Of a DNA stretch of 64,000 nt, positions 1 through 64,000 are shown piece by piece (the stretch's first letter is position 1; each line of letters begins with the position of its first letter). The stretch is from Bedellia somnulentella (Eukaryota; Arthropoda; Insecta; Lepidoptera; Bedelliidae): assembly GCA_963576735.1 (NCBI GenBank), contig OY755175.1, forward strand, positions 6,402,401 to 6,466,400. Reading direction: 5' to 3'. The notes beneath the pieces were generated by a model that saw only the letters and a program-made list of their open reading frames with translations, did no database searches and was not told the origin of the DNA. The position numbers and the translations under genes are program-made.

Positions 1-1
1 G

Positions 2-2815
2 ATCAGACAGAAAGATTACGGAAAATCACTTAATGTCCTTGATATTTGTTGTGGCAAAGGTGGAGATTTAAGTAAATGGAAAAAAGCCAGGGCGGATTTG
101 GTAATATTTGCAGATATTGCCAATGTGTCAATAGAGCAATGCAAACACAGATATGAGGAACTAAAAAATAGATGTAATAGAACTTTTAAAGCTGAATTTA
201 TTGTAGCAGATTGTACTAAAGAAACACTTCGTGATAAGTATGCAGACCCCTCTATCAAATTTGATGTTGTAAGTTGTCAATTTGGTTTGCATTATAGTTT
301 TGAGAGTTATGCACAAGCACGAAGAATGTTGACTAACATTTCAGAATGTTTACGTTATGGTGGGTATTTTTTTGGTACTACACCTGATGCTAATGAAATT
401 ATGTCTCGTGCAAAAAAAAACAATGGTAAATTTGGGAATAGAATTTATAATATTAAAATGTTATTTGATGAGAAAGAATGTTGCCCATTATTTGGTGCTA
501 AATATGATTTTCAATTAGAAGGTGTTGTTAATTGTCCCGAATTCTTAATAAACTTTCAAATGCTAGTTAAATTAGCAGCTGAGTTTGGTCTAGAATTGGT
601 TTACAAAGCCAGATTTGAAGATTTTTTTAAAGATTTCTCTACTAACCATAAACAACTTTTAAACCGTGTCATGTGTTTGGAAACTTATCCTGCTCCTCCT
701 GGAAAGGAACTGATTGCTGATGAATTGGAATATGAGCATGCAAAGAAAGTTATAGAAAGTATGGCCAAATCCAATCAAAATGTTCAGGTGGGAACTATGA
801 GTACAGCAGAATGGGAAGTTGCTAGTAAGTTATTTTTTTTTATTTAATTTGCACAACAATGCATACCTACATATACTCACAGCATTATTTCCCATTGGGC
901 ATTGGCATTTAGACAAAGATTATTAATTGCCACTTTGATAATCCTGCACAATAATCTTTCTAAATACAAACAACATTTAGTTCTTTATAATTTTGTTTTA
1001 GCCCTACACATTGCACTGGTTATCCAATAATGTGGATATAGGTACCACTAGTAAAGTAGTTACTCATTTATCTTTCTAGTCTCCATTCTGGTAGTACAAC
1101 TTAATTATCCTATTGAATATGGAGTCCTACAACTAAACTAAGCATTTTGTGGTTTTACAAGTTCTGATTGTTAAGAAAAAGACATTTCCATAAAAAATAT
1201 CAGTTATTTTTTGAGATTTAGTTAATACTATCATTTTTTAACATTTTTTTTTTATTTACTCAATAATCCATTGCTTTGGAAGGTGTTTGTAAGGAGAAGA
1301 AGCAACAAAGAAACTCTTTATAAAATATTTTCTATGCAACCAAACCAAATGCTAGTTTGACATTATTAAACAAAATTTTCCATCACATATACACCACACA
1401 TAGATGTTTTCATTAAAATCTATTAAATTTCTAACACAAACAAAGCTGTCAGGGCTCTTTTCTTGCATCATATTCATTTTAGCCTGTTACAATGTGTAGG
1501 CATCCATGTATTAAGTTAATGGTAGACTCTTTGCAACAAAGCAGACATTATGTAATTCCTTGGTTTGGTTAAAAAAACTGGTTATTAAAACAAACAGATC
1601 CTGCCTGCTCATGCACTACAATAAACTTCTAACCATCAATATCTAATCAGTAATCTCCCTTGTTGGATATATCTGGGAAGGAAGTTAATAAAAAAATAAA
1701 AAAATGGTATTTTCAATTATAAATCCATCTAAATACCACAAACTAATATACATAGTTTGTACAAAATTATAGTATGTAATGTATATGTCGTAGGATGATT
1801 TGATGTTTAGGTTTTTTGCAAAAAACCTAGGGATTTTGCAAAAATCCGGATAATTAGACAACGGTTATAATATTTTCTAATCTTACTAGGTTTTTTGCAA
1901 AAAAACTAGTTGGTTTAGTATGACTCCGAAACGAAATGTCAGTTTTTATGAATACTGTACACTGATTGGTCGATTGCAGTGCCCCATAAACACGTCATCT
2001 CTGATTGGTTGTTAATTAAGACGTACTTACTTCATTGTTCCTACCTATATTTAATTTGATCGTTATTTTAATTTTAGTCACAAAAAGTTTTTAAGTATAA
2101 AAATACTATTGTCATTTCCCTTTATAACTCTAGCTATAATTCTTCAATACTACAATTTAAAACATACTTACTTTATTGTTCCTACCTATATTGAAGAAAT
2201 CCGTGGCCGAGTGGATCCGCTGGAGCCGCTGAGAGCAACATTTATGTGATGAGCATATGTGTATTATATTGTATTAAATATATCGCTGAGTTAGTATCCC
2301 ATAATACAAGTGTTACTTAGTTTGGGGTAACTTGATCTGTGTATAATATGTCCGAACGTGATTGTAATTTTACTCCAACAAAAGAGTAAAAAAATATATT
2401 TAATTCCTAGTATCAAATAAATATTGTCATTTCTTACCCTTTATTACTCTAGTTATAATACCTCAATACCACAATGACGAACCAATCAGAATAAGTGTAG
2501 GCGAGCAATCAGAAATCAGCCAATCAGCATTAAAGAAGTACAATCTTACTAAACCAACTAGTTTTTTTGCAAAAAACCTAGTAAGATTAGAAAATATTAT
2601 AACCGTTGTCTAATTATCCGGATTTTTGCAAAATCCCTAGGTTTTTTGCAAAAAACCTAAACATCAAATCATCCTACGACATATATACCAATAACAAATG
2701 ATAATAATTTTCGTTTTTTGTTTCAGCTATATATATGGCATTTGTATTTAAGAAACAAAAAAACACTTGGGACCTGAATGGGAAACCTGTCTATGAGAAA
2801 TCCAAAACAAATTGA
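2..2815 (+). CDS. RNMT: mRNA cap guanine-N7 methyltransferase, 3' part of gene
   Basis: Nuclear enzyme that moves a methyl group from S-adenosylmethionine to N7 of the cap guanosine of pre-mRNA. Two exons are visible: 2..824, open at the left window edge, and 2727..2815. They are joined by a GTAAGT donor and a TTTCAG acceptor, giving 303 residues to the TGA. Near the start is the SAM-binding motif LDICCGKGGDLSKW. QFGLHYSFES and the GGYFFGTTPDA segment follow, all typical of eukaryotic RNMT. The last exon gives the family C-terminus (MAFVFKKQKNTW). The N-terminal part lies outside the window. The 1.9-kb intron holds an inverted-repeat transposon. I see no canonical AATAAA close to the stop. 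Family assignment is confident; start and full length cannot be judged. Confidence 0.95.
862..899 (-). repeat. relic of the shared LINE/SINE 3' tail
   Basis: A short stretch in the RNMT intron reads CATATACTCAC, then a decayed hairpin ending CCCATTGGG. This is the antisense form of the tail shared by the RTE-like LINE and the SINEs. No body is attached. Confidence 0.35.
1782..2685. mobile_element. DNA transposon with about 135-bp terminal inverted repeats
   Basis: The ends are near-perfect inverted repeats (left about 1782-1915, right about 2550-2685), opening TATATGTCGTAGGATG and closing with its complement. Each end contains small palindromes of the type TAGGTTTTTTGCAAAAAACCTA split around TTGCAA. 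The roughly 630-bp centre has no long reading frame. A short centre sequence (CCTACCTATATT) is repeated internally near 2040 and 2180. A TA or TATA target duplication fits but overlaps the repeat ends. It is a non-autonomous (MITE-like) element in the last RNMT intron; superfamily undetermined. Confidence 0.8.
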
Positions 2816-3857
2816 TGAATTATTTTATATATTTTTCATTTTATTTTGTCGCAATTATTTCAATATCATTATAAGTTTGTGCACTGCATTATTGTTTTTT
2901 TTTTTAAAGCTATTATATAAATCTGGCCTCTGAAGCTATCTGACTCCTTAATCAGGGCATGATAACAATCACATAGTTATATTGTTTATGTCAAAGATTA
3001 ACTCTTTCTTTTGATCTAACATTTACAACCCATGTATTTTGGGACTGCTTCTGCGATCCAGGCACAAACAAGTGACAAATGGTAGGTGAAGTGATAGAGA
3101 ACCATCACAAATGATACTTTATTCAACCATCTTTTCTCCAAAAACTTTTATAAGGGGCTGAAGAATAGAATATTCCAAAGTATATAAGGTTGTGGCAAAT
3201 ACTTAATGAAAGTAAGGTTAAGGCAATTACTCTTTTAAAAACCAGTCTCGATGGATATATCTGTGTACCTCTAAAAAATTTGGAATATTGACAAAGTCAC
3301 CAGGAGATCTACTCTTTACATCAAAGACGATAATAATAGGCATACATATCTCTTCTAATCCCTATTAATATTTATTTCTGTCTCGCTCACAAAAACAATT
3401 TATTGGACTTTGTCATTTTTGCCAAGTGAGTATACATGGTGATATTCGACGAATCCAACCAACGATACCTCCGTATTAATTGTTGGTCTCATCGGCTAGT
3501 AAACGCCAAAATTAATATTATTATATACTTCAGTTATAAATATCGTTTGATCTTCGAAGCGGCGCGCGCGGCGACAAGGAATGAATATATTTTACAAGCA
3601 GTTAGAAAAGTCACAAATGCTCCTGGTGCTCCAGATCTTCAAAAATCCTAGTTTATATAGTTTTTTCCCTTTATGTAGCCATTGAACCCTATCTCTGTAC
3701 CAAGTTTCAGCTCTCTTAGTTTATGGGAAGTACTAGTTCTACATTGATGATCATGAGCGAGTAAGTGCAATAAGAAGTAAATGGATTTGAAGAATATGAT
3801 AAGCTAACAGGATAACGATATTTTTTGCGTTTTAGTCTTATCCAAAGGTTTTCAATC

Positions 3858-4072
3858 TAAAATACATACATACATATACTCACGGCTATAAATCCCTAGA
3901 AGGGGTAGCCAGAGCTAAGGAATTAAAAATTCCTCAGCCACTTATGGAAAATTGAGTGGGGAAAAAATGGTTAAATAAAGGTTGTTGGTGATGGGTCTCC
4001 AACCGCATCGCCCAAAAAAGTTAGTCGCCTCTTACGTCCACCCACCGGAAGAAATGGGGTAGTGCTATTCAA
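3858..4072 (-). repeat. SINE-A copy
   Basis: An antisense copy of the dominant short retroposon. The (TATG)n tail, read as CATACATACATATACTCACGG, comes first. Then come the CCCTAGAAGGGG hairpin, the GAGTGGGG box, GGGTCTCCAACCGCATCGCCC and the CACCCACCGGAAGAAATGGGGTAG head. About 25 bp around the CCCCAATACC motif are missing. Confidence 0.85.
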
Positions 4073-4316
4073 TCTAATATAGGGGCCTGAAAATGCGGCG
4101 AAATGGTTGCAGTAAAAGATGCTACGGCAGAATCAGCTTGAGCGCGACTTCCTCTGATTTTTTAAACAGAACAGAACACGACGCCAACGGAATGTAATTT
4201 TTGGCCTACTTTATTCTATTGAACCCAATTTTTCCCAAGGGTTTCGCAAAAACGGAACTCTTATAGTTTCGTAATGTCTATCTGTCCGTGTTTCACATCG
4301 ATATGTTCCAGCACTC

Positions 4317-4442
4317 GTAGCGTGAGGCTTGTGAGAGCGCGTATGTCACATGAGAAGTGAGAAACTGACAGATTGCTCATACAAAATCTGTCAGTATGTA
4401 ATTTCTCACATGACATACTCGCTCTCATACGCCTCATGCTAC
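4317..4442. repeat. 126-bp foldback (hairpin) element
   Basis: The left arm TAGCGTGAGGCTTGTGAGAG pairs with the right arm CTCTCATACGCCTCATGCTA. An inner arm (CTGACAGATT with AATCTGTCAG) continues the stem. It looks like a small MITE or hairpin relic. No target duplication was resolved. Confidence 0.6.
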
Positions 4443-4529
4443 GGGGGCTGAAGCTATTGAGCTATGTAGTTGAAAAATAGCTGCTTATATGAAAACAAAT
4501 TTAATGTTTTAAAGCTCTTCATAAATGCA

Positions 4530-5490
4530 ATTTAATTATACTCACATCCATTATAAGGATAGGAAGAAACTATTGATCACCGCTTTGCACGATCTTGAAA
4601 AATCTCTCTTGCTTCCCTTACATTCATTATTCTTCTCATACATGCTGATTTATTCTTCTCACTTCGGACCCCGCCGTTTTATAAGAATGTTTTTGATCTG
4701 GTCTAGAAACGTTTTACTAGACCGACCTCTACTAGCAATACCATCCATATTGGCCTTATATCTCTTTCGCAAATTTATTTTCATCCATCCTTTCTGTATG
4801 CCTAAACCACCTTAACACTCCATTTTCTATCTTGCATACTACGTCATCTTTTACACCTACTCCATATTGGCTCTATATCTCTTTCGCAAATCTATTTTCA
4901 TCCATCCTGTCTATGTGCCTAAACCACCTTAACACTCCATTTTCTATCTTGCATACTACGTCATCTTTCACACCTACTCGTTCACGAATCACACTATTCC
5001 TCGCTCTATCATACAACGTTACATTACATATATTTCTGAGGGATCTCATTTTCACTGCATTAACTTTGATTTCATGCTTCTTCTGCCATACCTAACATTC
5101 ACTACCATACATCAGTATGGAAACTAGAACAGCAGTATGCATAACCCTACCTTTTCTGACAAAGACTGGCTCGACATTAGACTGTTCATCGCATTTCCCT
5201 TTAACTCTTCTTTCAATATTTTTCACTCATTTTCCATCCCTAGTAAACAAACTAATCAAATATACAAATTCTTTCACTTGTTCCACTTTCTTACCACTTG
5301 TAACAACAATCTCACATTCTGTCATACTTTCCTCTCTCTAAAAAACCATTGTCTTGGTTTTGTCAACATTCACTCTCATTCCCTTTCTTTTAAAAGACTT
5401 ATAAATATTCACCATCTCTTGGCTGGCACTCATATACCGCCGATGCAAGGAACACTTGATGGTCAGCGTATAAGAGATATTTATTGATGA
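4530..5490 (-). mobile_element. RTE-like LINE, 5'-truncated and decayed
   Basis: Read on the minus strand this matches the 3' end of the reverse-transcriptase frame of the LINE at 28912-29822. The order is [15 protein letters not shown] (about 5350), MRSLR..CNV (about 5040), RHIDRMDEN (about 4900) and a 3' end with ATCAATAGTTTCTTCCTATCC. Frameshifts are frequent. Within it a 117-bp segment is duplicated in tandem (4745-4861 and 4862-4978). Confidence 0.8.
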
Positions 5491-5783
5491 ATCCTCTTAT
5501 TTTTAGTCCACATCACCTTCGCTCAGTTCTTTCAAACAGTCGTCAATGAATTTTAATTTAATGATAACTTTTTATAGAACTGTATATATGATAGAGTGTC
5601 TATAAATATATTAAAACGTTAAATCTGGTCTCGAACCACATTTTCTCAAAATGTATATAGTTTCTAACAAGTACTCAGAGTTAGTAAGAGCCGAACAAAC
5701 ATCGGTACCTTATTAAGTAAGTAAATTTATTGCGGTAGATCTCAATAAAAACTTTCAACGATAACTGGTTTAAACAAGAAATA

Positions 5784-5846
5784 ACATAAACGTTCACGCC
5801 AAATATCCCCGGAGGGGTTGGCAGAGGTACTAATATTGAGTACTAC
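5784..5846 (-). repeat. SINE-B 3' fragment with 13-bp target duplication
   Basis: Only the 3' 60 bp of SINE-B are present (ACGTTCACGCC, then CCCCGGAGGGGTTGGCAGAGGTAC). It is flanked on both sides by TAAACAAGAAATA (5771-5783 and 5847-5859), so it is a 5'-truncated retroposition event. Confidence 0.8.
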
Positions 5847-5929
5847 TAAACAAGAAATATAGAGATAGACCATCACCTAAATAACCAAAGCCGGATTAAC
5901 ACGGAGAAAACGACGGACATTAGGGGGTA

Positions 5930-6053
5930 ATGTAGTTTTTTCCGCGGACACCTCTGTAAAACTTGTGTAAGTGGCTGAGGAATTTCCAATTTCTTGGCTC
6001 TGGATACGCCTTCTAGGGATTTATAGCTGTGAGTATATGTATGTATGTACAAT
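5930..6053 (+). repeat. SINE-A 3' relic
   Basis: Sense-oriented 3' half: GTGGCTGAGGAATTTC, then CTTCTAGGGATTTATAGCTG, GTGAGTATATG and (TATG)n. The 5' part is diverged. Confidence 0.7.
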
Positions 6054-6396
6054 GTATATTTTGCAACAAAGATAAACAAGTCGTTACATTTTTTAAATTA
6101 GACAGTACGTTCTTAAAATCGAATGAAGTACGTACCCGCAACAAACAACACACATTTCCATTATAATATAAGTTAAACTCTCCTTCTTAGCTCAGGTAAT
6201 ATGGTATCTAATAATAGTCCGGTCATTTTGACCAAAACACAAGAGTAAGAACATTCAGCTGAAAGTTGGTATAATTGTTCAAAATATAATTATAAATAAA
6301 TCTAAAAGTTCCCCATCGTTCCCTTGTGTGCATTTTTTTTTATTTTAGTTTAAAAAACTGGGTTGCTCAGGATTTTCTAGTTATTACTAGTTGATT

Positions 6397-6738
6397 GGCC
6401 GTGTAGTGTCGGCTTAGAATAGCACTACGCCGTTTCTACCGATGGGTGTACGTAAGAGGCGACTAACGGTATTGAGGCTTTTAAGGGATTTTTGGGCGAT
6501 GCGGTTGGAGACCAATCACCAACAACCTTTAATTTACCATCTTTACCCCACTCAATTTATCAAAAGTGGCTAAGGAATTTCTAATTCCTTAGCTCTGGCT
6601 ACCCCTTCTAGGGATTTATAAAACATAACATAAACATTCACGCCGAATATCCCCGAAGGGGTTGGCAGAGGTACTAATACTTCTGAACATCACGTGACTT
6701 ATAGGGATTTATATAGCCGTGAGTATATGTATGTATGT
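6397..6738 (+). repeat. SINE-A, full length, with 10-bp target duplication
   Basis: Runs from TGGCCGTGTAGTGTCGGCTT to GTGAGTATATGTATGTATGT and is bracketed by ACTAGTTGAT (6387-6396 and 6739-6748). A SINE-B fragment is nested inside at 6621-6701. This copy helps define the family: head with CACTAC, GGGTGTACGTAAGAGGCGAC, GGTTGGAGACC, CCCCACTCAA, the CTACCCCTTCTAGGG hairpin and a TATG tail. GGTTGGAGACC resembles a Pol III B box (9 of 11 positions). No convincing A box was seen. Confidence 0.85.
6621..6701 (-). repeat. SINE-B fragment nested in SINE-A, 12-bp target duplication
   Basis: The 3' end of SINE-B in antisense, flanked by TAGGGATTTATA at 6609-6620 and 6702-6713. It inserted inside the tail hairpin region of the surrounding SINE-A. 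Confidence 0.85.
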
Positions 6739-6990
6739 ACTAGTTGATGAGTTCCAACTTCGTTATATAAAACTATTTTTTGAAGGCGGGGTGGTGCGTG
6801 TTTGATTCATTGCCATTAGTCTGTGTACATAGCCTCATCCTTTTCTTGTCTCGTCTCAGTCTGCCGTTCGTTCACTTCAGTCAGTCCATGCATGCATGTG
6901 GTGTTGTCAAGTTTACAATCTCTTTCATGTGTCTGTGTGCCTTGCCGTGGCGTTACTTAGAAGCTGAGTTGCTTCGATTTGCAGTTCAAA

Positions 6991-9900
6991 ATGAGTGTCG
7001 AAAATCCTGTTAGTGATAATGATGGCGATACTGTAAGTAATCTAAAAGCATACTTATGCAGTTTCCTTCATTTTAGCTGCTTATTCAAATTTCTGTATGA
7101 TTTCGTTACCCATATCTACTGGTGAACCGCATGAACTGAAAATTTTCTAAGTCCCAATATGGCGTCAGCAAAGAAGTTTAAAATTTCTATTTAAATTTAC
7201 CAGAAGAATTATTAGTTAAAAACAACGGTCTTCAACATCCACGGTTTTGCATATGTGTGGAATCTCGCCCCTTCGATTTTTATAATCTTGTTATATTTTT
7301 TAATTTCAGAATAAAGTAAATGGTAATAAAGGAGAACATCTGAATGGTGTGCATAACGGCTACAGTAACTCTGATAAACACAAATCAAGCCATAAATCTT
7401 CGAGCAAAGACAAACATCGTGATAAAGAACGCGAACACAAGAGCTCAAAACATAGGTTAGGTTTTAAACTATTCTCATCCTATTATGTCCTTTTAATTTC
7501 AGGACCATTTAATTAAACATATTCGTTTTCAGAGAAAAAGATAGAGAAAGGCATTCTAGTAGCAGTAAAAGTCATTCTTCATCACATAAGTCATCCAGCA
7601 AAGACAAGGAGCGTAGTGACAGAGATCGTAAAGAGAAGGAACATGGCAGCAGCAAAGATAAAGAACATAGTAGTAAAGATAAAGACCACAGTAGTAAAGA
7701 TAGAGAACATAAAAAGGATAAGGATCGAAGTGATAGGCATCATAGTGACAAACATAAGGAAAGGAGTGATAAAGATAGAAAAGATAGGGATGAAAAAAAA
7801 AGGGATAAAGACAGAGAGCACAAAAGTTCCTCTTCTAAAGACAAGGACCATAAATCATCATCATCTTCTAAGGATAAGGACAGAGAGAGGGATAAGGACA
7901 AACATAGAAGTAGCAAACATAAGTCTGATAAAGACCGAAGTTCCAGTTCTAAAGATAAAGATAAGTACAAGTGAGTGCAAACCGCTGTTATATAAAAAAA
8001 CTTATTTATTTTGGACAAAAACAGATACAGACCAAATACATAATTTGCTGCTAATTTATTAGAATTCAAAGCTAATTATTGTTAATTTTTGTTATAACCC
8101 CTCATTTACATGTTATTTATGATTTTGTCTTCATTTCCCACTGGCCTTTGAAACACAAGTCATGAATAATTTAAGACCAATAGCACAATAATCTGGGGAT
8201 ACTACAAACTGACACTTGTCAGCTGTCAATTATATTTTGAAATTCTACTCAAATTTATTTTATTTTATAAATCTAATGCAATTTTTTTAAACAGTAAAGA
8301 AAAAGAGAAGAATGATAGTACCAAAATTAAATCTGAGGAAGAAAATCAAATCAAAGCAGAACCAATGCAGGTAATAGACATCACAAGTTATGCTGTTTAT
8401 ATTCATAGTTTATAAGGTGTATATAGAGATTTAATTTATTCTGTTGTAGGTTGACGAGCCTATCATGAAGCAAGAAGTTAAAGAAGAGAATGATGTTGAA
8501 ATGCACAACAACACAGTATCCTCTTGTGACTACTCCTTGTCCTTATTAAAAGAAGAACCATTGGCTCAACTCTCAGAAGAAGAGGACAGTGAGGAAGATG
8601 TACCTATTGTAATTATGTTTCAATCATTTTTATCCATAATAGGCCTTACAGTAGCTCTTCATGTGAGCAGGGTTTACAACGCAAATAGAATACACTCACT
8701 TTGGACAAACAAGACTTGGTGGTTGGATCTAACTGTGTCATATATAAGGCCCTTGACAAAAAATATTTCCTTTATATCGGTATCATAATGCATTGGCAGT
8801 GTAAATTATTAATGTAATCAAAATTTGTTTGGTTAACAATTTGTTATTTCATATGCCATTTCCGCATCTTATTCTTATTATGTAAAGCATAAATTGAATA
8901 ATACTTTTCATGAATATTTTGCGGATGGACAAGTGAGACTAATTTATTTAATAAATATGCATATTTAGTACATTAAATTAATGAAAAATGCTAGCCAAAC
9001 TTTACTTATTTGATCTGACATATGCACATTTTTGGTCATGTCAAATTGAGAAATGATTAATATGGTTTGTCTTTAATATTATTTGGCTATAGCAAAAATG
9101 TCATAGTTAAGTTTGTGATGTTACTCGCCATGACAATGGTAAAAGGAGGTATTAATTTTGCCATCTAAGAAAATAGAGCCTCAATTATTTTACTACATCT
9201 TTTTGTACTTTTACATAAATCTCAAAAAAAACTTCATCAATTGAAAGATCTGCTAAGTTTTGTACACTGCTAAAGTTCAACTAAAATGACATCAACATTT
9301 TTAGTTGTGTCAGACATAGTTGGACTACATAAAGTAAGTTTATAAATGTGTTTTTTTGATGATTTGATTTATCATCATTTAGCCAATAGACATCCACTAC
9401 TGGACATAGACCTCCACTAGAGATCTCCACAATTCATCTTATGCTGCCCTCATAGAATGGCTTCTAATGTCCTTCACCAAGATTTTGGTTCTCTTTGTGG
9501 GTGTCCTATCCACACATTGTCATCTGGGACTTGGCTACTGCTCAAAAATGTTAAATCCCCATGGACCCATTGCCACTTACTCCTGTTCTTATAACTTTTA
9601 ATCACTGATCTGAAATATATATATATCATCTAGATGACCCAACTGACTTTGTACTGCCTAAAAAAATATTAATTCTCTTGATGGTCATCAACTTGACATA
9701 TTTAGCTGACCTGTTTTGGGTCTCTGTCATATGATGAGATCTTTAATATTTTCCTCACAACTTTTCACTTGTTCTATAGCTAAGAACCTTCCCCAGATTT
9801 TAAGTAGCACCAACACTTTTAGTGATCCATTTTTAGTATATAGATTACCAATAAACCCAATAAATATATCTGATATTACAGAAAATGTTTCTTAGAAGAT

Positions 9901-12900
9901 AATTATTCTGTAAGTAATTCTTGCTGAGCAGTAAGGTGCATTAATCTAACAACTTTGTTAAAATCAATCAAATTCATTAATTCTTTGAATTGTTTACAGT
10001 CACAGAGGATTGCTGCTAAGAAAAGATCAGTGCCCAGTGATAGTGAAGAAGATACTCCATTGACACAACGAAAAACATCCAAAAAGAAAGTAAAGAAAGG
10101 TATTATAGGATTAAACAATTATTAAATACATTCCATATTCGCAAATTAGAATTTCTTCCAGTGGGTGTTTGTAAAGGCGGCTAAGGGTATAGGGGCTTTT
10201 TAAGTGATTTTTGGTTGATGCCGTTGGAGACCTATCAACTACATTGTTTTACAATTTTATCCCCAATCATCTTCCAAAAGTGGCTGAAGAATTTGTTATT
10301 CCAAAGTTCTAGCTACCTCCTCTAGGTATTTATAGCCATGAGTATGTATGTATGTTATCCAATATGTATAACAACTTATTTTCAAGAAACATTTCTTACT
10401 TAACTGTATCAGTAAAATATTATTAATGTTACCTTTATTTTAATATTATAGAACCAAAATATGAAGCAGAAGAATCAGACGATGAAGAACCCAGAAAAAA
10501 GAAAGCCAAAACCAAACCTAAGGCTGCTTCAAAAGTTAAATCTGAAGATAACACCAGCCCTACGAAACGTAAGAAGAAACAGGATGATGAACCTGAAGTC
10601 TGGAAATGGTAACTCTTTTATATTTCAAATAAGTTGGCATAGAATATCACATTTCCATTTGCACCCCTCTGTTAATAATGATTTAATGATGTGCCTCAAA
10701 ACCCATCACCTGCATCCCTTTTTTACCACATTTTCCCTATTAATTTGAAAGAGACTAAGGAATTGCTTATTCCTAAGCTCTAGTGGACTCTGGGATTAAT
10801 AGCTGTAAGTAAATGAATTTCTTAAATCTAGTCCTTGGTCATGATGAAACTTAACTATTCAATTACCTTTCAATCAGTATTATTAATTTGATAATAAAAT
10901 ATAGCGCTGATCACAACAACTAAAACTTGATATTTTGATGGAAGATGATTAAAATTAAATAAAAAAGATGTGTTAATATTATTGGAAAAAAGCACAGCTA
11001 TTGTGCTGTTAGTAGATTAGCTTGATCTATTTCACGTCAAATTCTTAATGATAATTGTTAAATAATGTACTGTCAAAGATGTTTAATTTCTGCCTTTCCA
11101 ATTAAAAACTGATGGAATTTTCTCAGTTAGTAAGCAATTAACCGGGAAATCAAAATAAAAAATAAACTTATTAAATCATCTTTCATAACATGTATATTGA
11201 GATAATATTAAATTAACACTGCCTAACCCAATGTTAACTAATAGCTACAAAATACTAGCAACATTTTTAACCAGGCAACTCAAGTAGACTATAGACGTGG
11301 TTGAGTTCACTGTCCTACTGAATGAATGATAATCTGTCAAACCAAACATGTAACAGAATACACTCATGTCACTTCTCAATAATTTTAGGTTATTAGTTTG
11401 GTCATGAAAAAATTGAGATTTTGGCAAATTAGTTCAGTTTTTAAAGTAACTGCTTATCATTTGCGACCAATATGCTCTATCATTGTTCAAAAAATAAGGT
11501 TTATTCAGTATTTCACTATTTAAAATAAGTGTTTTTAACTTGGAACCGTAAATATTAACCCCACAAATTTTCAGGTGGGAAGAAGAAAAACGAGATGATG
11601 GAACCAAATGGAAGTTTTTGGAGCACAAAGGGCCATTATTTGCCCCTCCTTATGAACCTTTACCAGAAAATGTTCTATTTCGTTATGAAGGGAAAGTTGT
11701 TAAGCTATCTGAGGAAGCAGAAGAGGTGGCTGGCTTCTATGCACGTATGTTAGATCATGATTATACAACAAAATCAGTTTTTAACAATAACTTCTTTGCT
11801 GACTGGAAGAAGGTTATGACATCTCAAGAAGCAAAACTGATTAAAGATCTCAGTAAATGTGATTTCAAAGAAATGCAAGCTTATTTCCAAAGTCTTTCTG
11901 AAAAGAATAAAAACAGATCAAAAGAAGAAAAAGCTGCATTGAAAGAGAAGAATGAGGAAATACAAAAAGAATATGGTTTTTGTACTATAGATGGCCACAA
12001 AGAAAAAATTGGTAATTTTAGAATAGAACCTCCTGGCCTTTTTAGAGGAAGAGGTGAACATCCCAAAATGGGTATGTTGAAAAAACGTGTTATGCCTGAA
12101 GATGTTCTCATTAATTGTTCAAAAGATAGTAAAGTACCTAAGCCACCAGCAGGCCATAAGTGGAAAGAAGTGAGGCATGATAATACTGTAACATGGCTGG
12201 CGTCTTGGGTCGAAAATGTTCAGGGTCAAGTCAAATATGTTATGTTAAATCCTAGCTCTAAACTTAAGGGAGAAAAAGATTGGCAGAAATATGAAACAGC
12301 AAGGAAACTTCATAAGTGTATAGATAAAATAAGAGAAAATTACCGCGCAGATTGGAAAGCAAAAGAAATGAGAGTGCGCCAAAGAGCTGTTGCTCTTTAT
12401 TTCATAGATCGCCTTGCATTGAGAGCAGGTAATGAAAAGGATGATGACCAGGCTGATACAGTAGGTTGCTGTTCTTTACGTGTAGAGCACATTCAATTAT
12501 TTAAAGAAAAAGATGGCAAAGAATATGTTGTTCTCTTTGATTTTCTTGGTAAGGATTCTATAAGATATTACAATGAAGTACCAGTTGAAAAGAGAGTGTT
12601 TAAAAATTTGGAACTATTTATGGAGAACAAGAAAGATAGTGACGACTTATTTGATAGGCTTAACACCCAGACACTGAACGAACATTTGAAAGATCTAATG
12701 CCCCAGTTGACTGCTAAAGTCTTCCGTACATACAATGCATCAATAACATTGCAAAGACAATTGGATGAATTAACAGACCCTGATGCGTCTATCCCTGAAA
12801 AGATATTGGCCTACAACCGTGCCAACAGGGCTGTAGCTGTTCTGTGTAACCATCAGCGCGCTGTACCTAAAGGTATGTACTCCTAGTTATTATGACAACT

Positions 12901-14536
12901 TTAAAAGAATAGTGCTAAGCAATGTACTATCAACTACAGTAGCTCATTACCAATTTCAAACTATTATTCCTTGATTTCAAACTATTATTCCTTGCAGCTA
13001 GCTAAAACCAGATGCATTGCTACTTTTAAGACTAATACAATAGATGTCCTTCAACAATATTTTTATGACTTCGTTAATGCATTTCTGTGCATATCATTTG
13101 TTTGCTACCAGAGTTTTGTGCAGCCCCTATTTTTAAAAACATTAGTGTAATCATAAATAGATGTACTTTATTATTATATCCAGACAAGTTGCCTCCAAAA
13201 CACGATATTTGCCACTTGTTTATATTTCATTGTTATGTTTTCCTCTTTTTAATTATTTCTCCAAACTTGACTTGAAGCCAATGGATAAAGACAGCACAGT
13301 ATCGGGTTTGGATGTTTGGGGGAGGTCTATGATATACAGTGAATGCCTATTGGCTGATGATGATAAAATAGTTCAATGGCATTTTTAACATGAGGTAGTC
13401 TATTGTGATTCCTTGGAGATCAATTATTAATTGGCTGATTAATATGTGTCGTTACATATTTTTTTTTCAACCTAAGTTTACTATATTTTTTGCAAATATA
13501 TTTTTCGTATTCACAAAGTTTAGTAACATTCCTCACATATTGTGCTTTGTTATGAGTAACAATACGTTGATTGCAAAAAGACCCTGTTAAAAAAATTCAA
13601 AATAAACAAACAATTCATAATGAGTTGCACTTGCATTTCATCATTCTGTGTAAATTGCTCTATGGGACAAGCCATTGTCCTAGAAAAGATTCAATACAAA
13701 ATTGGTCAGTTTTCACAATAGATTCCGCCTGGGCTTTAAAATGTGCAAACAAATTTGATCTTTGCGAGTGAAATGAGTGAGTCAATGATATGCTAAGCTA
13801 ACACTATGCAGCTATTGATTACAATGAAAATATTGATATTTGTGGTATTTAAAATTAACTCTTATGCATCACAGGTCATTCAAAATCAATGGAAGCTCTT
13901 AAGGAAAAGATTCAAGCCAAGCGAGACCAAGTTGATGAAGCAGAAGAGGATTTGCGTGAAGCTAAGAAAGCAGCTAAACGTGGATCAGTCAAAGAAAAGG
14001 TTGTTGCTGATAAAAAAGAAAAAGCTTTGGATCGACTGAGAGATCAGCTGAAGAAGCTTGAATTGCAAGAGACTGATCGTGATGAAAACAAAACTATTGC
14101 ACTTGGAACCTCTAAGTTGAATTATCTTGATCCAAGAATCTCAGTGGCTTGGTAAGTGTTATAAAACTGGCATAATGATGAACGAGAATAACTAATTTAT
14201 AGTCAGGATTTATATATTATTGCATGTAATAGTAAGCTGTAAATTTAATTTCTGTATTTATCACATGTTACATATATTTTTTTATTTTTTGCGTTCACTT
14301 TATAAGTAATGCTTCATACTTGTTGTAAGGCTATGTCATCATACAAACCTCTAAACAAATTTGCCATGATAAAACAACTGAATTCAAGTAGCTTGTCTGT
14401 TTTGTAGTTTCAGTGTAGATATTTTATTTTCAGGTGCAAGAAACACGATGTCCCGATCGAAAAAGTATACAACAAAACACAGCGCGACAAATTCCGTTGG
14501 GCGATTGATATGGCCGGCCCTGACTACATTTTCTAA
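6991..14536 (+). CDS. Top1: DNA topoisomerase I (type IB)
   Basis: Nuclear enzyme that relaxes supercoils through a 3'-phosphotyrosyl intermediate. Ten exons: 6991..7032, 7310..7455, 7533..7970, 8295..8370, 8450..8608, 10000..10099, 10452..10608, 11575..12872, 13875..14151, 14434..14536. All junctions are GT-AG and the frame holds throughout, giving 931 residues. Residues 15 to about 370 form a charged K/D/S/H-rich tail (many SKDKE/SKDR units), as in other animal Top1 proteins. The core starts near [12 protein letters not shown] (about 373). Catalytic residues lie in RAGNEK, DFLGKDS, FRTYNAS and CNHQRA. The active tyrosine is in SKLNYLDPR (about residue 889). The C-terminus is the expected DMAGPDYIF. 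The ATG is the first in a clear short exon with the usual acidic start. The gene converges on WRNIP1. Confidence 0.97.
9380..9560. repeat. lepidopteran interspersed repeat relic in a Top1 intron
   Basis: Contains CCACTACTGGACATAGACCTCC, split here as CCACTACTGG and ACATAGACCTCC. I know this motif from many lepidopteran transposon relics. No coding remains. The rest of the 8609-9999 intron shows nothing beyond a weak ACTTTGTACTGCC tail near 9645. Confidence 0.4.
10156..10353 (+). repeat. SINE-A copy
   Basis: Sense copy lacking the first 30 or so bases: GTGGGTGTTTGTAAAGGCGG, GTTGGAGACC, AAAAGTGGCTGAAG, a decayed hairpin, GCCATGAGTATGTATG tail. Confidence 0.8.
10700..10815 (+). repeat. SINE-A 3' relic
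   Basis: A weak sense match (AGACTAAGGAATTGC, CCTAAGCTCTAG, GGGATTAATAGCTGTAAGTA). The remainder of the 10609-11574 intron is featureless to me. Confidence 0.5.
12923..13770. repeat. old dispersed repeat, copy 1
   Basis: About 850 bp of this Top1 intron match 46203-48118 in the PSMB7 intron. Shared landmarks are ATTACCAATTTCAAACTATT, CTAATACAATAGATGTCC, ATTATTTCTCCAAACTTGAC, TTGGCTGATGATGATAAAAT and CTATTGTGATTCCTTGGAGA. This copy is uninterrupted. No long frame and no clear termini. Confidence 0.75.
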
Positions 14537-15228
14537 ACTTCAGGATTTTCATAGTGCTAGAATTAAGGTTATTGCTATTTCAGCAAACATTTTATATACA
14601 TAGTTGTTATGTAATGAATTTTAATGAAGTTTTGACAAACTGGAATATAATTTGTAGTGAGTTTCTACTACAGAAACTAAGGTGACATTATGTAAATTAG
14701 ATATAAGAGTGCTAGGTATAAATAAATCAACTTGGCTATTCAGCAATACTAGTAAAATCATGTATAGGATTTCCGTTTTCAATTCTAAAGTAGGTAATTT
14801 CTGTTCTCGATATTAGTTTCTAAATTGTAGTTGGACATTATTTATTTATTATTTTCGTTAAACTAAAAAAGTATATGTGAGCACATATATTAATAGCCAA
14901 TTTTATTTGAATGTGCACATATAGCAATGCTAATTATTCTGTTTTCTGATTTGTGAAACAGTTCATCATTTCGATGCAGATGTCATTGCTTTTGTGATGT
15001 AAAATTATTGTAAAAGCCTAGATTAGTAAGATGAGTTGTGTGACTGTAAGTTGCAATTTGTGGAAGTCACAATATGCTAAAATGGACATGTAAAGATAAT
15101 GTTATTTTATTTTTGTAAGGCTAGTGTCATTTAGACATTAGCCATGAATGTCGCGAAAGGTACAATGATAGAAAAATATGTAAATAGGGATTATTACCAT
15201 GTTGTGCAAACTATGCGAGATTATCGTC

Positions 15229-15234
15229 AATAAA
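15229..15234 (+). terminator. Top1 polyadenylation signal
   Basis: AATAAA about 700 bases after the Top1 stop. The 14537-15228 stretch is the likely 3' UTR and holds no other feature. Confidence 0.7.
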
Positions 15235-15257
15235 ACATGGTATAAATATCACATTTT

Positions 15258-15263
15258 TTTATT
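15258..15263 (-). terminator. WRNIP1 polyadenylation signal
   Basis: AATAAA on the minus strand, 20 bases after the WRNIP1 stop. It faces the Top1 signal only 24 bases away. Confidence 0.65.
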
Positions 15264-15282
15264 GTATCATTTATTTGAAATC

Positions 15283-18200
15283 CTATTCAAATAAGTTAAC
15301 ATTTTCCAATCCTTGTGGCATATAAGTTAAACCAGAAATTGACTTATCTGCGGTATTGTAACCTGCGCCATATCCTGAAACAAAATTAACGTTATATAGT
15401 TAACCAGAGAGATCCTGTCACTATATGGTTGGCTGTATAGGCTTAATAATTACATTACTAGACTTACATCTCCATTGGATCAAGTAATAGGTTGGAGGGC
15501 TAGTACGAGCGCTATTATATCGACACGATAACAGTTAAAATGACATGGCAGTATACGATACTAAGTAAGTGCGTAAGAGTGCGTTAAACACCGCTCGTCC
15601 TAGCTATGTTGAAAATTAGAGGGTCATTTCAAAAATTCTTGGCCTAAGGCCTCGGTCACGAATTTTGCGGGCAGCGGGGCGGCAGCGGCAGGATCTTATG
15701 CGTATCGTCAAATGGACCGGGTCTCGAAAACAGCGGCGCGGGGGCGGGCAACGAGCGGTGCACTCGAGTCGAGCGGTGACCGTCCCGCGTTGCGCGTCTG
15801 CATCGTAGTTTAGTGTTGTATTTTTTTTTTGTGACGTATCAAAATGTCCTCGGACGTGCAAGAGCAAATTATTTCGGCAATCTTTGAGAGGAGACCCATA
15901 TGGAACAGCAAAGATGTGAACCATAAAAATAGAAGAATAATTAAGCAACTATGGGAAGAAATAAAAAGAAAAAAAAACTCGCTATTTATTTTCCTTGCCC
16001 TATAGTAGGGATCCACTTCTTCTTTTGCCCACAATAAATCGAGCGTTAGGAATAAATTTGAATCAAAAAGATGTTGTCGCCGATTTTCAGACATTTCATT
16101 TGCGAATGTCGACAACACAACCACGAACACAACACTACACCGCTACAGTGCCGCGCGATCTGCCCGCTGGTTTCGAGAACAGGTATGCGTTGCCCGCTCC
16201 TCTCCCGCGCCGCCGCCGCTGCCGCTCCGCCGCCCGCAAAATTCGTGACCGAGGCCTAACATTTAATGGTTATGACATAAAACATGACTAAATTTTTCAA
16301 TTAATCTCCCTTAAGCTTGAAAGTTTATTGACGGAGATTGATTCGTTCTCTATACATTCTCCTATAATGCAAATTTATCTAAATCACTATCACTGCCACT
16401 ACTATGAGCGCCATTTTGTAACTAAAAAATACGACAATTGGCCTAGACCTCGCTTTTTTAACATACCCTTTTTATATTATAAATCGATAAAGGACATCAA
16501 ACTTAACAACTTTGCCTATGGAATGCCTATCTAAAATATTGTTATTATCTAAATATTTCATAATGAAAAATATCATATACCTAGTTCAAACTGAGAATGT
16601 ATAGAATGAGATTCTTTGCTTCAGTGAAAATAAGAAATAAAAAAAAAACATTTGATCTATGGTGTAAACAAAAACATAACTCTTTTCGGTATTTTCCAGT
16701 TCAATCGCTCGCTTTCCGATTTATTTTCATGATATTATTTTTCAACGACGATCAATACAACTGGAAAATACCGAAAGAAGTTATATTTTTGTTTACAGAG
16801 CGAATAGCATAGATCAAATGTTTTTTTTTATTTCTTATTTTCACTGAAGCAAGGAATCTCATTCTATACATTCTCAGTTTGAACTAGGTACGACAATTTT
16901 TAATTATTATTTTATTTTGAAAATTACAATATTTTAGATAGGCATTCCATGGGCAAAGTTGTTTAGTTTGATGTCCTTTATCGATTTATAATATAAAAAG
17001 GGTATGTTATAAAAGCGAGGTCTAGGCCAATTGTAACGCTAGCCTGACACAGCCTCGATCTCATGTCAATAATTTTCGACAAATCTACAAATAAATAGAG
17101 TTGGAAAACTTATCCTTGTTTCACAACATAATTGTCATTAGATTATGTTATCGACAATTGTAACATTATGTCATGTTAAGAAGTATTTCTACACGAAATA
17201 TTTTTCAAACTTCTCAGTTTTTACCTGTCATTGACATATTTCAACCGACATATGTCACTGACGTGTCCGTCTATCCACCCTGAACGGGGTGGATATTCGG
17301 AATGCATATAATATGGTTCTTCCGATTTTTTACCCCAAGTACAGTAATTTACAGAAACATACACAACACAAAATGGGTCCAAGGAACATCGTGAACATTA
17401 AAATACTTGAGATAAACATACCTACTTTCTTACTTACAGTTTGAATAAAAATATCTTACAAACTTAGGGTCTTTTTTCTGTATATGACTGTACGTAGGCA
17501 GGGTAGAAAATCGGAAGAACCATATTATATGCATTCCGGATATCCACCCCGTTCAGGGTGGATAGACGGACACACGTTTCCGAATATCCGCCTTAGGGTG
17601 TATAAACGGAATAAGCCCAATTGTCATGTTGGTAATATAGGGGCCTGATGGAACAAGACTTTTCCTCGCTCAAACCCGGAACAGGTCCACTCGGGGTATG
17701 CTCCGCTGTTACACCGACCGCGCTGTTCACCCAGTGTAACTGCGGAGCATTTTTTTTCTTCGCAGTTACAGCAACGTCTTTTTGGCATGAATTTAATAGC
17801 TCTACAGATATACGAGCATGATCATAGACGAAAAATATCGTGGACTCAATACCGTATTTAGACTTGCGTTTTCGCGTGTTCAAAATCATCAAGAGGTAAA
17901 AACACTTCGATTATTTTTGCAAAATGTTGCTCATTTTAAACAAAATTCTTATTACAAGGCAAGTACTAGGAGTTCATAGGTACATTAGAAATATCCCTTA
18001 CGCAGGATTGATTTAGTATAAAATTTTGTATGCATATCTCCGATTTTAAATATACGTACCTACTCATGATTGGATTCGTCAAATATCACCATGTATACTA
18101 AAAAATATAAAACTCAATTAACTCACTCATGAAAAATATCAAAACCATTATTATCAAATTTTTTCGTGCGAGATAGATAGAAATAAATGTTAAAGGCCTC

Positions 18201-21200
18201 CCCGCATTTTGCAGCTATTGCGCTCACTCTTAGGTTCGTCAAAACTGAGAATGACAGGGACGGAAAAAACGCGCGCGCATTTGAAATGTATTTGTTTTAT
18301 TGAATAACCATAATGTTTATATGAAAAGTTAAACAGCAAAATTATATTATTAAACCTACGCGTATATACATACATAATGAGTTCACATTTATCTTATGCC
18401 AGAGGAGCCTTTACAGACGATGAAACCAACTTAACCTTCTTTGGGAATGGTGATAATTTCTACGCTTTACATGATAACTTGTGATGTTTCTTTTGGCCAT
18501 GTGTGTGTTTTTTCCATACAATAATTATTTTCTGATAAGTGCTAATCCTACCAAAATCATTCTGTAAAAAACTAGACCAAGATAGATGGAGCTGCTTGTT
18601 CATCTCCAAAAGTAATAAAATGTAGACAAAGTTGAGCCAAGTCTAAGGTTTCTTACTGCATTTTTTTATTATTTTAGTTAATGTTATATGACTGGCCGTT
18701 GAACATTCTTCATATGTTGGTGGGTATAAGTCAACTCCATCGAGACTTGGCCAGTTTTTAACATAATGTTATTGTTGGGATTTCACTTCTTTTTGTAGAA
18801 ACGTGGTGGGCTTATTGATTAATATTACATCATACATACATACATATACTCACGGCTATGAATCCCTTGAAGGGGTAACCAGAGCTAGCGAATCCGAAAT
18901 TCCTCAGCCACTTTTGGAAGTTGCGTGGGGAAAAGATGGTGAAATAAAGGTTTTTGGCGATGGGTCTCCAACCGCATCGCCCAAAAATTCCTTAAAAGCC
19001 CCAATACCGTTAGTCGCCTCTTACGTACACCCACCGGAAGAAATGGGGTAGTGTTATTCAAGCAGACACTACACGGCAATATTACTAGATAACCTTATTT
19101 GACACAGTTTTTTTCTTTTTCTTTATTTAATGCTGATTAAATAAAGAAATGCTAATCTATTAATTTTGGTCAAAATATAATGCATTAGACTAAGAGTGGC
19201 GGTGATAGATGACACTTCACTAATTGGCGCTTACTGAGTTTCATAACGCACTTGCGATTAAATAAAGCTGAGGGTTCATCCGGTACTTTAGACCCAAAAT
19301 ATCAGTAATCTTTACCTAAATCTTTCATAAGTTTCGTAGGCGCATTCCGTAGATGTAAAGGTACTGGCGGCATCGGTCCCTCACTGTGAGCTAGCATGCT
19401 CTGACACTTCCTCAAAGCGCGATAAACTTCGGTACTCTTGCTCGCCCTCGCCAGCCGCACCGCGCACTGTGCTAGCACCACGTCGCACTCCGGCATACCC
19501 AACTGCTGGCAAGCTTGGAGGCAAGCCACGGCCTCCACTAAGGCATTGGGGTCAGCAAGGCCTGTGTGATTCACACACAGCATTATTATACACTGATGTG
19601 TATAATCATGTAGTAGTGTGTAGTATTTATGTTGTATTATCAGTATATTAATTAGTTTACTTCTGAAATGTATTTTATATTATTTGTAGCTTGTGCTCAC
19701 TACCAATACGTTAGAATTATTCTTTCAGCTGTTTTTTAATATTAAAGGGGAATAGTTATAGTAAGTGATAGGTTTCATGCCGCGTCCAGTACAGCGCGGC
19801 GGAGTTAGCTAGTACTTACATTGTGTTTCATAAAATATAGAGAATACTAGCTTTCCGCCTACGCTTCGCTTGCGTGGAATTCGGTTATATTGCGGTTAAT
19901 TTGTGGAACTCACTACCAGTTGACATACGGCTGTCGTCATCGCTAAACATAGTTAAAATTAAATTAAAATCTCATTTTTTTAAGACCTTAGGTTGGTAGA
20001 TTTTATAATGATAGGTATATATTTGTATTTATTATACTATATAAGAATATATATAATCTATTTATATATGTATATTATTAAGATACTGTAGAAGTATATT
20101 TAATATAATTATTATACATATTAGATATATAAATGAATATTTAGGTTAAGGTTGTAAATAGGTTGTGTTTAGTTAAGTTTGGTTTTGCATACTGATTATC
20201 ATTTATTTCTAGTTAAGAGTTGTGTACTTGTTTTTCCTCACCATAAAGGTTGACTGGAAGAAATCGCGTTAAGGCGATAAGTCCGCCTTTGTGTACTAAG
20301 TTTTAATGTTCTGTACTTTTGTAAAAACATTATGTTTATTCTGTATGCAATAAAGTGTTCAAATAAATAAATAAAATATAAAGCACAACTATAAGAAAAC
20401 TTATCATTCCCACGGGAAAATATTTTTTCCGAGATAAAAAGTTTTTAAAACCCTATTATTTAATCTGGACTTTTAACTATACGTCTGCAAAAATTCAAAA
20501 CAATCGGTGTAGTAGTTACGGCGTGAAAGCGGAACAAACAAACAAACTCACTTTCCAATTTATAATATTAGTAAGGATAAGACACTTGTAGTAGTGATAT
20601 ACAGGGTGCAACAAAAGGATGGTCTCTAACTCTATGGGCGTTGTTATGAAGCTTATTTTGAACCACTTTTACTATGGGTCAAATCAAACTTAATATTATT
20701 TTATTTTATATTTTTAATTTTATTTTTCTTTTTCCTCCAAATCAACTAAGCTATTGCACAAAACGTATTTCAGAAGAAAAATCAGGTTGGTACCATAATA
20801 AAAGCTTTTCTCAACCGCCTTCTTTTAGCTCGTCGCCGCACCTTATTACACCTATAACAGGCACAGACAGTCGCCGCGCCAGGTAGAGCGGGTAGTCCAG
20901 TACAGCGCGGCGCAGTTATCTAGTACTTACATTGTGTTTATAAAATATAGATAATATAAAATACTTGTAGTAGTGATATACAGGACGCAACAAAAGGGTG
21001 GTCAGAAACCTAATGGCGTGGAGTAGCTTTATTTTTTTGCTTACTCCCAAATCAAGTTGGTCCCATAGTAAAAGTTTTTCGGGATAATCTACCGCCCTCT
21101 GATTATGTATCTTTTGCGAGTGACGATTGTGTCGCAAGTTGCACGATTGTCGCTGTCAATGTCATAAATTTGTATGCGATCTGACACTTTTGACAGCGAC

Positions 21201-24200
21201 AATATTGCAACTTGCGACGCAATCGCAGTTGCTAAAGATACATAATCAGCCCGCCGAACCGCCTTCTTTCCGCTCTGTCCGCCGCCATCTTTGTTACACC
21301 TATAACAGGCACAGACCTATATCCTCCGCGGCGGCGCGCACCAGCCGCGGCGCGCAGGTAGAGCGGGTCGGCGCCCCCGCGCAGCGCCCGCGCCGTCCAG
21401 TACAGCGCGGCGCAGTCGTGGCCGGCGCGCACGCTCTTGTGCAGCGCCGACACCACGCCGTACTGCTCGTCGCCGCGGTCCCACCACGCGGGGGAGCGCT
21501 GGGGACGATGTGTAGCACGGTTATGAACTCAACTCATTTATATATACTTCAGTTCATAAGCTTAGATCGTGTCGATGTACTTTATTACAATATCCAAAAG
21601 TGCTTGCGGGTGCAAGCACTTTTGGATATTGTAATAAAGTACATAAATAACACAGTAAAACTAGGTACAATAGCCAAAATATGAGGATAATACATAAACT
21701 AAAATTAGACAATTCATATTCTTTATCACTCGAATTTACGGAATCATTATCACCTGAACCAAATCCGTACCAAAATATCGATTTACCTAATTTGTCAAAT
21801 ATACCTGCGGGTGTACGCTGCCCTATCTAGCGACTAGGGAGTGACACTATCTAAGCGTATGAACTATACCAATATTAAACGCTGAAGTGAAACACTGAAA
21901 GCAATCCTCACACTGATCTGGTCCCGCACGCGCGCCAGCGAGAGCGGGCCGGGCCGGGCCGCGCGCACGCACATGTCGAGCGCGCTCAACGCCGCCCGCG
22001 CGTCCCCGCCGCACTGCGCCGCCAGCCAGCGCACTGCGCCGCGCTCTACCACTGTTCTGAAATACACACATTTCATTTATACTCAACTCAAACTACTAAA
22101 TTCATACTTTGTACAGTGATAGATTCATAGAGGTATCATACGATATTAGTACTACTACCTGTTATACCTCTATGGTAAGAAGAGTATGCATCTCTTCACT
22201 ATTATTTAATTAGAAACTCACAATTAAAGGGTAATAATACAGTGCCGTGTCTGTTTTAAATAACACTACCCCATCTCATCCAATCTGTGAAGCAGAAGTG
22301 TTTGTTCAGCATTACTGTAGAAAACCCATACCTCCCACCAATAAGGATTGATCCTTTTTACCATATTACTTACTTGGATATATTTTGATCTAGTTTTGTA
22401 TAACATTCAAATTCATTATCTTCTACAATTTCAACATTTTCATCACATTTCAATGCTCTCTCTAATATGACCATAACATCATCTGTATTCAATGGTTCTA
22501 ATACAACAACTCTACAGCGACTAAGAAGAGCATTGTTAAGACTAAATGATGGGTTTTCTGTAGTAGCTCCAATTAACACAATAGTTCCATTTTCAACATG
22601 AGGCAGAAATGTATCTTGTTGGAGTTTGTTGAATCTGTAATGAATCGCAAACAGGTTTAGTTCTCATACTAGAAACAAACATTGTAAATGATTTGGTGTA
22701 GATATTAAAACAGAACTTGATCATCTCTTATAAGATATGGAAAAGAAAAGATCTGTTTCTTTTACCTATGAATTTCATCCATAAACAAAACAGTCTGCTT
22801 CTTGAAGTTTGCTGCACTCTTGGCCATCTGTATCACCTCTTTTACATCAGCAACCCCAGCAGTTGTCGCTGACAGTTTGACAAACCTCATATTTTCTTGT
22901 TCTTTACATATTACTGATATCACATTGGCTATTGATGTCTACAATGAAGAATATTATTATCTTTTTATAGTCACAAGGATAAATGGTCTTGTATTGTATC
23001 ATCAATTTACCTTCCCACATCCTGGAGGTCCCCACAAAATCATATTAGGTATATTCTTATTCTGCAGCATAGTATATAACATAGAATCAGTGCTGAATGC
23101 ATTTTGACCAATCACATCCTTCAGGCATTTTGGCCTCATTCTTTCAGCAAGTGGCACATTTTCTTTATAACTTTTTGTTAAGTGGTCCTTTTTGTTCCCA
23201 CTGTTATTTGATAAGTGGCCTTTGTTGTTTGTGGAAAGTACATTACTATTTGTTGCTCCATGGGCTGACTCCTGAATATGATCATATATTATCCATCTCA
23301 TATCTAGTTTGGTAGCATTTAAATGTAATTAAGTACAAATTTATAAGTAGTTACTTTGACCAAGATACATAAAAAAGGGTCACACCAAAAATTACAGATT
23401 CAGAATAAATTAATGATCATTGCACTAGGCAGAGCCTGTATCACAGGGACAAAAACTAAACTACCAAAACACCTTACTTATTGCTTGTTTACATTAAATT
23501 ATTGTTTTTAGGTCTTGATTTTACCATCCTTTTTTTCTACTCCAAATTTTAAAATTGGGATATATATACATATTGGCATGGAAGTCTGCTACACAGGAAC
23601 ACCCTCTTTCCTGCCACCCTCAGGATGCTTCTAAATTTTGCACACAAATAAATATACTGTATTCTCGTAACAATCATGGTAAAAAAAAAAAGAAAATTAA
23701 TCTGAATTTCGGCTTATATATTATTATGACTACTATTATTATTACATAAAACTGTATAAAAGAAGCATTACTGTGTTTAAAACTGATTATGATATTTTTT
23801 TGGGTTTTAATAGTTTTTATTTAATTTTTATTAGACTACAACTAATTACATACATACATACATATACTCACGGCTATAAATCCCTAAAAGGGGTAGCCAG
23901 AGCTGAGAAATAACAAATTCCTCAGCCACTTTTGGAAGTTGAGTGGGGAAAAGATGGTAGTACAAAGGTTGGTGGTGATGGGTCTCCAACTGCATCGCCC
24001 AAAAATCCCTTAAAAAGCCCCAAGTACGTTAGTCGCCTCTTACGTACACCCACCCTCACGGCTATAAATCCCTAGAAGGGGTAGCCAGAGCAAAGAAATT
24101 AAAAAATCCTCAGCCACTTTTGGAAATGGGGATAAGATGGTAAAATAAAGGTTGTTGGTAATGGGTCTCCAACCGCACCGCCCAAAATTCCCTTAAAAGC

Positions 24201-24541
24201 CCCAATACCGTTAGTCGCCTCTTACATACACCCACCGGAAGAAATGGGGTAGTGCTATTCTAAGCCGATACTACACGGCAAAAATAAATGAATGAATTTT
24301 GTAAGTAAAATTCTCAAGTTTTATAACGATAAGAACGGGTAAAATATAAACTCTTATCTCAGCACCCCCTCAAAAGACCCCTTACCGAAACATCTACTTT
24401 GGGTTTTTTTTCCTTATTTACTGGGCTATGGAGATGTGCTGCACTTCGTTTGGCATTATTTTGATTCAGGAACAAACATTTGTTCACATGTTCGTTTATT
24501 ATATCGTCTTTAAAATCACGATCACAAACTGGACACAACAT
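15283..24541 (-). CDS. WRNIP1: ATPase WRNIP1 (Mgs1/RarA family), with a 1-nt frame conflict
   Basis: AAA+ ATPase of replication-fork maintenance. Eight exons on the minus strand: 24386..24541, 23011..23271, 22766..22938, 22374..22634, 21912..22056, 21317..21498, 19316..19561, 15283..15374. Exon 1 encodes a UBZ ubiquitin-binding zinc finger (CPVC, then H and C of NEHVNKC). Later come Walker A GPPGCGKTS, split by intron 2, Walker B LFMDEIHR, the sensor [16 protein letters not shown], then the C-terminal [20 protein letters not shown] and [12 protein letters not shown]. Exon 6 is 182 nt where 181 would keep frame. Its first part reads [18 protein letters not shown] in frame and its end reads [11 protein letters not shown] in the next frame. 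Total coding is 1516 nt, one more than a multiple of three. This is a real frameshift, an assembly error or recent loss. Exons 1-4 are AT-rich and exons 5-7 strikingly GC-rich. Confidence 0.93.
15648..16256. mobile_element. PIF/Harbinger-type transposon, non-autonomous
   Basis: Terminal inverted repeats start GGCCTCGGTCACGAATTTTG and are flanked by TAA on both sides (15645-15647 and 16257-16259). A 3-bp TAA/TTA duplication is the Harbinger hallmark. The element is 609 bp and sits in the last WRNIP1 intron. It holds a short reading frame (15844-16005) resembling a MADF domain. The sub-terminal arms are very GC-rich, unlike the surroundings. Confidence 0.75.
15844..16005 (+). pseudogene. MADF-like DNA-binding domain fragment inside the Harbinger element
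   Basis: ATG-initiated frame of 53 codons: [20 protein letters not shown], then [11 protein letters not shown] and [11 protein letters not shown]. The pattern of an acidic helix, a RPxxW turn, a DxxxKNR loop and a W-containing third helix is that of MADF domains. Such proteins accompany many Harbinger transposases as the second, DNA-binding protein. It stops right after the third helix, so it is truncated. Expression is unknown. Confidence 0.5.
16438..17030. mobile_element. 593-bp near-perfect palindromic foldback element, copy 1
   Basis: Both arms start TTGGCCTAGACCTCGC and stay complementary over almost the whole element: ACATACCCTTTTTATATT, GCATTCCATGGGCAAAG, CTCAGTTTGAACTAGGTA, TTCGGTATTTTCCAG. 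Only a central stretch of about 60 bp (TCGCTCGCTTTCCGATTTAT) is unpaired. Same length and family as 25801-26393. No reading frame. Confidence 0.85.
17261..17576. mobile_element. foldback MITE, about 316 bp
   Basis: Arms of about 75 bp: CCGTCTATCCACCCTGAACG, GGGTGGATAT, GGAATGCATATAATATGG, TTCTTCCGATTTT, with the complement at 17490-17576. The outer arm contains its own small hairpin (CCACCCTGAACGGGGTGG). ACGT lies at both ends. Superfamily unassigned. Confidence 0.7.
18829..19077 (-). repeat. SINE-A, full length, 8-bp target duplication
   Basis: Complete antisense copy from (CATA)n to the head GCCGTGTAGTGTCTGC, flanked by AATATTAC (18821-18828 and 19078-19085). Confidence 0.9.
19779..19829 (-). 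pseudogene. WRNIP1 exon 6 fragment, duplicate copy C
   Basis: GTCCAGTACAGCGCGGCG followed by GAGTTAGCTAGTACTTAC repeats a piece of true exon 6 (about 21395-21418) and the junction found in copy A (20893-20940). It lies in the intron between exons 6 and 7. Confidence 0.7.
19850..20578. mobile_element. composite lepidopteran insert with CR1-like LINE 3' end
   Basis: The outer part runs from ACTAGCTTTCCGCC to TAATATTAGTAAGGAT, a common lepidopteran repeat frame. Nested inside (about 19880-20378) is a LINE 3' end. Its last codons read [16 protein letters not shown], then [12 protein letters not shown] and stop. A 3' UTR follows with GAAATCGCGTTAAGGCGATA and a terminal AATAAATAAATAAA run. It splits duplicate units C and A of the WRNIP1 exon-6 array. 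Confidence 0.65.
20583..20958 (-). pseudogene. WRNIP1 exon 6 plus intron, duplicate copy A
   Basis: Matches the segment that ends in true exon 6. Shared pieces are ACTTGTAGTAGTGATATACA, GTTGGTACCATAATAAAAG, ACCTATAACAGGCACAGAC (the donor side), AGGTAGAGCGGGT and CAGTACAGCGCGGCGCAG. About 30 and 25 bases of exon are deleted inside it, so it cannot code normally. Confidence 0.75.
21099..21249. mobile_element. 151-bp MITE in the duplicated intron unit
   Basis: Inverted ends CTGATTATGTATCTTT and the complement, with inner complementary arms (CGCAAGTTGCACGATTGTCG and CGACAATATTGCAACTTGCG). It is present next to the true exon 6 but absent from copy A, so it inserted after the tandem duplication. 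Confidence 0.75.
23844..24277 (-). repeat. SINE-A head-to-tail dimer
   Basis: Two antisense SINE-A bodies in direct contact: the first ends at TACACCCACC (about 24054) and the second continues CTCACGGCTATAAATCCC without its own TATG tail. It sits in the first WRNIP1 intron. The junction has a CAC microhomology, suggesting recombination rather than two insertions. Confidence 0.75.
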
Positions 24542-25045
24542 TTTTTATTAAAGTTACGTAGGATACACTTTGTAGATTATGAATTGTGTTTTTACTATTA
24601 CTACCACTACGTTATGTATACGATACAGATAAACTAAAACAATATACAAATTATAAAACAAATAAAATTAAGCAAACAACAGCCTTTAGCGGCAACACAA
24701 CTTATCTTGTTTGTACTTTCTTTTCTTTGCCGGTCGCGGTCGCAGTGTTGCAAAAGCGAAAGTTAAAAAATCGGGTAATTTTCCAGTTAAAAATCGGGAG
24801 AAAACGGGAGATTTTTTAGTCTTAATAAAACATCATTATTTTATGCTGATAATCAAATTAAAGTGATTTATTAAACTATATAAAAATATATATGTAGGAC
24901 TGATTATTCATTTTTGTACCACTTCTTGCTTACAATTTTAGTAAACAATTTTCCAGCAATAATTGGATTTTGTTGGGCATGAAACCTTATGTGGGATTAT
25001 TTTACTAATCTATAAAATGACTATCATTTTATACCTTTTGCCGTT

Positions 25046-25204
25046 GAAAGTCTCGGTCCGTGGGGCAACGAGGCACGGCTATTCTTTAAAGAACTGTCCG
25101 CTCGCCTTGTGGAAGTGTGTGGTGATCCTAGAGCTGGCAGCTACCTCGGCCAACGCATTAGCTTAGCCATCCAAAGAGGAAATTCTGCTAGCATTTGGCA
25201 ATAA
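25046..25204 (+). pseudogene. C-terminal fragment of a retroelement protein
   Basis: An open stretch to TAA reads LGPWGNEARLFFKELSARLV, then GDPRAGSYLGQRISLAIQRG and NSASIWQ. The LGPWG..A...I..R...TGD.R...YL.QRISIAIQRGNAAS pattern is one I know from the C-termini of many insect retroelement-like proteins. Clade uncertain. It lies inside the hAT element. Confidence 0.5.
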
Positions 25205-25269
25205 TTTAATTCTTAATTTTTATACAATCATTGTAAATATTTTGTAATTGTAAAAGTGGAATCAAGGAA

Positions 25270-25332
25270 AGAAAAATTTCGGAGCCAGTAGGACTTGAAC
25301 CTGCGACATTCCGGTCTACGCCCCGGCATCCT
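25270..25332 (-). repeat. tRNA-like SINE relic
   Basis: On the minus strand a T-arm-like CGCAGGTTCAAGTCCTACTG with B box GGTTCAAGTCC precedes CTGGCTCCGA. The 5' half does not fold as a tRNA, so this is a tRNA-derived relic and not a gene. Confidence 0.4.
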
Positions 25333-25800
25333 TGATTGATAAGTATTTTAAGATAAATATTGAAATTTTCACAAGTCTGATTATTTTACAATAATTAACT
25401 CTATCGCAAAACGTTTCGGTGTAATATGTTTTGTGTATACTGACGTCACTGCCGTATTAAAAGACCCTGTGAGTGTGAGAATTTTATGGGAATTCTCGTG
25501 CGTGAGAATCCCGTGGTCAGTGTTACTAGGTGATTCTTGATGTTTTCTGTCTTTAGATTGCTATATTAATTATTACTTTAATCTCAAATGCAAAAAATCG
25601 GGAGATATGGTCACTAAATCGGGATATCGGGAGGGAAAGGCCAAAATCGGTAGATCTCCCGATAAATCGGGAACTTTTGCAACACTGCGCGGTCGGTACG
25701 GTAAATAAAAACAAAAGGAACAATTATTTTTTTTATATTCGACAACATCTTAATTTAGTTCCCCTAAATAGTACCAGTGTCGAATAGGTCTACGAAAGAT

Positions 25801-26393
25801 TTGGCCTAGACCTCGCTTTTATAACATACCCTTTTTATATTATAAATCGATAAAAGACATCAAACTTAACAACTTTGCCCATGGAATGCCTATCTAAAAT
25901 ATTGTAATTTTCAAAAAATAATAATAATTAAAAATTGTCGTACCTAGTTCAAACTGAGAATGTATAGAATGAGATTCCTTGCTTCAGTGAAAATAAGAAA
26001 TGAAAAAAAAACATTTGATCTATGATTTTCGCTCTGTAAACAAAAATATAACTTCTTTCGGTATTTTCCAGTTGTATTGATCGTCGTTGAAAAATAATAT
26101 CATGAAAATAAATCGGAAAGCGAGCGATTGACCTGGAAAATACCGAAAAGAGTTATGTTTTTGTTTACACCATAGATCAAATGTTTTTTTTTATTTCTTA
26201 TTTTCAATGAAGCAAGGAATCTCATTCTATTCATTCTCAGTTTGAACTAGGTACGACAATTTTTAATTATTATTATTTTTTGAAAATTACAATATTGTAG
26301 ATAGGCATTCCATGGGCAAAGTTGTTTAGTTTGATGTCCTTTATCGATTTATAATATAAAAAGGGTATGTTATAAAAGCGAGGTCTAGGCCAA
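25801..26393. mobile_element. 593-bp palindromic foldback element, copy 2
   Basis: Same arms and exact length as 16438-17030, but the unpaired centre is in the opposite orientation (GATCGTCGTTGAAAAATAAT first). It lies between WRNIP1 and POMT1. Confidence 0.85.
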
Positions 26394-26407
26394 TTCTAAA
26401 TCACTCA

Positions 26408-26705
26408 AACTGAAACGTTGACACCGTATATCTCCGAGGGGCTTAGCAGAGGTACTAATATGTCTGAACATCACGTGACATTGTCACCCGATGTTCAGAA
26501 TACCCTATCGCCGTTTTGTACGTATACACTGACTGTCAGATAACTATAACATAAAGTACAACTTAGCCATGTGGGTTTGCTCACCGTTAACAACCGTGAT
26601 AAATTAACCACACATATGGCTTTAGAAAAGACAAATTGGTGTTGGCCCGACCCGGGATTTAAACCCCCATCGTCTGCACTGCATGATAAGCGGTGGTCGC
26701 TATTT
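26408..26705 (-). repeat. SINE-B, old copy
   Basis: Antisense: decayed tail (CTCCGAGGGGCTTAGCAGAGG), AACATCACGTGACATTGTCA, CATGTGGGTTTGCTCACCG, AAAAGACAAATTGGTGTTGG and a worn tRNA-like head. Confidence 0.8.
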
Positions 26706-26774
26706 CTAAATCAACGTTTACTTTATTATAAAAAAGTGATGTCTGAGCATATAAATTATATAATTTTTCATAAC

Positions 26775-26905
26775 GTATAATATAGTGTATTAAACATCAT
26801 GTCACACATTCGCGTATCACATCGTCAATCGACTTGCAAAGTAGCTGAGGAATTTATGTTTCTTAATTTCTCCGTACCCCTTTTGGAATTTATAACCGTC
26901 GGTGT
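26775..26905 (+). repeat. SINE-A variant with a different 5' part
   Basis: AATATAGTGTATTAAACATC, then the SINE-A 3' half (GTAGCTGAGGAATTTATG, GGAATTTATAACCGTCG). The same unusual 5' part is joined to the tail at 28200-28332. Confidence 0.6.
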
Positions 26906-26944
26906 GGGTCTTCCGACCTGGGTAGTAATTAATTTATATTAAAT

Positions 26945-27172
26945 TATAAATAAAAATTGTTTTACCGAGAAGCCAGGACTAGATCTTCAAAATTAGTAAG
27001 TTATCAGCCGCTTTTGAAAATTGAGTGGGGAAAGGATTATAAAACAAAGGTTGTTTTGCTGGCATTGGGTCCCTATGTCCAGCAATCACTTCAAAGTTCT
27101 AATACCCTAAGTCGTCACTAATAATCCCTGCGTGAAGAAATGAAGAACCAGCATTACACAGCTATTAGCAGT
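26945..27172 (-). repeat. SINE-A relic
   Basis: Decayed antisense copy: AATTGAGTGGGGAAAGGATT, AAAGGTTGTT, CCCTAAGTCGTC, GAAGAAATGAAGAACCAGCA, TTACACAGCT. The following 27180-27709 holds the likely POMT1 promoter region with a GTGTGTGTG tract and GTAAAGTAAAGTAG, but no motif I would name. Confidence 0.6.
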
Positions 27173-27709
27173 TGTATTGTATAACATAATTTTATTATTA
27201 CTATTATCTAGCTAGCGTCACAAGAACCATATGCCGCGTAGTCGTCAACGTGAAGATTCATAAGTATTTGCACTTTGCAGCATCCAAAAAACTTCCAAGT
27301 GAAACTTGGATAATGTAAAACCGGCATTACGGTTTACTGAACTTTTAAATGAACTCTAATGAACTGATTGATGACGAAAGCAAGAAAATCCGGAAGTTAA
27401 GTTAAAATTAAGTTGGTTCACTCACTCACACTCATGGACTGTAACTGTAACGGTAGTTGTCACATGCATGTGTATTTGTGTGTGTGTGCGTGAGTGAAGT
27501 GAAGTGAAAGCTCGTAAGTAAAGTAAAGTAGTTTTTAAAGTTAATAACAATGAACAAATTCCAAAGTTTTAATCGACTTAAAATAAAAGTTTACTAATAC
27601 TAGCACTACAAAATCGTGGAAAAATTAATTATTTGGCTTCATAGTACTATAAATCTAATGCTGAAACATAGTCATATCGCATTTAATTGTAGTAAACATC
27701 TAAGTTGCC

Positions 27710-30700
27710 ATGGAATTTAAAAAGAATGTTCGTAATCGAAAACGGAAAGACAGTGCGGAAATTTCAGACACCACAGAGGATTTTTTCAATAATAACGAAA
27801 AAAAACTCAACTGTTTACTATCGGATTCAAAACAGGTAATATAACATTCAGATATTCCAATCCATAAGTTGTCCTTTCGTGTCCTACTTTAAGAAATTAA
27901 TTAACTAATTAGTATTTATAGTTTTATTCACCGTAGTATTAATTTACGTTTATATCTTAATATGCTCTAGTGCAATTATTATAATAAAAAATATTTTTGT
28001 TTCAGAAAGATGACAAAAAACCTGCAGTAAATACTAAGACAAATGATTCATCAAAATGCTCAGCAACTTATCAAAATCCTTTTAACTCACTTAAAATCAA
28101 TATTGAAATTGATTTGACCTTTATTATATTGCTGGTCATGTCCTTATGCACTAGGTTTTACAATTTGGAAGAACCTAAACACATAGTGTAAGTACTTATG
28201 ATAATATATAGTGTATTAAACATCATGTAACACATCCGCATATCACATCATCAACCAACTTACAAAGTGGCTGAGGAATTTATCTTTCTTAATTTCTCCG
28301 TATCTCTTTTTGGAATTTATAGCCATTGGTATACATACATACATACATATACTCACGGCTATAAATCCCTAGAAGGGGGAGCCAGAGCTAAGGAATTGGA
28401 AATTCCTCAGCCACTTTCGGAAAGTTGTGTCCGGAAGAGATAAAGGTTGTTGGTTATGGGTCTAGTCTTGCGCATTATAGTTCGCGACCGGGAGCACTCT
28501 TTATAGTAGTTCCCTACTATAGAGAGATCGCCTGAAGTGCTTGCATTGATCAACAATTTAATTAAAATAGGTAAAATAAATGAATATAGCTGTTTGTAAA
28601 TAATCAACTTATCTTTGAAATTTGTATCTGGTACATATTAAATTGTGTTTATCTATTTACAAGTTATGGGAAAACCTGGTATGTTCTTATACCCACTTTA
28701 AAATAAATTTAGACATATTCTTATCATTTTATCCTCCTGCTATACATATACATACATAGTGTCGAAAAAATGCATGCATTTTGCTTTCTTTCTATCATTT
28801 TTCTGTGTGAAATGTATCCACAAAAACTATGTGTTCTTTTGGTTGCCAATGCAATGAAATATTTGTATGTTATAAATGATAATAATCTAAAACAAAAACA
28901 ATTACGCTTTAACAATACTAGATGGGTCTCTCGTTTCGTCATCAAATGCCTCTTATATGCTGATGATCAAGTGTTACTTGCATCGTCGGTTGAAGAGTTG
29001 CAAGAGATGATGAATATTGCATGCGCGTTATGTGCGTCGTTTGAAAGAAAAGGAATGAGAGTGAATGTGGATAAAACCAAAACCATGGTTTTCGAGAGAG
29101 AGGAGAATATGACTGAATGCGTGATTGAGATCAATGGTATGAAAGTGGAACAAGTGAAAGAGTTCGTATATCTGGGAAGTTTGTTTACTAGGGATGGAAA
29201 GTGTGATGAAGACATTGAAAGAAGAGTAAAAAAGGGTAATGCGGTAAATGGAGCACTGGATAGTCTCATGTCTAGTCAATCGGTGTCCGGAAAGGCCCGA
29301 ATGGCTGTGCATGATGCTGTCCTTGTTCCTACGCTTATGTATGGCAGTGAATGTTGGGTGTGGCAGAAGAAGCATGAAAGCAGAGTGAATGCAGTAGAAA
29401 TGAGATCCCTCAGAAAAGTTTGTAATGTAAGGTTATGTGATCGTGTGAGGAATGATGTGATTCGTGAAAGGTGTGGTGTAAAAGATGATATTGTAAGAAA
29501 GATAGAAAAAGGAATGTTGAGATGGTTTGGGCACATAGAGAGGATGGATGACAGTAAAGTGGTGAAAGAGATATATAGAGCCAATGTGGAAGGTAATGTT
29601 AGTAGAGGACGACCTCGGAGGACACATTTAGATCAAATAGAAAATGTGCTCAAAAAGGCAGGTGTCCGAAGTACGAAGAATAAAAGAGCATGTATGAAAA
29701 GATTGATGGATGTGAATGAAGCTAGAGAGGTTTGCCAGGATCGTACAAAGTGGCGATCGATAGTCTCTGCCTACCCCAATGGGAACTAACGGCGTGAGAA
29801 TATGTATGTATGTATGTATGTTATTACGCTTTATTTAATTGAAATGTACATGATAAACACAATAAAACAAATTAACTAAAAGTAAAAAATAACAATATAC
29901 CTACCTTATATTTCAATTGACAAACCAAATAAACATCTATAAAACGTATTTACCTATTGACAACAATTTTTAACTAACGAACGATCAAACTAACGAACTA
30001 AAAATCGATGGGTCTGCGAACTAGTTCGCGCAGTTCGTTTATAAGATTGCTCTTCCGACCTAGTTCGTTCGCGAACTATACAAGACTAGATGGGTCTCCA
30101 ACCGCATCGCTCAAAAATCCCTTAATAGCCCCATACCGTGAGTCGCCTCTTACGTACACCCACCGGAAGAAATGGGGTAGTGCTATTCTAAGCCGACACT
30201 ACACAGCTGGTCATTGGTATAATACTAGTATTATCTACATATACAATACTAGTGAACTGCCGCAGCTTAAATATCTGAAGTTTTTTTAATCACTGGTCAT
30301 ACCTTCTACAACTTAGAATGACGACATATAGCACACCTAAATAGTGTAGCTTTCTGCTTATGAAAATTTTACCATTATTGGTTTAGTACTTCCATAGTTT
30401 ACCCCTTACACACAAACAATCAAAGATTATCTCTTTATAATATTAGTATATCTATACTTATATTATAAATAGATAATTAATATTTATATTCAATTTATTT
30501 TAACTTACACTATGGCTCAGTCAACCATTTTACCTTCTATTTGCTTAGCATATAAATACCCCATTTTTTCTGGTTGGCATATGAGGTGACTAAGGTCTTG
30601 ATAAGTGACATCAACACATAATGCCCCCTTGAGAAATGACTCAGGAGTATATCTTATATAAACTTTTTACTTTATAGATTTGATGAATTGCACTATGGAC

Positions 30701-33700
30701 GTTATGTCTCACTGTACACCAAGGGTATCTTCTTTTTTGACACACATCCACCCCTCGGCAAGCAGCTGCTGTACCTAGCTGGTCAATTTGGAGGCTATGA
30801 TGGAAACTTCACCTTTGACCGGATTGGATCTCCATACAGTGACAAAGTGCCCATCAAGGCTCTGAGATTTGTTCCTGCTCTAGCTGGAAGCTTACTTGTT
30901 CCCTTGGCATATAAATTAATGTTGGCATTATCAGTATCCCAACCAGTGGCAGTTTTAGCCAGTTTACTTATACTGTTTGGTAAGTTATATAATTTTATTA
31001 TTTATGCTTAATAAAGCATACTACATAAATATAATAAGGGGTAGGCCGAGATTTAGAATTAAACATTCCTTACCCACTTTTGGACGTTGATGGGGGAGAG
31101 ATTGAACAGTAAAGGATGCTTGGTGATGAGTTTTGAGCCATAGCACCCAATAGTAATTTAAATATCTCCAAAACAAAATCAACTATTTGTGCTTTGTTTT
31201 AGTTTGGCTAAGGATCATTATGCCTGTCAAAGGTTTGTTAGTTTGTGGAGCTATAAGCTCCTCACAGCCTATATTTGTCCCCACCAAGGGGCTCGAGCCT
31301 ACCCTATATAGGGCTATAAGCTCATTACACTATATTTTAAAATTAATATACTTATATCCCTTTTTTGTATTGATTTGCTGTTGAAAATAATAAATTGCAT
31401 ATTAAAATCTTTTTAAAATAGGTGCATGAATATTAAACCAGAAAAGAACTTCAGTGGTTAGAAACAGTTACATCCGTACAATTTTATACAGTAGAACCCG
31501 TTTAATACGATCACGCTTAATACAATTTCTCGCATAATACGCCACTTTATGCTGTGTAGTGTCGGCTTAGAATATCACTACCCCATTTCTTCCGGTGGGT
31601 GTACGTAAGAGGCGACTAACGGTATTGGGGCTTTTTAAGGGAATTTTGGGCGATGCGGTTGGAGACCCATCACCAACAACCTTTATTTTTACCATCTTTT
31701 CCCCACGCAACTTCCAAAAGTGGCTGAGGGATTCCTAATTCCTTAGCTCTGGCTACCCCTTCTAGGGATTTATAGCCGTGAGTATATGTATGTATGTTTA
31801 TGCCAGTCCCTGCAACTTGAAACATCTTTTCATACATTCGTATATTCGATCGTCTTCCTGTTTAATACGCCCCTGCCCGATCGTCATTTGTTGACTTGTC
31901 GCGCGTAATAGTGCATCATTTATTTGTTACAATATGACTACAATTAAGCGAAAGCCATTGTCAGTTCAAAAAAATTTTAAATATTGAAAGTTTCGATAAA
32001 AAGTCACAAACAACGAATCAAGCTCAATAAGCTGCGGAGCTTCACTTACCTGTTTTTACGTTACGTACCATTTTAAAGAATAGAGAAGGAATTAAAGAAA
32101 GATTTAGATTGGGAGGTGTGCAGAATAAAAAGCAAATGGTAGGAAAGTTTGATAATTTGAAAAAGTATTGGTGGAATGGCTTCATCAAGCACGAGCTTCA
32201 AAACTGCCCATAAGTGGCCCCATTTTATTCAATAAAGCGTCTAAGGCATTATCTGCTAGATTTATAACGATATGTTGCTTCTTTGAAGTAAAGACGCACT
32301 GCAAAACTTTTATTATGTTGAAATTCTTTAATTGCTAATGCATTAAAAAAAACCTTTCTGTCGAACCAAAATAACTGATTATTTTAAATAATGTATTGAA
32401 TGTAAAAAAATGTAGTACATTCGTTTTATTTTCCCTATCCCGCATAATACGATTTCTCGCTTAAGACGCGTTTTTGGTGGGGTCCCTGGGAAATCGTCTT
32501 AAGCGGGTTATACTGTACAATAGAAAGATCAATTAAAATTATTCAGTATTCTTATACAAATAATTCAGTATATTGTTAAAACAATTCCAGAAAACAGTTT
32601 CCTAGTCCAATCCCGCTTCATGCTGCTGGAGTGCATCCAGATGTGTTTCGGTCTGCTGGGCATGGTGTGCGCGGTGCACGGCGCTCGCAGCGGCGGCGTG
32701 CGCGCGCTCGGCTGGCTGCTCGGCTCGGCGCTCGCGGCTGGGGCTTGCTTCTCGTAAGCATTCACTTTACATACTATGTTGATATCGAAGTGACATGCAT
32801 TGGCCATCAATTCTCGAAATGGCAGTCACATATAGTTTGGAGTTTTTTATTTGCACTGTATAGGTGCGTTTTGTTGCATGATTTTAAAAGTAATGCTGCG
32901 TTAAATATATTTAATAAAAAAACACTTCAAATCAAATATGTCTCAATAAACAAAATAAATGTTGAAAGTCATTTCATTTATCTAATCTAAATACTATAAT
33001 AATATAAATACAGATAAATACTAACTGTATTTCGAGGTATACTTTTAACATACGTAGTACTGTGAATTTAATGATAAGATGCCATTACATTACATGTTTA
33101 TTATTATCATCTTTTCCCCAATCAACTTCCAAAAGTGGCTGAGGAATTTATCATTCCAAAGCTCTGGCTACCCCGTTAAGGGATTTATAGCCGTGAGTAT
33201 GTGTATGTATGTATGTCATTACAATTTAATCTTACTGACTACATCAATAATTTTAAATTACATCAGAGTACCCCTTAAAAATTTACACTTTACAGTAAAG
33301 AATTTTTGATCCTAATTTGCCATACAAAATTCAACATACGACTCATTTTTGTTATCTAGTGTTCAGTTCAGAGTACCCACTTTTTGGTTTCTTGGTTAGT
33401 TTTGTAAAAGTCTACTAAAAGATTTGGGTGGTTTTGAGCGATACAGCTAGACACTTATCACTCTTCCTTTTACAAAGATCCCCTTTTCTTCTTTTAAGTA
33501 TGGCTGTCGAATCATAAAGCATTGCGGAAAAAGGTCGTCAAAATTATTAAAATTAGTTATGCCAACTCATACAGCGTTATATTGGTCTGAAACTCTACCA
33601 CATTGTGATACAACCATCGAATGTACTTTTTTGTTAAACTGCATTACTATTTATGTAAAAAAAAACTTATTACGATTCTAAGAACAAAATAGACTTCTTA

Positions 33701-36700
33701 TTAATTTAGATTCAGTCTGTTTAGAGCCAACGTACACATTTAAACCGAGTTTCAGTACATAAGCTAACTATACGTGCCTGTTCAATAGCATCAGTTATTA
33801 TACCTGGCTTAACGGTAAGACGGGTTTTTTGTCTTACTTACTTATACTCACGGCTATAAATCCCTAGAAGGGGTAAGAGCTAAGGAATTAGAAATTACTC
33901 AGCCACTTTTGGAAAGTTTAGTGGGGTAAAGATGGTGAAATAAAGGTTGTTGGTGATGGGTCTGCAACAGGATCGCCCAAAAATACCTTAAAGGCCCCAA
34001 TACAGTTAGTCGCCTCTTACGTACACCCACCGGAAGAAATGGGGTAGTGTTATTCTAAGCCGGCACTGCGCAGCAAACTATACGTGCCTTTTCTATAGCA
34101 TCAGTTACCTGGCTTAACGGTAAGACGGTTTTTTTTGTCCGCAGCGTAAAATACTCAGGCATATACACACTCTGGTGCACCATGCTGGTATGGCGCTACC
34201 GCCGCGGCTGGGGCCGTCCCCTACTGCTAGCACTGCTGGCCGCGGCGGTGTACGGCGCGGCGCTGTCGCTGCACCTGCTGGCGCTGCCCCGCGCCGGCCC
34301 GCACGACAGCGTCATGACCAGCGCGTTCCAGGCCTGTCTGGAAGGTGGCCTGGCTTCCATCACGAGGGGACAGCCCACGCATGTGGCGCATGGCTCGCAG
34401 ATTACGTTGCGGTGAGATACAGTTTCTAGTGTTAGATATATTTACCTATGGTGGATGGATGGATACGGTAAGTACAGGTATGTAGGCTCGCAGATTGCGT
34501 TGCGGTGAGATACGACCTTGTGGATATATCAAACAATTTGTTTGCAGGCGTTAAATGTTGGTGCTGGACCCGGCCCTCCTAATTAAGAATCAAACCAATA
34601 AAAAAAATTAAAGTTTGGTAAAACCTCTTATGTACAATTCCACCACCAACCCGTGCAGCTGCTACTTCCACTATGTCCGTCCCACTTGTATGTAATTACT
34701 GCGGAGAACGCACCCTCCAATATTTAGTGCCTAAACTATTTAATGAACACGCTCAAATAGTGAAACAAAAATTAACAAACTCCAAGCTTAAATGTCTTCT
34801 TAAGAATCGAGTTGTGTCCTTAAGTTACCAAACTTGAGGATATAATTCTAGGAAGATCGATAAAGGTTAAATAGGTATATCTCAGAAGTTAATCGCTAGT
34901 TTTTAAGAAGCAACTGTTATTGTTATAGGTAGGTATATAAAACGTTAGTGCGCGCTGCTGCGCCGTATGCTGTAATTAGTAATAAGTAGTGGCTGGTCTA
35001 CAGCTCGGCCGCGGGTCGAGTGGTGGGGGTCGAAGGACGTCTCCCCGCGATCGTGCTGTGGATCAGCCATTGCAATTTACTTTTTTTGATTAACACTCCA
35101 TGTTTCTTATATCCGCCAGCAAACTACTATGTAGTTTGGCGGAATTACTGTAAACAAATTTTGTATGTTATTAAAACGAAATAAAGCATTTAAAAAAAAA
35201 AAACCTTTGTCACACTTTCATATTATCCTTTACCATTATCTCATTATTACTACTCATGATTTAATTAACCCCTCAAAGGAACACCGTTAAAAAAGTTTAA
35301 ATTAACATTTCCACTAAATAATTCATCGATCTCGGCGGCTACATTACAGCATGCAAAAAAGTCTTTATAACTATCACAAATAACGTTTTAAGTGGCGCGC
35401 TCCGGCGGAGGCGACCGGGCGCCTCTCAACCGCTGAAGGGTTAAGAGTGTGCTAGGGCTGGTGGAACAACTTAATTAAGGTCTGAAAAGCCGATGGAAGT
35501 GGGCAACGTAAGATCGGCCGTAGTGGTGACTAGTGGGAGTGGCCTATGTACATCAGTGGTCGTCTATTGGCTGACGATGATGATAGGGCTTCAGTTGATC
35601 TTTATTCATTTACTAGCTGTTGCCCACGACTTCGTACGCGTCAATTTCTGTTAGTATGATCGCGATTAAGAAGTTTTTAAAAGAATATTCTTTAAAGTAC
35701 TTCTGCGTAAAGGATATTTTTAATACACTTTTTAAACTCTCAAACTGAGAGTCAGCCCGTGACCACAGCACCAGTAGGTGTGCCAAAACGTCTGGCAATT
35801 AATCATATCACGTAAGTGATATAAAAATATTTCGTTGATTAATACCGATTATTATGTATAGTGATATTTTTAGTTTAATTTTCCTGTAGCAGAAGAGTGT
35901 ACGTAATTCAATTATTTCGATATAATAAGGTAAACTAACCGAATGCTTTAGTAAACAAAAACCTAAACTAATAAGAATAATTATGTAAATGACACCTACT
36001 TACATTATCGACATCAAAACATAAAAACCGGCCAAGTGCGAGTCGGATCGCGCACTAAGGGTTCCGTACTATCATATATATAGAAAATCCCGTTTGTGTG
36101 AAAATCATGGGAGCCAAATTAGGTAAGTAATTTGATTTATGACGTTTAAAAATAGAACTACTGGCTAGATCTCATTCAAACCAATTTTCGTTAGTAGTTT
36201 GTATAGTAATACACATCATATATTTTTTTCAGTATTATCATGCCCATATTTTAGAAGTTACGGGGGGGGGACACACATTTTAGCACTTTGAAAAAGTCTC
36301 TCGCGCAAACTATTCAGTTTTGAAAAAAATGATATAAGAAACCTCAACATCATTTTCAAATACCTTTTGATAGATACCCCACACGTATAGGTTTGATGAA
36401 AAAAAAAAATTTGAGTTTCAGTTCTATGTATGGGGAACCCTAAAAATTTTGGTTTTTTTTTCAGATTTTATTTTAAAATCTTAATGCGGTTTACAGAATA
36501 CATCTACGCACCAATTTCCAATAATGTAGTTCTTATAGTTTCGGAATAAACTGGCTGTGACATACGGACGGACGGACGGACGGACGGACAGACAGACAGA
36601 CATGACGAATCTATAAGGGTCCCGTTTTTGCCATTTGGCTACGGAACCCTAAAAAGGGATAATTATTGTGAAAATATTATAAACAAAATACTATCCTTAA

Positions 36701-39700
36701 AACAAACAATATTATTTAGAAAACTACTGCAGAAATAAAGTATATTGAGAAAGTATTACACGATGAAATATAGCCGAAACAACAATAGAAAACTACTACA
36801 AAATAAAAATGTATTACGAAAGTATTATTACACGTTGATATATCGCAAAAACGAATTTAAAAAAATCAGTACGCTGAACTCAACCGTTTCGTAGGGAGCC
36901 ATGGTACACGGGCAGGTATTTTCTTGCGGAGTTATTTTTAAATTGTATTATCATTACATACATACATACATATACTCACGGCTATAAATCCCTTGAAGGG
37001 GTAGCCAGAGCTAGGGAATGAGACATTCCTCAGCCACCTTTGGAAGTTGCGTGGGGAAAAGATGGTGAAATAAAGGTTGTTGGTGATGGGTCTGCAACCG
37101 CATCGCCCAAAAATCCCTTAAAAGCCCCAATACCGTTAGTCGCCTCTTACGTACACCCACCGGAAGAAATGGGGTAGTGCTATTCTAAGCCGACACTACA
37201 CAGCAAATCATCTAAGATGTTAATTGAAATTAATTAATGTAAAGGACAATTTAGTTGACAATGGAATAATTTTAATCAACAACACATTAACTTGGATTGG
37301 ATAAGGAACTCTTTAGCAAATAATTGGCAATAATGCATTGGGTTCGAACAAATTTGAGTACCATAAAAAAAGTTATATTGAGTTAATCTTTAAAGATAGA
37401 AATATAAGTTTGTGGAATTTTTTTTAGATCATTTAAAGAGGCATAATTCTTAGACACATATTTTTGGGTAACTTGAACAGTTTAAGCAGCGCACACAACG
37501 GAAGCCTTCAAATATGAAAAAATCCCCCGTTTTATCAACGTTTATTACTGATGCTTTGCTCCTATTTGTTGCAGCGTGATCATATATAGCCTAAAGCCTT
37601 CCTCGATAAATGGACTATCCAACACAAAAAGTTTTTTTTTCAGATTCGAACCAGTAGTTCTTGAGATCATAGCGTTCAAACAAACAAACCCTTCTGCTTT
37701 ATAATATTAATATAGATATAGATAATGAAGTAAATAGCATTAGTACGTGAGTGTGTACATGAATTTCATTTAACTCTAGTTCAGTTTTAAATGTTGTGTA
37801 ATCTTAAGGTTTGGTCAAAGCTGAAAATCCGAGCTATCTGCTTATAGTGGAATCGAACCCTTAACCATTTTGTTTATTGAATTTCCGTGTCTCCAACTTT
37901 TGGAATAAGCAAAAGACAATAGTTTTATTTTTGCATAGACCGAATTTTTCATCATTTCGACTTTCGTTTTGCTCATATATGGTGTTTGTTAGTATTTCCA
38001 AAATATTTATACGAGAAAACGATTTTTTTTTCATTAATGTTACTATAAAAGTGTTTATGGTACAGTCACAGCCACGGGCGCGCGTGCTGGCTGCACTCGC
38101 ACGCGCACGTGTACCCGGTGCGGCTGGCGGACGGCCGCGGCTCCAGCCACCAGCAGCAGGTCACGTGCTACAGCTTCAAGGATGTTAATAATTGGTAATG
38201 TGCTTACTGCCATATCTGTAGCTACCTAACCCTATAAAAAGAAATGTAATTAAATAAACTCAATCCAATGATATTTAAAATACATACTTTTAAAGTCTTT
38301 ATTTAATATAGATTCTACCATCAGGATCTAAATTTTTTTTTGTTGAAAATGAAATTAATTATTAAAAACTAACAAAGCGAGATTTTGGTCCACAATACAA
38401 TCTGTGGCACCCAGATATTTTAACTTTAATCCCAAGCTTTACATCTCCATAGAACATACAAGAATGTACCGTAGCTAATCAGAAGAATTATAATGACCAG
38501 GTGGATAGTAAAGCTGCCGGACCGCGACAGCCTGGCAGTGGACGTGCCTCCGCGCGTGATCCGCCACGGAGACGTCGTGCAGCTCCTACACGGGATCTCT
38601 AGTAGAGCGCTCAACTCGCACGACGTGGCCGCGCCCGCCTCGCCGCACTCGCAGGTACTACTAACATACATACATACTAACATACATACATATACTCACG
38701 GAGACGTCGTGCAGCTCCTACACGGGATCTCTAGTAGAGCGCTCAACTCGCACGACGTGGCCGCGCCCGCCTCGCCGCACTCGCAGGTACTACTAACATA
38801 CATACATACTAACATACATACATATACTCACGGAGACGTCGTGCAGCTCCTACACGGGATCTCTAGTAGAGCGCTCAACTCGCACGACGTGGCCGCGCCC
38901 GCCTCGCCGCACTCGCAGGTACTACTAACATACATACATACTAACATACATACATATACTCACGGAGACGTCGTGCAGCTCCTACACGGGATCTCTAGTA
39001 GAGCGCTCAACTCGCACGACGTGGCCGCGCCCGCCTCGCCGCACTCGCAGGTACTACTAACATACATACATACTAACATACATACATATACTCACGGAGA
39101 CGTCGTGCAGCTCCTACACGGGATCTCTAGTAGAGCGCTCAACTCGCACGACGTGGCCGCGCCTGCCTCGCCGCACTCGCAGGTACTACTAACATACATA
39201 CATACTAACATACATACATATACTCACGGAGACGTCGTGCAGCTCCTACACGGGATCTCTAGTAGAGCGCTCAACTCGCACGACGTGGCCGCGCCCGCCT
39301 CGCCGCACTCGCAGGTACTACTAACATACATACATACTAACATACATACATATACTCACGGAGACGTCGTGCAGCTCCTACACGGGATCTCTAGTAGAGC
39401 GCTCAACTCGCACGACGTGGCCGCGCCCGCCTCGCCGCACTCGCAGGTACTACTAACATACATACATACTAACATACATACATATACTCACGGAGACGTC
39501 GTGCAGCTCCTACACGGGATCTCTAGTAGAGCGCTCAACTCGCACGACGTGGCCGCGCCCGCCTCGCCGCACTCGCAGGTACTACTAACATACATACATA
39601 CTAACATACATACATATACTCACGGAGACGTCGTGCAGCTCCTACACGGGATCTCTAGTAGAGCGCTCAACTCGCACGACGTGGCCGCGCCTGCCTCGCC

Positions 39701-42700
39701 GCACTCGCAGGTACTACTAACATACATACATACTAACATACATACATATACTCACGGAGACGTCGTGCAGCTCCTACACGGGATCTCTAGTAGAGCGCTC
39801 AACTCGCACGACGTGGCCGCGCCCGCCTCGCCGCACTCGCAGGTACTACTAACATACTCACGGGTATAAATCGTTAGAAGCACTTGGAGAGTCTGAATAA
39901 GAAATTCCTCAGTCATTTTTGGAAGTTGAGTAGGGAAAAGATTGTAAATTAAATGTTGTTGTTGGGTGGCATCGCCTAAAAACTTTTTTAAAAGCCCCAA
40001 TATACTTAGTCACCTCTTACGAACACCCACCAGAAGAAATGGGTTAATACTTTTCTGCGATCAAATCTTACTTATTTTAACCCATGTGTTTGGTAGCCAA
40101 CTTGTTCCGCAATTCATATTTTCTTCTTTTTGTAGTTACAGTAGTGGCCTACTATTACACCATAAAATAAATTAATTATATTTCAGGAAGTTTCGTGCTA
40201 CATAGACTACAACGTTTCTATGCCAGCACAAAACCTGTGGCGAGTGGATATTGTAAACCGAGTGAACGACGACGACGCTTGGGAGGGTATCAAGTAAGTT
40301 TTGCTTTTCTCTTAATTCATGCGACATAAAGTTATTAAGAAAAGTTTTGAATGAGGGGTGTGGAACTCGTCGAAAACTCCTCAGTCGGTTGGGGTCAGGG
40401 ACACAGGTTCAAGTACCGTCAGATAATGAGCAGCATCGCTTTCTGAATTTGCGCTGGAACCGACTCACTAAAGGAATCCCCAAGTTGGTCGCGAGGCTGG
40501 TTAGAATTAACCCGTTTGCGGACAAAACATGCATCACGACTATTTCGGTCGCAATCGTACCCCACGTGGGGGTGATCTCATGAACCATATCAAGATCGTT
40601 TCGACGCTGCTCGGCTCGTCATGTGGCTAAATAGTGACATCCACTAGAAATATCATCGACTGCGACCGATCCCATACCACGAAATCAGTTAAATTCACTA
40701 GCATTGTCCTGTCCGCGATAACGGTTGTTTTCTAGGATTGGCTCAGGCGGGTATTTGTATTACGCTATCCTCTAATGCAACAGTCCGTACTTGAAAGCCT
40801 GTTGATGTAAAGGTTGGCTGCTTGGTTGTGTCTGTGCAAGTCCTAAGCATTAGCAAAAGTTGAAGAACCGGAAACAACTGGCCTAAGTGACTCTCCGGGA
40901 TGCACATATGCTCGAAAAATGACCGATTACTGTCCATTAGGAAGTATTTAGATACAATACGATCGGTTTCCTCAAAGAGGTCCCCAAAACGCAGCTTATG
41001 CAGGGAGGCTTTCCGGTCCACGAAGGGCTCGTGAAGTACCTTGTTAAATCACCCGTGCAGCTCCTTCTGTTTTCATACAAACCCCCGATCAGATTTGCTA
41101 AGTTCCTCCGGGTTCGCAAATCCTGTGAGGCTAACGATAAGGAGGTCAGTCCTTTATCACTAGAGACTACCTACCCTCGAATGCTATCATCTCACACATA
41201 AAAAATACTGATGTTGTATATCTCTAGGTTATACATGTACTTAGAACTCATGAGGCCTTGTCCACCACACTTTCACGGGATATTCAATCTCATAACCAAT
41301 GATCTCGGATGATTCATCTGATGAGAGTTAATCGTCATGCAGACTCGTCTGTCCAGCGAAATACGAACACGCCAAATAGGTACATCTGCACAGGCCTGAC
41401 AAGTAACTATTATATTCAGGCGTTCATAATACACCTCGCAAACACGCTGTTTGACATGCAACGACGATGGTATGGTCATGCCCAGATATCTGAATTTTTC
41501 AACCTCGGAGAGTGCCTTTACGCGATAAAAAGAACACATCAAAAAAATATAAATTATGTAGCTTTGTGCCCTCCAACAGCAAAAAATTTTAATAGCGTAA
41601 ATCTTCAGGATAGCCATGCAAAAGAGATGAGGCATGCGTGTTCCGATTACCTAAAACTATAAACCTGTTCTTAAATTCTCCAAGTTATTTGTTATTTTCA
41701 AATTACAATTAAAACATAATAATTATTAAAATTAATATTCCAAGATCGCTGGTCCGTCTAATCCATATCCCCACGGGCGCGGCGCTGCGCTACAGTGGCC
41801 GTCAGTTACCTGCATGGGGGTTCCATCAACACGAGGTGGTGGCAGACAAGGTCCTCACTCATCAGGACACTGTCTGGAATGTCGAGGAACATCGGTATAC
41901 TAAAGGTAACGTAACTTAAGAAAGAATGAAAATTTTCGCTGTTGCAATACTCACACTTGATGGGACAATAATTTACTAATAACTAAAAGCCTGCCCATGT
42001 CGCGGTTCCACCAGCACGAGGTGGTGGCCGACCTTATTGGCGTTGTGCCTCTTACCTTTTATTAATTTTCAAAACATTTTAGGTTCCTTTGCAATTGAAA
42101 ATTGCAATCTTTTATCATGCTGAAAACATCTCCTGATGATATTGTGAAGCCGTGCTTTCAAACAATTTATGTAATTAACCTTCCCTAGAATATGGTAGAA
42201 TGTTAAGGTAATCGGCGTCTATCCAATGTTCCGTGTTGTTAAAAAGACTATATTTTACATAACATAAACATAAACGTTCACGCCGTTTATCCCCGAAGGG
42301 GTTGGCAGAGGTACCAATACTCCTGAACTCACATTGCAAGCGCCATCTAGTTTCCAGAGAAGGTACCCACGTTTTGCTTAGACAGTGTACTCACGTGATA
42401 GGGGGCAGGCCTATCGCCGTTTTGTACGAATACACTGTCACATGACTAAGTACAACTCAGCCATGTGGGTTTCCTCACGATGTTTTCCCTCACCGTTAGC
42501 AACCATGATAAATTAACCACACATATGACTTTTGGAAAAGACAAATTGGTGTAGGCCCGTCCCAGGATTGGAACTCACGCCCTTCTGTTTTTCGGGCGGG
42601 TGTTCTACCCACTGGACTATCATGTCGCCTATATTTTCTAAGGTAGTTTTTCTACTGTATCAATACGCGACTACATAAACACTCAAGTCATACTATTAAA

Positions 42701-44115
42701 CACCCATTTCCCCCCAGCCGAAGAACGCCGCGAGCGAGAACGCGAACTGGTCTCAGCGGAGATGATCCCGACCACCACCACCAAGCTATCGTTCTGGGCG
42801 CGGCTGTGGGAGCTGCAGTACAAGATGGCGACCCACGCCAGCGACGCGCCGCTCGGACACATGTTCGCCAGCGAGCCCATCGACTGGCCTTTACTTGCGA
42901 GGTCTATCGCCTATTGGTTGTCGCCTAATTCTAACGTAAGTTGCAGCTGATCAGATTCATGTTGTTCATGTTCATGCCATATATGAATTATGATGAACGT
43001 CACGAGACATTAATGTCGTCTGATATTCAGAGTAAACCTATTTGCTTGGATATTTTTGTACTGTTTATATTATTCAAATTTTACTTAACCAGGATAAATG
43101 TAATTCGTGTGACACAATAAACATTATTGAGAAGTTTGACTAAATGATCAGATCTCTAGACCAAGTTTGTGAAAAACCCCTTTGGCGCATTTTCGAAATC
43201 AACCTTATAGCATTGCACGGATAGTATATTTTTTCAAATATCTTTTATTTCTCCAGTGACCACTCACCTCTTGGCCAATGTTACTTCTGAAGGTTGTAGG
43301 TGTCTATACATTAAATATATTTTTAATTATTTGAGTGGTTACGGACCGTATTTATTACAAACAAACTAATCTTTCCTCTTTATAATAAGTAAAGATATGT
43401 ATTTATCTTTATTTAGTAGTATTTGTAGTATATGTACTTTATTTATGTATTATTCTTAACCATGTTTTCATTTAACAGTAAGCTCTGAATTATTTTCGTG
43501 CTTACATAGACTAAATCAATTAATAACTTCTTTTTGTATTTTAGACCATTATTTGCTTATATTTCAGTTTTTTTTGTACATCTATTTCAGAATAGTCTAA
43601 CACTTAACATTTATTCTGTGCAGGCACAAGTTCATCTAATCGGCAACTTGTTGACGTGGTACACGGCCACCGCCGCAGTATTTATATATGCCTTCCTGTT
43701 AGTGGTGTATGCGCTGCGACAGCGACGAGCCATCTACGACCTGTCCGACCAACAGTTCGCAAACTTCTACCAAGCAGGGGTCGTCCTCTTCGTCGGCTAC
43801 TGGCTACACTACCTACCCTACTTCTTCGTCGACCGAACACTCTTCCTCCACCACTATCTACCCGCCTATCTCTTCAAAATACTCGTCTTAGCATACGTCA
43901 TCGATCACATCTACTGCATCATACAGCGACACGAAAAACTCCGTCCTTTAGCCAATTTATACATTTTAAGTGTTGCTGTGTGGTTCGCCTATGTGGTTAT
44001 CACATTCCACAAATTCAGTGTCCTCAATTACGGAACTACTGACTTGACTGAAAACGACCTCATGAATCTCAGATGGAAAGACACTTGGGATTTTATTTTA
44101 CATAAGAAATCCTAA
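27710..44115 (+). CDS. POMT1: protein O-mannosyltransferase 1 (rotated abdomen orthologue)
   Basis: Multi-pass ER enzyme that, with POMT2, transfers mannose from dolichyl-phosphate mannose to Ser/Thr, for example on dystroglycan. Eleven exons: 27710..27835, 28006..28187, 30678..30979, 32591..32753, 34145..34411, 38066..38194, 38501..38654, 40187..40293, 41745..41905, 42718..42935, 43624..44115. All are GT-AG and frame-consistent, giving 766 residues. After a lysine-rich N-terminus and a first membrane segment comes [11 protein letters not shown] (catalytic D105/E106), then DTHPPLGK. The MIR repeats span [31 protein letters not shown] and [39 protein letters not shown] and the end LRWKDTW point to POMT1 rather than POMT2. 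Odd: the end of exon 7 with its donor is repeated in tandem ten times (38565-39848). I used the first donor, but any of the ten keeps frame. Exons 4-7 are GC-rich. Confidence 0.96.
28200..28332 (+). repeat. SINE-A variant, second copy
   Basis: Matches 26775-26905 including the atypical 5' part ATATAGTGTATTAAACATCA. It directly abuts the next SINE-A. Confidence 0.6.
28335..28480 (-). repeat. SINE-A 3' half
   Basis: Antisense tail (CATACATACATATACTCACG), hairpin CCCTAGAAGGGGGAGCC and CTCAGCCACTTTCGG. It breaks off after GTTGGTTATGGGTCTAG. Confidence 0.8.
28912..29822 (+). mobile_element. RTE-like LINE, 5'-truncated, young insertion
   Basis: Flanked by an 11-bp duplication ATTACGCTTTA (28901-28911 and 29823-29833). 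The frame to the stop at 29787-29789 has no break. It begins in the reverse transcriptase palm ([20 protein letters not shown] with the YADD catalytic motif), then [64 protein letters not shown] and [11 protein letters not shown]. It ends with a short 3' UTR: CTGCCTACCCCAATGGGAAC, TAACGGCGTGAGAATATG and (TATG)n. Endonuclease and fingers are missing. RTE is my reading from the tail type and the C-terminal pattern; the exact clade needs a tree. Confidence 0.85.
30086..30208 (-). repeat. SINE-A 5' half
   Basis: Antisense head only: GATGGGTCTCCAACCGCATC, AAAAATCCCTTAATAGCCCC, GAGTCGCCTCTTACGTACAC, GGAAGAAATGGGGTAGTGC. Just before it, 29990-30085 repeats GTTCG/CGAAC palindromic motifs of unknown origin. 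Confidence 0.8.
31022..31150 (-). repeat. SINE-A relic
   Basis: Weak antisense match: GGGGTAGGCCGAGATTTAGA, CCACTTTTGGACGTTGATGG, GGTGATGAGTTTTGAGCC. Confidence 0.55.
31489..32515 (+). mobile_element. Tigger/pogo-type transposon relic
   Basis: Ends CAGTAGAACCCGTTTAATAC and the complement of CAGTATAACCCGCTTAAGAC, flanked by TA. From 31934 a degraded transposase N-terminus is readable: [15 protein letters not shown], and later, in shifted frames, [20 protein letters not shown] and [10 protein letters not shown]. This is the CENP-B-type DNA-binding region of pogo transposases. The catalytic part is gone. A SINE-A sits inside at 31553-31796. Located in POMT1 intron 3. Confidence 0.8.
31553..31796 (+). 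repeat. SINE-A, full length, 7-bp target duplication
   Basis: Complete 244-bp sense copy inside the Tigger relic, flanked by TTTATGC (31546-31552 and 31797-31803). A good reference copy for the family. Confidence 0.92.
33098..33216 (+). repeat. SINE-A 3' half
   Basis: ATCTTTTCCCCAATCAACTT, AAAAGTGGCTGAGGAATTT, CTGGCTACCCCGTTAAGGG, ATAGCCGTGAGTATGTG, tail. Confidence 0.8.
33835..34075 (-). repeat. SINE-A copy 70 bp before POMT1 exon 5
   Basis: Antisense full copy from ACTTATACTCACGGCTATAA to CTAAGCCGGCACTGCGCAGC. The flanks ACTATACGTGCC, TAGCATCAGTTA and GCTTAACGGTAAGACGG occur on both sides (33766-33823 and 34077-34130). The insertion is therefore accompanied by a roughly 60-bp duplication of host sequence. 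Confidence 0.85.
34484..34512 (+). pseudogene. duplicate of POMT1 exon 5 end with its 5' splice site
   Basis: GGCTCGCAGATT, one changed base, GCGTTGCGGTGAGATAC repeats 34392-34420 with 28 of 29 bases equal. It includes the GTGAGA donor, 92 bp further into the intron. Confidence 0.75.
34571..35203 (+). mobile_element. CR1/Jockey-like LINE 3' end with poly(A)
   Basis: A coding remnant reads [20 protein letters not shown], then [20 protein letters not shown] and stop. A 3' UTR follows with ATATCCGCCAGCAAACTACT, AATAAAGCATTT and a 12-A tail. 5'-truncated, in POMT1 intron 5. Confidence 0.65.
35612..35790. repeat. lepidopteran repeat relic
   Basis: Begins ACTAGCTGTTGCCCACGACT, followed by TCGTACGCGTCAATTT, a start shared by many lepidopteran interspersed repeats. 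The rest is diverged. Confidence 0.45.
36028..36652. repeat. widespread lepidopteran interspersed repeat
   Basis: Opens ACCGGCCAAGTGCGAGTCGG, contains GGGTTCCGTACTA and a GACG/GACA tetranucleotide tract (36567-36601), and closes CGTTTTTGCCATTTGG, then CTACGGAACCCTAAA. A familiar lepidopteran repeat with complementary ends (GGGTTCCGTA and TACGGAACCC). No coding. Confidence 0.7.
36957..37204 (-). repeat. SINE-A, full length
   Basis: Antisense complete copy, little diverged: CATACATACATATACTCACG, TCCCTTGAAGGGGTAGCC, GGTCTGCAACCGCATCGCCC, CCGACACTACACAGC. Confidence 0.9.
38565..39848 (+). repeat. ten-copy 132-bp tandem array built from POMT1 exon 7 and its donor
   Basis: Units start at 38571, 38703, 38835, 38967, 39099, 39231, 39363, 39495, 39627 and 39759 (position of GACGTCGTGC). 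Each unit holds about 84 bases of exon ([20 protein letters not shown] to PASPHSQ), the donor GTACTACT, and about 45 bases ending TACATACATATACTCACGG, which is the antisense end of a SINE-A. The copies are almost identical; the only difference I saw is C to T at 39164 and 39692 (units 5 and 9). The period is 44 codons and no stop occurs, so one frame runs through from exon 7. Only the first unit has an acceptor. Confidence 0.95.
39849..40062 (-). repeat. SINE-A remainder after the exon array
   Basis: ACATACTCACGGGTATAAAT, TTGGAAGTTGAGTAGGGAAA, AAAGCCCCAATATACTTAGT, CACCAGAAGAAATGGG. Antisense copy whose tail end appears to have seeded the array spacer. Confidence 0.75.
40350..41640 (-). pseudogene. 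decayed reverse-transcriptase-like sequence
   Basis: Minus-strand open stretches are unusually long for this intron. [11 protein letters not shown] (about 41515) and [20 protein letters not shown] (about 41430) resemble the post-palm region of Jockey/R1-type LINEs. Further pieces (about 40745-41120) are unassigned. No intact frame. Confidence 0.4.
41993..42036 (+). pseudogene. diverged duplicate of a POMT1 exon 9 fragment
   Basis: GGTTCCACCAGCACGAGGTG, GTGGCCGAC repeats exon bases 41819-41847 (GGTTCCATCAACACGAGGTG, GTGGCAGAC) with three substitutions in 29. It lies about 90 bases into the next intron. Confidence 0.55.
42257..42628 (-). repeat. SINE-B, full length, 9-bp target duplication
   Basis: Flanked by CTATATTTT (42248-42256 and 42629-42637). 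The minus-strand head GCGACATGATAGTCCAGTGG, GTAGAACACCC and GAGTTCCAATCCTGG is tRNA-like (A box, then B box). The body is AATTTGTCTTTTCC, TGGTTGCTAACGGTGAGGG, CACATGGCTGAGTTGTAC and GTGTATTCGTACAAAACGG. The 3' end is CTCTGCCAACCCCTTCGGGG, ATAAACGGCGTGAACGTTTA, TG. Reference copy for the family. Confidence 0.9.
42936..43623. other. POMT1 intron 10, nothing recognised
   Basis: AT-rich intron with no repeat family, RNA gene or coding remnant that I can identify. Confidence 0.5.
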
Positions 44116-44174
44116 TTTGTATAAACTTAAGACATAAATTAAGGAATTATTTATTTTTATACATTTTTATATGA

Positions 44175-44180
44175 AATAAA
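44175..44180 (+). terminator. POMT1 polyadenylation signal
   Basis: AATAAA, followed by a second overlapping AATAAA, 60 bases after the POMT1 stop. Confidence 0.75.
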
Positions 44181-44209
44181 TAAAACAATGATATGAAATT
44201 GAAAATTCT

Positions 44210-44215
44210 TTTATT
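44210..44215 (-). terminator. PSMB7 polyadenylation signal
   Basis: AATAAA on the minus strand 23 bases after the PSMB7 stop and only about 30 bases from the opposing POMT1 signal. Confidence 0.7.
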
Positions 44216-44237
44216 GATAAAAACCCTATTTCATTAA

Positions 44238-47200
44238 TCACCACGAGCGGCCACTTGATGCAGGTTCCACGTCCATCGGCTGTGGTCGCTGCACGGGCCT
44301 TACTGCCATAGATTCTACTTCTAGAGGTATCTCTCGTTGTCTCAACACAGCTGTTGTGCCTAAGTTGTATCTGTAAGATCCTTGCTTTTTACCCTGTAAA
44401 TAAAATTATAAGAAAACATAAATTTTAGGATATCTATTGGACTTTTTAAGTGATTTTTGAGCAATGAGGTTGGAGACCCAATTTATTCCTTTTCTTTAAA
44501 AGTGGCTGAGGAATTTAAATACTGAATCCTTTCTCACTGCCTCTTTTTGGAATTTATTGCCATGAGAATAATTAGGTAGGTATTTCCGAAGTATTGGGTT
44601 AATATTGGTAGTTCAGTACAAAACGGCGATAGGCCTGCCCCCTATCACGTGAGTACACTGTCTAAGCAAAAACGTGGGTACCTTCTCTGGAAACTAGATG
44701 GCGCTTGCCATGTGAGTTCAGAAGTATTGGTACCTCTGCCAACCCCTTCGGGGATAAACGGCGTGAACGTTTATGTATGTTATGTTTTATGTTCAGTAAG
44801 AACACGGCCTCAGCCTCAGGTGTAATTAATTAAGTTGCTCCTAAATTATCTGTCAGCCAAACCCTATTAGGTATACATCTTAGAGGTCTTTGGAGTATTT
44901 TGAGGTTCTACATGTCAGGATTTGAAAGTTGGGGCCATATTTGAGCAAATTTATATATATATATATATTATACTATAGAATAATTGAGTAAATGAGTCCC
45001 ATGGAGTTGAAGATCATGAACGGCAATGGGCAGGGCAACTTGTACACAGAACTGGTGACCCTTGGGCTCATAGGCTTTGGAGTGGCAGTCACATGCCATA
45101 TAACACAACGGGGCATGCCATGCACAAAGTAAACCTACATCTCAGTGAAGGTTGGACAAAGGTTACAAAATGATATTGACTGATAATGATTAATATATTA
45201 CCTTGATATTAGCTTCTTCATATGTTCTGAGGTATTTAGCAGGTCCACTGTTTGAAATTACACAAATATCAACATTGGAACCAGATCCCAGATCATTGAA
45301 GATACCAGCTGCAATAGCATCTCTTACTAACTTTTTTCCTTCCTCTTCAGACATGTTTGGCTTCCATCCTGATTCAAAAACTGCCATAGCTGCCAATGAC
45401 CCAGAACCTAGAAAAAAGCCTCTTTAGTAAAATAAATTTATTGATAATGTAAATAATAATGTGAAACAAAAATCATACCCATAGTAGCATAAGGTAATTT
45501 ATCAACAGATCCATGAGGATAAATGCAATAGATGTGTGGTCCCGATTGATCTACACCTCCCAAGACCAGTGCAGCTCCAATGTAACCTTGGTAGCGGAAC
45601 AGCATTCTCTTCAGTAGAGTAGCGGCAGTGGCGACCGGTACAGTGCGGCCAGTGTGAAGACGTTGCAATTCTAGCTGAGATGACACGGACTGAGTTGTCA
45701 TCTCTGTGTCTGCGGCTGTACCAGCACCGCAACAGTACATGTTGCCAGCTAAGTAATGGATTTTCTCACAATTCTTATCAGACACTACAGTACCCTCAGT
45801 AGCACGTGTGTCAGCACCAAGGATTACTCCATCTGCATAAATAATGCCAACAATGGTGGTACCAGTTTTAGTTGCCTTTGGAGCAAGAAAACCTTTTTGT
45901 TCAAGAAAGGCATTTCTGAAAATAAAAAGATCAAGTTTGTATTTTGTAAGATTATGCTAGCAGGATAATTCCTGCTAGCATAATCTCATGACTTTAATTT
46001 AAACATATAATATATTCCACACAAATTTCAGCTCAATTGCATTTTTCCTATGTATAAAAATAATATAGTTCAATTTTTTACCAAGATGGTTAAGTATAAA
46101 TAACTAAGAGTTTTTTCTAAAACAAGCAGGCTGCTCCTGCAGCACACTCCGTTTCACTCTTACATGGTGGTAAGAGGACTAATTAACATAATGGTAAACC
46201 CAAGGTACTATCAACGACAGTCACTCATTACCAATTTCAAACTATTATCCCTTGCAGCCAGCTAAAACCAGATGCGCCGCCCACTTTTAACTAATACAAT
46301 AGATGTCCTTTAACAATTTTTTTTGACTTGTTAACGCATTTCTGTTCAGATCATTTGTTTGCTCCCAGACTTTTGAGCAGCTCCTATTTTAAAAACTTTG
46401 GTATAATCTTAAACAGATGTCCATTATTATTTGGCCGAATGTCTTGGAATCATCCAAGCTGCCCAGGCTATAAAAGCAAGAAAAATCTCAGAAATGACCA
46501 TAAAAATCATATCGGACAGCACTTCTGTCCTGCAAGCCCTCAATCGAAGCGAATACACTTCAGGTCTAATCCTGGAATGTCACCAAGCCTTAGAAGAAGT
46601 GGCGCAGGACAACAATATTATCCTGCAATGGATAAAAGGCCATAGTGGGTCCTTAGGCAACGATGCGGCTGATGAGCTGGCTAGAGGGGGATTGGCTATG
46701 TCTCTGTACGGACCCGAACCCATAATACCTCTTCCATTCAACCAGTTACATTCAACGTGGCTAAGGGAACGCACACAAACCCTAGCTAACGCATGTTGGC
46801 AAGGCACGTCTGGCTGCAGACAGTCTAAAGAGGCAATGCCAACTCTTAGGAAAAATCTGACCAGATATGCCTTACGCCTTAGCAGACCAAATCTACGAAC
46901 TCTAGTGGGTGTTGTCACAGGGCACTATGCCCTAAACAAACACTTCCACACTCTAGGCATCACCGACAGCCCTCTGTGCCGTGCGTGCATGGAGGCAGAC
47001 GAAACGGTCACTCATGTGCTCCAGGAATGCAACGGAGTAACCGATATCCGAAATAACACCATCGGATCCAAAAAGTCGCTACCAGAGGCAATGGCTGACC
47101 TGGATAAGCTTTTGTCCTTCTGGTCTGAATTAGGTTGGGAAACTTAAACGGCCAAATGGCCCACGTACAATGGCCCACCTCGTAGCTGGGTTAAGTGCGG

Positions 47201-49010
47201 AAACCCGAGGCGGTTAGCGCCTATAATATTATTCTATGGACACAGGTTGCCCCCAAAACACGACGATGAACTTTGAAGACATCTCTCAAATATTTGCTGC
47301 TTGTTTATATTTCGTTGTTATGTTTACCACTTTTTAATTATTTCTCCAAACTTGACTTGGTGATCGTGGTGGTAGTGGGAAGCCAATGGATAAGTATCAT
47401 GTTTGGATGTTTGGGGGTCTATGACATACAGTGGATGTCTATTGGCTGATGATGATAAAATAGTTCAATGGCATTCTTATCATGAGCAGATTGGGCAGTC
47501 TATTGTGATTCCTTGGAGATTAATTAATGTCATGATTAATATGTGTTTGCTGCGTTACATTTTTTTGAAACCTTAGTTTACTTGAAGCAAATAATGTTTT
47601 CATATTCACAAAGTTTAGTAACATTCCTCACATTTCATGCTTTACTATAAGTAACAGTACCCTGATTGTAAAAATGCCCTCATAAAAACTTTCAAAATAA
47701 AATAAACAAACAAATTCTTAATGAGTTACACTTGCATGATTATTTCAACATTCTGCGTAAACTACCCTAAGGGACAAGCCATTAAATTTGTCCTAGAAAA
47801 GAACCAATGCCATTGGTCAGTTTTTACAATAGATTTGGTCTGGAGTTTAACATGTCACACATCCGTTCAAATAGTGTCACAACTCAAAAATTAATTGAAT
47901 CCATCTTGTTTTACCATAACATTAATTAACCTTTGATAAACATCAAAAAGTTAACTCTTGAACTGGCATATGTATAGCTTGTTAATTTGTAATTATGTTC
48001 AGTTGTCGTAACAAGAGCAAAAATGTAAAAATAAAGAGAAATGTAAGTTTTAAATATGATCTTTTGAGTTGTGTCACTATTTGAATGGAGGTGCGATGTG
48101 TAAACAACTTTGATCTTTGTGGTGGTAAAGAACTTGTGTCGTCAATAGTACATTATTCATATAAAGTTAAAGATACAAAACATATATCCCCAAAGGGTTG
48201 GGGAGGTACTAATACTTCTAAAATCACCTGACATATTCACCTGGTGTTCAGAGTAGCCACATTTTGTTTGGACAGTAAACACACATGATAGAAGGCTGGC
48301 CTATCTCTGTTTTTAGATGAATGCACTGTCATGTGACTAAGTACAAATTAACCATGTGGGTTTCCTCACTATATTTTAATTTAGAAAAGACAAATTGGTA
48401 TTGGCCCTACTCAGGATTTCAACCCACACCTGTTTGCATGATGGGCAAGTATTCTGCACATTGAGCTATCATGGTTATGGCATACAGGAACTAATAGTTA
48501 TATAAAAATTGGTGGTACTACTAAAACATGTAGTTAGTGAAAGATAAATAATAATAAGCGTAAATTAGAGGAGTTGATGGATATATAATATGATATCAGC
48601 ACAATTATTGTAATTTTAATTTAATGTCAAATAAGAGATATGAAAGCCTAGATAGATAAACCGAGGAAACGGTGTAGGCTAAATTAAATGAAAATAAATG
48701 GTATTTGAGACCAAGGTCTTGGCCGGAGCCAAGGTTTTGAATAATGTTCTCAATCTGGGCCCGGTGCTTTTCAAACAAAAAAATGCAACCTCATCAATGG
48801 ATGTAGATTCATCTGTGGAGGTTTGTACTCACTTCAAGATATATACGAACTCGGAAATTAAAGTTTTCACAGATAAATTTAGATGAATAGATGGAAAGTA
48901 TCTCATAAAACCATTCTAAGTCAGTATTTTCTGGACAGCATACACTACCTTTGACAGTTTTCAAACGAAAAACCGGGTGCTGGGACCTCAGGAGCAAGCA
49001 CAGATGCCAT
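44238..49010 (-). CDS. PSMB7: proteasome subunit beta type-7 (beta2, trypsin-like)
   Basis: Catalytic beta2 subunit of the 20S proteasome. Four exons on the minus strand: 48949..49010, 45479..45915, 45202..45407, 44238..44393, all GT-AG, giving 286 residues. Exon 1 gives [20 protein letters not shown]. The propeptide ends at TKTG and the mature enzyme starts at Thr40 ([20 protein letters not shown]). The tail [40 protein letters not shown] and [15 protein letters not shown] are all beta2 signatures. The C-terminal extension (PLEVESM onward) wraps the neighbouring subunit in this family. The roughly 3-kb first intron contains a LINE, a MITE and SINE-B. Confidence 0.97.
44435..44575 (+). repeat. 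SINE-A relic
   Basis: GGACTTTTTAAGTGATTTTT, GAGGTTGGAGACCC, AAAAGTGGCTGAGGAATTTA, TGGAATTTATTGCCATGAG. Sense, tail lost. Confidence 0.65.
44620..44790 (+). repeat. SINE-B 3' half
   Basis: Sense fragment: CAAAACGGCGATAGGCCTGC, CCCTATCACGTGAGTACACT, AACCCCTTCGGGGATAAACG, GCGTGAACGTTTATG tail. Nearly identical, in inverted orientation, to 42257-42430, including the unusual insert CTGGAAACTAGATGGCGC. Confidence 0.85.
46432..47230 (+). mobile_element. non-LTR retrotransposon 3' end with RNase H domain
   Basis: Open from 46431 to the stop at 47145-47147. An RNase H domain carries the catalytic-type motifs [16 protein letters not shown] and [22 protein letters not shown]-terminal region follows with [18 protein letters not shown], a CCHC-type knuckle. 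The 3' UTR contains AACGGCCAAATGGCCCACGT and GTGCGGAAACC. Jockey/I/R1-group type, 5'-truncated. The same family occurs at 54055-54499. Confidence 0.8.
47856..48100. mobile_element. MITE, about 245 bp
   Basis: Inverted ends around TCAAATAGTG and CACAACTCAAAA, complementary to TTTTGAGTTGTGTCACTATT, TGAATGG. The uninterrupted copy 1 of the host repeat lacks it (AATGTGCAAACAA), which confirms the insertion. Confidence 0.75.
48183..48478 (-). repeat. SINE-B, old copy
   Basis: Antisense: TCCCCAAAGGGTTGGGGAGG, CACATGATAGAAGGCTGGCC, CCATGTGGGTTTCCTCAC, AAAAGACAAATTGGTATTGG, worn tRNA-like head GATAGCTCAATGTGCAG. Confidence 0.8.
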
Positions 49011-50080
49011 TTTATATGATACAAAAACTATAATAGCGCACAGTCGAATCAACGGTAAGTACTTTCAGTAAATAGATATATTTCTTCACAAAATAATGTT
49101 TTTGGAAATAATTTGAGGTGACTTGCGACTTGCTTTTATTTTACTCACAATTTGTGTCTTTATAAATGGCTCTGTATTCTATTTTTTAATGCCGTGTATA
49201 CATTGGTCCAAGTAGCCATACAAAATAGCACAAGCAAAGCATGCATTCGCCCGTAATGTAAGAGTAACGTTGCAGATTTGAGCATAAAATTTCACCAACT
49301 ACGGATGAGAACCGCACATTACAATGCGCACCTTTTAATGATTATATGAATGAATGTATGAATATGCTATTTGACTAAGAAAACTATGAAAACTATCTTA
49401 CGGTGTTAATTTGTTTATAAGGAGCCCTAAAAAAATATTTTTCTGTCTTCATTTTAGCTATTTTATTAAAAAATCGTGAAAGAAAATGCAATATTCAAAT
49501 GTGCCGCAAAAACGCGACTTTAAGTAATATGGCGGCTGTAGCACAAATGACGTCAGTTCCGCATTAAACACCAATGAGCGAAGCGATACACAGTCTGTTT
49601 ATGTGCAATCTACGTCATTATAGAAATAGCCAATCACGGTCGTTTTTAGTCACGTGACAGTTGCATCAAAAAATACTTATTTTAGAAGACGGATTTTAGT
49701 AAAATAATGCAATATTTTTATCTCGCATTATTACATATTGCTCCAAAAAAGAAATATTAAGACTAATGAAATAAAAGAAATGTATACTTTTATTACAGTC
49801 AAATAGCCTATTACAGGCGATTCACGCGAATGATGGTCAGTCAGGGCAGGGAGGAATTTTAGAGCTAAAGCGAAGGAAAGCTCCTTTTTGTCGCAAAGAA
49901 TGTCATCCATTGAACTTACTATAAGAATCGACAAAACCTAAGCAGGTTTTGTTCTCTAGGGGACTAAACGGAATTATGCATTGGAATAGCCTAGTTTGAG
50001 AAACCCTGAAAACGTCTGTATATTTTTTGTAAATGGCTTACCAATTTTTTATTTTTTGATCCTCTATCACCATGGTTTTG
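49011..50080. other. PSMB7 upstream region
   Basis: No gene. A cluster at 49545-49670 has ATGACGTCAG (CRE-like), two more ACGTCA-type sites, CCAATCA and TCACGTGAC (an E-box palindrome). It lies about 540 bp from the start codon. A promoter role is a guess from motif density only. Confidence 0.35.
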
Positions 50081-50087
50081 TTATACA

Positions 50088-50215
50088 TACATACATATAC
50101 TCACACCATTTATTCCCATTGGGGTAGGCAGAGACTATCGATCGCCACGATCGGTTTTGTTTTAGCCCACATTTAACCTTATTCCCTTTCTTTCAAAAGA
50201 CGAAATGATTTTCCA
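50088..50215 (-). repeat. RTE-like LINE 3' end with internal deletion
   Basis: Antisense: CATACATACATATACTCACA, CCCATTGGGGTAGGCAGAGA, CTATCGATCGCCACG. It then jumps to a reverse-transcriptase piece (TTCCCTTTCTTTCAAAAGAC). Confidence 0.7.
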
Positions 50216-50544
50216 AGTCACACTGGAGTATCCGTAATAACTTTTGCGCAACTACGTCAAACATTCATCCATCTATGAACAGTTGGAATTGAAGACACAC
50301 AAAGAAGCTACGCAGCCTTATCGGAAACTTCTAGAGATCTCGACCATTCGATTGATTCTTAGTTAGAGTGATACTAATATTACTATGCCTGTGTAAATTC
50401 CATACAATTTGTTAATTATTTAATACTTTCTCGCCACCCTATCTTACACCTTCTTCAAGTGTATATGGGAGCTTTCCTTCTTTTGGAAAGAACTTTAAAA
50501 ACTGACTATGTATAAACTTTGTTTTTATATTGTTTGTATATTTA

Positions 50545-50787
50545 CATACATACTCACGTCACGCGGCTATAAATCTCTGGAAGGGGCAGCCAGAGCTTCG
50601 GAATAAGAAATTTCTCAACCATTTTTGAAAGTTGAGGGGGGGAAAAGATTTTAATATAAAGGTTGTTTGTTGGTGAGGGGTCTCCAACCACATCGCGTAA
50701 CAATAACTTAAAAAGCCCTTTAGTCGCCTCTTACGAACACCTACTGGTAGAAATGGGGTAGTGCCATTCTATGCCGACTCTTCACAG
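50545..50787 (-). repeat. SINE-A copy
   Basis: TACATACATACTCACG, CTCTGGAAGGGGCAGCCAGA, GGGGTCTCCAACCACATCGC, TAGTCGCCTCTTACGAACAC, CTTCACAGC. Confidence 0.85.
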
Positions 50788-50869
50788 CGAATTTATATGT
50801 ATATTTGTATCATTTTATATCTCCATTACAAATGGTTTGACCAAATGTATTTATATCATATATAAATTA

Positions 50870-51300
50870 CTAGCTGACCCGACAGACTTCGTACTGTCAA
50901 ATTTGCTTATGACAAAGCTTAAGCCGAAGTATGAAGAATAAAAGAGCATGTATGAAAAGATTGATGGATGTAAACGAAGCTAGAGAGGTTTGTCAGGATC
51001 GTACGAAGTGGTTATGGATAGTCTCTGCCTACCCCAATGGGAATTAATGGCGTGAGTATATGTATGTATGTATGTAAAGCTTAAGGCGTTTTTTCCGGTG
51101 CTCTTAGTTCAATCAGGCGTGAATATTTTATTGATAATTTTTTTCCGGGATAAAAAGTATCCTTTGTTATAATTTGGGTCATTATCTAGCATTCTGCCAA
51201 ATTTCAGTCATATACATTTTGTACTTGAGGAGCCTTTTTGCCTTAAACACATATACATCTAAACTTTCACATAATTATAATATTAATAGGATATGTACCA
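50870..51300. repeat. lepidopteran repeat interrupted by a LINE fragment
   Basis: Starts ACTAGCTGACCCGACAGACT, TCGTACTG and resumes after the LINE with GATAATTTTTTTCCGGGATA, AAAAGTATCC and an end ATAATTATAATATTAATAGG. This is the familiar lepidopteran frame also seen around 19850-20578. Confidence 0.55.
50924..51075 (+). mobile_element. RTE-like LINE 3' fragment, 10-bp target duplication
   Basis: 152 bp, nearly identical to 29672-29822, flanked by AAAGCTTAAG (50914-50923 and 51076-51085). A recent severely truncated insertion. Confidence 0.9.
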
Positions 51301-51385
51301 CATTCATCACGCACGGCACGACGGATTTTCTCGATCGATTTGTTGTAGGGCCGAGAAGGAACGTATAACGTATCTACGTAGACAG

Positions 51386-52160
51386 TAGAGATGTGTAGGT
51401 CCGGTTTATTTCAAGACGCAGATCCGGATGCATGTCCGACTCAAATGATGTACATCCAGGACCCCAGTCTTTTGCACTGGAATGGGTCCGGGGTCCTGTT
51501 AACGGTAAAAAATGTTTACCTATGCAGGAATGGTGGAACTGGAAGGGATCTGGGTTGATACTGGGTTGAGAGTACAGTCCTCAGTATATGACACGCAGGA
51601 AGCAGAACCATATATGTATCAGTCTCCATTGGAGAGTTCATTCAATGATCAATATTAGTATGATGACAATATTTTTATTAAAAAGCCATGCTGACTTCAA
51701 AACAATTAGTTTCTTTTTGCCTCTAACAAACAATCATCGAAAGAACGAAATTTGATTCTTTTGATTTGAATAAAGAAATTGTTAAGAATATTTCATTTAT
51801 TTTATTTAAAATTAGAATATTTCAAAAGAAAAATATATCAACTATTCCTAACGTCAACAATAAGAGAACCAAAATCAACTTTACTGCAATGTAATAAATA
51901 ACATAATCGCTTGTGCCACCCGCCGATCTAAGCGCTATTTCTATCTCTTTCATTTGTTTCTTCGCACACATGCTTGCAAGCATGTAATCAACCAATCCCT
52001 GCATAAATCGCGATGTCGCACCGTTGTCCGCCATGCCAATCCCGCCAATCCATACCATTCCGATGGAATGGTAACCGATTGCCATTGGATGTACATCCAT
52101 CCGTTAAATGTAGTGATACCACTCCGGGGATACCACTCCATCCGGACCTACACACCTCTA
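51386..52160. mobile_element. hAT-type transposon, non-autonomous
   Basis: Ends TAGAGATGTGTAGGTCCGG and CCGGACCTACACACCTCTA, with a perfect 8-bp duplication GTAGACAG (51378-51385 and 52161-52168). 775 bp, no transposase. A 92-codon minus-strand frame (51822-52100) with a hydrophobic end has no recognised similarity. It lies 330 bp upstream of the DNAJB11 start. Confidence 0.85.
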
Positions 52161-52490
52161 GTAGACAGGAGTACAATACAACACGTCAATGAGTATGTGT
52201 CATAACAAGAAAATTGAGCTAAAATCCTCCTCATGATTATTAGGTTACGGTTTATTTTTGTCTGACTAAAATTTTTCTAATTGTCAAAATACTCCCACCA
52301 ATCCCAAGCAGCCGAATATTCAATTTTGCAATGCAAATCCAAATCAAATCAAAATCGAGCGAAGTCGACTTGGTGTAGTCTGAAATATTTTGATAAAAAA
52401 AAAACTTAATATGTGGACGAATATGTTTTGAATTAGCTTACGTATTTCGTGTAAAATTTGACAGTATTTAGTGGCTATAGACATTCCAAA

Positions 52491-55400
52491 ATGTTACTTA
52501 AAAGTGTTCATATTTTTGCATTTTATTTTATGTCATTTGTAGTCTTATCTTGCGCTGGAAGAGATTTTTACCAAATTCTCGGGGTATCCCGATCTGCAAA
52601 TACCAATGAAATTAAAAAAGCTTATAGAAAATTAGCCAAAGCGCTGCATCCAGATAAAAATCAGGATGATCCTGATGCCTCTCAGAAGTTCCAAGATCTT
52701 GGAGCCGCGTACGAAGCTTTGTCGGATCCTGAAAAGCGTGAATTATATGATCGGTGCGGTGAAGAATGTCTCAAAAAAGATGGTATGATGAATAACGCCG
52801 ATCCTTTTGCCAGCTTTTTTGGAGATTTTGGTTTCCATTTTGGTGGAGAGTCTCAACAGCATGAAACTCCACGAGGCGCCGACATCGTAATGGAGCTCTC
52901 TGTGTCATTAGAAGAACTTTATAATGGAAATTTTGTTGAAGTAAGTGTCTTAGAGGAATAACTGTCAGAATATATTATCATTGTGGCCTATAAATAAATG
53001 GGAACCCTATAGCAATAATAAGGAATAGTAAACAATTCTTAGAAAATGTGTGCAGTCCCAAATCTAAAGGGAATTTAGCATTAATAATGTTTTTACTTGT
53101 TAATGAAAGGTATCAAATGGCATCACCAATAATGGAGTGTAGTTATGAGATAAATAACAACAATCCATGATAACTCAATGGGTAAGAAATTCTGTCCATC
53201 AGGTAGACAGGTGTGGGTTCAAATACTGGGTTGGGCCTAATTGTCTTAAGACATTTGTGTGGTTAATTTATCTTGGTTGTTAATGGTCATGGATAACATT
53301 GCAAGAAAACCCACATGGCTAGGTTGTACTAAGTCACATGACAGTGTATTCATACAAAATGGCCATTGGCCTGCCCCCTACCTTGTGTTTACACTGTCCA
53401 AGCAAAATGTGAGTACCCTAAACACCAGGTGATGATATCATGTGATATCACTGCCAACCTGTTAGGGAATATTCGGCATAAACATTTGATTCTTATGATA
53501 GAAACAGAGAAGAGAATTTTCCAAATGTACATTTTTTTTGTTATTTATGTAGTCCACCCTATATGTCTTCCCAAGGAGTGACAGGACCTACCCAAACCAT
53601 CACCTTTTATTATTACCAGTAGTACCAATGAAAATTATGTGTCATTTTTACCACTGGTGGTATAGACTGTATCATCTTTACCACCAGGGGAACTTCTTGG
53701 TGGTAATATATTTCTGCTTACATTTATACGATCTCAACATAGTTTAAAGTTATTAAAAATGGGGGTTCATTTGATGTTTTCATTCAATGAATTTTAAGTT
53801 TCAATTGAAAAAGGGCACAGAAAAATATTTGGTATACTGAAAAATTTATCCATTTTTGCAGATAACACGAAATAAGCCCGTCGTCAAGCCAGCATCTGGA
53901 ACTCGGAAATGCAATTGTAGACAAGAGATGGTCACAAGAAATCTTGGTCCTGGTCGTTTCCAAATGATGCAACAGACAGTTTGTGATGAGTGCCCTAATG
54001 TAAAACTTGTGAATGAAGAAAGGTTGCTAGAAATTGAGGTACACTATTTCCTTAGATAGATAGATTAGTAGTTTGGTTTCCGCACATAGCTCCCTAATGG
54101 AACTTTTTTACGTGGGCCCTGGCCGTCTCACTCAATCCACCCTAACTCTGTCCAAAATCTTTCGAGTTGTCCTAAGTCTTTTAAAAAGTTTTTTGTACTA
54201 CCTGTTCTTGTCCTATCTTTTGAGTACGGGCTGTTTAGAGCCTGGCACTCAAACATGACATGATTTACTGTCTCCTCGGCCTCCATGCATGCTCTGCACA
54301 GAGGGCATTATACCGATGTTGTGAAAGTGTTTGTTCAATGAGCAGTGACCAGTGATGATTCCTGTTATCATTCTTAGGCTTCTCCTGTTTAGTTGAAGTA
54401 GTCGTCTTGTTAGTCTTTTATCTATGTCCGGCATCACTTCTTTTGACTGGCGGCATTCAGTTATTTCACGCCAGAGAGAGTTGTGTTGTTCTTGTGTGCA
54501 CACTATTTCCTTATTTTCAGCCATGTAGTGCCAGCTTAGAATGTCACTACCCCTTTCTTCCCAAGGGCGTCTTAAGGGGCAACTAAGGGTATAGGGCTTT
54601 TTTAAGTGATTTTTGGGCAATGCGGTTTGAGACCCATCACCAAGAACCTTTATTTTACAATCTTTTCCCCACTTATCTTCCAAAGTGGCTGAGGAATTTT
54701 GTATTCTGTAGCTCTGGCTACCCCTTTTTGGGCTTTATGGCCATAAGTATATGTATGTGTGTACTATTTCTTTCTGTCAAGTTATGATTTAAATAATACC
54801 GGGGTTATGATTTAAATAATTTCCCATGCCTAAAATTTATTTAAAGGAGATGTTTTACAGTGCCAGCATACATTCAAACTTTTTGTTAGTTATTAATATA
54901 CAGTAATATTCACAGCTATGTATATAAATAAATTACTCAGTCACTTTTGGACGTTAGTGGGGAAAAGATAAAAAAATATATATCTGGTGATGGGGCTCCA
55001 ACTGCATCGCCCAAAATCTTTAGAAGCACCAAAACCCTTAGTTGCCTGTTGATTGCCTTATGATGTTTAAGTTATTGACTTATTGTTGGGTTCCAGTCTT
55101 TGCTTCCAAAAGAAAAACTTACCTTATCTTATTATGAAAGTGGATTTGATTATTCTGAAACTATAGGTGTCTTGTCTACTTATAGCATTAAAAATCACAA
55201 CACATCTAACATTACCAAAAACAAAATAACTAATCAGAATAACTAATGTTGCTATTTTTTGTAGGTAGAGGTTGGTGCTCCTGATGGACACAAATCCACC
55301 TTGCGAGGTGAAGGAGAGCCACATGTCGATGGAGAACCAGGAGATCTGGTGATAGTCTTCCACACGGAGCGGCACCCACAATTTACCAGAAAGGGTGACG

Positions 55401-58400
55401 ATTTGTATACCAATGTCACCATATCTCTACAGGTAAGTTTTATTAAATACTTTATTATTCAAATACTCATTTGGATAGTTTATTGTTATAGGTCTTCTTC
55501 TTTGGTTCTTAATCTATGTAAAATATGTCCGTATTATATTCATTATTATTATTATTGGTTGAGACAACTGGTCCTCTGTCATTTTGTTTGTTATAAATTG
55601 GAATATCTTTACAAAATACAATATAAATAAAAATAAAATAAAATATAGTGTTCAGACAATGTTTCCAGTAACATATCGACACATGCAATGGTATGTTTTA
55701 CTAGGCTTATTATGGAAACCATGGCTTTCACAACCGATATTATAATTATAACAGAAGATTTGTGAAACCTGTCCACTGGCTAGAAGATTTTACAAGACTC
55801 TTAATGAACCTTTTGTAGACCGATCGATTTTCACAGACAGGACTATTCAAGCGAATAAGCCTGATATCATTGTACAGGAACGGTCGCAGTCGAGGGTTTT
55901 GCTAGTGGTTGTCACTTTCACATACAATGAGGATCTTGAGAAAGCCAATACCTAGAAACGACAGAAGAATTTCGATCCCATTTACGAGATTACAGACATG
56001 TGGGGTATGACCTCGTTAAGAAAACTCCAAATTGTTTTGCCCGTGAACCGGGTTAATTACAACCAGCCTCGGGACTATCTTGAAACGGGCAAAAATGCAG
56101 AAAATTGTGCTGCTCTTCTGTCGGTTCTTGAAACGGATTCTCCGACCCTGACAATCTTTTCTTTTGTTGGGGGTATCATTACTACCTCTCCCACTTCATA
56201 TGTTTTTGGTTTCGTTTTGGATATGAGAGAGTGTGTGAGATTGAGGAGAGGGTAACAATACAAAAGCATAATGCAAAACAACTAGCGATCAAATAATGTG
56301 ACATTACAGTAGCTTTATTGTTTATTTCCAGGATGCTTTAACCGGCTTTACTATGGAGTTGGTGCATCTAGATGGTCATAAGGTTACGGTGACCAGAGAT
56401 AAAGTCACGTGGGCTGGAGCTCGCGTCCGCAAGAAGGGCGAAGGAATGCCGAACTTTGAGAATAATAATCTGCATGGCAACCTCTACATTACTTTCGATA
56501 TTGATTTCCCTAAACAAGATTTTAGTGATGAAGACAAAGAGGGTAAGCTATCTTTAATAATATTATGTAAAATACATTTGTATCAATTATTGCAAGAAAA
56601 TAAGTAAAGCGGGAGCGGGAGTGTGATTCAAAATAATAAAAAATCTTAGCCATGTTCGAAGCTGCTTGCGATGGGTTTCTGGAGCCCACTGCAGTATTTA
56701 CATTTGCCATATGGGTATTTATAATATGAGATTATCGACGGATCACATAACACCTCGTGATAAAATCACCATTTACAGCAATTCGGTATGCAAAGTAATA
56801 CTGATTACAAAACCATTTCGAGATATTATGATTTGAAACAATATTTTCTTTGAATTAAATCAAATAAAGCTACGATTTGAAAGCCATTCGTTTTTGCAGT
56901 TTATTAATAAATAAAATACTGAAAATCGTAGGTTAATAAATCTAATATCGTAATAATATCATTTGAGATCACAAATTCGTGTTTTTTTGCAATCAGCAAC
57001 ATTTTTACTAAACATTACGCTTAATTTGCATGTCGTTTCGTGTATTTATCGATCGATGACGTCATTAAGAATAAAAGTTGAACAATCTTTAAAAAAACAT
57101 AACTTTACAATTACTAATTTTAAATGAAAAAAATCAAATAAGTCCTTTATTTTCGTGTTTACTATCAAATAAAAATAACATAACATAACATAAACATAAA
57201 CGTTCACGCCGAATATCCCCGAAGGGGTTGGCAGAGGTGTTAATACTTCTGAACATCACGTGACTTTGTCACCTGGTGTTCAGAGTACCCACGTTTTGCA
57301 TTGACAGTGTACTCACGTGATAGGGGGCAGGCCTATCGCCGTTTTGTACGAATACACTGTCACATGACTAAGTACAACCACAGATAATATAATACTATAC
57401 TAGTACAGATACCCAATCCCATACAACGAAGTGTGATGTGCTTAAATACCCTTATTCGACGGGCTATTTCCTAGTTCTTTATTGTTCGCTAGATGGCGAT
57501 AAATTCGCATGCGTAGCAAATGTAAAGCACATAACATAATAGTTCAACTTAAGGTCACAGATGTCACTACAAAGTGATTAAAACAAAATGCATAACAAAG
57601 CCCGATATCATAACTCGGCTAATATTAGGAAATGGCGGCTGCGGGGCGCGCGGGGCGGGGGCGCCTCGGTAACACGAGCGAGACAGATTTTATTACTTTA
57701 TGACTTTCTTTCAGTAAATGTTTATTTGCAAATTTGCAAATATGGTCAAGGACAAAATCGTCGACAAGGCCAATTGCGTACGAGTATTTGTTTGTAGATT
57801 TTTGTTTTTAATGTTAACAGAGTCGTTGTCGATATTCGTCTCTGCTGTGTGTCGGCTTAGAATAGCACTACCCCATTTCTTACCGTGATTGTTCGTAAGA
57901 GACGGCTAAAGATATTGGGGCTTTTTGTGTGATTTTAAGGCGATTCTGTTGGAGACCCACCATCACAAATCTTTGTTTTATAATCTTATCCAACACAAGT
58001 TCCAAAAGTGGCGAACGAATTTCTTATTCCGAAGCTCTGGCTACCCCTTCTAGGGATATATAGTCCAAAATATATGTGTGTATTTACACATTTATTTATT
58101 TAATAACATCCTGCAAGGCGTATTCGTGCTGTAGTGACGACGTGTAATAGCACTACTCCGCATCGTTCCGTCAGTGATGTATTGAGCGACTGATTTGAGT
58201 TGTTTAGTTTGAGGGTTTAATTTCATTGATTGGTTGGCGATGTGGTGATAAACCACGAATATTTAATAAAAAAATGTATCTTCCAAGCTGACATTCCACA
58301 ACCATCTGTGGGTTTGTCGCATTCAAACTTCTGGTTATTACTTCAGAATATTATGATGTCAGCTCAAAATAGTATCATTTAATATTATAAATAATACATT

Positions 58401-60489
58401 ATAATTAATTTTATTGGGTTATGTATGTGGCTCGAATGTTAACCCATTTCCAAAAACAATGATTCTTTTATAATCTATTCTCCACATAAATTTGAAAATG
58501 TTGAAAGTAGTATGATATTATATTGAAATAATCGATAGCTTGTTTCAGCTGCAATCATACGGACATTTAACTCAAACTCAAACGTTAACGCCGAATATCC
58601 CCGAACGGGGTTGGCAGAGGTACCAATACTTCTGATAATCACGTGACATTGTCACCGGGTGTTCAGAGTACCCACGTTTTGCTCGAACAGTGTGCTCACG
58701 TGATAGGGGGCAGGCCCATCGCCGTTTTCTACAAATACAATGTCCCAGGGTTAGAAAATTAGTCGTCTGCAAGATAAGCGGTGTTCTACCCACCGAGCTA
58801 CTAAGTCGTCATTAAACTACTTATTTTAATTTATCTAGGTACCTACGCCCTACGCGCTACACCTACAGTAAAGAATATTTATCCTATTTGTAAAAAGTAT
58901 TTATCAATCTTGCCACATCACATACATACATCACATACATATTATTATTTCTCATACAACATTATAACATACATAAATATACTTACGACTAAAAATCCCT
59001 AAAAGGGGTAGCCAAAGCTTCGAAAAAGTCAATCACTGAGTTATTAATATTAATTCAAAGGTTCACACCGCAAATCCCCGACGGTAGTGCAGGCAGGGGT
59101 ACTAATACTAAAAATCAACTTTCTACAACAAAGTACTAACAGATATAAAAATAACATACATACATATACTCACGGCTATAAATCCCAAGAAGGGTTAGCC
59201 AGAGCTGCAGAGCTAGAAACTCCTCAGTCACATTTAAAAGTTGATAGGGTAGAAAATGGTATAAATAAATTATCGTTAGTGATGGGCCTCCAAAAATCCC
59301 TTAAAAGCCCCAATACCGTAAGTCGCCTCTTACGTTCACCCATCGGAAGAAATGGGGTAGCGACATTTTAAGGCGACGCTACACGCACGGCTAAAAAATA
59401 GTGATAAGAAATGGAACAAGGTTATTTTTGAGCGATGCGGCAGGAATTAAAATTACATATATATTCTCACGCCGTTAGTTCACATTGGGATAGTTAGAGA
59501 CTATCGATCGCCACTTTGTACGGCCCTGGCAAACTTGGGACACTTGTCTTTTTAAGCACAGTCTCTTTTTGGTCCAAATGTGTACGCCGAGGTCGTTAAA
59601 AAAATAAAATCACGTAAAAAGCCCCTATACCCCGTGAGTCGCCTCTTGCAATCACCCACGAGTAGTAATAGGGTAGTGTTATTTTAAGTCGACAATTATC
59701 ACCAATTCGATTACTTGGATGGACGCAAATCAAAACAAATAAGATACGTCAGTAAACACCATCTCATTTTGGCGCCATCTATTGTCAGTAGTTGAAATCA
59801 CTAAACATTTTAGGTAAATAGATGTAGTTCTACAATATACATTTGGGAATACAATTTCATAAAAACAAAAATACAGTTTTTTTAAATTTTGCTTATAATT
59901 GTAATAATTTATGTTTTATGGTATTAAGTGACAAAATAAATTACCGTGTTATATTTATCTAACTGTCTTTTGGCTTTTTAAACGATAATTAGCCACTTTA
60001 GGTTTTTATTTTAAAAGTCGACTATATCTTAACTCCATCTATTGAGCGTAGAGGTAATTAAAAACATTTTGTATGAGATGGTATACCATGGTACAACTCA
60101 GCCATGTGGGTTTCCTCACGATGTTTTCCCTCACCGTTAACAACCATGATAAATTAACCACACATGTGTTTAGAAAAGACAAATTGGTGTTGGCCCGACC
60201 CAGGATTTGAACACTAGTCGTTTGCACGATAACCGAGTGTTCTACCCACTGGGCTATCATGGTTGTCTAATAAAAATATTTAATAAATACCAAAAAAATA
60301 ATAATTGCATACTGAATTGTATGTTTATAATACTATGTGCAATTAAATTGTCACTTAGACATCTATGATTTCGATTAATAATCCATTGTAGTTTTATATG
60401 AATTGCATTCTAATTTCTTTCATTTTGTTTCAGCTCTACGGAAAATCCTCCAACAAAAGCCAAACAATAGAATATACAATGGACTATAG
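52491..60489 (+). CDS. DNAJB11: DnaJ homologue subfamily B member 11 (ERdj3)
   Basis: Soluble ER-lumen Hsp40 that hands unfolded proteins to BiP. Five exons: 52491..52940, 53862..54038, 55265..55432, 56332..56542, 60434..60489, all GT-AG, frame-consistent, giving 353 residues. Residues 1-22 form a signal peptide ([18 protein letters not shown]). The J domain (24 to about 90) has the HPD triad at 53-55. Next is a G/F-rich linker ([17 protein letters not shown]). The substrate-binding domain carries CNCRQEM and VCDECPN, the cysteine pairs typical of ERdj3. The end [15 protein letters not shown] is family-like. The chosen ATG directly precedes the signal peptide. A LINE has landed 16 bases after the exon 2 donor. 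Confidence 0.96.
53166..53489 (+). repeat. SINE-B, sense, old copy
   Basis: tRNA-like head GATAACTCAATGGGTAAG with B box GTGGGTTCAAATACTGG, GGCCTAATTGTCTTAAGACA, CACATGGCTAGGTTGTACTA, CCATTGGCCTGCCCCCTACC. The tail is decayed (CTGCCAACCTGTTAGGG). Confidence 0.8.
54055..54499 (-). mobile_element. RNase H-type LINE fragment, 14-bp target duplication
   Basis: Flanked by ACACTATTTCCTTA (54041-54054 and 54500-54513). Antisense reading gives [40 protein letters not shown] and a shifted [14 protein letters not shown]. This is the same family as 46432-47230, including the 3' UTR GTGCGGAAACC. Confidence 0.85.
54520..54762 (+). repeat. SINE-A copy
   Basis: GCCATGTAGTGCCAGCTTAG, GGTTTGAGACCCATCACC, TCCAAAGTGGCTGAGGAATT, GGCTACCCCTTTTTGGGC, CATAAGTATATGTATG. 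Placed beside the LINE; the repeated ACTATTTC-type sequence marks both insertions. Confidence 0.8.
54905..55065 (-). repeat. SINE-A relic
   Basis: ACTCAGTCACTTTTGGACGT, GTGGGGAAAAGAT, GGTGATGGGGCTCCAACTGC, ATCGCCC, AACCCTTAGTTGCCT. Confidence 0.7.
55660..56200 (+). pseudogene. degraded retroelement C-terminal region
   Basis: One frame reads [46 protein letters not shown] then a TAG, resuming later as YEITDMWGM and LQIVLPVN. The pattern of RxIxANKPDI, a hydrophobic strand and xNxxxKxxEK matches the C-terminal region I know from several non-LTR elements, with a KPD nuclease-like motif. Element and clade not settled. In DNAJB11 intron 3. Confidence 0.45.
57180..57379 (-). repeat. SINE-B 3' half
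   Basis: ACATAACATAAACATAAACG, TTCACGCCGAATATCCCCGA, AGGGGTTGGCAGAGG, ACATCACGTGACTTTGTCAC, CGCCGTTTTGTACGAATACA. Little diverged, 5'-truncated. Confidence 0.88.
57846..58085 (+). repeat. SINE-A copy
   Basis: GCTGTGTGTCGGCTTAGAAT, CTCTGGCTACCCCTTCTAGG and a worn tail (TCCAAAATATATGTGTG). Sense, moderately diverged. Confidence 0.8.
58585..58805 (-). repeat. SINE-B with internal deletion
   Basis: CCCCGAACGGGGTTGGCAGA, CACGTGACATTGTCACC, GTGATAGGGGGCAGGCC. It then jumps to the head (GTTCTACCCACCGAGCTAC). Confidence 0.8.
58971..59035 (-). repeat. SINE-A tail fragment
   Basis: CATAAATATACTTACGAC, CCCTAAAAGGGGTAGCCAAA, GCTTCG. Followed at 59050-59110 by a worn SINE-B tail. Confidence 0.6.
59153..59392 (-). 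repeat. SINE-A copy
   Basis: ACATACATACATATACTCAC, CCCAAGAAGGGTTAGCCAGA, GTAAGTCGCCTCTTACGTTC, GCGACGCTACACGC. The Pol III-like GGTTGGAGACC box is reduced. Confidence 0.82.
59452..59590 (-). repeat. RTE-like LINE 3' fragment
   Basis: ATATTCTCACGCCGTTAGTT, ACTATCGATCGCCACTTTGT, TTTTGGTCCAAATGTGTACG. Matches the last codons and 3' end of 28912-29822. Confidence 0.75.
59600..59695 (-). repeat. SINE-A head fragment
   Basis: AAAAAGCCCCTATACC, GTGAGTCGCCTCTTGCAATC, AGGGTAGTGTTATTTTAAG. Confidence 0.65.
60088..60264 (-). repeat. SINE-B 5' half
   Basis: The minus-strand head ACCATGATAGCCCAGTGGGT, AGAACACTCGG and GTTCAAATCCTGGGTCGGGC is clearly tRNA-derived (A and B boxes intact). The body goes to CACATGGCTGAGTTGTAC and the 3' part is absent. 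The rest of DNAJB11 intron 4 (56543-57179, 59700-60085, 60265-60433) shows nothing recognised. Confidence 0.85.
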
Positions 60490-60567
60490 TAATTTCAAAT
60501 TAATTTAGTGCAATAATTTATTCTGAGCATTGAGTGGCGATCAGTGCACTGGTTTTTTTTACCATAA

Positions 60568-60573
60568 AATAAA
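60568..60573 (+). terminator. DNAJB11 polyadenylation signal
   Basis: AATAAA 79 bases after the stop codon. Confidence 0.7.
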
Positions 60574-60934
60574 ACAATTTTTAAGTTGAATAATCGTTTT
60601 ATTCTTACAATCCTTAATATGTATCTATTACAATCATTATACACAATAAAACAGATGAACAATAACGTGATATGAATAAAATTTAGCTTAATTAACCATC
60701 ACAGATACAGTGAAATTTGATACGATAAAGAAACGCCCAAAGCGACAATCTCACTATCAGTCTAAATTATATACAAAGGGATAAATATTTATGTCAATAC
60801 TCCTTTTCATTGTCAGAACTTTTTTTAAAATAGGAACATTCACAGATCACAAAAATACCTTCACATCGTCTTATGATCGGAAGGAGAGGAAGGATGTTAA
60901 TTTAAAGATCTTTCAATAATATTTGTTGAGTAGT

Positions 60935-61155
60935 GTCTGCTTATAATAGTATTAACCTCAAATATCGTACGAAATGACTTAGAGTATTGGGGCGTTAATT
61001 TATTTTTGGGTGATGTGGTTGGATACCCCAAGTCCCTGAATCCTTTATTTTACCATGTTTTCCTTACTCCACTTCCAAATCGTGGCTGACGAATCTAATT
61101 TATATGCTCAGACTACCATTAAATTTTTGGGATTTGTAGCCGTTAGTATATAAAT
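60935..61155 (+). repeat. SINE-A relic
   Basis: GAGTAGTGTCTGCTTATAAT, GTATTGGGGCGTTAATT, GGTTGGATACCCC, CGTGGCTGACGAATC, TTGTAGCCGTTAGTATAT. Sense, old. Confidence 0.7.
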
Positions 61156-62189
61156 TTAATAATAAGAATACGCATTAGATATTCATATAAAAATAAATTT
61201 TTATTTAACGAAAATTGTTTTGCTTATCTTTTAGTAAAAACAATATTTATTCGAAGCTATTTTTAATGGCTTCTATCTAGTAAACATTACTCTGAATATA
61301 CTGTTGTCATATATAAAACTGTATTCATTACTTTTTCGCTCGACATATTGGCACTCATGAAAATGTGGCACATTCAAATTTGGTTCTAGAATATCCGTCA
61401 TTTAATTTTTGGTCTATGAAACAGCCATCTCTTTCACCCTTATCTCATTTCTGAACACCTCTTTCTCATTCTGAGCTAAAAGCCACATACTGATACAGAT
61501 GGGTTACAGACCAACAAACTTTTCTTGGCCGGTAAGGACGTCGCTGTCAACGATATTAGTATAGCCAGTTAATAAAAATTAACCATTATATAGGAAATAA
61601 TTTTAAATCATACAGGCTAGTTTATTAATGTATTAAAATGTCTTAATAAAACAATTCATATAATATTAATTTAATTAATAACTATTATTGTAAGTCAATA
61701 AGTTCGTTTTAATATTAGTTGATTATATTTGCTTATTTTTGCCCTTGTCTTATATGTCTACCTGAAATGACTGAGTATCCTGATATTACCTTCCAAATGT
61801 TGTCAGGAAGAGATCGCTATCGCTTTTTGCGATAACACTGCAAATTGTACTTCTCTATTAACTATTTCATAATTTTACATTCAAGGATTTGTTATTTGTG
61901 ACTCTTAGAGTTAAAAAAGTGGGTACCTACACAAAAACATTTGCTAATCCTGTAAATCAGAGGCTTATCTTGTCGTATACTAATTTACATTTAATGTTCA
62001 CACATAGATCCCCTAAAAAAGTGGCACTTAAAAAATAATTCTAAACATCAGATATAGTTTGGGTCATTCATTTTGCTGGATCAGTGGATTTATGGGCACT
62101 TTTCTATTGCTGGTAACAACCTTGTATTAGTTTATATACATCAGACAATTATGACTTAAGAAATGACACATTAGTACGTACGTGATGTA

Positions 62190-62300
62190 CATCCCCGCAT
62201 AAGGATTAGAACCCACGCATCAGTGTAAACGAAGTGAATTCATATTCGGGAGCATTTCCCCACTTCCCGTAACCCCCACCGCTATAGTCATGTGCGCACA
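62190..62300 (-). repeat. possible tRNA-derived SINE head
   Basis: Minus strand: TAGCGGTGGGGGTTACGGG (A-box-like) and GCGTGGGTTCTAATCC (B-box-like). No family partner in the window. Confidence 0.35.
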
Positions 62301-62559
62301 ACTTTGCGGACGGTGTTAGCCTACTTAGATGATTTTAGCAAAAATATAATAACTTTCTTATTTTTTTAAATGTATACTGGAAGAAAAGCGTTTATTAATA
62401 AACAAAGAAACATTTTATAAATAATTGTCTTTAAAAAAAGTTTCCACTATTTTTCTTATGAAAATGATAATTTATTATATACGTAGGTCACCCTATAAGT
62501 TTCATTTAGTTGAGATTTAACTGACAATGACAGGCTGAAATTTCAAAATAGCGACAGTA

Positions 62560-62815
62560 GTACAGTCGCCATCAGATATATCGGAGCGGCCGAGGTACTC
62601 AAATATATCTGAGCAGCAATAAATTTCAATAAATTCTTTACGGTAAATAAGGTCAATAAGATCTGAACATCCAATACGCCACAAATATATGAGCAGTGGT
62701 TTCTCAATTAAATCTGAACACCCAAAGAGACAATAATATCTGAAAGCACAACTCGTCAAAGTTATCTGCTCAGACAGTGTGATCATATATATCTGAACAT
62801 TTAGGGAAAATATAC
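62560..62815. repeat. lepidopteran palindromic repeat with ATCTGA motifs
   Basis: GTCGCCATCAGATATATCGG, AGCGGCCGAGGTACTCAAAT, then repeated ATCTGAACA/ATCTGAGCA motifs. I recall this opening from a common lepidopteran element. Its inverted partner is missing here. Confidence 0.5.
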
Positions 62816-63364
62816 CTTAAAGCACTAAGCATACAGTTTAAAATTCTTAATCGTACCACGCTAGAATACATTTTCTACACAACCACCATTTGGTTTTATC
62901 AATGTCAAAACTAAAAAGAGTCTTCTGCTGGGAGGTATGCCCCACTGGTTGTACGGTCCCAACTAGTTGTACGGTTAGTATATAATTAGAAAAAAATTAC
63001 TAAGTCGTTCCCAACTGACCAACTCCATTTTTTGACAGAAACATGGTGTTAATAGAGGAATGGGTTTGTAGTTGTATAATTTTCACTGGTACAAAAACAT
63101 CAAGAGGTAAAATAACTTAGAATTTTTGAAACATATATGCCATTTATTACATTGTATGTACCAGGGTAGCATAAATATAAATGCAGCTTTAATAAAATAA
63201 AAGGATAAACTAGTTTTAGCAAAATTGTACTTTTTCCTGCTGTTTTCTGTAACGTATTATACGTATTCATATATATAATTATAACGTAATATATAGCATT
63301 ATATTAAATGAGGACAATAAATCTAAAGGCTTAATAAATAAAATAGAAAAAAAAGAACATGAAT

Positions 63365-63470
63365 TCTTGATAAAAATAAACACAAGTTAGGATTTGAACC
63401 CTGACGCAACGGATTACAATTATGATTTCTATTCACTAAACCGCTAGGCCATGGTGACTGACACGAAAGT
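63365..63470 (-). repeat. tRNA-like SINE head
   Basis: Minus strand: ACCATGGCCTAGCGGTTTAG (A box TGGCCTAGCGG) and GTCAGGGTTCAAATCCTAAC (B box). It does not close into a full tRNA cloverleaf, so a SINE head or tRNA pseudogene is likelier. Confidence 0.4.
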
Positions 63471-64000
63471 GGATGAAATATTGCAAAGCATTCGTACTTA
63501 TTTTAATTTGGCAGCTTTTATATTACCATAGATATAGAAGCACATGGATCAGCAGTAAGTGACAAACGTCATAGCATAAACGTCAACAAAGGCAGGACCT
63601 CTCAGAGACGATAAAGGCCTACAACGATTTTGACATAAAACATGAAAGAAAATAATTTGCTTATTTTAACCTTAATGATTTTTTGATTAGGTTATTAAAT
63701 ATTATTAAATATATTAATATATCTAAATCGAATACATATTAGCCATTTATGTCCAAACTAAGACTGTAATAAATAATTACAGGTTTATATGATCTTAAAC
63801 CAAAGTTTTCAATGCAAATATATGATAAAAAATATCTTGTGTCATCATAGTAATACAATTACTGTAAAGTTTACAATTGGGCAAAAATAACAAATACGTG
63901 ATTTTTTATCAATTTTAATAGGGCTAGTATGGGGTCCGCCATACTAATGTCACGCACACACATTCATTTACGCACACCGTTGTACTTTTTTTTGGTCTCG

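Follow-up and report, generated by a model that had tools for sequence, protein, structure and literature searches.

How does a coding exon come to carry ten tandem copies of its own 3' end, each with a 5' splice site, and does the repetition reach the protein? A locus in the moth Bedellia somnulentella raises this question. Using tandem-repeat analysis, gene modelling and comparison with retrieved relatives, we examine it within the 64,000-nt stretch analysed (the window), where the array lies inside the gene for POMT1 (protein O-mannosyltransferase 1; rotated abdomen), an essential sugar-adding enzyme.

A repeat unit spanning exon end, donor and intron start

The gene model and the features around exon 7 are as follows.

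27710..44115, + strand: POMT1 (rotated abdomen), coding part in 11 exons with GT/AG borders and one frame, 767 codons with one stop
27710-27835, 28006-28187, 30678-30979, 32591-32753, 34145-34411 and 38066-38194, + strand: POMT1 exons 1-6
38501-38654, 40187-40293, 41745-41905, 42718-42935 and 43624-44115, + strand: POMT1 exons 7-11
38501..38654, + strand: exon 7 in its first-donor form, 154 nt, 68% GC, the final 90 nt being repeat unit 1
38565..39857, + strand: tandem array of a 90-nt exon end followed by a donor and 42-nt spacer (Tandem Repeats Finder and unit comparison)
38655..39848, + strand: ten identical 5' splice sites, CAG|GTACTA, with last exon bases at 38654 + 132k (38654, 38786, 38918, 39050, 39182, 39314, 39446, 39578, 39710 and 39842)
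38659..39853, + strand: 19 copies of TACTAAC, two per full spacer and one in the last
39849..40056, + strand: old SINE-like copy in intron 7 (blastn and alignment)
40187..40293, + strand: exon 8 (EVSCYIDYN...), joined to the chosen donor in every case

The encoded protein has the Pfam domains PMT, MIR and PMT_4TMC in that order and full-length similarity, which identify it as POMT1, and its top-scoring relatives are lepidopteran POMT1 proteins. Pfam matches to the bare array frame (PEX6 N1 above the cut-off, two others below) we take to be repeat artefacts, and in none was a stretch significant alone. Rfam and ARAGORN found nothing across the window.

Tandem Repeats Finder describes the array by a period of 132, 9.8 copies, 99% matches and 0% indels. 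Each 132-bp unit consists of the last 90 nt of exon 7 together with the 5' splice site and first 42 nt of intron 7: exon end, splice site and intron start were amplified together. Direct comparison shows that the nine full units differ at a single position, unit offset 71 (0-based), where units 5 and 9 have C>T; this is the third base of a codon, and Pro is retained. The exon part is present ten times, and in unit 10 it is the same as in the others and is followed by a short, distinct spacer. GCAGGTACTACTAAC occurs once per unit and ten times in the array. Exon 7 contrasts in composition with the 100 nt upstream of it, which have 36% GC.

The array donor pairs with U1 at -7.1 kcal/mol, the third strongest among eight POMT1 donors tested, and equal or stronger pairing is reached by 3.1% of the 908 GT sites in 29001-45000, a figure that takes in the ten of the array. 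The frame from 38502 is open past the last donor, with stops in every unit in the other two frames, and for all ten donor choices the modelled protein stays open through to the natural stop, from 766 residues in the shortest form (two 5' exons included) to a calculated 1162 with nine extra blocks. Among eight introns tested, intron 7 alone has no in-frame stop within its first 15 codons. An in-frame open unit has a chance of about 0.12, the product of a length divisible by three (1/3) and a stop-free 14-codon spacer (0.37 in shuffles); since each unit is a copy, this chance counts once, and we reject a reading of the ten donors as ten independent frame coincidences. TACTAAC, which we take to be a branch-point-like word, is concentrated here: of 23 plus-strand copies across the window, 19 fall inside the array, and the minus strand of the whole window has ten.

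The preliminary description of this locus, a ladder of ten exon-end copies with their own donors at a period of 132 bp, stop-free and in the POMT1 frame within the MIR region, thus agrees with the repeat analysis, the unit comparison, the open frame and the ten donor models. Its division of the unit into exon end, donor and spacer also holds, with 90 nt of exon and 42 nt of spacer in place of the 84 and 45 it gave, and the array reaches 39857 rather than stopping at 39848. It further called the spacer SINE-derived, which is right in part: ordinary intron sequence makes up the donor and first bases, and the remainder matches the simple-repeat edge of the SINE-like copy. That copy shares 65-74% identity with eight others, themselves mutually 73-95% identical, and the family to which the spacer edge belongs has further copies in the window. 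The spacer ends with this simple-repeat edge plus CTCACGG, joined at every unit junction to the CACGG of the exon. Because the junction joins SINE edge to exon at the shared CACGG, the array is younger than the SINE; it is a young, minisatellite-sized internal tandem repeat straddling the end of POMT1 exon 7.

POMT1 models from other moths

Arrays outside B. somnulentella are known from predicted proteins alone, not from the DNA of those loci. The Phthorimaea model P0121 appears to read through the same exon end and donor in four copies, 44 residues apart and in one frame; in search 2 its score was 203 bits, and none of the other 119 matches listed, the best of 981, exceeded 77. The Plutella model P0181 appears to read through an array at the same donor with a period of 119 nt, which does not keep the frame; in search 3 it reached 114 bits, with no score above 74 among the other 119 matches listed, the best of 139. 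Of 43 periods tried (97-139), only 119 lets one DNA unit yield both frames observed in Plutella. Searches 2 and 3 were targeted at the repeat unit, and the resulting counts are not frequencies. Unit length is accordingly a multiple of three in the window (132 nt) and Phthorimaea (44 residues) but not in Plutella, and the exonic part of the repeat measures 90, 96 and 102 nt in the three lineages. In both the window and Phthorimaea, 14 codons separate SP.SQ from HGD and the spacer starts with VLL.

A different exon end is repeated in the Bicyclus model P0001, where the end of exon 10 appears in two copies 51 residues apart with three substitutions in 45; after the first comes VSVTHH, at the place where a GTAAGT-like donor would be translated, and the model ends at the second donor. 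Exon 10 of the window POMT1 likewise ends in PNSN before gtaagt. Internal repeats of at least 14 residues were found in three of the 300 retrieved proteins, all lepidopteran.

No inserted block was found at the exon 7/8 junction in the 282 of these 300 relatives with measurable spacing. The 18 that failed the spacing pattern are P0121, P0181 and 16 fragments or partial models, in which no internal repeat was found (an earlier pattern had missed six of 180 proteins, P0121 and five with a normal junction on inspection). Fourteen of the 16 contain a single copy and continue beyond the same Q into V..., which shows the exon 7 boundary to be old; the other two differ there. The second residue past the junction aligns with Pmt2 V443, to which human POMT1 V428, altered in the change V428D given as a disease change in PMC7759382, corresponds. 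Among solved structures, the 50-residue exon has no relative, and the longer protein has 13 distinct PMT, MIR or SDF2-like chain sequences; an AlphaFold2 model of the relative P0002 (30 aligned sequences) has a mean pLDDT of 61.8, and much of its MIR region has stretches under 50, for which reason we draw nothing from it.

Donor choice and the founding of the array

We consider it probable that this is a young array at a recurrent amplification site, with the first donor the main one and the other units leaving with the intron. In lepidopteran POMT1, exon ends appear to have been amplified together with their donors several times, most likely from independent foundings, and for that reason the exon 7 splice junction would behave as a recurrent amplification site. 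Repeated independent founding is favoured here from comparison of the sequences, in which the apparent breakpoints differ between moths, although it leaves Phthorimaea's equal period of 132 nt unexplained. In the window, the first duplication would have occurred by microhomology after the SINE had landed, and the array would later have grown through unequal exchange or slippage, possibly several units at a time.

Exon definition would make the first donor, and with it the 154-nt exon, the main choice; the other nine units would be removed as part of intron 7, and on the occasions when a later donor was chosen, 44-residue blocks would be added in frame. In human minigenes with 365-nt flanking introns, two identical competing donors gave the upstream one exclusively (PMC9225289), and the same source cites Reed and Maniatis for the intron-proximal donor winning under intron definition. 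Exon 7 is flanked by introns of 306 nt and, depending on the donor, 344-1532 nt; the mere 344 nt left by donor 10 speak against the first-donor prediction, as does the Bicyclus model with its end at a downstream donor, and the human intron-length rule may fail in a moth. Since the coding exon end shares a near-identical array with nine copies that are probably mostly spliced out, conversion or exchange could carry mutations in either direction between intron and exon. We put forward only tentatively the wider proposal of a POMT1 splice-donor minisatellite hotspot, amplified repeatedly in separate moth lineages with exon 7 breaks within about 12 nt of one another; under it, some species would translate their arrays as an in-frame ladder, which would alter MIR-region length and undergo conversion with the live exon.

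That several donors are used, giving functional POMT1 isoforms whose MIR motif 2 gains 0-9 blocks of 44 residues, strikes us as unlikely. All ten donors are in frame and comparatively good, the Phthorimaea copies keep the same in-frame 44-residue step, and the Bicyclus exon-10 model passes its first donor. Moreover, the longer forms need not be dead, because the blocks start at HGD and the last block with exon 8 would restore a normal HGD...EVSCYIDY. Yet an open unit has a chance of about 0.12 in any case, the Plutella period breaks the frame, and spacing is canonical in 282 of the 300 proteins, the remainder being the two array models and the repeat-free fragments or partial models. The residue aligned to Pmt2 V443, for which the human disease change is given (PMC7759382), is the second past the junction, and the exon-defined minigenes favour the upstream donor (PMC9225289). 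Weighing these points, we judge extra blocks in mRNA unlikely to be the ladder's main output.

A single ancient array, inherited across moths and homogenised in each species while its intron side turned over, would account for the same exon and donor in three lineages and for the 14 codons and VLL spacer start common to the window and Phthorimaea. We regard this as quite unlikely given the unequal exonic breakpoints, the Plutella period and, in the window, SINE-edge sequence in the spacer and a SINE-exon junction, which place the formation of this array after the SINE. The model P0028 from Tuta absoluta, presumably of the same family as Phthorimaea, also has no block at the junction, though a donor-1 model would hide an array.

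The array could instead act in RNA processing rather than coding, its U1 sites and TACTAAC words slowing or tuning intron 7 splicing or creating small new introns between units, an intron gain by tandem duplication. Besides the ten donors and 19 TACTAAC words, the spacer and start of the next unit form a candidate 49-nt GT...AG stretch with TACTAAC about 23 nt before the AG, and by our reading the Plutella model seems to skip one such short stretch; but the candidate AG has no clear polypyrimidine tract upstream and a 49-nt intron would be very short, and we think such a role improbable. An assembly or sequencing artefact, with a real copy number of one or few, could be suspected from the near-identity of the copies and from a variant shared by units four apart, as wrong stitching could give, but is highly improbable in view of the distinct terminal spacer, the confinement of the variant to two units and the same kind of array in gene models of other moths, one with another period.

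Relation to known boundary repeats

Tandem repeats across exon boundaries are already known; what is new here is the read-through models at the same donor in two other moths. Among the matches listed for the terms searched in the open literature, we found no report of donor arrays in lepidopteran POMT1. The closest class, described in human segmental-duplication genes (De Grassi and Ciccarelli 2009, PMC2812944), likewise comprises minisatellite-sized repeats at an exon-intron boundary, able to alter splicing and protein repeats. The window array shares its defining features, with tandem copies of a minisatellite-length unit (Tandem Repeats Finder) that spans exon, splice site and intron. Whereas those repeats, as described there, average four copies of a 30-bp unit in recent paralogs, the window has ten of a 132-bp unit with a whole 5' splice site, and the POMT1 donor is seemingly amplified in other moths as well.

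The potato RdRp gene (PMC4974935, which cites Rogers 1989 and Hellsten 2011) likewise shows a boundary-crossing tandem duplication that copies splicing signals, but there it is a single duplication involving a 3' splice site, with the new intron detected, in contrast to an array of 5' splice sites seen in DNA. The competing-donor minigenes (Carranza et al. 2022, PMC9225289) resemble the window in setting identical donors against each other for one downstream acceptor, but they place two designed donors at a distance of 52 nt in transfected cells, as opposed to ten natural donors spaced by 132 nt in an insect. Tandem GYNGYN donors (PMC1779574) are also side-by-side alternatives, but reportedly at one short motif, whereas the window repeats whole exon ends.

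The main interest therefore lies in recurrence at one donor, less in the ladder itself. If the same donor was amplified independently in several moth families, it would offer a repeatable natural system for what starts boundary-crossing duplications and for how cells pick among many identical 5' splice sites. Through the nine probably intronic copies, a conserved enzyme could acquire mutations from intron DNA, and whether POMT1 grows by whole blocks would depend on splice choice alone. For annotators there is a warning that such arrays can be read straight through in gene models, as at least two public moth POMT1 models appear to do.

The exon-7 array and its reading frame

The POMT1 gene looks complete: its model has 11 exons, bordered by GT/AG, which join into one 767-codon frame whose only stop is terminal; all three expected Pfam domains are found, and among named sequences its closest relatives come from moths and butterflies, for the most part at ~70% identity. 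In one exon (34145–34411), ~16 residues present in relatives after VKYSGIYT are lacking; part of the exon may be absent from the gene model, or the protein may truly be shorter.

The array in POMT1 is real and odd, with the anatomy set out in the preliminary description. It occupies 38565–39857 with a period of 132 bp, each unit consisting of the last 90 nt of exon 7, a CAG/GTACTA donor (5' splice site) and a spacer made up of the first 42 nt of the intron. Comparison of the nine full units reveals a sole differing site, a silent C>T common to units 5 and 9, and the sharing of this only variant four units apart suggests multi-unit steps or conversion. The tenth unit has a short spacer followed by a SINE-like element. 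Repetition of the exon end certainly exceeds chance. The open frame through the array is weaker evidence than it appears, with a chance of ~1/3 x 0.37 that is counted once, the units being copies with a common frame; still, of the 8 POMT1 introns tested, only intron 7 is free of in-frame stops over its first 15 codons.

A SINE-like edge at the unit junctions

In the alignment, simple-repeat sequence and CTCACGG close the spacer; together they form the edge of a SINE-like family that recurs through the window.

The SINE-like family and other features of the window
3858–4075, 18830–19070, 31560–31800, 33830–34072, 36955–37200 and others, both orientations: SINE-like family, ~220–240 bp, (ACAT)n edge then TATACTCACGG
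4744–4979: another tandem duplication, 117 bp x 2 with 94% matches; the open stretch around it is retroelement-like by eye
11552–12886 (+): neighbour gene, which by eye from its translation we take to be DNA topoisomerase I
28713–29789 and 46413–47147: long open frames, non-LTR reverse transcriptase / RNase H-like pieces (translations judged by eye)
45438–45956 (-): neighbour gene, by eye from its translation presumably a proteasome beta subunit
52455–52961 (+): neighbour gene, assumed by eye from its translation to be a DnaJ-type chaperone

Sequence flanking the array has 20 further matches elsewhere in the window at E <= 0.001 (the array itself excluded), and the SINE-like copy adjoining the array, 65–74% identical to eight others, is old as judged from sequence. 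At each unit junction the SINE edge is joined to exon sequence, with CACGG common to both sides. We infer that the first duplication arose by microhomology, later than the landing of the SINE, and that the array would then have expanded by exchange or slippage.

Repeats in POMT1 models of other Lepidoptera

Three protein searches retrieved 300 relatives in all. With the plain protein as query, the junction with exon 8 was ordinary in all 120 relatives listed, the best of 1144 matches (116 by pattern, 4 by inspection). The second search, which used a two-block form and scored its block region (a block being the 44 residues added per extra unit if spliced in), listed 119 others of 981 matches and gave one outlier, the predicted Phthorimaea operculella protein P0121, at 203 bits versus <=77 for those 119. 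Here the exon end occurs four times, 44 residues apart, with VLLGRPLSQV after three copies; after the fourth comes VGDPLVGRP, at which point the model stops without the C-terminal PMT_4TMC domain. Upstream, at ~residues 376–560, another exon end is repeated, KRPDQ then VRIHL (VNNWWIVKRPDQ then VRIHLSLSNTRALVLS), which would fit a read-through CAG/GTAAGA donor; the intron there may lie at a position other than in the window. The third search, with five units of the window frame as query, listed 119 others of 139 matches, and P0181 of Plutella xylostella scored 114 bits versus <=74 for those listed. It reads the same exon end first in frame and later in another frame, and 119 nt was the sole period of 43 tried (97–139) at which one DNA unit gives both. 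In P0001 of Bicyclus anynana (residues 572–667) the exon-10 end recurs once, 51 residues apart and with 3 substitutions in 45; VSVTHH after the first copy looks like a GTAAGT-like donor read through.

These three were the only proteins among the 300 with internal repeats of at least 14 residues. Repeat carriers thus number 3 of the 41 proteins with a lepidopteran name and 0 of 259 others, some unnamed (Fisher p = 0.0024). This p-value overstates the significance, since the second and third searches targeted the unit and several of the proteins belong to closely related species; in search 1 alone, a repeat occurs in one of the 35 proteins with a lepidopteran name within the 120 listed. In 14 of 16 fragment models, each with one copy, the sequence continues beyond the same Q with V..., as unspliced DNA read through GT would, and the exon-7 boundary itself looks old.

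The same donor looks to have been amplified in three moth lineages, two of them represented here solely by predicted proteins. Repeats in tandem at exon–intron boundaries are already known (PMC2812944); recurrence of amplification at one donor was an unexpected outcome. Separate founding at a hotspot is the favoured reading, since the three arrays differ in exonic breakpoint (90, 96 and 102 nt upstream of the donor) and have periods of 132, 132 and 119, and since the window spacer is tied to a SINE; it gives no account of the period and the 14-codon spacing that the window shares with Phthorimaea.

Donor choice and possible effect on the protein

The introns flanking exon 7 measure 306 nt upstream and 344–1532 nt downstream, and GC is 68% in the exon versus 36% in the 100 nt upstream. 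Set against the ~250 nt rule described in PMC9225289 for human cells, these lengths and the GC contrast point to exon definition, should that rule carry over. When two identical donors competed in the minigenes of that study, whose introns were 365 nt long, splicing used the upstream donor exclusively; on the other side stand its statement that intron definition favours the intron-proximal donor and, if RNA supports it, the predicted Bicyclus model P0001, which ends at a downstream donor. We therefore expect donor 1, the first of the ten, to dominate with some leakage.

The preliminary description had proposed that alternative donors could yield POMT1 mRNAs with 0 to 9 extra blocks in the MIR region. 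Such a coding ladder is possible but is not the preferred interpretation, chiefly because the Plutella array breaks frame and no block occurs at the junction in the 282 of 300 retrieved proteins that are ordinary relatives with a measurable junction. If blocks were included, the insertion would fall in MIR motif 2, where the second position beyond the junction corresponds in the alignment to Pmt2 V443, which PMC7759382 pairs with V428D, a disease change in humans. Every block opens with HGD, so that the final block together with exon 8 would re-create the normal stretch, and longer block-bearing forms would therefore not necessarily be dead.
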